Shown here: positions 1 to 64,000 of the stretch, one piece after another | Position numbering within the stretch: the first letter of the stretch is position 1 | How the letters are laid out: every line of letters starts with the position of its first letter | Source: Glandiceps talaboti | Lineage: Eukaryota; Hemichordata; Enteropneusta; Spengelidae | DNA length: 64,000 nucleotides | NCBI RefSeq assembly: GCF_964340395.1 | Contig: NC_135567.1 | Location: 15,567,806-15,631,805, forward strand | Direction of reading: 5' to 3' | The notes under the pieces: generated by a model | What the model was told of the DNA's origin: nothing | Database searches by the model: none | What the model saw: only the letters and a program-made list of their open reading frames with translations | Made by a program: the position numbers and the translations under genes

Positions 1-10
1 CATTGTATAG

Positions 11-1228
11 ACGATGTCACGGAGTCTCTGAGATATGAAGAAACTGACGCAAATGATGAAGAAAGTTTCTGGAAAGTTGTTGGTGAGGGCTGTCTTACAA
101 GTCCAAACAGTCATCCTGGTGACGCTGTTGAAGTGGTTAAACAAAACCAAATTACAACTACCAGAAAACAGAAAAAATGTGTGAAAAAACCCCCCAAAAC
201 ACTTGAATGTTGTGAAAAAATCCTTGCACAGATGGGGAGACCGTTACGAACAAGTGAAAGAAAACTTTTGTATAAAGAGAGATCGCTAGTACGCAAAGAA
301 AGATCGCTTGTAAATCGTGAAAAGCAATTAGTACGTCAGCAATCTTTGTTAGCCATCAAAGAAAGGCCTGCTGAGTTGACCGAAGATAAAAGTGCGTGTA
401 AAAGGAGACGAAAATCATGCAACGAACTGTCTCTCATATGTAAAGAAAGAGCTCTTGTAATCAGTGAAAGACGACTTGTTGGCAAAGAACGAGGACTTTT
501 ATGCAAAGAAAGAGCACTTATTAGGCAAGAAATGCCCCTTATACAGATGGAAAGGAATCTTTTACGTAAAGAAAGGGTGTTAGTACGTAGAGAAATCAGA
601 CTTAAAAAACAAAAATCGGAAAAGAAGAAGACGCGTAAAGAAAGTCATATGAATATATATATGAAGAAAATAGTTGCAGATAAGACACATCGGAGTATGT
701 CAGTTCTCTGCGAAACATGTGGACTTAAGTTTTCATCAGCTCGCAATTTAACTTTGCATCAACGTGCACAGCACACTGTTAGCGATAGCGGTGATGAGTA
801 TGCAAAGAAATATCAGAGTTTGTTTACTAATACGCGTAGTTACTCTATCGGTGAAAAACTACAGGTCCTAGATTTTATGAACAAATATAAGTTATCGTTA
901 AACGCGGCGTCAAAAAAACTTAACATTTCAAGAAAACGTCTGCGTGAATGGTCTAATAATGCTGAAGAACTTCAAACTTATCGTGGGACAGAGGGCATGA
1001 AAATTCGTAGATTACATTCAGGAGCGAGCCCTCGAAGTGAACAGCTTGATAAAGAGGTTTTTGAGTTTCTAGTGGCAGAAAAGGCTAAGGGTAATGAAGT
1101 GACGAATAAGATGTTAAAAGAATATGCTTTAGAACTAGCTAAAAAGCTTGATTTGGGAGATTTTAAGGCGTCTGGAGGGTGGCTGACAAGATGGAAACAC
1201 CGTCATAAAGAAGGCATAAAACAAATGG
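11..1228 (+). CDS. internal exon of a C2H2 / psq-HTH / CENP-B-like DNA-binding protein
   Basis: The frame is open from the window edge. I start the exon at 11 because TTGTATAG|AC looks like an acceptor in the same phase as that of the next exon; the first Met is at 133. It ends in a strong donor, ATGG|GTAAGT, phase 1. Protein order from the Met: basic stretch; a helical region of ERxLVxK-type heptads at about residues 45-165 (coiled coil); one C2H2 finger (C-x2-C-x12-H-x4-H) at about 195-217; a psq/Brinker-like helix-turn-helix near 235-280 (KLQVLDFMNKY, LNISRKRLREW); then a CENP-B/Tc5-type HTH at about 305-360 (LDKEVFEFLVAEK, ASGGWLTRWKHRH). These families bind DNA in the nucleus. No DDE transposase domain is visible, so this is a domesticated pogo-like or host regulator rather than a recognisable transposase. 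The 5' part of the gene lies outside the window. Confidence 0.65.
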
Positions 1229-1285
1229 GTAAGTTTTGTAGTAAAGTTAATGAATGTAAACAAATTGGTTAAAATAAGCTAAGGT

Positions 1286-4200
1286 AGTGCTAACACCAGT
1301 CTGCACATCACAGGTATATGTTAGTCACTATATGTTAGTCACCAGTCCTATGTTAACACCAGACTAGTTCAGTGCTAACACTAGGCTGCTACTAACACCT
1401 CACCAGTATGTGTTAGCAACTGGAAGGGTTAATGTCTGTATCAGTCCTATGTTAACACCAGACTAGCTCAGTGCTAACACTAGGCTGACACTACCACCTC
1501 ACCAGTATGTGTTAGCAAACTGGAAGGGTTAATGTCTGTACCAGTCCTATGTTAACACCAGACTAGCTCAGTGCTAATACTAGGCTGGTACTAACACCTC
1601 ACCAGTATGTGTTAGCAACTGGTAGGGTTAATGTCTGCACCAGTCCTATGTTAACGCCAGACTAGCTCAGTGCTAACACTAGGCTGGCACTAACACCTCA
1701 CCAGTATGTGTTAGCAACTGGAAGGGTTAATGTCTGTACCAGTCCTATGTTAACATCAGACTAGCTCAGTGCTAATACTAGGCTGGTACTAACACCTCAC
1801 CAGTATGTGTTAGCAACTGGTAGGGTTAATGTCTGCACCAGTCCTATGTTAACGCCAGACTAGCTCAGTGCTAACACTAGGCTGGCACTAACACCTCACC
1901 AGTATGTGTTAGCAACTGGAAGGGTTAATGTCTGTACCAGTCCTATGTTAACATCAGACTAGCTCAGTGCTAACACTAGGCTGGCACTAACACCTCACCA
2001 GTATGTGTTAGCAACTGGAAGGGTTAATGTCTGTACCAGTCCTATGTTAACACCAGACTAGCTCAGTGCTAACACTAGGCTGCTACTAACACCTCACCAG
2101 TATCTGTTAGCAACGGGAAGGGTTAATGTCTGCACCAGTCCTATGTTAACGCCAGACTAGCTCAGTGCTAACACTAGGCTGGCACTAACACCTCACCAGT
2201 ATGTGTTAGCAACTGGAAGTGTTAATGTCTGTACCAGTCCTATGTTAACACCGGACTAGCTCAGTGCTAACACTAGGCTGGCTCTAACACCTCACCAGTA
2301 TGTGTTAGCAACTGGAAGGGTTAATGTCTGTACCAGTCCTATGTTAACACCAGACTAGCTCAGTGCTAACACTAGGCTGGCTCTAACACCTCACCAGTAT
2401 GTGTTAGCAACTGGAAGGGTTAATGTCTGTACCAGTCCTATGTTAACACCAGACTAGCTCAGTGCTAACACTAGGCTGGCTCTAACACCTCACCAGTATG
2501 TGTTAGCAACTGGAAGGGTTAACGTCTGCACCAGTCCTATGTTAACACCAGACTAGCTCAGTGCTAACACTAGGCTGGCTCTAACACCTCACCAGTATGT
2601 GTTAGCAACTGGAAGGGTTAATGTCTGTACCAGTCCTATGTTAACACCAGACTAGCTCAGTGCTAACACTAGGCTGGCTCTAACACCTCACCAGTATGTG
2701 TTAGCAACTGGAAGGGTTAATGTCAGCTTAGGTCCTATGTTAACATCAGGCGAGCTCAGTGCTAACACTAGGCTGGCTCTAACACCTCACCAGTATGTGT
2801 TAGCAACTGGAAGGGTTAATGTCTGTACCAGTCCTATGTTAACACCAGACTAGCTCAGTGCTAACACTAGGCTGGCTCTAACACCTCACCAGTATGTGTT
2901 AGCAACTGGAAGGGTTAATGTCAGCTTAGGTCCTATGTTAACATCAGGCGAGCTCAGTGCTAACACTAGGCTGCTACTAACACCTCACCAGTATGTGTTA
3001 GCAACTGGAAGGGTTAATGTCTGTACCAGTCCTATGTTAACGCCAGACTAGCTCAGTGCTAACACTAGGCTGGCACTAACACCTCACCAGTATGTGTTAG
3101 CAACTGGAAGGGTTAATGTCTGTACCAGTCCTATGTTAACACCAGACTAGCTCAGTGCTAACACTAGGCTGGCACTAACACCTCACCAGTATGTGTTAGC
3201 AACTGGAAGGGTTAATGTCTGTATCAGTCCTATGTTAACACCAGACTAACTCAGTGCTAACACTAGGCTGGCACTAACACCTCACCAGTATGTGTTAGCA
3301 ACTGGAAGGTTTAATGTCTGTACCAGTCCTATGTTAACACCATGCTAGCTCAGTGCTAACACTTCACTAGTATGTGTTAACAACTGGAAGGGTTAATGTC
3401 TGCACCAGTCCTATGTTAACACCAGACTAGCTCAGTGCTAACACTAGGCTGGCTCTAACACCTCACCAGTATGTGTTAGCAACTGGAAGGGTTAATGTCA
3501 GCTTAGGTCCTATGTTAACATCAGGCGAGCTCAGTGCTAACACTAGGCTGCTACTAACACCTCACCAGTATGTGTTAGCAACTGGAAGGGTTAATGTCTG
3601 TACCAGTCCTATGTTAACGCCAGACTAGCTCAGTGCTAACACTAGGCTGGCACTAACACCTCACCAGTATGTGTTAGCAACTGGAAGGGTTAATGTCTGT
3701 ACCAGTCCTATGTTAACACCAGACTAGCTCAGTGCTAACACTAGGCTGGCACTAACACCTCACCAGTATGTGTTAGCAACTGGAAGGGTTAATGTCTGTA
3801 TCAGTCCTATGTTAACACCAGACTAACTCAGTGCTAACACTAGGCTGGCACTAACACCTCACCAGTATGTGTTAGCAACTGGAAGGTTTAATGTCTGTAC
3901 CAGTCCTATGTTAACACCATGCTAGCTCAGTGCTAACACTTCACTAGTATGTGTTAACAACTGGAAGGGTTAATGTCTGCACCAGTCCTATGTTAACACC
4001 AGACTAGCTCAGTGCTAACACTAGGCTGACACTAACACTTCACCAGTATGTGTTAGCTACTGGAAGGGTTAATACCTGCACCAGTTCTATGTTAACACCA
4101 GACTAGCTCAGTGCTAAAACTAGGCTGACACTAACACCTCACCAGTATGTGTTATCAACTGGAAGGGTTAATGTCTACACCAGTCCTATGTTAACACCAG

Positions 4201-4876
4201 ACTAGCTCAGTGCTAACACTAGGCTGGCACTAACACCTCACCAGTATGTGTTAGCAACTGGAAGGGTTAATGTCTGTACCAGTCCTATGTTAACACCAGA
4301 CTAGCTCAGTGCTAACACTAGGCTGGCACTAACACCTCACCAGTATGTGTTAGCAACTGGAAGGGTTAATGTCTGTATCAGTCCTATGTTAACACCAGAC
4401 TAACTCAGTGCTAACACTAGGCTGGCACTAACACCTCACCAGTATGTGTTAGCAACTGGAAGGTTTAATGTCTGTACCAGTCCTATGTTAACACCATGCT
4501 AGCTCAGTGCTAACACTTCACTAGTATGTGTTAACAACTGGAAGGGTTAATGTCTGCACCAGTCCTATGTTAACACCAGACTAGCTCAGTGCTAACACTA
4601 GGCTGACACTAACACTTCACCAGTATGTGTTAGCTACTGGAAGGGTTAATACCTGCACCAGTTCTATGTTAACACCAGACTAGCTCAGTGCTAAAACTAG
4701 GCTGACACTAACACCTCACCAGTATGTGTTATCAACTGGAAGGGTTAATGTCTGTACCATTCCTATGTTAACACCAGACTAGCTCAGTGCTAACACTAGG
4801 CTGGCACTAACACCTCACCAGTATGTGTTAGCAACTGGAAGGGTTATTACCTGTACCAGTCCTATGTTAACACCAG
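1286..4876. repeat. 99-bp satellite array filling an intron (about 36 copies)
   Basis: Head-to-tail 99-bp units; for example the TGTCTG start recurs at 1731 and 1830. Each unit contains CAGTCCTATGTTAACACC, AGCTCAGTGCTAACACTAGG and CAGTATGTGTTAGCAACTGG. GCTAACAC and GTGTTAGC within a unit form an 8-bp inverted pair. Copies are well homogenised in the middle and more divergent at the edges. A higher-order block of about 577 bp (six units, one carrying a 17-bp deletion) recurs at about 2919 and 3496, and its tail is repeated again near 4550. The array lies entirely between the donor at 1229 and the acceptor at 5186, so it is intronic. Confidence 0.95.
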
Positions 4877-5186
4877 AAATTGAATTGTTGTTATTTTTAT
4901 GACAAACCTAGGTGATAGAATTTTATTGCAGGTACTGTGAATTCGATATCATGAAATTAAATTTATTTATATCGAAATATGTTTACAAAAAAGACAAATT
5001 TTGTGAAACAAATACTTCATTCATATAATTGTGAGTAGACTCTTAACTCTTACTTATTTGCATACACGTACACACATGCACTGCTGTGCAAATACCAATA
5101 TATTCACTCGTGCATATAATCACTGGTATGTGCACGTGATCAATTTTTCTGTTTTCAAAGATTTTTTTTGTTGAAATCCTGTATAG

Positions 5187-5422
5187 ATGAAAGTCACCAA
5201 GATGTTTCAATAGTTAAACCGAGTATTGGTAAACCACCGTCAAGTAAAAAACTTGATGCTGAGGTGTACGAGTTTCTGTGTGCCGAAAAGGTTAAAGGTC
5301 GTGAATTGAACAACAATCAGGTGATGAAGTATGCCAAACAGAAAGCTAAAGAGATAGGATTACGAGGATTTAAAGCGTCAACTGGATGGTTACGACACTG
5401 GAAGACACGTTACAATGTTTAA
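5187..5422 (+). CDS. terminal exon: second CENP-B/Tc5-like HTH module
   Basis: The acceptor is CCTGTATAG|AT after a T-rich tract. Phase 1 makes the codon GAT with the G left at 1228, so the exon joins the upstream exon in frame. It encodes about 78 residues ending WKTRYNV-stop. LDAEVYEFLCAEKVKGRELN...FKASTGWLRHWKTRY repeats, with changes, the last HTH of the preceding exon (LDKEVFEFLVAEKAKGNEVT...FKASGGWLTRWKHRH). The protein therefore carries two tandem HTH_Tnp_Tc5/CENP-B-type modules, which looks like exon duplication because both exons start with the same phase and a similar acceptor. The last 24 coding bases, including the stop, are also the first bases of the minisatellite that follows. 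Confidence 0.6.
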
Positions 5423-8400
5423 TACGTCGTAGACGTATGCTGTGTTGTGTCTCGGTAAGTCGGATAGATGGAAGATGCGTTACAATGTTTAATACGTCGT
5501 AGACGTATGCTGTGTTGTGTCGCGGTAAGTCGGATAGATGCAAAACACGTTACAATGTTTAATATGTCATAGACATATGCTGTGTTGTGTCGTGGTAAGT
5601 CGGATAGATGAAAGATACGTTACAATGTTTAATACGTCGTAGACATATGCTGTGTTGTGTCGCGGTAAGTCGGATAGATGCAAGACACGTTACAATGTTT
5701 AATATGTCATAGACATATGCTGTGTTGTGTCGTGGTAAGTCGGATAGATGAAAGATACGTTACAATGTTTAATACGTCGTAGACATATGCTGTGTTGTGT
5801 CTCGGTAAGTCGGATAGATGGAAGATGCGTTACAATGTTGTAGATGTATGCTGTGTTGTGTCTCGGTAAGTCGGATAGATGGAAGATGCGTTACAATGTT
5901 GTAGACGTATGCTGTGTTGTGTCTTGGTAAGTGGGATAGATGGAAGATGCGTTACAATGTTTAATACGTTGTGGACGTATGCTGTGTTGTGTCTCAGTAA
6001 GTTGGATAGATGGAAGACGCGTTACAATGTTTAATACGTTGTAGACATATGCTGTGTTGTGTCGCGGTAAGTCAGATAGATGGAAGACACGTTACAATGT
6101 TTAATACGTTGTAGACGTATGCTGTGTTGTGTCTCGGTAAGTTGGATAGATGGAAGACACGTTACAATGTTTAATACGTTGTAGACGTATGCTGTGTTGT
6201 GTCTCGGTAAGTCGGATAGATGCAAGATGCGTTACAATGTTGTAGATGTATGCTGTGTTGTGTCTTAGTAAGTCGGATAGATGGAAGACGCGTTACAATG
6301 TTTAATACGTTGTAGACGTATGCTGTGTTGTGTCTCAGTAAGTCGGATAGATGGAAGACGCGTTACAATGTTTAATACGTTGTGGATGTATGCTGCATTG
6401 TGTCACAGTAAGTCGGATAGATGGAAGACGCGTTACAATGTTTAATATGTCGTAGACGTATGCTGTGTTGTGTCTCGGTAAGTCGTATAGATGGAAGATG
6501 TGTTACAATGTTGTAGACGTATGCCGTGTTGTGTCTCGGTAAGTCGGATAGATGGAAGACGCGTTACAATGTTTAATACGTTGTAGACGTATGCTGTGTT
6601 GTGTCTCGGTAAGTCGGATAGATGGAAGATGCGTTACAATGTTGTAGACGTATGCTGTGCTGTGTCTCGGTAAGTTGGATAGATTGAAGACATGTTAAAA
6701 TGTTTAATACGTTGTAGACGTGTACTGTGTTGTGTCTTAGTAAGTCGGATAGATGGAAGATGTGTTACAATGTTGTAGACATATGCTGTGTTGTGTCTTA
6801 GTAAGTCGGATAGATGGAAGATGCGTTACAATGTTTAATACATCGTAGACTTATGGTGTGTTGTGTCTCGGTAAGTAGGATAGATGGAAGATGCATTACA
6901 ATGTTGTAGACGTATGCTGTGTTGTGTCTCGGTAAGTCGGATAGATGGAAGACACGTTACAATGTTTAATACATCGTAGACGTATGCTGTGTTGTGTTGC
7001 GGTAAGTCAGATAAATGGAAGATGCGTTACAATATTTAATACGTTGTACATGTACATGTATGCTGTGTTGTGTCTCGGTAAGTCGGATAGATGGAAGACA
7101 CGTTACAATGTTTAATACGTCGTAGACGTATGCTGTGTTGTGTCTCGGTAAGTCGGATAGATGGAAGATGCGTTACAATGTTGTAGACGTATGCTGTGTT
7201 GTGTCTCGGTAAGTCAGATAGATGGAAGATGCGTTACAATGTTTAATACGTCGTAGACGTATGCTGTGTTGTGTCTCGGTAAGTCAGATAGATGGAAGAT
7301 GCGTTACAATGTTTAATACGTCGTAGACGTATGCTGTGTTGTGTCTCGGTAAGTCTGATAGATGGAAGATGTGTTACAATGTTGTAGACGAATGCTGTGT
7401 TGTGTCTCGGTAAGTCTGATAGTTGGAAGATGTGTTACAATGTTGTAGACGTATGCTGTGTTGTGTCGCGGTAAGTCGGATAGATGCAAGATGCGTTGCA
7501 ATGTTTAATATGTCGTAGACATATGCTGTGTTGTGTCACGGTAAGTCGGATAGATGGAAGATGCGTTACAATGTTGTAGACGTATGCTGTGTTGTGTCTC
7601 GGTAAGTCAGATAGATGGAAGATGCGTTACAATGTTTAATACGTCGTAGACGTATGCTGTGTTGTGTCTCGGTAAGTCGGATATATGGAAGATGCGTTAC
7701 AATGTTGTAGACGAATGCTGTGTTGTGTCTCGGTAAGTCGGATATATGGAAGATGCGTTACAATGTTGTAGACGTATGCTGTGTTGTGTCTCGGTAAGTC
7801 GGATATATGGAAGATGCGTTACAATGTTGTAGACGTATGCTGTGTTGTGTCTCGGTAAGTCGGATAGATGGAAGATGCGTTACAATGTTGTAGATGTAAG
7901 CTGTGTTGTGTCGCGGTAAGCCGGATAGATGGAAGACACGTTACAATGTTTAATACATCATAGACTTATAGTGCGTTGTGTCTCAGTAAGTCGGATAGAT
8001 GCAAGATGCGTTACAATGTTTAATACGTCGTAGACGTATGCTGTGTTGTGTCGCGGTAAGTTGGATAGATGGAAGATGCGTTACAATGTTGTAGACGTAT
8101 GCTGTGTTGTGTCTCAGTAAGTCGGATAGATGGAAGATGCGTTACAATGTTGTAGACGTATGCTGTGTTGTGTCTCGGTAAGTCGGATAGATGGAAGATG
8201 CGTTACAATGTTGTAGACGTATGCTGTGTTGTGTCTCGGTAAGTCGGATAGATTGAAGATGCGTTACAATGTTGTAGACGTATGCTGTGTTGTGTCTCGG
8301 TAAGTCGGATAGATGGAAGATGCGTTACAATGTTGTAGACGTATGCTGTGTTGTGTCTCGGTAAGTCGGATAGATGGAAGATGCATTACAATGTTGTAGA

Positions 8401-9055
8401 CGTATGCTGTGTTGTGTCTCGGTAAGTCGGATAGATGGAAGATGCGTTACAATGTTGTAGACGTATGCTGTGCTGTGTCTCGGTAAGTGGGATAGATGGA
8501 AGATGTGTTACAATGTTGTAGATGTATGCTGTGTTGTGTCTCAGTAAGTCGGATAGATGGAAGATGCGTTACAATGTTGTAGATGTATGCTGTGTTGTGT
8601 CTCGGTAAGTCGGATAGATGGAAGATGCGTTACAATGTTGTAGATGTATGCTGTGTTGTGTCTCAGTAAGTCGGATAGATGGAAGATGCGTTACAATGTT
8701 TAATACGTCGTAGACGTATGCTGTGTTGTGTCTCAGTAAGTCGGATAGATGGAAGATGCGTTACAATGTTGTAGATGTATGCTGTGTTGTGTCTCGGTAA
8801 GTCGGATAGATGGAAGATGCGTTACAATGTTGTAGATGTATGCTGTGTTGTGTCTCGGTAAGTCGGATAGATGGAAGATGCGTTACAATGTTGTAGACGT
8901 ATGCTGTGTTGTGTCTCGGTAAGTCGGATAGATGGAAGATGCATTACAATGTTTAATATGTCATAACCGTGTATTGCGCTGTGTCTTAGTAAGTCGGATA
9001 GATGGAAGACCCGTTACAATGTTTAATACGTTGTGTCTTGGTAAGTTGGATTTAT
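5399..9055. repeat. 61/70-bp minisatellite starting inside the last codons of the HTH gene (about 55 copies)
   Basis: Two interleaved unit lengths: 70 bp (with TTTAATACGTCGTAGAC) and 61 bp (with TTGTAGAC). The phrase TGCTGTGTTGTGTC recurs at 5438 and 5508 (70 bp), and 61-bp spacing dominates from about 7,700 on. Nearly every unit contains CGGTAAGTCGGATAGATGG. The first unit overlaps the coding end, and later units of the 70-bp type keep the same codons (W K T R Y N V stop, TGG AAG ACG CGT TAC AAT GTT TAA). Open frames seen on the minus strand here come from the repeat period and are not genes. Confidence 0.95.
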
Positions 9056-9534
9056 AGTATATATGATTTATAATGCATTACAATATGTTGTAGACACATT
9101 GTTGTGGTAAGTCAGATTGATAATATATACGATATATGGTGCATTGTGTTGCAGTAAGTCAGATTGGTACATTGTAGGCATACACTGCATTGTGTAGTAG
9201 ATATCATATTGCCCCTTCTGTTGTTACATAGCAACCATTTCCCTCGGCGTTCAGCCTTTTGGGAAACAGTTGCTGCCCTTGAGGTAATAGATGTCTACTA
9301 GTGCCTTCATAGCCAGGTAATACGGTAGATGTCTACTAGTGCCCTCATAGCAGGGTAATAGAGTCTACTAGTGCCCTCATAGCCAGACAATATAAGTGTT
9401 TTAATACAACAGAGTTTTTGTCATTTTGCAGAATGTTGTTGTAATCTTACAGAAAACTTCACACGCTGTGTATATCCTCTTTATCTCATTACAGATAGAT
9501 AGCAGACTTTACCGGACTTTATCCTAATCTCATG
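9056..9534. other. intergenic stretch with decayed minisatellite and about 40-bp repeats
   Basis: From 9056 to about 9190 the minisatellite fades into degenerate copies. Between about 9280 and 9395 there are three imperfect copies of a phrase around GTCTACTAGTGCCCTCATAG. The remainder looks unique. No gene signal seen. Confidence 0.6.
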
Positions 9535-9905
9535 GACTAAATAGAAATGAATCCTAATCCATGATGAACAGAGAACATTAATCCCATGGACTCAATGGAA
9601 TATTATTTTAATCCCATATGAACTCAATGGAACATTCTCTTAATCCCATGGAATCAATGGATTATTCTCTTAATCCCATGGACTCAATGGAATATTATTT
9701 TAATCCCATATGAACTCAATGGAATATTATTTTAATCCCATGAACTTAATGGAACATTCTCTTAATCTCATGGAATCAAAGGAACATTATTTTAATCCCA
9801 TGGCCTCAATGGAATATTATTTTAATCCCATGGACTCAATGGAATATTATCATAATCCTGTGAACTAAATGGAATATTATCTTAATCCCATGGACTTATA
9901 GAGTT
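9535..9905. repeat. about 30-bp minisatellite
   Basis: About twelve imperfect units around AATCCCATGGACTCAATGG followed by AATATTATTTT. Unit length varies because of small indels (CATATGAACTC and CATGAACTT variants). Confidence 0.9.
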
Positions 9906-10125
9906 TCAATTAGGCGGCACGAATGTTCATTTACAGCTGACATAAAGTATTTTATCACGAATTACACAAACAAAATACAAACACTGAATCTTATCAGACT
10001 CTTCCTTGTTTCAGCTGACAGTGAGGTTCATCAGTGTTCACAGTGAGATAACATGAATCATTTTATATGCTTACAAGCATGCTTTCAGTGTCTGTATTTT
10101 GTTTTTGTAATTTGTAACAAAAAAG
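9906..10125. other. short unique stretch
   Basis: AT-rich sequence between two tandem repeats. No coding or RNA signal recognised. Confidence 0.4.
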
Positions 10126-10129
10126 TATG

Positions 10130-10515
10130 AGACGTACAAAACATGCAGCCGAATTGAAACCCTATAGTCACTCTGGTTTGGTAGTAAAAAACTTCAAGCA
10201 GCCTATAAATCAAAACTATAGTCACTCTGGTTTGGTAGTAAAAAAACACCACATTGCCTAATTGAAACTCTATAGTCACTTTAATTTGGTAGTAAAAAAA
10301 ATTCACATAGCCGATTCAAAACTGTAGTCACTCTGGTTTGGTAGTAAAAAACTTCAAGCGACCAATAAATGGAAACTCTATAGTCACTCTGGTGTGGTAG
10401 TAAAAAACTTCATGCAGCCTATAAACTAAAACCCTATAGTCACTCTGGTTTGGCAGTAAAAAACTTCAGGCAGCCAATAAATTGAAACTCTACAGTCACT
10501 CTGGTTTGGTTGTAT
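10130..10515. repeat. 54-56-bp minisatellite, seven copies
   Basis: TAGTCACTCTGGTTTGGTAG recurs at about 10165, 10219, 10273, 10325, 10381, 10437 and 10493 with small variations. Units also carry AAAAAACTTCAAGCAGCC. A 73-codon open frame on the minus strand is a by-product of the period. Confidence 0.9.
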
Positions 10516-10734
10516 TCTTTAGTTCATCCATCCATATATAGTTTATTTTTCTGAAAGGTTAATAATACTCTTGTACTTTTATGTATTTTTACTTTTTGTA
10601 GATGATAGTAATAAAATATCAGACATAAAACTGTTGATCATTGTAAATATTTAATTGTAGCTTTTGGACAATATAAAGGTTGGGAGAGTTAACCAACTCA
10701 ACGACAGACTGTATTAATAACTTTATCAATAATA

Positions 10735-11060
10735 ATTTATTGATTATATCATAGTATACTCAATATCACATCTGAATCACAGCCATTGTATTTCAATGGG
10801 GAGTAGCGCCCTCACAGTCATGCAATAATTTGCATGAATTTGCCAAAATATGGTTCATTGTGCGAAAATTGAAATAAGCAGACTAATGTTTTCTAATGAT
10901 TATTATATACCCAATGTTACATCTCAATCACCTCCATTGTATTTCAATGGGGAATAGTGTCCTCATAGTCAGGCAGTAATTTGCATGATTGTGCACAAAT
11001 TTGCTCAAATATGGTAAGTTGTGCAATTGTTGAACCATTTTCTCCAAAATAGCAGACTTC
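10735..11060. repeat. two-copy tandem duplication, about 175 bp
   Basis: Two related units, each with CCATTGTATTTCAATGGGGA, then AGTCA(T/G)GCA and a TTTGCATGA phrase, at about 10,735-10,910 and 10,911-11,060. A weaker relative (ATCACTTCCAATGTAATTCA) occurs near 17,455 and 45,645, so this is a dispersed family. Confidence 0.7.
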
Positions 11061-11139
11061 TATTTTTCGATATATTTTAACACTTCATAGGATGGATACA
11101 TGATTAAACCTTTACAGACCAGATATGGTTTTTGTGGCC

Positions 11140-13434
11140 CTCCATACTACAGCTTACAGGCCCTCCAAAGGTTGGGCTCTAGCACCATACAACCTTGGTC
11201 TACAAACCCCTTATCTGGTCCACTATTATTATTCAATATAATCCTTGCTTCATACATTTTATATATTATATCAATAAACTACTTCCAACCAACAACACAT
11301 CCAATAACAACAGTATTTTACACAAAGAAATAATTTAAATATATATTTTATTTCTAAAAATATATCAATTCGATAGCTACATCTTCATAATAATGTCAAA
11401 ACCATGGAATATATACAAATCTTTGTCAGTCTTTGCTGACGATAAACAATGCTGTCAACACATAATTGGTTTTAGTACAATTTAGTACAATTATATTTCT
11501 AAATAAGTTGTCATTTCTACGTATAAAGTTATATAGAATTCATAAATTTAGAAAATATACAGAAATTATAAAAAAAATGTACATATTTCAGTGTACTCCT
11601 ACTAAAGTACATACTGCCATCAAAGTAACTTTATCTTTCTGTAAAAGTCAAAATATGTATGACAAAAAAGTGTACAAGTAATTAATGCAATGTACAACTA
11701 TCACTGTATCATTGACTCTCTGGTTTAATACTGGTAACACCATGTAATATCTACAAATCTTTGTCTTTCTCTGTTTACAGTAAGTAATTATCAAAATAGT
11801 TTATAGTACTGAGCATTTCCACTTTTTCTATAAGTTGAAAATATAAATTTCTACGTATTGAAGTGACACAAAAATAAAAGTGCATATAAACTTGTAGAAT
11901 ATACACAAATTATAGTATATTCAATTTACAATGCATGCTCACATAACAAAGTAACTTTATCTTCTGTAAAGTCAAAATATTTATGACAAGTGGATAAGTA
12001 ATTGGCACTACAAGAACAATTATCGCTGTATCATTGACTCTATGAGTACAAGGTACACAGTCTGAATATGTACGACAAGTGGATACGTAATTAACAATAC
12101 AGTGAACAACTATCACTGTATCATTGACTCTGAGCAGAAAATGTGATTTGTAATTAATACAACTTTCATAAATATGTCTTCCACAAGGTGACACAAAAGT
12201 CATAAAAAATTAAAATGTATAAAAATTACCAAAACACACAAACCTCAGTGTACTGTTTATAATACAACTGTGAGCAATTACAGTTCTAAATAAGTTGACA
12301 TTTCTATGTATAAAGTGATTATACAAATTTATAAAAGTAAAAAATATATACAAATTATCAAAATGTACAAATCTCTATGTACTCAATCAAAGGTATATAT
12401 GCTGTCAAATCAAAATAACTTTCTCTTTCTGTGAACTCAAAATATGTTTGACAAGTGATTGACAATTGCCAGTATGATGAGGAACTACCACTGTATCAAG
12501 TACATGTGACTGAAAATTGGCAGTATAATGAACAACAGTTAACTAAAACCTGTTTAGCTGCTGGAGACGTGATTGTATGATGAACAGTAGTCAACTAAAA
12601 CCTCTGTATCAAGTACACATGTGACTGAAAATTGGTAGTATGATGAACAACAGTTAACTTAAATTTCTTTAGCTGCTGGAGAAGTGATTGACAATTGCCA
12701 ATATGATGAAAAACTACTACTACCATTGATTATGTGAGCTGAAATATTATTTGGAACTCGTATAAATCTTTGTCATAAAAGTGACATAAAAACTAATAAA
12801 AGTGATAATGTAAATAATTTAAATTATCCAAATGTACAAAAGACAGTGTACTTCAAATAACATATATGCTGCCATATCAAAATAACTTTCTCTTTCTGTG
12901 AAGTCAAAATATATTTGACAATTAGACATTTAAGTGATTGACAACTCACAACAGCTAGCTCTGTAGTAATAATTCTGTGAACAGAAATATAATCTATGAA
13001 ATGTATAAAACTCATGAAATTGACATGTCTATAAATTCATGTAGAGTTCACAAATGACAATGTACTCAAACTAAGATATATGCTGACACATCAAAATAAC
13101 TTTCTCTTCTGTGAATTCACACTATGTTTGACAAATGGATATTTTAAGTGATTGACAATTGTTAGCCATATGAACCTCAGTCTGTATCATTCACTCTGAG
13201 CAGAAAGATGTAATAAAAGTGGCACAAAATTTATACGAGTAAAAATGAACAAAAATTATTAAAATGTACTCATGACTTTGTACTCAGTCTAAGGGTGCAT
13301 TGCTGCAACATCAAAGTAACTTTCTCTTTTTGTGAAACCAAAATATATTTGAGTACATTTTAGTCTATGTACACGATAGGTAAATACTATGTGTGGTATG
13401 TATATTAATTGACCATATGTGTACAACCACTACT
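11140..13434. other. AT-rich 3' flank / possible 3' UTR of gene A, paralogous to 38,360-40,703
   Basis: Aligns by eye along nearly its whole length with the region downstream of gene B, which sets the 3' limit of the duplicated segment. It opens with a single decayed copy of the 66-bp unit (ACCATACAACCTTGGTC near 11,190) that is amplified next to gene B. Inside are degenerate repeats around ACTATCACTGTATCATTGACTC and GTAACTTTATCTTTCTGTAAA. No credible ORF. It may contain the 3' UTR of gene A; I could not place a poly(A) site with confidence. Confidence 0.55.
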
Positions 13435-13983
13435 TCATTTTTTCTGTTCCATTGAGGGATCTTTAACTGAAGTTTCTGAGGTGGATTTTGGCAAAGTGTG
13501 AGTAGACAATTGAGGTTCTGGTAAAGACAATTCACTATGTATATTCTTAGAGGGCTCAGTAGCTCTTGTACTGGATTGTGAAGTACTGGGTTGTGAAGTA
13601 CTGGGTTGTGATGTACTAGATTGTGATGTACTGGGTTGTGATTTACTGGGTTGTGAAGTACTAGGTTGTGATGTACTGGGTTGTGATGTACTGAGTTGTG
13701 AAGTACTGGGTTGTGAAGTACTGGATTGTGAAGTAGTGGGTTGTGATGCAGGCATTGGTTTAGTGGAGGTCAATTTGGGCCAATAGTGACTAGGGGACAG
13801 TGGTTTATATCCTAACAATTTGTGAGGTATACTATGAGAAGGTTCTGCAGTACTTGTACTAGATTTTGCTGTTCTAAAGTGTAGCTTGGATAGATTCATT
13901 GGGTTTTCTATGGGTGAATGCACTTCCTTCTTAATGCTTTTTGGTCCAAACATGGATGATGGACCTGCTGTACTTTTCATCAA
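13435..13983 (-). pseudogene. out-of-frame S/T-rich tail of gene A (TSQPS repeats)
   Basis: Open for 182 codons in a frame different from the LRR frame it overlaps at 13,931-13,983. It encodes an IKKEVHSP motif, then about twelve TSQPS/TSQSS pentapeptides, then an acidic/proline end and stop. The IKKEVHSP motif matches VKKEVHSP in the C-terminal region of gene B, so the tail was probably joined to the LRR ancestrally and a small indel near 13,970-13,995 now separates them. It could still be translated if that indel is an assembly error or if splicing or frameshifting rescues it. Low-complexity S/T-rich tail of unknown role. Confidence 0.5.
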
Positions 13984-16900
13984 TGGGTGTTTGTTGTGAA
14001 TACCATGGCATATCTCTCATCTGTTCACCTACAATACTCTTTGGTAATGTTGAACTACGGTACAACACCTCTACCTTCTGTGCTATTTCAGGGTCTGTAA
14101 TACTTTCTTGTCTCAAGTCAACAAACTTAGAAACTTTGCAATCCTGTTCAGCATGTCTTCTTTCAATTCCTTTCAATAACATTTCTATGCTAGAATCAGT
14201 TATTTTGTTGTAACTTGCATCAAAATGCGTCAGACTCCTTAATTTAATCAAAGTGGAGGCTAATATTTCAGAGTAGGCATCCCCTATGTTATTATGACTG
14301 AGGTCAAGATAAGTCAGACTACCCATGTACTCCACCCCTCTACTCAAACTCTTTACACCATAGCTTCCAATGTTATTATGACTGAGGTTAAGATAAGTCA
14401 GACTACCCATGTACTTCATCCCTCTACTCAAAGTCTCTACACCTTCATCTCCAATGTTATTATGACTGAGGTTAAGATAAGTCAGACTATACATGTACTC
14501 AATCACTCTACTCAAACTCTTTACACCTTCATCTCCAATGTTATTATGACTGAGGTCAAGATAAGTCAGACTTTTCATGTACTCCATCCCTCTACTCAAA
14601 CTCTCTACACCATACTCTCCAATGTTATTATGACTGAGGTCAAGATAAGTCAGACTTTTCATGTACCTAATCCACCTACTCAAACTCTCTACACCATACT
14701 CTCCAATGTTATTATGACTGAGGTCAAGATAAGTCAGACTTTTCATGTACTCCATCCCTCTACTCAAACTCTCTACACCATACTCTCCAATGTTATTATG
14801 ACTGAGGTTAAGATAAGTCAGACTTTTCATGTACTCCATCCCTCTACTCAAACTCTCTACACCATACTCTCCAATGTTATTATGACTGAGGTTAAGATAA
14901 GTCAGACTTTTCATGTACTCCATCCCTCTACTCAAAATCATTACACCATAGTCTCCAATGTTATTATGACTGAGGTCAAGATAAGTCAGACTTCTCATGT
15001 ACTCAATCCCTCTACTCAAACTCTCTACACCTTCATCTCCAATGTTATTATGACTGAGGTTAAGATAAGTCAGACTACCCATGTACTTCATCCCTCTACT
15101 CAAACTCTCTACACCTTCATCTCCAATGTTATTATGACTGAGGTTAAGATAAGTCAGACTTTTCATGTACTCCATCCCTCTACTCAAACTCTCTACACCA
15201 TACACTCCAATGTTATTATGACTGAGGTCAAGATAACTCAGACTTCTCATGTACTCAATCCCTCTACTCAAACTCTTTACACCATAGTCTCCAATGTTAT
15301 TATGACTGAGGTCAAGATAAGTCAGACTACCCATGTACTCCATCACTCTACTCAAACTCTGTGCACCGTGGTATCCTAAATTATTATGACTTAAATTCAA
15401 CACCTTCAATGTAGACACATTCCTGAGACTCTGACTTAGATAACTAATTGCATCATAATTTATTACACACTTTGTGAGTGTCAATCTTTCTAAGTTTCTC
15501 AAAACTCCTAATTCTTGACAGATACACAAACACTCCTCTTCAGACAGCACTGATGCTTCAAAACCAGTAACAACAAGAAGCTGGTCAAAGATACCGATAT
15601 TATCTAACTCATTTAATGACCGATGTTTCTTACTTATCTCAGGAATTTCTGGTAAATTAAGTACACTATCTTTGACATCCTTCAATAACAGTCTACAGTG
15701 TTGTCTAATTAATTCTGTCTGCACAATACTATAGGATGCAAGACAGGGTAGTGACTTCAGAACTTTCACTAAAAGAATACAATCATCTATGTTTAAGGTA
15801 CTTTGAGTTAGACTTAAAGATGTTAAACAAGGTCTGGTTTTCTGACTGGCCATACACTCTAACATCTGATGACACACTGCCACATTCATTCCAATAAGCT
15901 TTAGTTTCCTTGGAACATCCCTACATGAAAATGATTGTAGGAACATTTGAATGTAGGAAACATCAATATCACACACAGGGTTACTAAATTTCATACAGAC
16001 TGTATCACATTTAGAAATATCTGGCTTGTCAGTATCTCCAGTACTACCTGATTTACTGTGTATGCATTTCAAGAGGGGGATTACTCTCAAAAATTTACTT
16101 GCTACAACAAATTCCTGTGAATTAGAAATGTCAAAATCAACATTATCTAATCCTTCCAGTCCAGTTTTCAATTTCAAGTCACTGGAAAGCAGTGACACAA
16201 TTTCATCTGAATATAACAATATGTTTCCAATGATAGATGTATTCTGTACAATAACACTCAAAGCATGCAAAGTTTGGTTTGAAATTACAGTAACACTTGA
16301 CAAATCTAAGGTTTGTTGTCCAAGTACACTTTCAATACTCTCTGCGAAAAGAGTAGGATGCTGACATTCAAACAAACAATGCCCTAAATTTACCAGATCA
16401 GAATTCATGACAAATCTTTCTTGTTTTATGGCTTTAGAAATTGCCACTATAACAATATCAGCTTTGTCTCCTAATATACCTGACATGTATGACAAGAGAC
16501 ATGACAACTTCTTTTCACAAAGTATAAAGGGTATCTCCTGTTTCATTTCATGGAAGTTTTTGGTGGTCTTAAGTTTAGTACACAAATAACAAGCAATTAT
16601 ATATGAGTACACATACTGGTTTGAAAATTCAAACCCATGACATTTGTCAGATTTCTTCGCTAAACCAAACAAGTATTCACACATATCAGTAATTTTACTT
16701 TCAATCATCCATGATTCATACAACACACCAAGGTTATCTTCTGTAAGATTCTCATACAAACACTTTCCAACTTCCAGAAATCTATCCTGTACAACTTGCC
16801 ATACGTTCTCTACATCAAGTGTATTTTCCTTACAATACATCTCTACATGGTACTTTATGGCATACTCAGTTGCTGTTGTTAAAGTTGGAGGCAAAGTATA

Positions 16901-17109
16901 ACAATTCTGACACCAGTAAGATACAATGGCAGGAAAGAAAAACTCTTCATTTCTAACTGTATCTATTACTGGATCAAATCTAGACTCTTCAATTAAATAC
17001 TTAGCTTGAAGAAAGCTTTGTACATGGTTCAGTACGTATCTCTCCCATTTATCATACTGAGTAGCTCTGCATTCAGTTGATGTACTTAGACTTGAAACAG
17101 CTGACATAT
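13931..17109 (-). CDS. gene A large exon: NLR-type helical tail plus about 15 near-identical LRRs
   Basis: The acceptor TTTTTCCTACAG|AT opens the exon at 17,109. With the phase-1 donor at 24,902 the joined codon is GAT, followed by MSAVSS. Residues 1-400 have the pattern of NLR proteins after the ATPase: KWERYVLNHVQSFLQ, PAIVSYWCQN..LPPTLTTATEY (the NLR 'LLCxL..LPxTxTeLY' helix), then a winged-helix/superhelical stretch. From about residue 565 there are about 15 ribonuclease-inhibitor-type LRRs of 28 residues, consensus SLTYLDLSHNNIGxxGVESLSRGMEYMK, nearly identical at the DNA level (84-bp period). No Walker A or B motif is present. The frame ends VWTKKH-stop, earlier than the S/T tail. Likely a recognition module; immune role inferred from the architecture. 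Confidence 0.75.
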
Positions 17110-17586
17110 CTGTAGGAAAAATGAAATGAAATAAAATGTCTAAATAAATATTTAATAAAAATTTATCATAACTAAAACATGTGAAATTGTACGGTTTGTT
17201 GGAGTTATATTTAGAATGATAGTTTTTGGTACGGTTCTACACACACTGATGTTTGATAGGAACATAATACCTTTTGCTGTATGCTAAGTTTACTAATCTA
17301 AAATTACAAAACACAACATGGATATGTACATGTCAATCTGTGTGATAGCATAAACATAAAAATTTAAATATGATATAAAATGTTACATATGTACTCATAA
17401 AAATATGATATGATATGAAAAGTAATGTTTATTGCTGTGTATCATATACCCGATATCACTTCCAATGTAATTCAATAGAGCATGTGCATTGAACTCGTGC
17501 AATTTTTTTCGCATTACGCCCACTTTGCCCAAATAAAGTGAGTCACACCAATATCGAAGCTCTGTGATCTGGCTTTGAATTTCTTG
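17110..17586 (-). other. gene A last intron, LRR-proximal part
   Basis: Intronic sequence directly upstream of the LRR exon. It matches 45,304-45,790 of gene B, so it predates the duplication and the transposon insertion beside it. No coding signal. Confidence 0.6.
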
Positions 17587-18087
17587 TATTAGGCCAAATA
17601 AAAAAAGTTGTTTGGTTCCGATTACCCAACCCCACGTAATTTTTCACGGTAATCCTAAACTTTTTTTAAATATTCAGGAAAAAAATAAGAAAATCGTGAA
17701 AATTGTGAAGTCTCGCAAGAAATAGTGGATGTGGAAACTGACATCAACTTAAAAAGACAATATAATAGTGGTTTATTTACCCAATCGTATAAAATGATTA
17801 CAAAATAATGGTAACAAAAATCAAAAGAGAGAAGGGTAAATGGGGAGTCAAGAAATAGCTTACAGCTAGTCTAGCCTGATCCCCGACATTGTATATTGCG
17901 AATGAAAACAATAAGAGGGTTCAGTCATTAAGATGACTGAAAACATAACTGGGAGAAAAAAAAATCACATATACATATACATATACATATACATGTACAC
18001 AAAAAAAACAAAACAAACATTTTTACTACATGAAAAAGTCTAATACAATAAACGAAAAGTCAATACATCTGTAAGTTTACAATTTAA

Positions 18088-21033
18088 TCAACTGTACTGC
18101 TCTACTAAATATTGTTTCAGAGATTTTCTAAAAATATGTTGGGAATTTTTCGATCTGATTTGAATTGGAATATCATTCCAAATTTTTGCACCTATGAATG
18201 AAATAGCAAACTGACCAGAATTTGTTCTCGCATGGTACGGGTAAAGATTTTGACGATGGCAGAGTCTCGTGTCATATTCATGTTTTTTGTCACTAAAATA
18301 ATCGGACAAGATATGTGGTGAGTTCAAGTGAACCAGGCTGTAAATAAAAGAACCTATTAAGAGTTTGTGAAGCTTGTAAATATCTAGAATATTTAGCTGT
18401 ATAAATAAAGGAGCCGAGTGTTCCATGTGAGATTTGAACAGCATCGTGCGAACAATCATTTTTTGGGCAGTTAGAATGCAATTCAGAGATGTTGGGTAAG
18501 TACTGCCCCAAACCTCTAGGCCGTAAGAAATATGGGGAAGTATAAAGGCATTGTACAAAAGTATTAAAATACTTAGTGGTAAAATGTGTCTTAGTCTATA
18601 CAGAATTCCACATTTCTTCCTTATGAGTATATTTATTCTGTTAATATGGTCAGACCAGGTGAGGTGTTTATCTAATGAAATTCCAACAAAAGAAACAACA
18701 TCCACCTCTTTGATTTGATCTCCACGAATGACAATAGAACCAGTTACATCTATTTTTTGTTGTCGACCCCTGAAGATAATAAAATTTGTTTTATTTCTAT
18801 TTATGGTTAATTTATTGCTATCACACCAGAGTTGAACATCATGTAAATGATTTGATACTGTAGTAAGATCAATGTGATATGGATTAGAAAAAGAATGGAA
18901 AAGATTGGAATCGTCTGCGAACAGTCGAAAATCAAAGAATGTTGAAGACTTTTGTATATCATTTATATAGATAAGAAATAAAGTGGGACCCAGAACTGAG
19001 CCTTGAGGTACACCATGACAAATTGTGGATTTTACTGACGAATGGCCATTTGAGTGGACGAACTGAGAGCGGTCTGTGAGATAACTTTTTATCCATTCTT
19101 GACAAGGACCCCTAAACCCATAATGTTCAAGTTTGGATAACAAAATTGGATGATTGATTGTGTCGAAAGCTTTGCTGAAATCAATAAATACTCCTATAGT
19201 TGGACTTCCCTTGTCGATTTCTCGCAAAATATGATTTACTATATTGATCAGGGTCAGGTTGGTACTATGTTTTTTTCTAAAGCCGTACTGATGCTTGTAC
19301 AAAATATCGAATTTTTCAAGGTAGGAAGTAATTTGTTTATTTATAGCTTTTTCAAAAACCTTGCTAAACAAGGGCAGAATGGATATTGGCCTATAGTTTC
19401 CAACTGTTTCTCTATCTCCTTTTTTGAAAATAGGCGTAACTTTAGCAATTTTTAGGGCTGTGGGGAATACACCAGTTGAAAATGAAATATTTATAATGTG
19501 GGCCAATGGCTTTGATATGATATCAGCTGCGTCGATAAGGAGCCTTGGGGGTAGATTATCCCATCCGCTAGCTTTTTTGCAATCTAAATTGGCTAAAAGT
19601 CTGGTTACCTCAAAGACAGTAACTGGTTGAAGAAAAAAGGAGTGTGGTAAAGATAAATCAAGATAATCCCTATAATCACAAGATGCATGTGGAATATTGT
19701 TTGCCAGCTTTTCACCAACTTGAACAAAAAAATCATTGAAACTCTGAACTACCTCAGCTGGGTCTGACACAACACGTCCAGTACCATTTACATCAATATT
19801 TAAATTTTCTGGCAACTTATCAGGACCGTATTTCTTACCCAAAAGATCATTCACAACATTCCAAATTTTGTTACTCTGGTTTACATTGAATAAATTTAAA
19901 TAGTAATTCTTTTTAGCACATCTCAGAACACTGGTAAGTATATTTCTATAAGACTTGTAATGAGAAACTGCACTTGACTCATGTTGACTAGTAATAACTT
20001 TTGCATATAATGTGTGCTTAGTGTTAATAGATTTCTTAATTGCTTTAGTTATCCAAGGATTTTTATTTCGCTTAGACTTGAGAGTCTTGACCTTCATGGG
20101 TGCATGAAGATCGCACACCTGGATGAATAAGTCGTGAAATGTGTCAAAGGCAGTATCTGCATTACTATTGTTATTTAAAATATTCCAATCCACCTTACGT
20201 AAGTCAGAAACAAAATTATCCTTATTATAACACTTGAAGTCTCTTACAAGTACAGACCTTAAAATTGGTAAATGTATATTAAAATTATCAAAAATGGAGA
20301 AGACCGGGAAGTGATCAGAGATATCAGCAATGATTGTACCTGTGTCAATCTGACAGGAGCATATATTTGTATAAATGTGGTCAATTGTTGATTTCGAGGT
20401 ATTTGTGATTCTGGTTGGCACTGAAATTAACTGTTCAAGATGAAGACACTGCATTCTAGATACGAAATTTCTGGCATTATTATCTGGCTTGGCAACATCG
20501 ATATTGAAATCTCCCATGAGAATACAATATTTCTTATCAAGTTTTACATTACAAAGAACATCAAAAAGACTATTTTCGAACTCTGAAATATTTGTACCCG
20601 GTTTACGGTATAAAACACCAACGACAATGCGATTTTTACTACCACAAATTTCAAACCATAAGGATTCTGTGTGCATAACATTATATTGCAAAATCTTATA
20701 GTTGAGGGAGGAGTGGATGTATGCACCAACTCCACCACCTCGGCCAAAGTTTCTCGACACTAGCTCGAGAGAATAGTTTGGTAAATTAAGTAGACTGGAA
20801 TTGTCAATTTTCCAAGTTTCGGAAATACCGATAACTTTGAAAGAGTTTTCCATACAATGGTTATACAAAAGAGCAACATCGTCTATGCTATTAGAAAGTG
20901 AGCGAGCTTTGCAATGTGACACAGAGAAAGAGGTTTTGAGATTTGAATAGAAATTCTGGTGAAATATTGTCGGTTCTAATGAATGGTTATTGATAACAAA
21001 AAGATTATCTATATAGGTTTGGTCACTGTTCAT
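18088..21033 (-). CDS. LINE ORF2: endonuclease-reverse transcriptase
   Basis: 981 residues. The N-terminal third is an AP-like endonuclease (EEP fold): SETW, GGVGAYIH, GVLYRKPG, MGDFNID and the final SDHFPV motif are all visible. The centre is a reverse transcriptase: PIFKKGD, NYRPISILP, HQYGFRKKHST, FIDFSKAFDTI, GVPQGSVLGP and the catalytic FADDS (most relatives have FADDT). A thumb region follows, with LSFNKWKC-type features replaced by divergent sequence. This is the enzyme that nicks the target and copies the element RNA. Clade by motif pattern: CR1/L2 group. The length is full for the family and no stop interrupts it, so the copy may be recently active. Confidence 0.9.
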   Translation of the reverse strand: MNSDQTYIDNLFVINNHSLEPTIFHQNFYSNLKTSFSVSHCKARSLSNSIDDVALLYNHCMENSFKVIGISETWKIDNSSLLNLPNYSLELVSRNFGRGGGVGAYIHSSLNYKILQYNVMHTESLWFEICGSKNRIVVGVLYRKPGTNISEFENSLFDVLCNVKLDKKYCILMGDFNIDVAKPDNNARNFVSRMQCLHLEQLISVPTRITNTSKSTIDHIYTNICSCQIDTGTIIADISDHFPVFSIFDNFNIHLPILRSVLVRDFKCYNKDNFVSDLRKVDWNILNNNSNADTAFDTFHDLFIQVCDLHAPMKVKTLKSKRNKNPWITKAIKKSINTKHTLYAKVITSQHESSAVSHYKSYRNILTSVLRCAKKNYYLNLFNVNQSNKIWNVVNDLLGKKYGPDKLPENLNIDVNGTGRVVSDPAEVVQSFNDFFVQVGEKLANNIPHASCDYRDYLDLSLPHSFFLQPVTVFEVTRLLANLDCKKASGWDNLPPRLLIDAADIISKPLAHIINISFSTGVFPTALKIAKVTPIFKKGDRETVGNYRPISILPLFSKVFEKAINKQITSYLEKFDILYKHQYGFRKKHSTNLTLINIVNHILREIDKGSPTIGVFIDFSKAFDTINHPILLSKLEHYGFRGPCQEWIKSYLTDRSQFVHSNGHSSVKSTICHGVPQGSVLGPTLFLIYINDIQKSSTFFDFRLFADDSNLFHSFSNPYHIDLTTVSNHLHDVQLWCDSNKLTINRNKTNFIIFRGRQQKIDVTGSIVIRGDQIKEVDVVSFVGISLDKHLTWSDHINRINILIRKKCGILYRLRHILPLSILILLYNAFILPHISYGLEVWGSTYPTSLNCILTAQKMIVRTMLFKSHMEHSAPLFIQLNILDIYKLHKLLIGSFIYSLVHLNSPHILSDYFSDKKHEYDTRLCHRQNLYPYHARTNSGQFAISFIGAKIWNDIPIQIRSKNSQHIFRKSLKQYLVEQYS

Positions 21034-21065
21034 AAGAAAAATGTTACATTTGCCTCAATAACTAA

Positions 21066-21950
21066 TTAAGTACAATACTTAGCAATATCAGCTTCATTTG
21101 AGATTGTAATAGATCGAGCTTGCTGGTCTCTCTTGATGTAAATTCGGCCATTGTGAGTCCACAGATATCGATATCCTGACTTCTTCCTTGCATTGTTGAC
21201 TTTACCTTGAAGTTGTCTTGCAGCAGGACATAAATTCTCATTTATATAGATATTGTTCTTTGTAGAGTAGCCAAGATTTTCCGTCGATATGTCTTTTATC
21301 TTGCGGCGCTGGTCATAGATAGCGTTCCGACTTCTTCGGTTGGTGAATGCTACAATTATCGGTCTATGTCGGGCAGTGTGAGGTAGAGTAGGGCTTTGGA
21401 CTTTGCCGATGCGATGCGTAACATCGATGTCATCTATACTGATTCCAGGATTGATATTTCGTAAAACAGATAATGTTATGTCATCTGTATTTTCATTTAC
21501 GCGCTCAGGTATTCCACTAATTTCCAAGTTATTTCGGCGTGAATACTGGTTTTGTTGATTTGCATCTATTTCCAAGGTAGTGATACGATTACGTAACTCG
21601 GTATTTGTTTTTTCGAGATTTTTGTTCGTTTCCTCAAGTTCAGAAATGCGATAAAGCAGATTTTCGAACTTTTCGTTAATGAAATCCATTGATGTCGTCA
21701 AGGTTGTTTGGCCATGTTTCAGACTAGAGATCTCTTGACTGATGTATTCCAGTTTTTCCATTACTAATACCAATGTAACGTCACCTTTGTTACCTGTTGA
21801 CACGTCATCGTCAGCCGCCATGTTAGCATTACTTTCTTGGAGTTGTAGGGTTGTAGATCTTTTCATGTTGCAGGAGCGGCATAACATCAAATCATCGCCA
21901 CTCGAGACTACTGCTCTCTTGGTCTTGCAATGAGAACACTTTGAAGGCAT
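21066..21950 (-). CDS. LINE ORF1: zinc-finger/coiled-coil RNA-binding protein
   Basis: 294 residues. The N-terminus has two CxxC pairs (CSHCKTKRA ... CRSCNMKR), a small zinc-binding module. Residues about 65-135 form a coiled coil (ISELEETNKNLEKTN). A transposase_22-like part follows: NNLEISGIPE, DDIDVTHRIG, RPIIVAFTNRRSRNAIY, IYINENLCP. ORF1 proteins of this type bind the element RNA and act as nucleic-acid chaperones. It ends 32 bp before ORF2, the usual tight spacing in such elements. Starts at MPSKCSHC, the first Met before the zinc motif. Confidence 0.85.
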   Translation of the reverse strand: MPSKCSHCKTKRAVVSSGDDLMLCRSCNMKRSTTLQLQESNANMAADDDVSTGNKGDVTLVLVMEKLEYISQEISSLKHGQTTLTTSMDFINEKFENLLYRISELEETNKNLEKTNTELRNRITTLEIDANQQNQYSRRNNLEISGIPERVNENTDDITLSVLRNINPGISIDDIDVTHRIGKVQSPTLPHTARHRPIIVAFTNRRSRNAIYDQRRKIKDISTENLGYSTKNNIYINENLCPAARQLQGKVNNARKKSGYRYLWTHNGRIYIKRDQQARSITISNEADIAKYCT

Positions 21951-22276
21951 GACAATGGTCCATTAATCGCAAAAATAGGCAGTATTTAGACAAACTTTTG
22001 GGGAGCCATGTACATAGTGATGTTGTTCCTTGAATTATGTGGGGTTATTCGTATATGAAACTGTTCTTCCAATTTGTAATGGCTGTACATCTGAATGGAA
22101 GAAACTAATAACACTGAGACCATATGGAAAAGAACAGAAAAACATAACTATCTGAACTAGACACTCGCATGTGAAAAAAAAATGAATTAAAAAAAAAAAA
22201 ATAAAATAAAAAATCTACCTAACCCACCTATTCTAAAATTGAATGTAACCAGAACCACACAATTTGTTATTAGGCC

Positions 22277-22615
22277 TAACCACATTTATGTTTTTGCATA
22301 TGAATAATGTTTCACTATCAATTCATGTGGTTATTTGATTCAAATTATGTTTCTGTGCCAATGCTACATAGGGTATATGATAATATTTTAAGAGTAAAGT
22401 ATATGAAGAGAAGAGAATTAAGATAGAAGTAAAAGGGAAACGTATAGTGTTGAGGAATAATATTTCCAAGAACAACGGTTTTCCTAGCAGGTAAAGATCT
22501 TTGATGTACTTAGGTTACAAAATTGTCAACCTTAGTATTATGCCCTAATAAATATTAAGCATACAGGATTTGTGGACCTCAATACTATTGCTCAACAAGT
22601 CATTGAGAATGACAT
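22277..22615 (-). other. gene A last intron, conserved with gene B
   Basis: Matches about 45,795-46,020 (CACT(A/G)TCAATTCATGTGGTTAT and GCTACATAGGGTATATGATAA). No coding signal. Confidence 0.6.
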
Positions 22616-24819
22616 AGTCCCCGCTATGATTGGGTTTGAAGGAATTATCACTACTCTGATCACGCAACAACACTTGTGAACCTAAATCAAACAGACTTAG
22701 ATATGTTGTGTCTGCTTGTTGGACATGGAACATGCCTACAACAATAAAGGATTGGTCGGGTATGGGGATCATATCACGATGAAAATGGATATGCACATGT
22801 ATGTCATAGAACACTGTCCTAATACCAACTTTGAATGTGATCTGTTCAAGCATGTCTGAGTTATGGCTTTGGACATTGAAAAATCGCAAACAAAATGGCT
22901 GCCAGGCGGCCATAGTTCAGTTCAGTTTGTAGGTCCAGCCGTTATATGGCGGCTCAGGAGGTACAATAAAATTGAACTTCGACCTGTAAACAGGCTAAAA
23001 AGAAAAAGAAAAATAGAAAAGAGTCTTGACCTGTGGATAGAATTCACTGTCAGTTATGGTTCGATAGATGCTAAAAGTCTATTCCTAGTGGTGTGAAGGT
23101 CAAAACAGTATTGTCTGCAGATCCGTTCTAATTGTAATAGGACATCAGATGGTATGTTGTTTGTCTCCTCCAGTAAGGTAAGATCGAGCACAAGTTGAGT
23201 GATATTTTCTGTCATCCTGGTTGTCATAATATCTGAGGTGTGTTCACCAGCCGCTGCTTTCATGTTTCTGATAAATTTATTTCTGAGTTTACTAAATAGC
23301 TGACAGCTGTTAATGAAGTGTTCACGAGTTTCTGGAGCTTTGTGACAAAATATGCAAATAGGGTTAATTGTATATTGGTTGAATTTGGCTTTGTTTGCTT
23401 GTAGTCTATAGTTACCAATAACTAGTCTATTTTTGATGATTACACGTTGTGATTCTCTTATGTTGTTGGAGATACTGGACAATATCAGATGGGGACCGTG
23501 TTTGATTCTGTTTGATGTATTGAGATAACGTAGACTCGTTTTTTTTGGATGCTGATGCTTCTAATTGTTCTTGCCAGTAGCTGTTAACTTTTTTGTTAAT
23601 GAGTAGTTTCCATTGTTTGATTTGGGGTGGGTATGAGAATAAGTGATAAATGTCCTGTAGTTGGTATTTGTGAAGTATTGACTTGAGATCGCTAAACCAG
23701 CTATTGCTTTTCAGATCTTTAAGGGCAATTTGTCTTTCACCAATACGGAACTCAGGTGAGTCCTTATTTTGTAGTATTCTTCCAAGGAGTGAGAGTTTCT
23801 TGATGTCAACTTCAGCTTCAATTGTACGTAGTCCAGATAGAAGATAAACAGCTTCGTCAGCGGTGTTTTCAGCTAGGGATAGAATTTGCTTCAATATTGG
23901 ATCGTATTACAACAACAATGAATATGCACATGTATGTCATAGAACACTGTCCTAATACCAACTTTGAATGAGATCTGTTCAAGCATGTCTGAGTTATGGC
24001 TTTGGACATGGAAAATTCACAAACAAAATGGCTGCCAGGCAGCCATATTGGATCGTATCACGACGACAATGGATATGCACATGTATGTCATAGAACACTG
24101 TCCTAATACCAACTTTGAATGAGATCTGTTCAAGCATGTCTGAGTTATATGGCTTTGGACATAGAAAAATTGCAAACAAAATGGCTGCCAGGCGGCCATA
24201 TTGGATCGTATCACAACAACAATGAATTTGCACATGTATGTCATAGAACACTGTCCTAATACCAACTTTGAATGAGATCTGTTCAAGCATGTCTGAGTTA
24301 TGGCTTTGGATCGACATGGAAAATTCGCAAACAAAATGGCTGCCAGGCAGCCATATTGGATCGTATCACAATGAAAATGGATATGCACATGTATGTCATA
24401 GACCACTGTCCTAATACCAACTTTGAATGAGATCTGTTCAAGCATGTCTGAGTTATGGCTTTGGATCGACATGGAAAATTCGCAAACAAAATGGCTGCCA
24501 GGCAGCCATATTGGATCGTATCATGACAACAATGAATATGCACATATATGCCATAGAACACTGTCCTAATACCAATTTTGAATGAGATCTGTTCAAGCAT
24601 GTCTGAGTTATGGCTTTAGACAGGGAAAATTTGCAAACAAAATGGCTGCTAGGCGGCCATATTGGATCGTATCATGAAACAAATTGACGTGCATATGTAT
24701 GCCATTGTATGTTGCCCCTGTACCAAGTTTGAAAAAAATCAGTCTAGGCATCTCCAAGAAACGGCTGCGGACAGACGGACGGACGCACGGACAGACGGAA
24801 CCCAATCCGGCGGGGACTA
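22616..24819. mobile_element. dispersed element with about 150-bp internal tandem repeats (copy in A)
   Basis: Bounded by TAGTCCCCGC (22,616) and its perfect reverse complement GCGGGGACTA (24,810-24,819). Inside are about six head-to-tail copies of a 150-bp unit containing ATGGCTGCCAGGCAGCCATA, CACTGTCCTAATACCAA and GTTCAAGCATGTCTGAG. The right end carries a (GGAC)n-like tract. A related copy lies at 52,348-53,450. This copy is interrupted by a LINE fragment at about 22,930-23,894. Short open frames here (MAAWQPFC, FKVGIRTVFYDIHVHI) come from the repeat unit. Confidence 0.7.
22930..23894 (-). pseudogene. 5'-truncated non-LTR retrotransposon fragment (C-terminal RT region)
   Basis: Two overlapping open stretches on the minus strand (23,894-23,427 and 23,482-23,054) form one protein tail broken by a frameshift near 23,450-23,480. 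The second carries a zf-RVT-like CCHC motif (CIFCHKAPETREHFINSC), typical of the end of LINE ORF2 proteins. The polymerase core is absent. The 3' end runs to a short TGAAC-type repeat near 22,935. It interrupts the 150-bp repeat unit at GGCCATA/ATTGGATCG, so it inserted after that array formed. Confidence 0.65.
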
Positions 24820-24901
24820 ATAAGTCAGGCCCTTTCTCTACACAAGCTTGCTTTAAATAACCCATATCTGGCCAAATATCTTAGTGTTAACTGTAACTTA
24901 C

Positions 24902-25330
24902 CATGCATAATTTCTTTCACAATGTCAAACTCTTTTCTGTCAATCTTTAATTTAATTCTAGTAGTACATCCAGATTTCTCAGCAAGAGCTCTCATCTCAG
25001 CTGTTACTAGGATACCAGTCAAAGACTCCTCCAATTCACCAGATTCATATTTCTGCCAGAAATACTGCATATCTTCTTCTGAAAGGAAACTCAGAATAAA
25101 ACGTAAAGACCCCGAGTCAGTTCTTTCTAATACGGCTTTGTAAGAATTATAGGTTTCATCTAACTCTTGAATTAATGCTTGTTCCTTTCCCTCTAGGAGA
25201 AGCTTGGTTCTTCGCTCATAATGTTCCTTGGCACTCTTTTTAAGTTCTTCTCTTGCTTCAATTTTCAATCTCCATTCCCATAGCTTCAGTTCCCTTTCCT
25301 TCATCTCAAATTCAGTATTTATAACCACAG
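24902..25330 (-). CDS. gene A TRADD-N-like exon (coiled coil plus TRADD-N fold)
   Basis: Acceptor TTATTAATCCAG|CT, donor ATGCATG|GTAAGT, 429 nt, phase 1 on both sides. Residues 5-72 are charged helices (coiled coil). From residue 73: GSLRFILSFLSEEDMQYFW, QKYESGELEESLTG, LVTAEMRALAE, RIKLKIDRKEFDIVKEI. This spacing of a hydrophobic strand, 'YxSGxLxxxL' helix, 'VTxEmr' and final strand plus helix matches what I know of the TRADD N-terminal domain, including that of TRADD itself (LIVQLRF..FLRAYREGALRAAL). TRADD-N domains act as adaptors in death and immune signalling. The exon splices in frame to the LRR exon. The domain name is by pattern recognition; a profile search would settle it. Confidence 0.65.
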
Positions 25331-26146
25331 CTGGATTAATAAAATAAAAATACCTTGACTTGTCAGGAAAACCATACCTTGATAATTTACACAAACATTC
25401 TCACACTATATTCTCTCACTGCATAACATGACGGATTCTTTGCATTAGCAGTTCAAGTGCAACTTTCCTGACTTTGTGAGCCAGCAAGTAGGGTGTCATA
25501 AAAATTGATTGCATCTCTAAAGCTATTTGCAATATCACTGATAATGGGTCAGTAAAACTGATAACAACTGATATGACATTAGGGGCTTCACACTTGATAT
25601 TGAGTTTAGCTTTGCCTGATGTGTTATGTAATAGTGCTTTATCACATTTGTAAATATTACCAACAAACATTATTCAGTGATAAGAAAGATAAGAAACCCC
25701 ACTTCCTAGCTAATGGCTTGATTCTGTAATGATCACTCATAGAATCATCATGTCATGTCTTACTCTAAACATCTTAAGAACGTATCCACCGCATGATTTA
25801 AGCCTAGTTTGCTCAATAAATTTGGAATTATTGGTTTTTGGCCTAAAAGACAAATTTGTAGCCCAACTTTGCATATCACTGATGGGATCATCATGTCATG
25901 AATACTTCTTGATCAAACTATACCCCTTAGAAGTTTACCACCAACTTTCAGCCCGATATGCCCAGTACTTTTGGAGTTTATGTTTGTTGACCCAAAACCC
26001 ACATCTCTGATGCGATCATTTTCATTTGAACAATTTATCGGCTACATATGCTCTAAGTAATATCACATAGCACACAGAACTATTAGCTCAGTTGTGTTAA
26101 CAACACTCAGACTATTCTGGACTACTGCATTGAGATTATTACTTAC
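25331..26146 (-). other. gene A intron with an 84-codon open stretch (25,670-25,416)
   Basis: An open frame with ISVVISFTDPLSVILQIALEM lies in this intron but has no counterpart in gene B and no clear splice sites. I do not recognise it; it may be a relic exon or chance. The rest is unique AT-rich intron. Confidence 0.25.
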
Positions 26147-26236
26147 TTGGTGACAGTTTGCTCGTATCAACTGCATTTCCTAAATGGCTTATACCTAACA
26201 CCATGTTGCGGGTTCCAATGATAGGAGACATTTGAC
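26147..26236 (-). CDS. gene A 90-nt linker exon
   Basis: Acceptor CTCAAATAG|GT and donor TCACCAA|GTAAGT, phase 1 on both sides, 30 residues ending DTSKLSP. The paralogous exon at 46,929-46,840 has the same length, splice sites and the ending DTSRLSP, which supports its reality. Joined to the next exon the codon is ACT, giving SP-T-VV. No domain; flexible S/T/G-rich spacer before the coiled coil. Confidence 0.6.
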
Positions 26237-27630
26237 CTATTTGAGAACAAAGTATGGATATGACAAATTATTGATTACTGTATGAATTTGAAAACTTTTT
26301 TGGTTTTGTTACATGTATCTATGGACATAACATTTTACCCATTATCAATGTTAATTACAAAATTCACTATAGAAATCCCATCCCGTACATCTTGGCCAAA
26401 TAATCCAATGTTTTCCCCAAAAGTTCAGTGTGAAATCAACAAACCTGGCAAGAGTTCGTTCTGTAACAAAATAGCAGTTCCAAATCGAACAGTGTTTCCA
26501 TTTTACTCATTCGTAGTTCTGTTATTTTTTATTATTATTATTAAAACTTTATTTCGAGAAAGAAAAGAATGCAAATATGCTCACAAACATCCCATAGATA
26601 AAAACAAGTCAATGAACAATTTCTATATGGAGACCTGCTTTTCTGTATGCGGACACTTTCTTTGTGTAAAAGTGTCCTGATTAACTGAAAAAAGTGTCTG
26701 CTAATGAAATTGAGAGCACAGTTGAAACAATGGGGAAGAGTCGGAAAGGAGTATAACTATCGTTTATGGATGATAATTAAAATACTATTAAAATTACTTG
26801 ATTAATGTATAATTCATTCTTTAAATTTGAAAGAAAAGGAAAGTTGATAGCTGGGTGAGTGATTTAAAAGTAGGTGCAAAAGTGTGTCTCACTGAGTGTA
26901 ATACATGAAATATTAACAATGTAGGTAAATAGCCTACACAAACAAGGTCAGACTACAGATATGAGTTAAAAAGTCTTTCGGCGGGAAAATTCATTCACCA
27001 CAGAGGTCAACACAGAGGTTATGAGATTTAGTCAATGCAATTTTTACATTGAACAGAGAATATGACAAACATTGTTTGCGGTGTATGCAGCAGTTAAAGA
27101 TTAGTCTAGGGGAAAATGTATGAGAAATGCTATGCGGATTCTCTCTTGGGTACAAAATAGCTGCCGTCCTCAGACATCATACTGGCCGTACCGCTTGGCC
27201 AATTTAAGTCTGTGGATGGTATCTATAAGTATGCCATACAAGTACACAAAGTCATGGATCCTGGATGAAAACAAAGATAATATCTAATTAAATATATCAG
27301 TACATGACTTATTCATTATAACTACTTGTTTCAATCATAAACCAATAAATGCCTTCTTTTCATGATAATACAATCAACCTGAAGCAGTGGTAGATTTTCA
27401 TCTTGTCATTGTTCTGATTTGTCACCATGTATGAATTAACCATCACTAGATATTGTTTCAGAAGACACCATCATGACTGAAAGATGTTCACAGACAACAT
27501 TTTTTATAAAAATATGATCTAAAACTTCTTATTTGAGATATTTTAGATATTGCTGTATACATGACATGTATATATTGTCTACACCTTAATTTCTAGATGA
27601 TAGATATAGTCAAGCAGATGAGTTTCTTAC
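26237..27630 (-). other. gene A intron with a dead exon (27,476-27,402) and a relic acceptor near 27,256
   Basis: 27,476-27,402 resembles the 84-nt S/T exons (TCTTTCAG|TCATGATGG, MVSSETISSDG) but has in-frame stops and its donor GT is changed to AT. Near 27,256 (CATCCAG|GATCCATGAC) the acceptor and first bases of the 138-nt exon remain but the exon body is gone. Elsewhere unique intron. Confidence 0.55.
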
Positions 27631-27714
27631 CTTGTTGTCTTTGTTCTGGTTTGTCACCTTGAGTGGCACTATCATTACCAGTCACATGACTTGTTTCAGA
27701 TGAAACCATGGTTA
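27631..27714 (-). CDS. gene A 84-nt S/T-rich exon
   Basis: Acceptor TTTCTTTCAG|TA, donor CAACAAG|GTAAGA, 28 residues: TMVSSETSHVTGNDSATQG, then DKPEQRQQG. Phase 1 on both sides, so it can be skipped or repeated without breaking the frame. Matches 48,649-48,566 of gene B. Forms part of the linker between the GT and TRADD-N parts. Confidence 0.6.
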
Positions 27715-28225
27715 CTGAAAGAAACAGAGAAAACATTCTAATTAGATGAACATAAACCACAACTTAAAACCCAATACATGTGTATGACGTCAACTCATGA
27801 CACAATCAAACAGATCTAGTTTCTCACCTTTTCATATCTGTACTGATATGTTCTCATCAGGGGTTACCAGTGTGTCTTGTAAGCTAATTTGATGTACTAG
27901 TAAAACACAAATTTCTTGTGACGCACAATAATTTAGTATTTTCCTATCCCTTACAATGCAGTGTGACAAGGTGATCCACATTTTATCATTTTGTCCTCCA
28001 TGGGCTCCCAACAACAACATATTTTAACCTATGTATGTAAGAAGGGTGATGCTCAGTTTGACCTTGCTGAACAATGCAGATTTTCACTGGGTACACCAGT
28101 TTCCTCCTGCTTCCTCAACACTAGAGCACTCAGGCACTGCTCTTGTGGTGACCATTCACCAAATTTCCGAATTTATTTGGACTTGATAAAGAATATCATT
28201 ATTATTATTACTGATAGTTTCTCAC

Positions 28226-28363
28226 CTTGTTGTCTTTGTTCTGACTTTTCACTATGTAAGACTCCACCGTCACTGGGTACTTGACTTGTTTCAGATGAAA
28301 CCTTAGTGGTCATTCCATCACTTGTTACATGCTCACTTGCTGTTGTAGATGAAGTCATCATTT
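28226..28363 (-). CDS. gene A 138-nt S/T-rich exon
   Basis: 46 residues (TSSTTASEHVTSDG ... SEKSEQRQQG), donor CAACAAG|GTGAG, phase 1. Same length as gene B exon 48,200-48,063. The B-type acceptor (TTCTTCCAG|GA) is deleted here; TTTAATTAG|AA at the deletion edge keeps both length and phase but has a weak pyrimidine tract, so splicing may be poor. Confidence 0.5.
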
Positions 28364-28671
28364 CTAATTAAATATCTAAGTACATGATTTATTCATTATA
28401 ACTACTTGTTTCAATCATTAACCTGAAGCACTGGTAGATTCTCATCTTGTCATTGTTCTGATTTGTCACCATGTATAAATTAACAATCACATGATACTGT
28501 TTCAGAAGACACCATATTAATGAAAGATGTTCACAGACAACATTTTAGATAAAATTATGATCTAAAACTTCTTATTTGAGATATTTTAGATATTGCTGAA
28601 TACATGACATGTATATATTGTCTACACCTTAATTTGAAAATGATTGACAGTCAAGTAGATGAGTTTCTTAC
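28364..28671 (-). other. gene A intron with a second dead exon (28,519-28,446)
   Basis: Same dead-exon family as 27,476-27,402: in-frame stops, donor GT changed to AT and here also the acceptor AG changed to AT. Confidence 0.5.
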
Positions 28672-28728
28672 CTTGTTGTCTTTGTTCATTACCAGTCACA
28701 TGACATGTTTCAGATGAAACCATGGTTA
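28672..28728 (-). CDS. gene A 57-nt S/T-rich exon
   Basis: Acceptor TTTCTTTCAG|TA, donor CAACAAG|GTAAGA, 19 residues: TMVSSETCHVTGNEQRQQG. It equals the 84-nt exon minus an internal 27 bp (nine codons), so the frame is kept. It is the first exon after the GT exon in A; the donor at 30,077 leaves A, giving codon ATA. Confidence 0.55.
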
Positions 28729-29096
28729 CTGAAAGAAACAGAGAAAACATTCTAATCAGATTAACATAAACTACAACTTAAAACCCAATACATGTATATG
28801 ACTTCACTTCAAGGCACAATCAAACAGATCTAGTTTCTCACCTTTTCATATCTGTTCTGATATGTCATCATCAGAGGGTACCCATTATGTCTTTTTAATT
28901 TGATATACTAGTAAAACACTACCAGTAATTTCTTGTGACACACTAAAATCTTGTAATTCCCTATCCCTTACAATGCTGTCACAAGATGAGCCACATTTTA
29001 TCATTTTCAGAAAGTAGTAGCATAAGGATGGTGACCAATAGTCCTATATTCCTGAACTGAAAACAGGGTTCCTCTATTGTAAATATGTGTCTTTAA

Positions 29097-29431
29097 AGGT
29101 GATTCAAAATGCTAACATTCACTATCGCTAATTTGCTAGACGACATGTTTGTGAAATGCATTCTGGTTTTAAAACTTTTCAAAAGCGTCTGCAAACACCT
29201 TAAAATGACCTTTTTTCAGTCACTTCCCTTCGGAAGTCATAAAATCCTGTGGTCTAGGTGGGACCGGAAATACCCGAAAACTCTCGAAGTAAATCCGAAG
29301 GGAAGTGACTGTAAAAAGGTCATTTTAAGGTGTTTGCAGATGCTTTTGAAAAGTTTTAAAACCAGAATGCATTTCACAAACATGTCGTCTAGCAAATTAG
29401 CGATAGTGAATGTGAGCATTTTGAATCACCT
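29097..29431. mobile_element. 335-bp foldback MITE with TTAA target duplication
   Basis: Almost all of the element is two arms of about 139 bp in inverted orientation (AGGTGATTCAAAATGCT at the left, its reverse complement at the right) around a spacer of about 57 bp. TTAA flanks both ends (29,093-29,096 and 29,432-29,435). The paralogous intron of gene B (about 49,898) has a single TTAA and no element. TTAA targeting points to piggyBac- or Kolobok-like transposase use. It lies in the first coding intron of gene A and would form a long RNA hairpin. Confidence 0.85.
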
Positions 29432-29459
29432 TTAAAATATTTTTATGTCTGTAAATCTT

Positions 29460-29620
29460 CCATCCTTTAAATCATCACATAATCAGCAGTAGCCTTAAAA
29501 GGACTACCAGCTGCAAATTATGGTTGCCCCAGGACAAGAATTGGTAGTCTGTGGACACAGGACTACTGTTAATTTTGAGCCCTAAGTATACTTAGTAACA
29601 ATATGTTTAGTGTATATACA
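29460..29620. repeat. dispersed repeat shared with 49,930-50,080
   Basis: Contains AGGACAAGAATTGGTAGTCT and GGACACAGGACTACTGTTAA. The paralogue is similar, so insertion predates the gene duplication. Confidence 0.5.
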
Positions 29621-29624
29621 ACAC

Positions 29625-29831
29625 TTAGCACAGCATGTTGGAACAGCAGAGATTTGGATTACATTTCTGATGATTTGATAAGAACAGTTTTATGGCCTCT
29701 TTGCATGTAAATGAATTGCCAGGGGAACTTCTAATTTGTTGGTGAGGTGAACTTTACGTAAAGAGGCCATACAACTGATGATGGAATGTATTACTTGTCT
29801 CTTTGCTGTTCCAACATGCTGAGCCTATAGT
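29625..29831. mobile_element. foldback element, shared by both paralogues
   Basis: AGCACAGCATGTTGGAACAG at the left and CTGTTCCAACATGCTGAGCC at the right are inverted, with an inner inverted pair ATGGCCTCTTTGCA/GTAAAGAGGCCAT. The copy in gene B lies at about 50,096-50,292. Present in both, hence older than the TTAA element. Confidence 0.7.
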
Positions 29832-29976
29832 AAAGTTATTAATCTAATTCATTTGTTTACTTTCTCTGTTTGTAACAGGTTCTGTCCGTCAATGATCTGA
29901 TGTCGGCAGTTATAGTTCAGCCTTGATTATGTCAACCACACATCAGATGATTTTGTCCGTACAATAGTGCTACTGG

Positions 29977-30060
29977 GTATGTCCCATATATCAATTATAC
30001 AGGGGTATGAGTATCTCATACGGTACCCCTGTATAATATGGGTCATACCTGGTCATGTAA
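29977..30060 (-). other. intron hairpin next to the GT-exon donor
   Basis: TACAGGGGTA and TACCCCTGTA with flanking ATGTCCCATAT/ATATGGG arms form a near-complete hairpin about 16 nt inside the intron, just after the 5' splice site at 30,077. The arrangement is kept in gene B at about 50,447-50,520. Confidence 0.6.
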
Positions 30061-30076
30061 GATAAATTCTACTTAC

Positions 30077-31272
30077 TCGATGGTTTTGTTGATGTTGGTT
30101 TCCCAAAATGAGATAGGAATGTCTCATGCGTCTGTTCAATGTCTTTGTTGTCATGGTAACATTCCTTTACTGCCTTTGCATTTTTAGCTGCAGCTTTTGG
30201 ATTAAGGAGTATCGATTTCAACTTTTTATACAAGTCATCTTTTTCACCAGGGTCATATACAAAGTAATCAGCATAGAGTTCAAATTGTGTTGTGTAGAAT
30301 TCACCAACTGCTGTTGATTTTGGCACCAAAGTTGGTAGTCCTGAGGCAATGGCATCCAATCCTTCCATCCCTATTGACTCGTCAGGTGGTATTATACAGA
30401 CATAACTTTGAAGTAAATCTGTGCAAATATCATCTTGACAGTCATATGGTGGGACAATGATTGGTTTTAAATAGGAAGTAGTCATATTGTTTTTAAGAAA
30501 TGTTCGAGTGGTTACAGAATCTCTGCAAGTATGATTTCGGATTAACAAGTCTGGTATCTTTCGAGCAACGTCATGAAATGTATCTGCTACTTTACTTACA
30601 GCTTCCAGTGGTATTTTGCTAGCTTTGTCCAAATTTGGGTTGGTCAATTTCATCAACGTCTGTTTTTCCACAACCTCTGGTTTAATAACATCAACCTGTA
30701 AGTCAAAGAAACATTCATCTGGTCTTGGCAGGTACAGTTCATGTTTTATGGGACGGTTTGCAGCCTGGTAGATGGTGCAGAAACGTGCAAACACCTTTGG
30801 TCCAACAGAGAATACTGCATAGGCAAGTTCTGCAAATTTTACACACCTCTTTGATTCATCTACAGATGATGGAACAGTGTGGTTTATAAGCACAACTTTT
30901 GCATCAGGAAACAAACGTCTCTTAATAGCAAAGGCAGCTGCACAAGTCATAGGAAAATGGCCGACTATGGTTTCAACATTCTGTAGATTTGACAGTGTTG
31001 TAAAATAAGTATCTGGCTGGCCTAACCATTTACAGCTAGGTACTTCATCTTGTACATCATGTGCCAAGATGTCATCAAAACAGGGAAGAGTTAGTTTTAC
31101 GTTATTTGTCTCTGCATCCTCTGCATGTTTAGCTTTTAACACAACACAGTGTGTTTCCTGTGGTGTACATCTAGCTACACTGGTGGCAAGTTGACAGTTA
31201 ACTACAGATACAGGATCACCAGCTCTATTCCATTCTTCAGCCACAAAAAGGGTTGACATTTTGTTAGATTAT
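30077..31272 (-). CDS. gene A GT-B glycosyltransferase-like exon
   Basis: Acceptor CTTTTGTGCAG|AT, start ATG at 31,259, donor CATCGA|GTAAGT, phase 1; 394 residues. The N-terminal half is Rossmann-like: VAEEWN, NVETIVGHFPMTCAAAF, DAKVVLINHTVP, then YAVFSVGPKVFARF. The C-terminal half has the nucleotide-sugar site of GT4-type enzymes, ESIGMEGLDAIASGLPTLVP followed by STAVGEF, with the EGxxAxAxGxP pattern kept. The N-terminal Gly-Gly loop expected after VAEEW is AGDP here, so catalysis is doubtful. No signal peptide, so probably cytosolic. Joined in frame to S/T exons, TRADD-N and LRR. If the intron is retained the frame stops two codons later (SK-stop), giving a GT-only form. About 97% identical to the gene B exon. 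Confidence 0.7.
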
Positions 31273-33286
31273 CTGCACAAAAGAGAATTACAAAAACATA
31301 CTTATATACGAGTGATCAAGATTGTTAAAAGGTGGCCATAAAAATACAATTGTGTTACCATGTCAACGGGCATATAGGCATCAGAAGAAAAGTCGCACTT
31401 GCTAAATATTTCATTTAATGAAAAAGTGACAATTATTGTACGCTTAAAATTTGGTTTCTGATTTTAAAAAAAAGAAGTTTTTATTGAAACATTTGCCAAA
31501 AAACATTGACCTTATATATTGAGTTTTAAGACATTGTGTTCTCGATCCCTAAGACATAGAGTGACTGTAGCATACCTGGAATATTTGCACGTATTTGTAT
31601 GACTGTTTGCAGTATTCTCCCAGAGTCGTACTTTCACAAACGTTTGTCATCATTTTATTGCTTTCATCAATCTTTTATTAATCTTATTTGCACAGTTTTA
31701 CTCAATTTTTAACATAACCTATATACGTAGATCTATACATAGATAATTACTTTATCAAGGACATATTGATATTAATATACAGATAAGGGGGAAGGGGGGG
31801 GGGCTGTGCCTTTAACAATATCATTTGATATATATTTTAAACCTCCTAGCCTTCTGACATCAAGCTTGGTTATGTCAACAAATAGTTTACAGTGCGCTAT
31901 GACAATGATCAGTCAGTTATATTACAAAAATCCTACAAACACTGTCACTAGGGTTTCCCAAGGTAATTTTCTAAGAGTGGTTTTACACTGTGATTTCTAT
32001 GCACGGACATAGACACTGTTTTGTTATGCAAATTAGTCTGCTTGCATTTGTCAAGGACAAACATTTGAGCGAGTCTGTGGCTAAGATAATGCTATTCAGT
32101 AACTGGTACTTTCACTTATACATATATGCATCTGTTTAATAAATTCATTAATACAAAGTTGCGATGCAATGTCACAACAAGTTTACACCCTTCGCGGCAC
32201 ACACCCTGTATGTGCTGTCACACTTGTTGATTCTCCACTTTATGCCTACTTTAAGTTTTTAAAAGTTGTCCAGACTTCCTTGTCAATAGTGACCTGTTAA
32301 TTTCTGTACAGGTAGTTGGATACAACACTCAATAAGATGTATAGAAAGTGCTCATACACATGACTCACCTTAAATCACTTTAAGAACTTCTTAAAGTTAA
32401 TCATGAAATGAAATCGTCATAAAATGCCACCATTTTTTCAGGACCAGGAAATTCTGAGTATTAACAGTGTCACTACACTATATGTTGATAATTTGTAAGA
32501 TGGCTGTTTGTCAAGTCAGACTGACTTGATCCTAAAGCAGTATTAACTGTTCTATTTCGTAATATATTCAAATTAAAGAAACATGTCAATTATAGTTCCC
32601 TATTCAGATCAAAATATTTAAAATATAGTGTTATAGAAAGAATTGTTGAATGGAAATGAAAGTGAATATTAATTTTAAGTTAGGGTGGCCTATCTACCAG
32701 TTGTTTGACAGATAACAATAATGGTGTGTCCTCATATGACCTCTCACCTCACCTCAATTCAAAGGATAGCTGTTCCAGTTGATCGACAGACCCCTTTGTA
32801 AGATATTGGCTTTTTCATGTTGCTGTGGTGAATTCATGTTTCGAATGTTACATAGTTAAAGTAATAATCTTGATAGACTATGTGCTCCATTGTCCTCAAA
32901 AGAGAACTGATTTACCGCTTACATTACAATACCAATGAACACTGATGTAGGCATATTTACACAAACTGATTGATGTAACAGCCACAGACAATAGTACAGT
33001 CTCAGAACACAACTATTCATGTCACCATACTTGGCTTACTTTCAATAAAAACAACAATTTAGTTGATTCACTGTAAAGGAAATGACAATCCGACAAATTA
33101 GGGTAAACTTAGGCTTGTTGATTTTAAATATTCCGTGTTTAATTTACTGCAAATCAAAACCACAGAAAAAGCCTATGCAGATGATGTTAACCAGACATCA
33201 AAAGGAAGTCAGCTAATCTTTTCCCATATTTATTGTGTTAAAGTCCCATACACTAATTATACACATCCTGTAAGGTAGAAGGTACT
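31273..33286 (-). other. gene A 5' intron, no recognisable feature
   Basis: AT-rich, non-repetitive by eye, a G-rich run near 31,790-31,803. No ORF or exon signal I can support. Confidence 0.4.
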
Positions 33287-33631
33287 TACTCAGTATTTTT
33301 GTAGTACAAGTTGGTTTCACAATATGAGATTGGAACATCTTGTGAATCTGTTCAAATCTTGGTTGTCATGGTAACATTCCTTTACTGCCTTTCATTTCCA
33401 GCTGCAGCGTCTGGATGAAGGAGAATTGCTTTCAACTTGGTATCACTTTCACCGGGGCAATAGTATTGACTGGAAAATGAGTTGTGTAGAATTCACCAAC
33501 TGGTGTTGATTTTGGCACCAAAGTTGGTAGTCCTGACGCAATGGCATCAACTCCTTCCATCCCTATTGACTCATCAGGAGGTAGAATAGAAACATAACTT
33601 TGACGTAAATCAGTGCAAATATCATCTTGAA
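33287..33631 (-). pseudogene. truncated third copy of the GT C-terminal region
   Basis: Matches the last third of the GT exons: DDICTDLRQSY, ESIGMEGVDAIASGLPTLVP, VGEFYTT. It then loses the segment coding YADYFVYDPGEKDDLYKKL and carries frameshifts. The donor (GA|GTAAGT) at the exon end is still present. The 5' two-thirds are missing; homology begins at TCAAGATGATATTTGC. It sits in the 5' intron of gene A, same strand, so a relic of a further tandem duplication. Confidence 0.8.
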
Positions 33632-33682
33632 AGTACAACTTAAATTTATAATGAAATAAAAACAAAAAGTTTATAATTACTC

Positions 33683-33845
33683 TCTGTATGTATTTCATTG
33701 TAACAGAGACTGAGTCTGTAAGTATCTAAACTGATGTAAACAAAATATTTAGTCTGTATGTATTTCATTGTAACAGAGACTGAGTCTGTAAGTATCTAAA
33801 CTGATGTAAACAAAATATTTAGTCTGTATGTATTTCATTGTAACA
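33683..33845. repeat. 70-bp tandem repeat, 2.3 copies
   Basis: TCTGTATGTATTTCATTG recurs at 33,683, 33,753 and 33,823; the first two units are almost identical, which implies recent duplication. Confidence 0.9.
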
Positions 33846-34017
33846 TTCTTAAATATCTTTATTAAAGATTACGTACCTAAATAGAATTGTCAATTCTCTA
33901 GACAGTTGGAATAAAATTATATTTTGTCTTATCGTAGGCCAAAAAAATTTGTGTTGTACCAATAACGGCCAATTTCTAAAATGGTGTATTGATTTTGGGT
34001 CAAAGTGAGTCTAAAAT

Positions 34018-34437
34018 GGGGCCTGGAGTTTCCAGCACTGGCCACTCCTTCCTACTTGAGCTGGCCACTGGTACCACTTCTGCAGAACATATATGTACAA
34101 TGTACATGAAGTACACAGAAAGTCTCTCAACAACATTACAAAATGAACTTTGACCTCAATAAATTTTACTACTTTGATATAAGGATAATGTTATCTACAT
34201 AAACTCTGCATGTATGAATATAAATTAAATTCCCTGGTATTACAGTACACCTCTACTAGAGCTAGCCACTGATACTGTCCTGGGGAAACATATATCATGT
34301 ACATGTATATGTAGTACATAGAAAGTCTCTTACCTACATGTATGTGTACATTGTACATATATGTTCTCCAGAGGTGGTACCAGTGGCCAGCTCAAGTAGG
34401 GGTGTGTGGCCATGCAGTGTTGGAAACTACAGGCCCC
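34018..34437. mobile_element. 420-bp inverted-repeat element
   Basis: The left arm begins GGGGCCTGGAGTTTCCA and contains TACTTGAGCTGGCCACTGG and ACATATATGTACAATGTACA. The right arm is its reverse complement, ending GGAAACTACAGGCCCC. A third partial direct copy (AGAGCTAGCCACTGATAC) lies between them near 34,258. No coding capacity; MITE-like. Confidence 0.65.
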
Positions 34438-34776
34438 TATGTACAAAGTACATGTACATGTAGTACACAGAATGTTAATGACATGTATGTATATTCAAGT
34501 TTAATAAATTACCTGTACTGCACATGTAGTCACATTTTCTATAATGGTCCTGTAATTAGGTGATTTCTTGCCATCCAGACATGTCCACTTTCTCACTTTC
34601 ATTTGTCACTGTGCCAGACAGCAGTCCAGTGAACCACAAACCTGTCATCATCAGACTACAGTAATAAATATGTCACATAAACCATCTGTAAATAAAACAA
34701 ATACACAATGATTTTCATTATAAATCTACTATGGTGTATAAACGTGTACATATGCGTATATACGTGTGTATGTATG

Positions 34777-34780
<4 letters not shown>

Positions 34781-34846
<66 letters not shown>

Positions 34847-34978
34847 GGGGCATGTGTATGTATGTATGTATGTATGTATGTATGTATGTATGTATGTATG
34901 TATGTATGTATGCATGTATGTACGTGTGTGTATGTATGTATGTATGTATGTATGTATGTATGTGTGTGTATGTGTGTG
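34781..34978. repeat. (TG)n and (TATG)n microsatellites
   Basis: About 32 TG dinucleotides (34,781-34,844), then CCGGGGCATG, then long TATG tetranucleotide runs to 34,978. Open frames in several frames here are an artefact. Confidence 0.98.
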
Positions 34979-35129
34979 TCCCTTTTTCTGTGTCACCCAT
35001 TGCACAGATATTATACAATACAGATAGTATTATAGTACAGACAGTGCTCACAGAGTGACAACACAGATACAGATAGTATCCATGCATTAATTGTAACCTA
35101 GTGACATATGTGCTGTGCATGCAAAAATA

Positions 35130-35420
35130 TTGCTGAGACCTAATAAAACAAAAAAATGCGGTTCCGATTACCCGGCCCCACCTAGTTTTTCACTACTGAC
35201 GTGGTTCTTTAAGAAAAACAAAATTATGAAAATTGTGAAGTCTTGCAAGAAATAGACTAGTGGACTTAGGAACTGACATCAACTTACAATGAAAATATGA
35301 AACTATTCTTCTATTTCTAATCTGTAATGGCTGTACATCTGATGAGAAGAAATCAATGACACTCAGACCATATGGAAAGCAATGGAAGTGGTAATCAGAA
35401 ACACAAATTTTGTGTGTGTG
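35130..35420. mobile_element. LINE-free relative of the outer insertion at 17,587-22,276
   Basis: Contains GGTTCCGATTACCC, GAAATAGACTAGTGGAC, GACATCAACTTACAATG and TGTAATGGCTGTACATCTGA in the same order as both flanks of the LINE in gene A. It therefore gives the empty-site sequence of that LINE and part of the outer element. Confidence 0.6.
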
Positions 35421-35883
35421 TGAGGCTTTGCTATTTAGTTTATAGTGGTCTGAGGCTTCATAATATACAAACTCTATGCATAACTGCAATAATGGTAGTA
35501 TTATTTTTTTTTATTTTGAGCTTTTTCTTCTATTAGTTCTAATTTTAAAAAAACCTTCTAATTTCACAAAAAGAAAGTTTTTTATCGTTCCAGAGTTTGC
35601 ACTCAAAACCGCACAGTGAGTCACCTGTCTGTAAGCTGGACTGGGTCACATGCAGTCCAGTCGAAACTCAAGGTCAGTGCGAGCGTGTCACGTCGCAGCG
35701 TAACAAAACCTGGACAAAACCACATGCATGGCACTCAAATCAATTTGTATTTGTTTTTCCAAAAAAATTACAGTAATATGCATACATTTTTTTAAAATCA
35801 CACATTGATTCAAGTGCCTGTGGACAAAACCCAGGAAAAATCCCTCCTGGACTGACAAACTACATAGCTAATAATACAGTAAC
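35421..35883. other. gene A 5' intron segment related to 62,700-62,890
   Basis: GAAACTCAAGGTCAGTGC and the following CATGCATGGCAC phrase correspond to the region upstream of gene B's matching block, so the promoter-side homology starts here. No gene. Confidence 0.45.
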
Positions 35884-36130
35884 CACAGGGAGCTCAGGCT
35901 TAGCTAGTTTTGTTTACAAATAAGTAAACAAACAAACAAAACATACACACACAAACAAACAAACAAACAAAAACAATTAAACCGACAAATGAGTACATTG
36001 TAGATACATACATGAGTAAACAACAACGAACAAACAAACAAACAAACAAACAAACACTACCTCCGCAAATTGTCACCATTAATAATGGCATTTTAAATCA
36101 CCTTCAACTAACTGAGCCTGAGCTCCCTGT
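35884..36130. mobile_element. 247-bp MITE-like element with 17-bp perfect inverted ends
   Basis: CACAGGGAGCTCAGGCT at 35,884 and AGCCTGAGCTCCCTGTG ending near 36,130. The body is mostly (AAAC)n. Absent from the paralogous position near 62,880, so inserted after the duplication or lost there. Confidence 0.65.
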
Positions 36131-36710
36131 GTAGTAATTAACAAGCCAAAAATCTTTAAAGTTCACTCGTATTTGGCAAGAATGACCAATATTAACATAT
36201 ATTTTGCACAAATATATCAAGAGATGATATCGGGGTGAGTGTATTTTTGAACATGTGGATGCATCGATCGAGAAGACAAGTTATTCATAGCTGATAACGT
36301 TGTAAACAATCCGATTCCGACCGTGTCGGCGGGTTGATTTGCGAGGACTAACTTTCTAGTTCCATTTACAAATAATAAAACCACTTTTAAAATATACAAA
36401 AGTCATAGACCGATACTACTGTAATCACTCCGCAATTCTGGTCTAAATGTTTTGTTTTGGTATTGTCAAAAATGATACGATCCGTGTTTTTGCGGAGCGG
36501 GGCTATGCACGGTCGGTGTTCGCAGACGACACCGAACTCTAGATCTCCCGGATCCCACTGCATGAGCCGATACGCGGCCGGTGTCCGCTTCCGGTCGTTG
36601 ACACTTGGTTCAAATATTGACTCCCATCTGTTGTTCAAAATAATCATGAGTATTTCAACATTCTTTTCTGGCGAAATTTCTACACAATGACAAAACTCGT
36701 ACTGACTTAC
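36131..36710 (-). other. start of gene A first intron, conserved with 62,890-63,430
   Basis: About 580 bp matching the gene B counterpart at high identity, with GGATGCATCGATCGAGAAG, CCGACCGTGTCGGCGGG and TATGCACGGTCGGTGT blocks. GC-richer than its surroundings. CGACCGTGTCGG-type inverted pairs could be regulatory. No ORF is conserved between the two copies. Confidence 0.5.
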
Positions 36711-36900
36711 CGCAAACTGAGCTACTATCCGACAAGTTCGCTGTATATGAACCCAGGAAGAATCTACTGACCTCGACGTGAACTATAACTTGATCTGTGA
36801 CGTCATCGTCGGTTACTCTCGGGTCAAGTCGGGGTACGCCGATTATCTTGATCACCGTGCAATGAAAAGGGTCTCTGGTATTTTAACGACCCAATCCGCC
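36711..36900 (-). promoter_or_regulatory. probable promoter and 5' UTR exon of gene A
   Basis: A donor GTTTGCG|GTAAGT at 36,711 is conserved as GTTCGCG|GTAAGT at 63,431 of gene B. Upstream on the minus strand lie a full CRE palindrome TGACGTCA (36,798-36,805) and, near 36,905-36,915, an AATATATA TATA-like tract. The exon has no in-frame ATG I would trust, so it is probably untranslated and spliced to the acceptor at 31,272. This is inference from position and splice signals. Confidence 0.35.
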
Positions 36901-37037
36901 TAAGTATATATTTTTATTATATTTACAATCAAAGTGACTCTTTCGCCTGCTGTAACGCTATTAGATCTGAGTTCTCACTGTGGTCGGGGATCACTTTCAT
37001 GAACTTGGCCTGAGAACTATAGGGGGCGCACTATACA

Positions 37038-37330
37038 TGGGGGGGGGGGGGGTTTGAGGATGTAGGAGTATTTGAAAAATTGAGATCGGTTGGGGAGGAG
37101 GAATCTGAAAAAAATATTGTTAGTTTTGTTTACAAATACAAAAAACAAGTAAACAAACAAAGAAAACACAAACAAGGAAGTCGATAAAGAAACAAACACA
37201 CATACACATACGTACACAAACAAACAAACAAACAAAAACAATTAAACCGACAAATGACTAGATACATACATGAGTAAACAACAACAAACCAACGAACAAA
37301 CAAACACTACCCCCGCAATGGTCACTGTTG
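37038..37330. repeat. G16 tract and (AAAC)n/(CAAA)n tracts
   Basis: Poly-G at about 37,038-37,053, then AAAC/CAAA-rich simple sequence to about 37,310 resembling the body of the 35,884 element (AACAATTAAACCGACAAATGA is shared). Confidence 0.85.
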
Positions 37331-37845
37331 GTGATTGCAACAAACAACCTCAAAAATAGTTAAAAAGTTAATACACGTAACTAAAACTTGACTGTCTAAC
37401 AAAATAATTATATAAATGTATGAGTAGAATGGTGTTTTTGGTCCACAAACTATCTGTATCTCATATATGTACAAAGCTGCTTATAAGTTTGATCATGTTT
37501 CCTATGTAAGAATTAGTGTAATATTAACCAACATTTCAAGGGTGCAATAATCACAATTAAAACTTCAAGTTCAAAATGCATTCTCAATCGAAATCTACAA
37601 ATAGACTTGGCTACTTACATGTTACATTCACAAGTACATGTTACCATGGTAACAAATAGAATACCTTGATGGTTACACTTACATCACAAATATCATTTTA
37701 GGTTATCTCTGTCGAAATTTATGATAGAATAGAATAGAATCTCCAGCCGTTAAGAAACCTACATTTCTTAATTGGATTTTTTGCAATACATGTAACTGTT
37801 TGGTGCTAAAACAAACTAGTAAATGTATTTAATTAGAGTAATAGT
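37331..37845. other. intergenic stretch between genes A and B
   Basis: AT-rich, unique by eye, with ATAGAATAGAATAGAAT near 37,725. Nothing coding seen. Confidence 0.4.
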
Positions 37846-37846
37846 A

Positions 37847-38425
37847 GATTGGGTCCTGATACCATACAACCTTGGTCCACAAACCCCATATCTTGTACAC
37901 TGGTCCTCCCAAGGTTGGGTCCTAACACCATACAACCTTGGTCCACAAACCCCATATCTTGTACACTGGTCCTCCCAAGGTTGGGTCCTAACACCATACA
38001 ACCTTGGTCCACAAACCCCATATCTTGTACACTGGTCCTCCCAAGGTTGGGTCCTAACACCATACAACCTTGGTCCACAAACCCCATATCTTGTACACTG
38101 GTCCTCCCAAGGTTGGGTCCTAACACCATACAACCTTGGTCCACAAACCCCATATCTTGTACACTGGTCCTCCCAAGGTTGGGTCCTAACACCATACAAC
38201 CTTGGTCCACAAACCCCATATCTTGTACACTGGTCCTCCCAAGGTTGGGTTCTAACACCATACAACCTTGGTCCACAAACCCCAAATCTGGTCCACTGGT
38301 TCTCCCAAGGTTGGGTCCTAACACCATACAACCTTGGTCCACAAACCCAATATCTTGTCCAGTGGTCCTCCCAAGGTTGGGCCCTAACACCATACAACCT
38401 TGGTCTACAAACTCCATATCTGGTC
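37847..38425. repeat. 66-bp minisatellite downstream of gene B (about 9 copies)
   Basis: GGTTGGGTCCTAACACC recurs every 66 bp (37,913, 37,979 and so on). The first seven copies are almost identical and the last two more divergent. Because 66 is a multiple of three and the unit lacks stops, four frames on two strands stay open for about 200 codons; I regard none as genes. Gene A has one decayed copy at the same relative place. Confidence 0.95.
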
Positions 38426-40703
38426 CACAGAGATTATTGAATATAATCCTTGCTTCGTGCATTTTATATATTATATCAATAAACTACTTTCAACTAACAG
38501 CACATCCAATAACAACAGTATTTTACACAAAGAAATAAATGAAATATATATTTTATTTCTGAAAATATATCAATTCGATAGCTACATCTTCATAATAATG
38601 TCAAAACCATGGAATATATACAAATCTTTGTCAGTCTTTGCTGACGATAAACAATGCTGTCAACACATTATTGGTTTTAGTACAATTTAGTACAATTATA
38701 GTTCTAAATAAGTTGTCATTTCTATATATAAAGTTTTATAGAATTCACAAATTTAGAAAATATACAGAAATTATCAAAAAATGTACATATTTCAGTGTAC
38801 TCCTACTAAAGTACATACTGCCATCAAAGTAACTTTATCTTTCTGTAAAAGTCAAAATATGTATGACAAAAAAAGTGTACAAGTAATTAATACAATGTAC
38901 AACTACCACTGTATCATTGACTCTCTGGTGTACAATTTTAATACCGATGTCACCATGTAATGTATACAAATCTTTGTTTTTCTCTGCTTACAGTACAACA
39001 TTATCAAAATAGTTTATAGTACTGGGCATTTCCACTTTTTGAATAAGTTGAAAATATCAATTTCTACATATAGAAATGACACAAAAATAAAAGTGCATAT
39101 AAACTTGTAAAATATAGAAATTCTTTACAATTTTGCATGCTCACATAACATAAAGTAACTTTATCTTCTGTAAAGTCAAAATATTCATGACAAGTGGATA
39201 CATAATTAACACTACAATGAACAATTATCGCTGTATCATTGACTCTATGAGTAAAAGGTACAGTCTTAATATGTATGACAAGTGGATAAGTAATTAACAA
39301 TACAGTGAACAACTATCACTGTATCATTGACTCTGAGCAGAAAATGTGATTTGTAATTAATACAACTTTCATAAATATGTCTTCCACAAGGTGACACAAA
39401 AGTCATAAAAAATTAAAATGTATAAAAATTACCAAAACACACAAACCTCAGTGTACTGTTTATAATACAACTGTGAGTAATTACAGTTCTAAATAAATTG
39501 ACATTTCTAAGTATAAAGTGATTACACAAATTTATAAAAGTAGAAAATATATACAAATTATCAAAATGTACAAATCTCTATGTACTCAATCAAAGGTATA
39601 TATGCTGTCAAATCAAAATAACTTTCTCTTTCTGTGAACTCAAAATATGTTTGACAAGTGATTGACAATTGCCAGTATGATGAGGAACTACCACTGTATC
39701 AAGTACATGTGACTGAAAATTGGCAGTATAATGAACAACAGTTAACTAAAACCTGTTTAGCTGCTGGAGACGTGATTGTATGATGAACAGTAGTCAACTA
39801 AAACCTCTGTATCAAGTACACATGTGACTGAAAATTGGTAGTATGATGAACAACAGTTAACTTAAATTTCTTTAGCTGCTGGAGAAGTGATTGACAATTG
39901 CCAATATGATGAAAAACTACTACTACCATTGATTATGTGAGCTGAAATATTATTTGGAACTCGTATAAATCTTTGTCATAAAAGTGACATAAAAACTAAT
40001 ACAAGTGATAATGTAAATAATTTAAATTATCCAAATGTACAAAAGACAGTGTACTTCAAATAACATATATGCTGCTATATCAAAATAACTTTCTCTTTCT
40101 GTGACGTCAAAATATATTTGACAAGTAGACATTCAAGTGATTGACAACTCACAACAGCTAGCTCTGTAGTAATAATGCTGTGAACAGAAATATAATCTAT
40201 GAAGTGTAGACAACTTTGTCATGAAATTGACATGTCTATAAATTCATGTAGAGTTCACAAATGACAATGTACTCAGACTAAGGTATATGCTGACACATCA
40301 AAGTAACTTTCTCTTCTGTGAATTCACACTATGTTTGACAAATGGATATTTTAAGTGATTGACAATTGTTAGCCATATGAACAATTACCTCAGTCTGTAT
40401 CATTCACTCTGTATAATTCACTCTGTATCATTCACAAAGATGTAATTTGTAAAAAAAAAAAAAAAATTCTCCAATAAAAGTGACACAAAACTTGTACAAG
40501 TAAAAATTCACAAAAATTAAAATGTACAAATGACTTTGTACTTGGTCTAAGGGTGCATTGCTACAAGATCAAAGTAACTTTCACTTGTGAAACAAAAATA
40601 TATTTGATTAACATTTCAGTCTCCCTACATGATAGGTACATTGTAGTGTATGTGGTATAGTATTACATGTATATCAATTAACCCCAAGTGTACAACTACT
40701 ACT
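38426..40703 (-). other. 3' flank / possible 3' UTR of gene B
   Basis: Aligns with 11,226-13,434 downstream of gene A, with a few indels (such as the A-run near 40,452). Same degenerate ACTGTATCATTGACTC repeats. No ORF. Confidence 0.55.
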
Positions 40704-41150
40704 TCACTTTTTCTGTTTCCTTGAGGGGTCTTTGACTGAAATTTCTGAGGTGGATTTTGGCAAAGGGTGAGTAGACAATTGAGGTTCATGTAAAGGCATT
40801 TCATGATGTATATTTCTAGAGGGCTCTGTAGCACTTGTACTGGATTGTGAAGTACTGGGTTGTGAAGTTCTGGGTTGTGAAGTACTGGATTGTAATGTAC
40901 TGGGTGGTTATATACTGGGTTTTGAAGCAGGTAATGGTTGAGTGGAAAATCTTGGTTCAGGCAAGGATGAAAGATCCTCAATTGAACTTTGCGAGGGCAA
41001 TTTCTGCCAATGGTGAATAGAGGATGGACATTTAGCCAATCTAGAATATGTGAAATGTATACTACTACATTTAGAAGGTTTGCTAGTACTTGTACTACAC
41101 TCTCCAAGACTTGTACTAGGTTCTACAGTACTAGATTCTCTTGTACTACA
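40704..41150 (-). pseudogene. decayed S/T-rich tail of gene B
   Basis: The sequence ending in KDPSRKQKK-stop (stop at 40,704) matches the tail of gene A (KDPSMEQKK). It is reduced to a few of the serine/threonine repeats and is out of frame with both LRR frames; the LRR frame ends earlier with NSEVD-stop at 41,152. Probably not translated. Confidence 0.45.
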
Positions 41151-41151
41151 T

Positions 41152-41727
41152 TTAGTCTACCTCTGAGTTTGGTGATGACCACAAGTGTTCCATGGGTGAA
41201 TGTACTTCCTTCTTAACCCTTGTACTAGGCATTACAAAACTTGAACTAGGCATTATAGAACTTGTCTTAGGCATTATAAAAATTGGTCTTGTTAAACTCA
41301 AGTCTATCTTCATTTGCTGTTTCATGGGTGAATGTACTGGATTCTTAATCCATGTTGATGGGATGATGGACATGCTGTACTTGGAGCTGGGTGTTTGTTG
41401 TGAATACCATGGCATATCTCTCATCTGTTCACCTACACTACTCACTGGTAATGTTGAACTATAGTACAATACCTCTACCTTCTGTGATATTTCAGGGTCT
41501 GTAATACTTTCTTGTCTCAAGTCAACAAACTTAAAAACTTTGAAATCCTGTCTAGCATGTCTTCTTTCAATTACATGCAATAACTTTTCTATGCTAGAAT
41601 TGGTTATTTTGTTGTAACTTGCATCAAAATGTGTCAGATCCCTTAATTTACTTAAAATGGTGGCTAACATTTCAACACAGGCATCTCCTATATTATTATG
41701 ACTGAGGTTAAGATAAGTTAGACTATC
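41152..41727 (-). pseudogene. gene B: last LRRs and C-terminal region, shifted frame
   Basis: After a 55-nt replacement at 41,728-41,782 the LRR reading continues in another frame: SLTYLNLSHNNIGDACVE, LTHFDASYNKITNSS, LRQESITDPEISQKV, MRDMPWYSQQTP, then two VHSPM(K/E) motifs and NSEVD-stop. Gene A has the same stretch in one frame. Translation of this part would need a frame change, so it is either dead or the indel is an assembly error. Confidence 0.6.
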
Positions 41728-44700
41728 TTTTCTGCATTCCAAACGAAAACACCAATAACCCTGTTCCTCCAAACCCAATTCTTCTGCTCAAAATCATTAC
41801 ACCATAGTCTCCAATGTTATTATGACTGAAGTCAAGATAAGTCAGACTTCTCATGTACCCCATCCCTCTACTCAAACTCTTTACACCTTCATCTCCAATG
41901 TTATTATGACTGAGGTCAAGATGAGTCAGACTATCCATGTACCTCATCCCTCTACTCAAACTCTCTACACCTTCATCTCCAATGTTATTATGACTGAAGT
42001 CAAGATAAGTCAGACTTCTCATGTGCTCCATCCCTCTACTCAAACTCTCTACAGCTTGGTCTCCTATGTTATTGTTACTGAGTGTAAGTTTATGTAAATG
42101 TTTCAGTACAGTAATGTCTTTACATACTTCAATCATTTCTTTTTGTGACCAATGCATATTAGTAGAGATATCTAAGACAGTGACATCATCAAGGCTCTTA
42201 AATAATGATTGAAACTCACACAGTTTCAGATTATCTTTCTGGTATTCTGGAATACTAGGGAATTGTCGAATCTGATTTTTAATGAATGGCATAATCCTAT
42301 CAAGACCAGACCAATTATGACTAACATCAACTTTACTTAGGATATTATAATCCTGAATGTCATTCAATAGGGTCTGTATTCCCCTAGCTCCAATAGAGTT
42401 ATAACTCAAATCAAGTGTGTTGATGCCTTTCAGACAGGACAAGCCACCTGTAGCCAAACGCTCTACACCTTCATCTCCAATGTTATTATGACTAAGGTCA
42501 AGATAAGTCAGACTCCCCATGTACTCCATCCCTCTACTCAAACTCTCTACACCTTGGCTTCCTATGTTATTGTTACTGAGTGTAAGTTTGTGTAAATTAT
42601 TCAGTACAGTAATGTCTTTAAATACTTCAATCATTTCTTTTTCTGACCAATGCATATTAATAGAGATATCTAAGACAGTGACATCATCAAGGCTCTTAAA
42701 TAATGATTTAAACTCACACAGTTTCAGATTATCTTTCAGGTAATCTGGAATACTAGGGAATTGTCGTATCTGGTTTTTTATGAATGGCATAATCCTATCA
42801 AGACCAGAACAATTGTGACTAACATCAACTTTACTTAGGATGTAATCATCCTGAATGCCTTTCAGTAGGGTCTGTATTCCCCTAGCTCCAATAGAGTTAT
42901 AACTCAAATCAAGTGTGTCAATGCCTTTAAGCCAAGACAAGAAACCTCTACTCAAACTCTGTACACCCTGGTCTCCTATGTTATTATGACTGAGGTCAAG
43001 ATAAGTCAGACAACCCATGTACTTTATCCATCTACTCAAACTCTCTACACCTTGGTATCCTATGTTATTGTGACTGAGGACAAGATGAGCTAGACTACCC
43101 ATGTACTTCACCCATCTACTCAAACTCTCTAAACTTAGGTATCCTATGTTATTATGACTGAGGTCAAGATGAGTTAGACTACCCATGTACCTCATCCATG
43201 TACTCAAACTGTCTACCACTTGGAATCCTATGTTATTATGACTGAGGTTAAGATAAGTCAGACTGCCCAAGTATTCCTGGACCATTACTCTGCTAAAACT
43301 GTATTCACTTCGGTATCGTATGTTATTATGACTGAGGTTAAGATGTGTCAGACCACCAATGTACTTAATCCCTCTACTCAATCTCTCTACACCTCGAAAT
43401 CCTATGTTGTTATGACTAAGGTCAACATAAGTCAGACTAACCATGTATTTCATCCCTCTACTCAAACAGTCTACACCTTGGTCTCCTATGTTATTGTTAC
43501 TGAGGTCAATGAGAGTCAGACTACCCATGTACTCCATCCCTCTACTCAAATTCTCTACAGCTTGGTCTCCAATGTTGTTATTACTTAAATTCAACTCCTT
43601 CAAAATAGACATATTCCTAAGGCTCTGATTTAGGTAACTAACTGCACCACAATGAATCACACAATTTTTTAATATTAATTTTCCTAAGTGTCTGAATACT
43701 CCTAATTCTTGACAGGTTTGTAAACATTCCTCTTCTGACAGCTCTGATGCTTCAAAACCAGTAACAAGAAGAAGCTGGTCAAAGATACCGATGTTATCTA
43801 ATTCATTTAATGAGAGATCTTTCTTACTTATCTCAGGAATTTCTGGTAATTTCAGTACATTATCTTTGACATCCTTCAATAACAGTCTACAGTGTTGTCT
43901 AATTAATTCTGTATGCACAATACTATAAGATACAAGACAGGGTAGTGACTTCAGAACTTTCACTAACAGAATACTATCATCTATGTTTAAGGTACTTTGA
44001 GTTAGACTTAAAGATGTTAAACTAGGTCTGGTTTTCTGACTGGCCATACACTCTAACATTTGATGACACAATGCCTCATTCATTCCAATAAGCTTTAGTT
44101 TCTTTGGAACATCCCGACATGAAAATACTTGTACAAACATGTGTATGTAGGAAACATCAATATCACACACAGGTTTACTAAATTTCATACAGACTGTATC
44201 ACATTTAGATATATATGGTTTATCAGTATCTCCAGTACGAGCTGATTTACTGTGTATGCATTTCAAGAGGGGGATTACTCTCAAAAACTTACTTGCTACA
44301 ACAAATTCCTGTGAATTAGAAATGTCAAAATCAACATTATCTAATCCTTCCCTTCTAGTTTTCAATTTCAAGTCACTGGAAAGCAGTGACTCAATCTTAT
44401 CGGAATATAACAATATGTTTCCAATGACAGATGTATTCTGTAATATAACACTCAAAGCATGCAAAGTTTGGTTTGAAATTACAGTAACGCTTGACAAATC
44501 TAAGGTTTGTTGTCCAAGTACACTTTCAATACTCTCTGCAAAAAGAGTAGGATGCTGACATTCAAACAAACAATGCCCTAAGTTTACAAGATCAGAATTC
44601 ATGACAAACCTTTCTTGTTTTATGGCTTTAGCAATTGCCACTATAACAATATCAGCTTTGTCTCCTAATATACCTGACATGTATGACAAGAGACATGGTA

Positions 44701-45303
44701 ACTGCTTTTCACAAAGCATAAAGGGTGTCTCCTGTTTCATTCCTTGAAAGTTTTCAGTGGTCTCAAGTCTAGTACACATATAACAAGCAATTATATACAA
44801 GTACACATACTGGTTTGAAAATTCAAACCCATGACATTTGTCAGATTTCTTTGCTAAACCAAACAAGTATTCATGCATATCAGTAATTTTACTTTCAATC
44901 ATCCATGACTCATACAACACACCAAGGTTATCTTCTGTAAGATTCTCATACAAACACTTTCCAACTTCCAGAAATCTATCCTGTACAACTTGCCATGCAT
45001 TCTCGACATCAAGTGTATTTTCCTTACAATACATCTCTACATGGTACTTTATGGCATACTCAGTTGCTGTTGTTAAAGTTGGAGGCAAAGTATAACAATT
45101 CTGACACCAGTAAGATACAATGGCAGGAAAGAAAAACTCTTCATTTCTAACTGTATCTATTACTGGATCAAATCTAGACTCTTCAATTAAATACTTAGCT
45201 TGAAGAAAGCTTTGTACATGGTTCAGTACGTATCTCTCCCATTTATCATACTGAGTAGCTCTGCATTCAGTTGATGTACTTGGACTTGAAACAGCTGACA
45301 TAT
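41723..45303 (-). CDS. gene B large exon: NLR-type helical tail plus diversified LRRs
   Basis: Acceptor CCCTACAG|AT at 45,303, in frame with the donor at 46,097 (GAT codon). The first 560 residues are nearly the same as in gene A: NLR post-ATPase helices and winged-helix-like region, no Walker motifs. The LRR part differs: more varied units, and a module of about 150 residues present twice (LDLSYNSIGARGIQTLL, VDVSHNxSGLDRIMPFI, RQFPSIP, VLDIS, HKLTLSNNNIG). The frame ends about 24 residues after an indel (GFGGTGLLVFSFGMQKR-stop), so the last LRR and tail are lost. A 1,192-residue reading from the Met is open. Likely recognition module of an immune-type receptor. Confidence 0.7.
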
Positions 45304-46096
45304 CTGTAGGGAAAATGAAATGACATGAAATGCCTAAATAAATATTTAATAAATTATATCATAACTAAAACGTGAAATTGTATGGTTTGCTTGTTTAGAA
45401 TGATAGCTTATTTATTTTGCTACGGTTCTACACACACTGATGTTTGATAGGAACATAATACCTTCTGCTGTATGCTTAAATTTACTAATCTAAAATTACA
45501 AAACGCACCCTGCATGTGTACATGTAAATCTGTGTGATAGCATAAATATACAAAATTAAATATGCTATAAAGCATTGCATATCTATTCATAAAAATATGA
45601 TATGATATGAAATGTAACATTGATTGTTGTGTATCATATACCCAGTATCACTTCAAATGTAAATCAATACAGAGCACGATCATTGAATTCATCAATATTT
45701 TTTCACATTACACACACTTTGCCCAAATACGGCGAGTCGCACCTTCACTAATATTGAAGCTCCGTGAACTGGCTTTGAGATTTTTCTAACCGTCGTTGTG
45801 TTTTTGTTCATGACTAATGTTTCACTGTCAATTCATGTGGTTATATGATTCAAATTATGTTTCTGTGTCAGTGCTACATAGGGTATATGATAATAGTAAA
45901 GTAATTGAAGAGAAGGGAATTACGATTGTAGTAAAAGGGAAACTTATAGTGTTGAGGAATAATATGAACAAAAACCAGGTTTTTTAGAGGGTAAAGGTCA
46001 TATTTAGGAAACAGGGTTTATGGACTATCGCTTAATAAGTCAAACCCTTCCGCCACACAATCTTGTTTCACAAACCCTATATTAACTGTAACTTAC
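45304..46096 (-). other. gene B last intron (about 0.8 kb)
   Basis: Short uninterrupted intron between the TRADD-N and LRR exons. No NACHT or other coding sequence inside, which shows the ATPase module is missing from the gene rather than hidden by the transposons seen in gene A. Confidence 0.7.
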
Positions 46097-46525
46097 CATG
46101 CATAATTTCTTTGACAATGTCAAACTCTTTTCTGTCAATCTTTAATTTAATTCTAGCGGTACATCCAGCTTTCTCAGCAAGAGCTCTCATCTCAGCTGTT
46201 ACTAGGATACCAGTCAAAGACTTCTCCAATTCACCAGATTCATATTTCTGCCAGAAATACTGCATATCTCCCTCTGAAAGGAAACTCAGAATAAAACGTA
46301 AGGACCCCGATAGGGTTCTCAATAACACAGCATTGTATGACTTGTAGTTCTCCTCCAACCTTTGAATGATGGCTGGATCTTTTCCTGCCAGGATAAGCTC
46401 TTTAATCAACTTAAAGTGTTCCTGAGCATCCTTTATTAGTTGTTTTTTTGCTTCAACCTTAATTCTTTTCTCTTGAATTTCCAATTCTTTTTCCTCCATC
46501 ATTAATTCAGCATCTATCACCACAG
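46097..46525 (-). CDS. gene B TRADD-N-like exon
   Basis: Acceptor ATTTTTACAG|CT, donor ATGCATG|GTAAGT, 429 nt, phase 1 on both sides, identical in length to the A exon. Residues 73 on (GSLRFILSFLSEGDMQYFW, QKYESGELEKSLTG, RIKLKIDRKEFDIVKEI) differ from A at only four positions. The preceding coiled-coil half (EEKELEIQEKRIKVEAKKQ) is only about 50% identical to A. Same adaptor-type interpretation as the A exon. Confidence 0.65.
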
Positions 46526-46839
46526 CTGTAAAAATTGTAAACAAAAATAAACATGTGATTAAAACAATCAGTCGGTGATAGATATCTGTCAATAATGTTA
46601 AAGCTCTCAAAACACACAGAATTACTATATGGTCTATATGTTCATATAAACTAATACCTTAAACCTACATGCAGTGGAGTGTTTGGTAAATGTAATTATC
46701 TCAAAATAGTGGCACTAAATTGAAAAAAAAGTTTGATTGATCAGGATGTGTTTAAAGCATTAGAATATCATCCAATTAATTAGGTAAATAACTCAAACTA
46801 TTGTATTGAGATTATTGTGATGTCAAGTAAAATACTTAC

Positions 46840-46929
46840 TTGGTGACAGTCTGCTTGTATCCTCTCTATTTCCTGCAATACTTATACCAGATACTGTGGT
46901 GAGGTTTTCAATGTCAGAAGAGATGTGAC
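46840..46929 (-). CDS. gene B 90-nt linker exon
   Basis: Acceptor TCTCCAATAG|GT, donor TCACCAA|GTAAGT; 30 residues ending REDTSRLSP. Phase 1 on both sides; joins the TRADD-N exon with codon ACT. Counterpart of 26,236-26,147. Confidence 0.6.
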
Positions 46930-48062
46930 CTATTGGAGAACAAAGAATTTGATAAATGATTGACTAGCCTACAATTGACCTTTTACAACATTATACATTC
47001 CTCTGTACTACAGTGCAATCATGATAGTACATATTTCAAAACAATCACTTTTAAACACTAGAATTGCAATGAATGTTTTTATTTTCATCACTACCATCAT
47101 TAAAAAAGAAGGCTACTTCTACAAAAAATCCCAAAAAGCTAAAAATTGAAATAATGCAACTGTGTGGAAACTATAATTAATATTTTGGAAAACATTTTAA
47201 AACATCAAATGCACTTCATAGTGACTATCTTTGATTATGATGAGTTTGGTTTGGGGAAAAGTTTGAATGCCCTTTAGAAATCATGAGCTATGGCATTGTT
47301 ATTTTACATGTTAGTGTAAAAGTGTAAATGTGCGACATGAATGAAATAAGAGTCGAGACTCAAAGCCTTGCACATCTGTCATTTTTAGCACGTTAGAAAC
47401 TTTCAAAAATGTCAAATGCACCAAGGAAAAATGTAAAGATGCGTCACGATTGAAATAAGTGTGGTGACTCACATCCTTGCATGTTTGTCATTTTTGGCAC
47501 GTTAGAAACTTTCAAAAATGCCAAACGTGCAGAGCAAAATGTAAACTTGTGTCACGATTGAAATAAGATTGACAAACGTGCAAGGCTTTGAGTTGTCACT
47601 CTTATTTCAATAATGCCGCACCACTACATTTTTGCTCTGCACGTTTGACATTTTTGAAAGCTTCTAAGAGTCGAGACTCCAAGCTTTGCACGTTTGTCAT
47701 TTCTGGCACGTTAGACTCCAAGTCTTGCACATTTGTCATTTCTGGCACGTTAGAAACTTTAAAAAATGGCAAATTTGCAGAGCAAAAATGTAAACGCACG
47801 ATTGACAAAATAGTGCTCGACTATAAGCCTTGCAAGTTGTTTCAAACGTGTAGAAAATGATAACATTGGGAGAAAAATGTTGCATGTTTGTCAAAAATGA
47901 GAAATCACAGACTGTTGGCCATAGATGGAAATCATACATACACATGCAATTAAAAAGTGTTGGTACAAATATTGTTCACAATTATTACAACTTGTCACCG
48001 ACGACATTACAATAATGTGACATGTATGTCATACAAGTACATGTATACTGATAGTTTCTCAC
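46930..48062 (-). other. gene B intron with imperfect tandem repeats at about 47,330-47,830
   Basis: Phrases TTTTTGGCACGTTAGAAACT, GTGCAGAGCAAAATGTAAAC and GAGTCGAGACTC recur with variable spacing (roughly 100-130 bp) and some inversion. Short open frames there are not conserved in gene A. The remainder is unique. Confidence 0.5.
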
Positions 48063-48200
48063 CTTGTTGTCTTTGTTCTGACTTTTCACTATATGTAGCT
48101 TCACAGTCACTGGGTACTTGACTTGTTTCAGATGAAACCTTAGTGGCCATTCCATCACTTGTTACATGCTCACTTGCTGTTGTAGATGAAGTCATGGATC
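48063..48200 (-). CDS. gene B 138-nt S/T-rich exon
   Basis: Acceptor TTTTCTTCCAG|GA, donor CAACAAG|GTGAG; 46 residues (SMTSSTTASEHVTSDG ... SEKSEQRQQG). Phase 1 on both sides. Clean acceptor, unlike the gene A copy. S/T-rich linker. Confidence 0.6.
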
Positions 48201-48565
48201 CTGGAAGAAAACAAAGATTATTTCTAATTAAATATCTATGATTTATTCATTATAACTACTTGTTTCAGTAATTAACCAATAAATGCCTTCATTTCATGAT
48301 AACACAATTAACCTGAAGCAGTGATAGACTCTCATCTTGTCATTGTTCCGATTTGTCACCATGTATGAATTAACCATCACTAGATATTGTTTCAGAAGAC
48401 ACTATCAATTACTGAAATATATTCACAGACAATATTTTAGATAAAAATATGATTTAAAACTTTTTATTTGAGATATTTTAGATATTGCTGAATACATGAC
48501 ATATATACATGGTCTACACCTTAATTTCTAGATGATTGACATAGTCTAGCAGATGAGTTTCTTAC
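48201..48565 (-). other. gene B intron with a dead S/T exon (48,411-48,336)
   Basis: The dead exon keeps its acceptor (ATATTTCAG|TA) but has the donor GT changed to AT, like the two dead copies in gene A. Confidence 0.5.
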
Positions 48566-48649
48566 CTTGTTGTCTTTGTTCTGGTTTGTCACCATGAGTG
48601 ACACCATCATTACCAGTCACATGACTTGTTGTAGATGAAACCATGGTTA
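48566..48649 (-). CDS. gene B 84-nt S/T-rich exon
   Basis: Acceptor TTTCTTTCAG|TA, donor CAACAAG|GTAAGA; 28 residues: TMVSSTTSHVTGNDGVTHG, then DKPEQRQQG. With the GT-exon donor at 50,547 the joined codon is ATA. Phase 1 on both sides. Confidence 0.6.
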
Positions 48650-48905
48650 CTGAAAGAAAGAGAGAAAACAGTCCAATTAGATCAACATAAAGTACAACTT
48701 AACACCCAATACATGTGTATGACGTCAATTCATGACACTATCAAACAGATATAGTTTCTCACCTTTTTATATCTGTACTGATATGTTCTCATCAGGGGTT
48801 ACCAGTGATGTATAGTAAAACACTAATTTCTTGTGACGCACAATTATTTAGTATTTCTCTATCCCTTAGAATACAGAGACAAGATGAGCCACATTTTATC
48901 ATTTT

Positions 48906-49815
48906 GACCCACTTCCCAAAGGTGACAGATCAACTCCTCCCAATTTCAATTCATCCCACTCAACTCGTCAAATTTTCAACTCGCCCCATTTTCAACTTGC
49001 CCCATTTTCAACTTGAATCAACTTTTACAATATAATTTACCTGTGCATATATGAAATCGAACCTAGTAGTATTCAGTTTGGAGGGTCTGTGGTATCTCGT
49101 ATTCCACTAATGAAGTACCACTTGCGCTGTAAACACATACTACAATACTTAGTTGTGTTAACTAAGGAGAGGAGACACATCTCCAAACCCGTACGCGTGG
49201 AAGTCGTAATGTAAGCGTTTCAGTCACTTATATTCTCCCTGGTTATTATCATTTTTATTTCTTATTTGGGTTGTAAACATTCAGTCCCAATGTGAAAAGT
49301 GATATTCAATGACTGAAGAAAGTTGTCAAGTTGTGCTAGTATAAGTTCTAGATCTAGCAAACACTTAGCCAAAACCCACACCACTTTCTGCTACGAAATG
49401 TTACATTTGCTACACTACAACTGGCCACGTAGGTAAAATCATGTAAATTTTTCGGTTCCTGTACTTCGAGTCCATGTATCATTTAGATTTATAAACGTTT
49501 ACTAGTGTTGCTGGGGCGAGTTGAAAATGGGGCGAGTTGAATTGGGGTGAGTTGAAATGGGACGAGTTGAAATTGGGACGAAGTGAATCGCAATCCTTCC
49601 CAACCCCCCTCCCCACACAACCATTGATCCTGAAGGAAAACCCCACCCATTGTGTGCTGTATTGTGTAAATTGATTAGCATTCTGGCAATTTTAACATGG
49701 AAATGCTTTGTTAGACTTTCCACTACTGCAAATGTACATGTTTGTAGCGTGAAGCTTTCAGTATCAGGACTTGAAATTAACTTTTTTCTTTGGTAGTCCC
49801 AGTGGGCTACCAATT
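48906..49815. mobile_element. segment present in B only, with inverted GAGTTGAAAATGGGGC-type ends
   Basis: About 0.9 kb with no counterpart in gene A (there CATTTTATCATTTTCAGAAAG is continuous). It is bordered by a run of CAACTCGCCCCATTTTCAA units at 48,924-49,012 and their reverse complement at about 49,510-49,590, so it has repetitive inverted ends. A deletion in A would explain the outer part equally well. A 133-codon open frame at 49,903-49,502 overlaps the right end and has no recognised domain. Confidence 0.5.
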
Positions 49816-50095
49816 CAGAAAGTGGTAGCCCAAGGATGGTGACCAGTAGTCCTATATTCCTGAACTGAAAACAGAGTTCCTCTATTGGAAATATCTGTGC
49901 CATTAAAATATTTTTATGTCCGTAAATCTTACATCCCTTAAATCATCACATAATCAGTGGTAGCCTGAGTGGGCTATCAGCTAAAAATTATGGTAGTCCC
50001 AGGACAAGAATTGGTAGTCTGTGGACACATGACTACTGTTAATTTTGAACCCTGAGTATACTTAGTATTAATATGTTTAGTGTATATATAACACT

Positions 50096-50292
50096 TAGCA
50101 CAGCATGTTGGAACAACAGAGATTTGTATTACATTTCTGATGATTTGATAAGAACAGTTTTATGGTCTCTTTGCATGTAAATGAATTGCCAGGGGAACTT
50201 CTAATTTGTTGGTGAGGTGAACTTTACGTAAAGAGGCCATACAACTGATGATGGAATGTATTACTTGTCTCTTTGCTGTTCCAACATGCTGA
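50096..50292. mobile_element. foldback element, gene B copy
   Basis: Counterpart of 29,625-29,831: AGCACAGCATGTTGGAACA and TGTTCCAACATGCTGAGCC in inverted orientation. Confidence 0.7.
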
Positions 50293-50446
50293 GCCTATAG
50301 TAAAGTTATTAATCTAATTCATTTGTTTACTTTCTCTGTTTGTAACAGGTTCTGTCCGTCAATGATCTGATGTCGGCAGTTATAGTTCAGCCTTGATTAT
50401 GTCAACCACACATCAGATGATTTTGTCCTTGTAATAGTGCTACTGG

Positions 50447-50520
50447 GTATGTCCCATATATCAATAATACAGGGGTATGAGTATCTCATACGGTACCCCT
50501 GTATAATATGGGACATACCT
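50447..50520 (-). other. intron hairpin next to the GT-exon donor of gene B
   Basis: GGTATGTCCCATAT and ATATGGGACATACC arms with the inner pair TACAGGGGTA/TACCCCTGTA; better paired than in gene A (ATGGGACAT versus ATGGGTCAT). Confidence 0.6.
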
Positions 50521-50546
50521 GGTCATGTAAGATAAATTCTACTTAC

Positions 50547-51752
50547 TCGATGGTTTTGTTGATGTTGGTTTCCCAAAATGAGATAGGAATGTCTCATGCG
50601 TCTGTTCAATGTCTTGGCTGTCATGGTAACACTCCTTTACTGCCTTTGCATTTTTAGCTGCAGCTTTTGGATTAAGGAGTATCGATTTCAACTTTTTATA
50701 CAAGTCATCTTTTTCACCAGGGTCATATACAAAGTAATCAGCATAGAGTTCAAATTGTGTTGTGTAGAATTCACCAACTGCTGTTGATTTTGGCACCAAA
50801 GTTGGTAGTCCTGAGGCAATGGCATCCAATCCTTCCATCCCTATTGACTCATCAGGTGGTATTATACAGACATAACTTTGACGTAAATCTGTGCAAATAT
50901 CATCTTGACAGTCATATGGTGGGACAATGATTGGTTTTAAATAGGAAGTAGTCATATTGTTTTTAAGAAATGTTCGAGTGGTTACAGAATCTCTGCAAGT
51001 ATGATTTCGGATTAACAAGTCTGGTATCTTTCGAGCAACGTCATGAAATGTATCTGCTACTTTACTTACAGCTTCCAGTGGTATTTTGCTAGCTTTGTCC
51101 AAATTTGGGTTGGTCAATTTCATCAACGTCTGTTTTTCCACAACCTCTGGTTTAATAACATCAACCTGTAAGTCAAAGAAACATTCATCTGGTCTTGGCA
51201 GGTACAGTTCATGTTTTATGGGACGGTTTGCAGCCTGGTAGATGGTGCAGAAACGTGCAAACACCTTTGGTCCAACAGAGAATACTGCATAGGCAAGTTC
51301 TGCAAATTTTACACACCTCTTTGATTCATCTACAGATGATGGAACAGTGTGGTTTATAAGCACAACTTTTGCATCAGGAAACAAACGTCTCTTAATAGCA
51401 AAGGCAGCTGCACAAGTCATAGGAAAATGGCCGACTATGGTTTCAACATTCTGTACACTTGACAGTGTTGTAAAATAAGTATCTGGCTGGCCTAACCATT
51501 TACAGCTAGGTACTTCATCTTGTACATCATGTGCCAAGATGTCATCAAAACATGGAAGAATTAGTTTCACGTTATTTGTCTCTGCATCCTCTGCATGTTT
51601 AGCTTTTAACACAACACAGTGTGTTTCATGTTGTGTACATCTAGCTACACTGGTGGCAAGTTGACAGTTAAGTACAGATACAGGATCACCAGCTCTATTC
51701 CATTCTTCAGCCACAAATAGAGTTGCCATTTTGCAGCAATACAATGAGAAAT
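50547..51752 (-). CDS. gene B GT-B glycosyltransferase-like exon
   Basis: Acceptor TCTTGTTTATAG|AT at 51,752, donor CATCGA|GTAAGT at 50,547, phase 1. The frame is open from the acceptor (FSLYCCK before the Met at 51,729), so it can be an internal exon joined to 54,029. Motifs as in gene A: IVGHFPMTCAAAF, VVLINHTVP, FSVGPKVFARF, ESIGMEGLDAIASGLPTLVP. About ten amino-acid differences from gene A, mostly in the first 100 residues. The acceptor-loop glycines are missing here too (AGDP), so a catalytically weak or sugar-nucleotide-sensing domain is possible. Confidence 0.7.
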
Positions 51753-52100
51753 CTATAAACAAGAGAAAGACAAAATTTCAATGTGTCTCTTCACAGTGGC
51801 TTGATCAAAAGAAGGTATACCTAATAATGTTTTTCAGGTGAGACAAGTCTTGAAATAGGAATATTTATAAACCAGGTTATATAAAACATATTCAGTATAG
51901 TTGGGGCTGTATTTTGTGTACTGCAATGACTTGATGGGTGTCACATTGTATAAATGCAATTCATGAAGTTTCAGTCTTTCTACATGTAATTAGATTGCAA
52001 GTTGGGACAAAATTTAACCAACAGGAAAATAAACTCATGTGAACAAAATAAACGAAGGCAAAATATAAACTCACACAAATAGGAAAATCAAAAGTTTGTA
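51753..52100 (-). other. gene B intron, no feature seen
   Basis: AT-rich unique sequence before the 32-bp array. Confidence 0.4.
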
Positions 52101-52328
52101 CAGTGACCAAGCTGGTTAGTACATGACATGTATAAACCAGCTTGGTCACTGTACATGACATGTATAAACCAGCTTGGTCACTGTACATGTCATGTACAAG
52201 CCAGCTTGGTCACTGTACATGACATGTACAAACCAGCTTGGTCACTGTACATGACATGTATAAACCAGCTTGGTCACTGTACATGACATGTATAAACCAG
52301 CTTGGTCACTGTACATGACATGTATAAA
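52101..52328. repeat. 32-bp minisatellite, left part
   Basis: About seven copies of AAACCAGCTTGGTCACTGTA followed by the palindrome-like CATGACATGTAT. Continues at 53,451 after an inserted element. Confidence 0.95.
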
Positions 52329-53450
52329 CAAGCCATTGAGAATGACATAGTCCCCGCTATGATTGGGTTTTAAGGAATTAGCACTACTCTGATCACGCAA
52401 CAACACTTGTGAACCTAAATCAAACAGACTTAGATATGTTGTGTCTGCTTGTCGGACATGGAACATGCCTACAACAAGAAAGGATTGTTTGGGTATGGGG
52501 GATCATATCAATATGAAAATGGATATGCAAATGTATGTCAAAGAACACTGTCCTAATACCAACTCTGAATGAGATCTATTCAAGCATGTCTGAGTTATGG
52601 CTTTGGACATGGAAAATTCACAAACAAAATGGCTGCCAGGCAGCCATATTGGATCGTATCATGACGAAAATGGATATGCACATGTATGAAATAGAACACT
52701 GTCCTAATACCAACTTCGAATGAGATCTGTTCAAGCATGTCTGAGTTACGGCTTTGGACATGGAAAATTTGCAAACAAAATGGCTGCCAGGCAGCCATAT
52801 TGGATCGTATCACAATGAAAATGGATATGCACATGTATGTCATAGAACACTGTCCTAATACCAACTTTGAATGAGATCTGTTCAAGCATGTCTGAGTTAT
52901 GACTTTGGACATGGAAAATTTGCAAACAAAATGGCTGCCAGGCAGCCATATTGGATTGTATCACAATGAAAATGGATATGCACATGTATGTCATAGAACA
53001 CTGTCCTAATACCAACTTTAAATGAGATCTGTTCAAGCATGTCTAAGTTATGGCTTTGGACATGAAAATTCACAAACAAAATGGCTGCCAGGTGGCCATA
53101 TTGGATCGTATCATGACAACAATGAATATGCACATATATGCCATAGAACACTGTCCTAATACCAACTCTGAATGAGATCTGTGTGAGCATGTCTGAGTTA
53201 TGGCTTTAGACAGGGAAAATTCGCAAACAAAATGGCTGCTAGGCGGCCATATTGGATCGTATCATAAAACAAATTGACGTGCATATGTATGCCATAGCAT
53301 GTTGCCCCTGTACCAAGTTTGAAAAAAATCGGTACAGGCATCTCCAAGAAACGGCTGCGGACGGACGGACGGACGGACGGACGGACGGACGGACGGACAG
53401 ACGGAACCCAATCCATAAGTCCCCGTTCCGGACTTCGTCCGCGGGGACTA
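52329..53450. mobile_element. dispersed element with 150-bp tandem repeats (copy in B), inserted in the 32-bp array
   Basis: Inner bounds TAGTCCCCGC (52,348) and GCGGGGACTA (53,441-53,450), perfect inverted ends of 10 bp; homology to the other copy starts slightly earlier (AAGCCATTGAGAATGACA). Five to six units of the ATGGCTGCCAGGCAGCCATA repeat, then a (GGAC)n tract at about 53,361-53,398 and a terminal hairpin (AGTCCCCG/CGGGGACT). Confidence 0.75.
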
Positions 53451-53873
53451 ACCAGCTTGGTCACTGTACATGACATGTACAAACCAGCTTGGTCACTGTA
53501 CATGACATGTATAAACCAGCTTGGTCACTGTACATGACATGTACAAACCAGCTTGGTCACTGTACATGACATGTACAAACCAGCTTGGTCACTGTACATG
53601 ACATGTATAAACCAGCTTGGTCACTGTACATGACATGTATAAACCAGCTTGGTCACTGTACATGACATGTATAAACCAGCTTGGTCACTGTACATGACAT
53701 GTATAAACCAGCTTGGTCACTGTGTATAAACCAGCTTGGTCACTGTACATGACATGTACTAACCAGCTTGGTCACTGTACATGACATGTACAAACCAGCT
53801 TGGTCACTGTACATGACATGTATAAACCAGCTTGGTCACTGTATGACATGTACAAACCAGCTTGGTCACTGTA
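53451..53873. repeat. 32-bp minisatellite, right part
   Basis: About 13 copies, 32-bp spacing (for example 53,484 and 53,516), some shortened by 10-12 bp. Confidence 0.95.
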
Positions 53874-54028
53874 CAAACTTTTGATTGTATAGAATGACCC
53901 CTTGTTATGAAGTGAAGTAAAATAAATACACACTGCTATATAAAAAGCACTGTACAATAATGAAACACAACTATCTAATGTCAACGTAAAGTATGTTTCT
54001 AAATAAATCATCAGCTGATAGCACTTAC

Positions 54029-54087
54029 TGGCCAACATACAAACTACATCACAATGTTCATTGGACATAGTTAATGTTTGACATCCT
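54029..54087 (-). CDS. candidate gene B exon, end of an LW/TFIIS-N-like domain
   Basis: Acceptor AAGTTATCAG|AG, donor TTGGCCA|GTAAGT, 59 nt. Joined to the exon ending at 54,276 the frame stays open (AG+A = Arg, then GCQTLTMSNEHCDVVCMLA). The donor leaves A, which with the GT-exon AT gives Asn. DVVCMLAS resembles the conserved 'hxxLAK' helix of TFIIS-N domains; the usual following 'LVxxWK' helix is not found. Moderately supported by splice signals and phase, weakly by sequence. Confidence 0.4.
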
Positions 54088-54275
54088 CTGATAACTTGAC
54101 CAGAGTCTAAATATCACACCCACCATATTTTCACTTACTGCTTCATACATACAGAAACACTAATTAAACACTTTTTGGGGGTATATTCTTTACATACACA
54201 CATTTTCCCATCAACTACGAGTCCTCATTGTATACCACATAAAAGATATAGATGTGAATACCAGCAGTGTCTTAC

Positions 54276-54409
54276 CTGTATTGATCAATAGAATGCAAAG
54301 TTACACCAGTGTCCCTCTTGTTTCTGTTGAGAACATCTAATTGCAGTAGTGAGTGTGTCATTTCAAGTATCCTCAACATGTTCATAATTTGCAAGTGGGT
54401 TGCCAAGAC
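54276..54409 (-). CDS. candidate gene B exon, core of an LW/TFIIS-N-like domain
   Basis: Acceptor ATTTTTCTGTAG|GT, donor AATACAG|GTAAGA, 134 nt, open only in the phase-0 frame that the 60,726 donor supplies. Residues: LQIMNMLRILEMTHSLLQL, then RDTGVTLHSIDQYR. The pattern 'LxxLxxLxhTxxLLxxTxhGxThxxIRxx' is that of the TFIIS N-terminal (LW) domain of elongation factors and Mediator MED26, a small helical bundle for protein contacts in the nucleus. Not present in the corresponding intron of gene A. Could instead belong to a separate small gene. Confidence 0.45.
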
Positions 54410-54589
54410 CTACAGAAAAATATCAGCAAGTTATGTCATGACATTTTTTTACTTAAATGTCTCTGTCTTTAATGTTTTCACTTTGACAGAAAATGTACAA
54501 AATATTTCTCTATCAAATAGTTTTATCCACAAAGAAAGGAAATCCAATAAAAACTCAGAAGTTAAGTGGCATTACCCAGCGTAGAGTAA

Positions 54590-55030
54590 ACTGTGTCCTC
54601 ACATGACTGTTTTTGACAGTTGAAAATGTTAAATATTAAAAGCATGCAACCTGTGGATTGTAAATCTACCTAGTCTAGACTAGGGTTGGTTTAAATCGAA
54701 GTTTATTGTTACCATGGTAACCTACATTACTTCTTGAACTTGGCATTTCAATAGCAAGGAAGAGTATTTCAAAAAGTGTCAATAGTTAGTTGTAAATAAA
54801 CTTACAAGTACAAGTATATGGCAAGTATTTTGTCATATTTTTAGTTTTAAAACACTGAGTTGCCAGGTTTCTCTGGTTAATCATGAACTAGGCTATTACA
54901 CAGCATACAGTACACTGAAATGTTGATAGAAAACTTCTAGATCAACTTTGTTTTTAAATTTCAATCTTAAAATGTCTGACATCAGATTTGTCACTTATAA
55001 ATAAGTTAACCCTCGAGATATACCATGCGA
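54590..55030. repeat. 440-bp direct repeat, copy 1 (copy 2 at 57,715-58,160)
   Basis: Shared blocks: GTTACCATGGTAACCTACAT (versus GTAACTATGGTAACCTACAT), CAAGGAAGAGTATTTCAAAAA, TTCAATCTTAAAATGTCTGA. The two copies flank the TIR element at 55,498-57,575. Confidence 0.8.
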
Positions 55031-55497
55031 CACACATGTATTCGAAATCAATGAGTTGTATTTGTAGTTAAGTTGTACATATATGCTAATTAACTAATCA
55101 GAATCACAGTGTATTTTATCCAAAGAATGTGAAATGTTACGTTTCGTGGAGCAGATTTTCCAGTCTTGTAGTTAAATGATCGGTTACCTTTTCATATGTT
55201 TCAAGTTAACGGGAATAGTGATGACAATGGGAGCTTCTTTAAAAAAAAATTAAAATTTCAATCTTAAACCAGCAAACATAAATGTAGCAAGAATCAGAAG
55301 ACGATAGGGTTGGTCTGTACATGTTAATGTATAATTTGAGATATGATTTGAGAGGTTTGTAGTTGAAATGAATTTAAACAATAAATGTAATTGACAGTAC
55401 TAAATGTAAAACCTATTTAAATACAATGTTGTTGTAAACAGCCATGACCTGAGTATTAGTTTACTTCAGAGAGAAATAGTTAAATGTAAAACACCTT
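55031..55497. other. intronic/intergenic stretch, no feature seen
   Basis: AT-rich, unique by eye. Confidence 0.4.
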
Positions 55498-57575
55498 AGG
55501 GATCGGTCAGTTTCTTCGGCCTGGGGGGGGGGGGGGGGGTGGATTGGTAGGGGGGGTCACCCTGTTTTTGAAATTGGCAGTAGGGGGGGGGGGTCATGCT
55601 GTTTTGAAAATTGTGGAAGGGGGGGGGGGGTCATTGTGTTTTAGATTGTGATGGAAGAAAAAAATCCTTTCTACAATGGCATATAGCCTTGTCTGAAATG
55701 TGGTACATGTCAATATTTGTTCTTGTCCCTGTTTCTTACATGAATTCTTTAACATTACTTATTAGTTCAAACCTAACTATACATATTCATATACATTGTA
55801 CATGTACCAGTATTACCTAGCTACCACACTAGTTACAGAACATGTCATGTAAATGCTTGGCTGTTTCACAATCAATGCTTCACTTATATTGCAGTTTGGG
55901 GCAAAAGTGAACTTGAAGGTTTTGTAATGGTAATTTTCATAGATAGTTTATAAATGAAGTTAATCTAAATTGTTCAACTCATCATGCTATTGACACTACA
56001 AATCACCACATCTCATCAGATTCCAGTTACTATTATACACTAGGTATGACCACCTAAAGTTCTCTAACATACCGGTGACTTTATTATACATGCAATATTA
56101 ATGCCCCTATATACTAATGTTACGTGTCCATTTTATGTGATATGAGAAACTCATTTAAAAACGTTTTATGTTAGCTTTTCGAAGCTTGGAAATATTACCT
56201 CAATGGTTATGAATAACCTAAACATTGCCTTAGTATCTCAAGCAAAAAACTCCAGAGCTGCCAGGGGGAAAACCCCAAGGACTCCCTCACCCCCAGAGGT
56301 CACTCATACATTCAACCAACAATCAGATGCACCAACAACCTTTTTACTGTCATAATGGTATTAAACTTTTCTTAAATATTTTCACCCTATTCTAATTTGA
56401 TATGATATTGTCTTTTCAAGATCTGAAACGTTTGCCAAGATAGTCTAAAATTGCCTTAAACTCCAAATCTCCCCTGCCAATGATACTACCATTATAGATG
56501 TGCTAACCTTTACTACATGTATATAATGATGCCATTTAAACTTTTTAAGAACATATTTCAACCCTTAGTGTAAGTTATAAAGAATAGTTTCTGATACTTG
56601 CTGTCTTGTAAAGCATGGATTAAGTTATTGCTTGAAAGGGTCTGAATAGCCTAAATATTGGCTTTAAGAGTAAAAATCCTCCAGGGTTTCTAGAGGGAGA
56701 CCCCCTCAGACCCCCCCCCCCCCCCCACATGAGGTGGACATATCCCAGTCTCAAGCTCTTCCCCTCTTACTGTCAAGATGCTATCAAAGTATATTTCAAA
56801 AGTATTTCAACCCTATGTAGTTGCTTTTAACATGTTGGTGTTGTCTTGTAAGGCTTGGAAATTATTGTCTGAAAGGGTCTGAATATAAGTCTCAAAATTG
56901 ACTTTTCAGAGTTAAAAACCTCCGGGGCTTCTAGGGGGAGACCCCCTAGGACCCCCCTCCCCCCACACATGAGGTGTACACATCCTAGTCTCAAGATCTT
57001 CCCCCTACCTCTTACTGTCAAGATCCTATCAAACTATATTTCAAAAATATTTCAACCTTATGTAGTTGCATTTTACATGTTGGTGCTGTCTTGAAAGCTT
57101 GGAAATTATTTTCTGAAAATGTCTGAATAGTCTCAAAATTGACTTTTGAGTTAAAAACCTCCTGGGCTTCTAGGGGGAGACCCCCTAGGACCCCCATAAG
57201 AGATGTACATATTCCCTTCTCAAGCTTTCCTACCCTTCACTGCCAAGATGCTATTAAACTCCTTTTCGAATATATTTACCCTGTGTAGTCAATAATTATA
57301 AATATGATAGTGCTAACCTGGGATCTTATAAAGTAGATGCAAGACAGTCAAGCAGTCCACACTGAGTCACGATAAAAAAATACCTGTCATGCGAATATTA
57401 TATATGGGGGGGGGGGGGGGGGGGGGGGGTCATCATGTTTTAGAATTAAGTGATAGGGGGGGTCAGCTTGTTTTTGGTTTTACAGATAGGGGGGGGGGGT
57501 CAGTGACTTTTTGTCGGTTCGATTTAAGAATCCACCCCCCCCCCCCCCCCAGGCTGGAGAAACTGACCGGTCCCT
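55498..57575. mobile_element. about 2.1-kb element with G-rich terminal inverted repeats
   Basis: Left end GGGATCGGTCAGTTTCTTCG then a G-run; right end a C-run then GGAGAAACTGACCGGTCCC. TTA borders both sides, so a TTA(A) target duplication is possible. Long G-runs (55,525-55,540, 55,584-55,592, 55,619-55,630, 57,407-57,429, 57,490-57,499) sit in both termini in inverted orientation. The centre holds three copies of a repeat of about 240 bp with TTCTAGGGGGAGACCCCCT (about 56,690, 56,930, 57,170). No transposase ORF: non-autonomous. Confidence 0.65.
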
Positions 57576-57714
57576 TAAATGTTTACGTACTAAACTATAT
57601 ATAGTATGGTACAAGGACCAGTGTATACTTATTTGTGAATTTATAAATTTTTGCCTAGATTTGTCACGGCTCACCAATAAGTTATAAATATTTCTCAACT
57701 GAGTAAGTCTACCA

Positions 57715-58160
57715 GGCTGTAGTAAACCGTGTCCTGACATGACTTTTTTTGACAAAAGAAAAAAGTTAAATATTAACAACATGTACATACATTCAACCTG
57801 TAGATTACAATCTATCTAGTCTAGACTTGGGTTTAAATCTAAGTGTACTGTAACTATGGTAACCTACATTACTGCTTTAACTGGGCATTTTAATAGCAAG
57901 GAAGAGTATTTCAAAAAAAGTGTCAAGTCAGTCATAAACAAACTTACAATTATATGGTAAGTATTTTGACATACCTTTAATGGTGAAACATTGAGTTGCC
58001 TAGTTTCTCTGGATATTTATGAAGGCTATTGTACAGCATACAAATTGAATATTTGGCACAAAACTTTTAGATCAACATTGTTTTTAAATTTCAATCTTAA
58101 AATGTCTGAAATCAGATTTGTCACTTCTAAATATTTCTGAACTGACAATGTCTACCATGC
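57715..58160. repeat. 440-bp direct repeat, copy 2
   Basis: See 54,590-55,030. Diverged by several small indels. Confidence 0.8.
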
Positions 58161-59045
58161 TGTTTTACGGTAGTCATAGATTGCAGGATATATATGGGTG
58201 TTTTTTCTCTACACTAGTACACTGACACAAACATACTTTTACATGACTGTGAAATTCAGTTACACCTGCTATAACTTTGCAGTGGTGTTCAGAAAGCTTT
58301 GGTCCATGAGATAAGTCAGTCCAGTCCAAATAAAATGAACTTTAATCAATTAGATCTGATACTTTGGAATGATAATGATGTCATTATACATGTATAAACA
58401 GTCACCCACTCCTAAGTATATTTATAACACTCTAGTTTCCCACACATGAATTTTTACAACTTTAGTGAATAATTATACAGAATGGTCCCACCCACCAACC
58501 TCAGGATGCCATCCATTATACATTTATGGAGCCACTCCTAATTATATTTATAACAAGCTAGTTTCCAATATATGAACTTTCACAAAGAAATTAATGAATA
58601 TTAAATTATACAAAATAGTCTTCCTCCTCCCACCCTCATGACAGTGATTTCCATATTTGTCTCATATCATCTTATATATACAATTTCTCTATTCATTGAA
58701 TGACACTACTAATACCAGGGTAACATTCAAGTTTCCCACACATGAACTTTTACACAGAACAGTCTTCCTCCTCCAAACCTCATGACAGTGATTTCCATAT
58801 TTGTCTCATATCATCTTATATATAATTTTTATATTCATTAAATGACACTACCAGAATAGTATAGCTGAAACTGAAGTCTAAATGTATCAAAGTTCTCCAA
58901 TTTACAGTATGAAATAAAATGTCATTATTCATAGATTTAATAGCACTTCATTTGTATTGTTATTTTTATTGTAAATCATTCACTCTTCTGAAATATTTTT
59001 ATCATTCTCAAATTAGTTCTTTGTATAGGTCAGAATTCTTAGGTA
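58161..59045. repeat. AT-rich stretch with about 150-bp imperfect duplication (58,550-58,860)
   Basis: AGTCTTCCTCCTCC, CTCATGACAGTGATTTCCAT and TGTCTCATATCATCTTATAT occur at about 58,615 and 58,765. The remainder is unique. No gene seen. Confidence 0.6.
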
Positions 59046-59370
59046 TTACTGTTACCGTGTATACCACCTGTTGTATAATGATGTGTGCCATACACTTTCA
59101 ATCCACGTGACCTAGTTAGCGCTTCGGCCACGAGCTGACCATGGCCTACCTGTAGACATGTAGGACTAATAGGTCTTAATTCTAGTATTAATGTTACCAT
59201 GTATACCACCTGTTGTATAATGGTGTGTGATATACACTTTCAATCCATGTGACCTAGTTAGTACTTTGGCCACAAGCTGACCATGGCCTACCTGTAGACA
59301 TGTCTGACTAATAGGTCTTAATTCTAGTATTACTGTTACCATGTATACCACCTGTTATATAATGGTTTAA
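59046..59370. repeat. 142-bp tandem repeat, 2.3 copies
   Basis: GTTACC(G/A)TGTATACCACCTG recurs at 59,051, 59,193 and 59,335; units contain GACCATGGCCTACCTGTAGA. Confidence 0.9.
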
Positions 59371-59651
59371 CCTATACCAACATATCTGTATGTCACATGA
59401 TCACTTTAGTTGTTATATTACTTCTAATAAGACTTAGTACTTAGCAGTAGTACATTCTCTTGTATCTGTATGTATATGTTTGAATATATAAGTCTACAGA
59501 CAATAACATTACTAGTGCCTAAAAATTAATGTAATGATAAGTTCCAGTTTACCTGATTTCATCAATTTTGTTATTAATCACTTTATAGTTTGTTGGATGT
59601 TTTCTGATGTTACGGACAACCATTTCCATACTAGTGATTATCCAGGAGGAA

Positions 59652-59927
59652 GATGGACCATAGATATAAAATATACAATGACAGGACTGTAGTGGTATGT
59701 TTGTATGCCAGACATATCAAGATGGACCATAGATATAAAATATACAATGACAGGACTACAGTGGTATGTTTGTATGCCAGACATATCAAGATGGACCATA
59801 GATGTAAAATATACAATGACAGGACTACAGTGGTATGTTTGTATACCAGACATATCAAGATGGACCATAGATGTAAAATATACAATGACAGGACTGTAGT
59901 GGTATGTTTGTATGCCAGGCATAGCAA
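59652..59927. repeat. 69-bp tandem repeat, four copies
   Basis: GATGGACCATAGAT(A/G)TAAAA starts at 59,652, 59,721, 59,790 and 59,859. 69 is a multiple of three, so several frames stay open on both strands; no gene claimed. Confidence 0.95.
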
Positions 59928-60725
59928 ACATCTAAAAGAAAAATAAATAAATAAATACATAAATATTTTCATCAAATATATATATATGTATATAAATGAA
60001 CTATCACTTTGCGACTACATTGAAGTGTGTCAGTTTGTTCCTTCAGATATCACTTGTTAATAAATGAATATACATAAACAGTATTTGTTTTAATGCTGAA
60101 GTGAAGTGAGTGAGACAGATAAAACATCTAAATAGGTGAAATGTACAAATAAACTAGATGTACATTGAATGCTTTCCATAAAGCCAGGCACACACTAGAG
60201 GAATCAGCTGAGCAAAATTTCACTTTAGCAATTTTCCTCGCACTGATTCTTCTCCTGTGTGGTCAACTTGATAATTTGTGGCTAAGACCAAATACCTAGC
60301 GTGATTGATATTTTGGCCTCGTATGAATTTTTCTGCGTGTGTGTGCCTGAACGTGAGCATTCTGGCAATGATTTTATCGTATGAGAGCATGTGTGGCGAT
60401 AACATAAGTACAAAACATTTACCCCTGTCTAAACCACAATGAATGAGTGAGAGTGACAGGTTAGTAAACTTCTACGTCAATAACTGTTGTATTTTCATGA
60501 TTTGAGAAGACAAGCATGTCAATCTTTGGCTAAAGTATCCGTAGCCATTGTTTTAAAGTGGGAATAGTCACAAAACTATACCAAGCGAGATAACTTTCTC
60601 ATGCTACGACACAATAAACGACAAATATAATCATACCTTAGACAAACTTGTACTTGAAATTCTTTAAATTAAAATTACAAAATGAAAGAGAAAATGTTTT
60701 TATAAATAAATAAATTCATTTTTAC
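59928..60725. other. AT-rich stretch, no feature seen
   Basis: AATA/TATA simple runs near 59,940-59,995; otherwise unique. A minus-strand 61-codon open frame at 60,405-60,220 has no splice or conservation support. Confidence 0.4.
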
Positions 60726-60807
60726 CTCTCCTTCTCTGTATGTTGACATCACAATCTCAATATCAAGGACTTTGAAAATAACTGATTTCTTCATGGCCGA
60801 TGAGCTT
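60726..60807 (-). CDS. candidate gene B exon with start codon (LW-like N-terminus)
   Basis: Acceptor TTTATTTTTCAG|AA, ATG at 60,794 (context GGCCATGA), donor GGAGAG|GTAAAA, 23 codons: MKKSVIFKVLDIEIVMSTYR, then EGE; ends in phase 0 as the 54,409 exon requires. The acceptor implies an untranslated exon upstream, for which 63,431 or 63,480 is the candidate. First helix of the proposed LW domain. Confidence 0.45.
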
Positions 60808-61039
60808 CTGAAAAATAAATTGTGAAACTCTTTCAAATACTAGTAAAACTGACTGTATGATAAAGTGTAAATGTCACTTAATGTTACACAATTTTTAACT
60901 GTAATTCCTACAATGATGAAATGATAATAATATTAATATTCTAATTTCTCAACCACAATAATGCAGTGCCACATGTTCAGATCTAGACTGGCTCAGCTCT
61001 CTTTGTTTACTCTTTTGGTTGTGTTCTTAAAGTGTGAAA

Positions 61040-62252
61040 CTGACGAGTGAGTGAGTGAGTGAGTGAGTGAGTGAGTGAGTGAGTAAATGAATGACTTAAG
61101 TGAGTGAGTGAGTGAGTGTGTGTGAGTGAGTGACTTGAGTGGCTCCCTTGAGTAAGTGTGAGTGAGTGAATGAGTGAGAGTGAGAGTGAATGTGACTTGA
61201 GGGAGTGCCCTGAGTGAGTGACTTGAGCGAGTGACTTGAGTGAGTGACTTGAGTGAGTGTGTGTGAGTGACTTGAGTGAGTGACTGAGCATGTGAGAGTG
61301 ACGAGTGTGAGTGAGTGACTTGAGTGAGTGAGTGATGAGTGAATGAGTGAGTAACTTGAGTGACAAGTGACTTGAGTGAGTGTGTGTGAGTGACTTGAGT
61401 GAGTGACTGAGTGCGTGAGAGTGACGAGTGTGAGTGAGTGACTTGAGTGAGCGAATGAGTGAGTGAGTGACAAGTGATTTGAGTGAGTGTATGTGTGAGT
61501 GACTGAGCGCGTGAGGGTGACTTGAGTGAGTGATTTGAGTGAGTGAGTGACTGAGTGAGTGAGTGACAAGGAGTGACTTGAGTGAGTGAGTGTGTGAGTG
61601 ACAAGTGAGTGACTCCAGTGAGTATGAGTGACTGAGTGAGCGAGTGACTTGAGTGAGTGTGAGTGAGTGACTTGAGGGAGTGAGTGAGTATGAGTGAGTG
61701 AGCGAGTGACTTGAGTGAGTGTGTGAGTGAGTGACTTGAGGGAGTGAGTGATGAGTGAATGAGTGAGTAACTTGAGTGACAAGTGACTTGAGTGAGTGTG
61801 TGTGAGTGACTTGAGTGAGTGACTGAGTGCGTGAGAGTGACGAGTGTGAGTGAGTGACTTGAGTGAGCGAATGAGTGAGTGAGTGACAAGTGATTTGAGT
61901 GAGTGTATGTGTGAGTGACTGAGCGCGTGAGGGTGACTTGAGTGAGTGATTTGAGTGAGTGAGTGACTGAGTGAGTGAGTGACAAGGAGTGACTTGAGTG
62001 AGTGAGTGTGTGAGTGACAAGTGAGTGACTCCAGTGAGTATGAGTGACTGAGTGAGCGAGTGACTTGAGTGAGTGTGAGTGAGTGACTTGAGGGAGTGAG
62101 TGAGTATGAGTGAGTGAGCGAGTGACTTGAGTGAGTGTGTGAGTGAGTGACTTGAGGGAGTGAGTGTGTGTGTGAGTGAGTGTGTGTGAGTGAGTGACTT
62201 GAGGGAGTGAGTGAGTGTGAGTGTGAGTGTGTGTGTGTGTGTGTGCGAGTTG
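61040..62252. repeat. degenerate (GAGT)n microsatellite, about 1.2 kb
   Basis: GAGTGAGTGACTTGAGTGAG phrases throughout. A block of about 415 bp is repeated almost exactly (GATGAGTGAATGAGTGAGTA at about 61,332 and 61,749). All three minus-strand frames are open for 330-420 codons (Ser/His/Leu/Thr-rich) because the motif cannot form stops in that orientation. Confidence 0.97.
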
Positions 62253-62889
62253 TTGTTTCATTATTCCTCCTCAAAGAGAAGAGTTACAAATCAGTTCACA
62301 AATATACCGTACGAAAAACAAAACAATAAATAAATAAGTATAGAGTGCATGACTTCATAAGTTATTCAAACAATAAACTAAAGGATTTTATCTTGAATAT
62401 TTCCTATTTGTGCTATTTTTAATGATGTTGAAGAGATGTCTTGAATGACACTATAAGTGTGTAATTGTGTAATATTATCTGTGTTTTGTGAGCTGGCAAT
62501 GTGTGTGTGGTGCCAGCAAAAACATTGGTGAGGCATACAGTATACACTGTGACCATGGAACTTCACCATAAACATATCCATGCATACATGTATTTATAAT
62601 TTTAAAAAACAAAACAAAGTAAATTAAAAAGACATAAAATATTCAAAATAAAAACAAAACGTATCCATGTTGTAACAATAAATGGAATCCGAATTTACAG
62701 TGATTTTTTTAAATCTAAGAGAAAAATATTATTCACAAAAGAAATGCCCTACGTTAAGGTCACGTGCAGTGCACAGACTGAGACTCAAGGTCATCGCCAG
62801 CTTGCAGCAATGATATCAAACCCCATAACAACACCATGCACTGACATGACAGAGGTCAACAACACTACAAATAATTACATGACAATCTT
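62253..62889. other. AT-rich stretch with promoter-side homology to 35,640-35,880
   Basis: GACTCAAGGTCATCGCCAGC and CCATGCACTGACATGAC correspond to sequence before the MITE at 35,884. No gene. Confidence 0.4.
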
Positions 62890-63430
62890 TAGAACTAGTA
62901 TTTGGCAAGAATGACCGATATTATCATATATTTTCAAACATATATCAAAGTGATGTGTTCGGGGTGGGTATATTTTCGAGTATGTGGATGCATCGATCGA
63001 GAAGACAAGTTATTCATCGCTGATAAAAGTTGTAAACAATCCGATTCCGACCGTGTCGGCGGGTTGATTGCGAGGACTAACTTTCTAGTTCCATTTAAAA
63101 AATAATAATAAAAACACTTCTAAAATATACAAAAGTGATAGACCGATACTACTGTAATCACTCCACAATTTTGGTCTAAATGTTTTGTTTTGGTATTGTC
63201 AAAAATGATATGATCCGTGTTTTTGCGAAGCGGGCTATGCACGGTCGGTGTACGCGCAGACGACACACCGAACTCTCTCATTGCATTAGGCGATAACCGG
63301 TGTACGCTTCCGGTCGTTGGTCGATTGGTTCAAATATTGACTTCTCTCTGTTGTTCAAAATAATCATGAGTATGTCAACATTCTTTTCTAGCGAAATTTC
63401 TACACAATAACAAAACTCATACTAACTTAC
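62890..63430 (-). other. start of gene B first intron, conserved with 36,150-36,710
   Basis: GGATGCATCGATCGAGAAG, CCGACCGTGTCGGCGGG and TATGCACGGTCGGTGT blocks shared with gene A. Marks the 5' side of the duplicated unit. Confidence 0.5.
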
Positions 63431-63620
63431 CGCGAACTGAGCTATTGTTGTAATCAGTGCCGAGGTTATGTTGTCTTACCTGAACTGACTATCGTCAGGC
63501 TTGACAACTCTGTCTCTGCGATGTGGCTGTGTAGATGCAGGCTTTAGTATACGATTTGGTATGACTTGCATCCACACTTGCTGTAATCCGTCCTACGGGA
63601 TTTTCCAGGGTGATACGTTT
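63431..63620 (-). promoter_or_regulatory. probable promoter/5' UTR exon(s) of gene B
   Basis: Two donors on the minus strand: GTTCGCG|GTAAGT at 63,431 (conserved in A) and GTTCAG|GTAAGA at 63,480. Farther upstream the sequence no longer matches gene A and no CRE is seen, so the two genes may be driven differently. TTTATATACCAG near 63,617 is TATA-like in the plus orientation only. Confidence 0.3.
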
Positions 63621-63683
63621 ATATACCAGTCAGTCCTCCATCGTTGATGGCGTCCTGATGGTTTGTTCCATTATTGCTATAGT

Positions 63684-63712
63684 ACGGTTTCCAGAGGGGC
63701 ACTGGAAACCGT
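63684..63712. other. perfect 11-bp stem, 7-nt loop
   Basis: ACGGTTTCCAG, loop AGGGGCA, CTGGAAACCGT. No poly-T or histone-type context; function unknown. Confidence 0.6.
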
Positions 63713-63720
63713 TCATACAA

Positions 63721-64000
63721 CACTCCCCCCAACTTCATTTAAATAGGGCTGGACCCTGAGGGGATCTTGTGGGAGCGAAATAGCCTAAGAATATCCACCA
63801 GGGGCTGTTACTAGGGGAGATGGAAGAGCTACTAGTCTATAAACATAGTGCCTGAAACAATGTCCCATTACCTTGTACAAGGTACCAGCGGTTATACTGA
63901 GCTAGCTATGTTAAAACAGCTATCCAATTATTTACCTCACCTTTCATGGGGTACAAATAATTACAACTAACTAGTCATCAATTTATGGTATAATGACTAA
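63721..64000. other. window end, no feature seen
   Basis: Slightly less AT-rich (CCCCCCAACTTCATTTAAAT, GACCCTGAGGGGATC). No ORF. Confidence 0.35.

Follow-up and report, generated by a model that had tools for sequence, protein, structure and literature searches.

Predicted tandem GT4-TRADD-N-LRR genes with an NLR helical remnant and loss of conserved GT4 residues in Glandiceps talaboti

The locus described here raises the question whether a glycosyltransferase-like domain, a TRADD-N-like domain and the LRR part of an NLR, all encoded on one strand, belong to a single gene, and how the product of such a gene could act without a NACHT ATPase. It is located in a stretch of 64,000 nt of the G. 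talaboti genome (contig NC_135567.1, positions 15,567,806 to 15,631,805), which is referred to as the window below.

Exon structure of gene A

Gene A consists in our model of six minus-strand exons between 31,259 and 13,931. Joined, they have a length of 5,022 nt in frame 0 and form one open frame of 1,673 codons with a single stop at its end, and each internal junction has an AG before and a GT after it. The first exon (30,077-31,259) encodes a GT4-conflict domain with GT-B fold (PF20706, E 8.1e-27) and ends with a phase-1 donor after 30,077. Three predicted linker exons with AG/GT bounds follow without loss of the frame, two S/T exons (28,672-28,728 and 27,631-27,714) and a third one at 26,147-26,236. 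The TRADD-N-like domain, preceded by an N-terminal charged stretch, is encoded at 24,902-25,330, and the last exon (13,931-17,109) contains an NLR winged-helix/HD2 remnant (approximately residues 44-293) together with the LRRs. Thus, a single polypeptide with the order GT4, TRADD-N, LRR is predicted. The small linker exons are the weakest part of this model, and between gene A and its neighbour gene B a single match of 88.5% covers the second S/T exon as well as the introns around it, the figure being one for exon and intron together.

An earlier note on this DNA, made from the letters only, had proposed these exon positions on one strand with the junction codons ATA, ACT and GAT, and a GT-B module and TRADD-N fused with LRRs. 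The positions were borne out by the splice bounds and the open joined frame, the codons are as stated, and the fusion holds as a gene model, although this domain order was already in print (PMC8195603). Its span of 13,931-31,272 needs correction at one end: the exons stand, but translation would start with the ATG at 31,259. An in-frame TAA is present within bases 31,272-31,260, which therefore would be 5’-UTR.

Assignment to TRADD-N would call for a match to PF09034 or PF20694 above the cut-off. The gene A domain matches PF09034 with E 0.0015-0.0025 and 18-19 bits (18.3 in one scan) against a cut-off of 25, and is accordingly called TRADD-N-like. The genome contains 14 TRADD-N matches; at E <=0.1, six of them match TRADD_N and five TRADD-like_N, the best with 6.2e-5. 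Eleven of the 14 have a GT4 domain upstream of them in the same orientation, ten within 9 kb and one at 45 kb. A search of PDB sequences with the TRADD-N profile gave no credible relative, the best match (E 0.013) being a short helix of RASSF5.

The helical-LRR exon and the missing ATPase

The LRRs of gene A were recognized clearly (LRR_6, E 1.6e-89) and include 13 tandem units of 28 residues. A hypervariable LRR face was considered and rejected, since each of the first 12 positions, with the motif LxxLxLSHNN, shows at most two different residues among the 13 units; the array thus looks homogenised. The helical block in front of the LRRs aligns over 244 columns with the NACHT exons of the same genome, immediately behind the ATPase (hhalign E 1.5e-12, probability 97.7). 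The score of 97.3, obtained with a helical profile that in effect consists of two sequences, compares with 24.9 for the best of 100 column shuffles and 17.0 for the reversed profile. Pfam NLRC4_HD2 is weak in this block (best E 0.018, in three of eight members, below the cut-off), and among PDB sequences the helical profile found no credible relative (best E 0.51, antibody chains). Gene A thus has a winged-helix/HD2 region followed by LRRs, as judged by hhalign with controls and with Pfam below its cut-off, and no NACHT ATPase was found in it.

The ATPase was searched for in several ways. Pfam NACHT had no match in the exons scanned, and a NACHT-core profile built from the genome's own NLR exons found none in the window at E <=10 in frames of at least 25 aa, in a run without a separate positive control. 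In the genome as a whole, none of 80 NACHT matches (107 of 113 candidates scored) is located less than 1.9 Mb from any of the nine helical exons. We also considered whether the 7.8-kb intron between the TRADD-N and LRR exons of gene A, that is, between 24,902 and 17,109, hides a NACHT exon. This intron is occupied by tandem repeats and LINE-like ORFs, among them one of 988 aa on the minus strand (18,088-21,054; from the ORF list), which we take to be a LINE from its reverse-transcriptase-like appearance. In the seven other copies in which it was measured, out of eight, the intron has a length of 339-855 bp, and the shortest copy cannot hold a NACHT domain there because 339 bp are too few. Together with the negative NACHT-core search in the window this led us to reject the hidden exon, which the earlier note had named as a refutation of its reading. 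The homology of the helical block to the region behind the ATPase supports loss of the ATPase, and the proposal of an NLR-like gene without it is upheld.

The GT4-conflict domain and the other copies

The GT4-conflict assignment is based on PF20706 scores of 94.6 and 100.2 bits against a cut-off of 26. A profile built from 26 rows, of which 24 are paralogues, matches the structures 2jjm, 3mbo, 5d00, 2iv7 and 3c48, with the EX7E region aligned in 2jjm and 3mbo, the two matches listed; in a sequence search the gene A domain alone had no PDB match. The GG loop, the GR...KG motif and EX7E are residues which we assume to form the sugar-donor site. Gene A belongs to a group of 12 GT4 domains with support of 100/99, in which the GG loop is absent from all members while 25 of 28 other copies of the genome have it. 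The Arg of GR is likewise found in 0/12 versus 30/30 other copies, and the second Glu of EX7E in 3/12 versus 27/30; outside the clade, three of 30 copies are eroded as well. By these three residues the clade does not resemble an active GT4 glycosyltransferase. Since key active-site residues are lost, the GT4 of gene A is probably a scaffold or decoy whose enzyme function is gone.

Alternatively, the domain could have an altered donor site and still function as a glycosyltransferase or sugar-nucleotide sensor, being then an effector which modifies proteins of the invader or the host. Such a role was proposed for GT4 conflict domains (PMC8195603, section 15). Eight of the 12 members retain the first Glu of EX7E and four have Lys in the KG column, so that some ligand binding could remain, and the domain is constrained (Ka/Ks 0.30 for the pair with the C8 copy, in a range of 0.30-0.57 over nine GT4 pairs). 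However, loss of the GG loop and Arg throughout the clade, when most other copies retain them, makes an active enzyme or sensor unlikely, and it also speaks against the former suggestion that the state of the receptor depends on a nucleotide-sugar.

Gene A belongs to a cluster of seven neighbouring copies. Its closest neighbour is gene B (51,729-41,152), and the ~120 kb that follow contain another five. Gene B is also encoded within the window, on the same strand, and repeats the order of gene A with identical phases and splice bounds. Its exons encode the GT4-conflict domain (50,547-51,729; PF20706 E 1.7e-28, 97% identical to A), two predicted S/T linkers (48,566-48,649 and 48,063-48,200, the latter being the one for which the acceptor is missing by reading at the matching place of gene A), a predicted linker corresponding to the third one of gene A (46,840-46,929), the TRADD-N-like domain (46,097-46,525; PF09034 E 0.021) and the NLR remnant with LRRs (41,152-45,303; ORFs 45,358-41,723 and 41,787-41,152). 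Between genes A and B we found a partial GT4 C-terminal fragment on the minus strand (33,432-33,725) with two TGA inside the match; similar fragments also adjoin copies C and D.

The order GT4, TRADD-N, helical-LRR and the single strand are kept in 7/7 cluster copies, each with a GT donor after the GT4 exon. Because of this recurrence, we rejected the view of the GT4 exon as an unrelated neighbouring gene. The C8 copy has the same order on one strand with 56% (GT4) and 54% (TRADD-N) identity, while for the C15 helical exon the TRADD-N, GT4, NACHT and helical profiles had no match in 3,001 bases (82 bases of overlap, the rest upstream).

The locus could also give separate products: retention of the first coding intron would yield a GT4-only protein, and a different start one with TRADD-N and LRRs. 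In all seven cluster copies a stop codon starts at the sixth base past the GT4 exon, so that without splicing this exon encodes a complete GT4 protein, and an in-frame ATG is located directly behind the LRR-exon acceptor in gene A and the six others. However, the C8 and C4:13.3M copies lack this stop within the bases listed for them, and the ATG is absent in the C8 copy. Moreover, acceptor and donor of the TRADD-N exon are kept in 8/8 copies and the LRR-exon acceptor in all copies that reach it, seven of the eight, that of gene A being seen too. We therefore regard separate products as quite improbable. That former GT4-NACHT-LRR genes lost their catalytic parts and are turning into pseudogenes is very unlikely: there is a frame break at ~41.75 kb in the LRR exon of gene B, a LINE in the gene A intron, one S/T acceptor lost in gene A by reading and Ka/Ks of up to 0.79 in recent pairs, but nine helical-LRR exons have open frames with lengths of 905-2,023 aa, all 15 pairs compared show Ka/Ks below 1 and splice sites are kept.

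Proposed function and comparison with known systems

With moderate confidence, we propose from the sequence data that these tandem genes encode intracellular, immune-type receptors with the architecture GT4-TRADD-N-LRR, in which both classical engines, the NACHT ATPase and the GT4 donor site, are gone. The ATPase would be missing from a former NLR exon of which the winged-helix/HD2 region and the LRRs were left, and the N-terminal GT4 has lost residues of its sugar-donor site. Binding of a ligand or of a partner receptor may be the task of the LRRs, the helical block may hold the molecule closed, and TRADD-N could then cluster the protein or recruit a death/NF-kB-type partner. The pseudo-GT4 would serve as a binding surface or bait instead of a sugar transferase, and the receptor could be a partner or brake of GT4 paralogues with intact active-site residues. 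Altogether, the product may act as a nucleotide-independent scaffold.

A bolder, rather doubtful version is that an NLR had its ATPase cut out and a TRADD-N adaptor put in its place, the dead GT4 being a built-in bait for invader factors which attack active GT4 defence proteins. Plant NLRs carry integrated decoys, and such a bait receptor would be their animal counterpart. The ATP switch is regarded as central to NLRs, and the proposed receptor family would provide a concrete example from animals of its absence from a scaffold that is otherwise retained and has been duplicated. The family further suggests that the TRADD-N-linked GT4, a published predicted effector, does not work as an enzyme in this lineage.

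Several known systems resemble gene A in part. The NACHT-LRR proteins of the same genome share the helical block with it and differ by their P-loop ATPase. The five structures matched by the paralogue profile, of which 2jjm is presumably BshA and 3c48 MshA, are GT4-type glycosyltransferases, whereas GG, Arg and the second Glu are missing from the copies in the window. In Acropora, proteins of glycosyl transferase group 1 carry NACHT and LRR or, alternatively, TPR/ankyrin repeats; they also join a glycosyltransferase to repeats and show clustered expansion (PMC4083563, PMC12314368). The coral LRR versions often keep a central NACHT there, in contrast to gene A, where TRADD-N takes this place.

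Among open-licence PMC papers we found no report that the GT4-TRADD-N-LRR architecture includes a dead GT4 or an NLR remnant, and the matches listed for dead glycosyltransferases were antibiotic enzymes and unrelated papers. The closest known system remains the GT4-TRADD-N-LRR proteins published in 2021 (eLife) for cephalochordates, hemichordates and cnidarians (PMC8195603). These proteins likewise have GT4 before TRADD-N and LRRs after it, a lineage-specific expansion and an association with retrotransposons, while the NLR helical remnant and the loss of active GT4 residues seen here are not described in the passages of the article covered. The domain combination itself is thus known, and its occurrence with an NLR remnant and an eroded GT4 may be new.

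Gene anatomy and the family in the genome

Six joined minus-strand exons of gene A (window 31,259-13,931) form a single frame of 1,673 codons with AG/GT at the internal junctions. Their order is a GT4-conflict domain (GT4), three linkers, a TRADD-N-like domain (TRADD-N) and an exon with an NLR remnant and LRRs. The joins proposed in the earlier note were correct; the start codon lies at 31259. Pfam matched GT4 (PF20706), TRADD_N weakly and LRR_6 strongly; for NACHT there was no Pfam match in gene A. The second copy, gene B (window 51,729-41,152), has the same exon kinds, and a frame break is present in its LRR exon near 41.75 kb. We are highly confident of this anatomy of the candidate receptor gene.

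The genome (590 Mb, 47 contigs) was searched with its own TRADD-N exon, GT4 exon and helical block, the NLR winged-helix/HD2-like region before the LRRs, resulting in 14 matches (all 77 candidates scored), at least 104 matches (104 of 145 scored) and nine matches (all 16 scored), respectively. The PF20706 profile yielded at least 57 copies (57 of 155 candidates scored); since part of these candidates was scored, the family counts are lower bounds. The genome contains a large GT4-conflict family. The window covers C20:15,567,806-15,631,805 (plus strand). Seven units (five minus-strand, two plus-strand) lie at C20:15.58-15.74 Mb on the contig of gene A, all in the order GT4, TRADD-N, helical-LRR. 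An eighth on contig C8 (identity 56% in GT4 and 54% in TRADD-N) has a GT4-to-TRADD-N gap of 45 kb. A same-strand GT4 is located upstream of 11 of the 14 TRADD-N matches, in 10 cases less than 9 kb away, and downstream of two; for the match at C20:18.84 Mb no GT4 is listed within 250 kb.

The reverse order, TRADD-N before GT4, was seen at C20:20007864-20009783 and C20:20058096-20060215. A ninth helical-LRR exon (C15:20886403-20887581, 53% identical) is preceded by 2.9 kb that contain neither a TRADD-N nor a GT4 match, and a same-strand GT4 lies approximately 11 kb upstream. Contig C40 carries COX1 every 15,435 bp, as in a mitochondrial genome concatemer. In a COX1 stretch of 1,341 bases, AAA, AGA and AGG are absent among the 447 codons and ATA occurs four times, three times at sites which we take to be isoleucine in most animals. 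Passages of PMC2697986 describe ATA for Ile as common to echinoderms and hemichordates, and the hemichordate Balanoglossus carnosus as lacking AAA. The NLR content and exon structure mark the genome as that of an animal, and the COX1 codons suggest a hemichordate.

The eroded GT4 domain and the NLR remnant

The GT4 alignment comprised 12 clade rows (A, B and L057-L066, of which L066 on contig C1 has no nearby TRADD-N match) and 30 others (L009-L038), the best-scoring 30 of 57 PF20706 matches and therefore biased to family-typical copies. In a midpoint-rooted tree of 40 rows, from which L032 and L034 (broken or partial) were left out, the clade rows group together with support 100/99. None of the 12 retains the GG loop (25 of the 28 others with letters there do) or the Arg of GR (30/30 others). 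The Lys of KG, where the alignment is locally uncertain, is kept in 4/12 versus 24/30, and the first and second Glu of EX7E in 8/12 versus 24/30 and 3/12 versus 27/30. Among the others, L036-L038 have five of six positions changed and the Arg alone retained. They represent a second GT4-conflict group with altered active-site residues, outside the TRADD-N clade (contig C4, 11.7-12.4 Mb). From solved GT4 enzymes, we presume that the scored residues form the sugar-donor site. With gene A as reference, the remaining six cluster copies have GT4 Ka/Ks values of 0.45-0.57, and three copies at greater distance have 0.30-0.47; being below 1, these values make the domain look constrained despite its damaged donor site. 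For the helical block Ka/Ks is 0.36-0.79 (six pairs). Judged from its residues, GT4 is probably catalytically dead.

With a shallow query profile (2/8 sequences left after redundancy filtering), the helical block (residues 44-293) aligned to eight NACHT exons (L001-L008; L005 has only 453 aa) over 244 columns (hhalign probability 97.7, E 1.5e-12, score 97.3), beginning directly after their Pfam NACHT segment. Control scores were 24.9 (best of 100 column shuffles), 17.0 (reversed), 17.6 (GT4) and 11.8 (TRADD-N). The alignment supports a loss of the NACHT ATPase from this gene. The first 43 residues of the LRR exon aligned with low confidence to the NACHT core end and HD1. In Pfam, NLRC4_HD2 matched three of eight block members (best E 0.018), and a PDB profile search with the block gave chance matches only. 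The TRADD-N/LRR intron measures 793, 664, 848, 826, 855, 339 and 633 bp in seven of the eight copies; 339 bp is too short for a NACHT domain, because NACHT has 167 positions. In gene A this intron is 7.8 kb long and reaches past the fetched locus. It contains a minus-strand LINE-like ORF pair, which helps to explain this length: window 18088-21054 (988 aa, reverse-transcriptase-like by eye) and, before it, 21066-21962 (298 aa).

Mosaic divergence and repeats

Comparing A with B gave a Ks of 0.022 for GT4. The TRADD-N exon reached 1.39 over its first 66 codons and 0.144 over its remainder, and the LRR exon 0.089 over its first 380 codons and 0.194 over the following 180. Divergence that differs this much along a single pair of genes is indicative of gene conversion or unequal exchange. 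Tandem arrays of ~151-155 bp in the TRADD-N/LRR intron of gene A (window 23894-24674) and upstream of gene B (52500-53297) share 93% identity over 901 bp and might help unequal exchange. Downstream of gene A, long tandem arrays with 99-bp and 61-bp units occupy window 1341-4877 and 5499-8953.

The nine helical exons lie within open frames that span 905-2,023 aa, and 13 central LRR units of gene A are almost identical, so the repeats may turn over faster in number than in sequence. Broken C-terminal GT4 fragments (56-57% identity to the GT4 of gene A) were found at window 33432-33725 (match C20:15601105-15601437), C20:15655680 and C20:15674739. Since units A, C and D, three of the seven, each have such a fragment ~2 kb upstream, the duplicated unit was probably larger than the gene.

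Proposed mechanism and known architectures

The anatomy, the lack of a NACHT match, the GT4 erosion and Ka/Ks below 1 are directly supported. It is conceivable that LRR binding would release a closed helical block, that TRADD-N would then cluster or recruit partners, and that the pseudo-GT4 could serve as a surface or bait; in its details this scaffold mechanism is tentative and somewhat doubtful.

We found no mention of the NLR remnant or the clade-wide loss of GT4 residues in passages of PMC8195603, PMC4083563 and PMC12314368. Parts of PMC8195603 place GT4 before TRADD-N, with LRRs behind, in cephalochordates, hemichordates and cnidarians and propose GT4 as an effector; according to parts of PMC4083563 and PMC12314368, coral proteins combine a glycosyl transferase group 1 domain with NACHT and LRRs. 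Thus, the domain order GT4-TRADD-N-LRR is already known.
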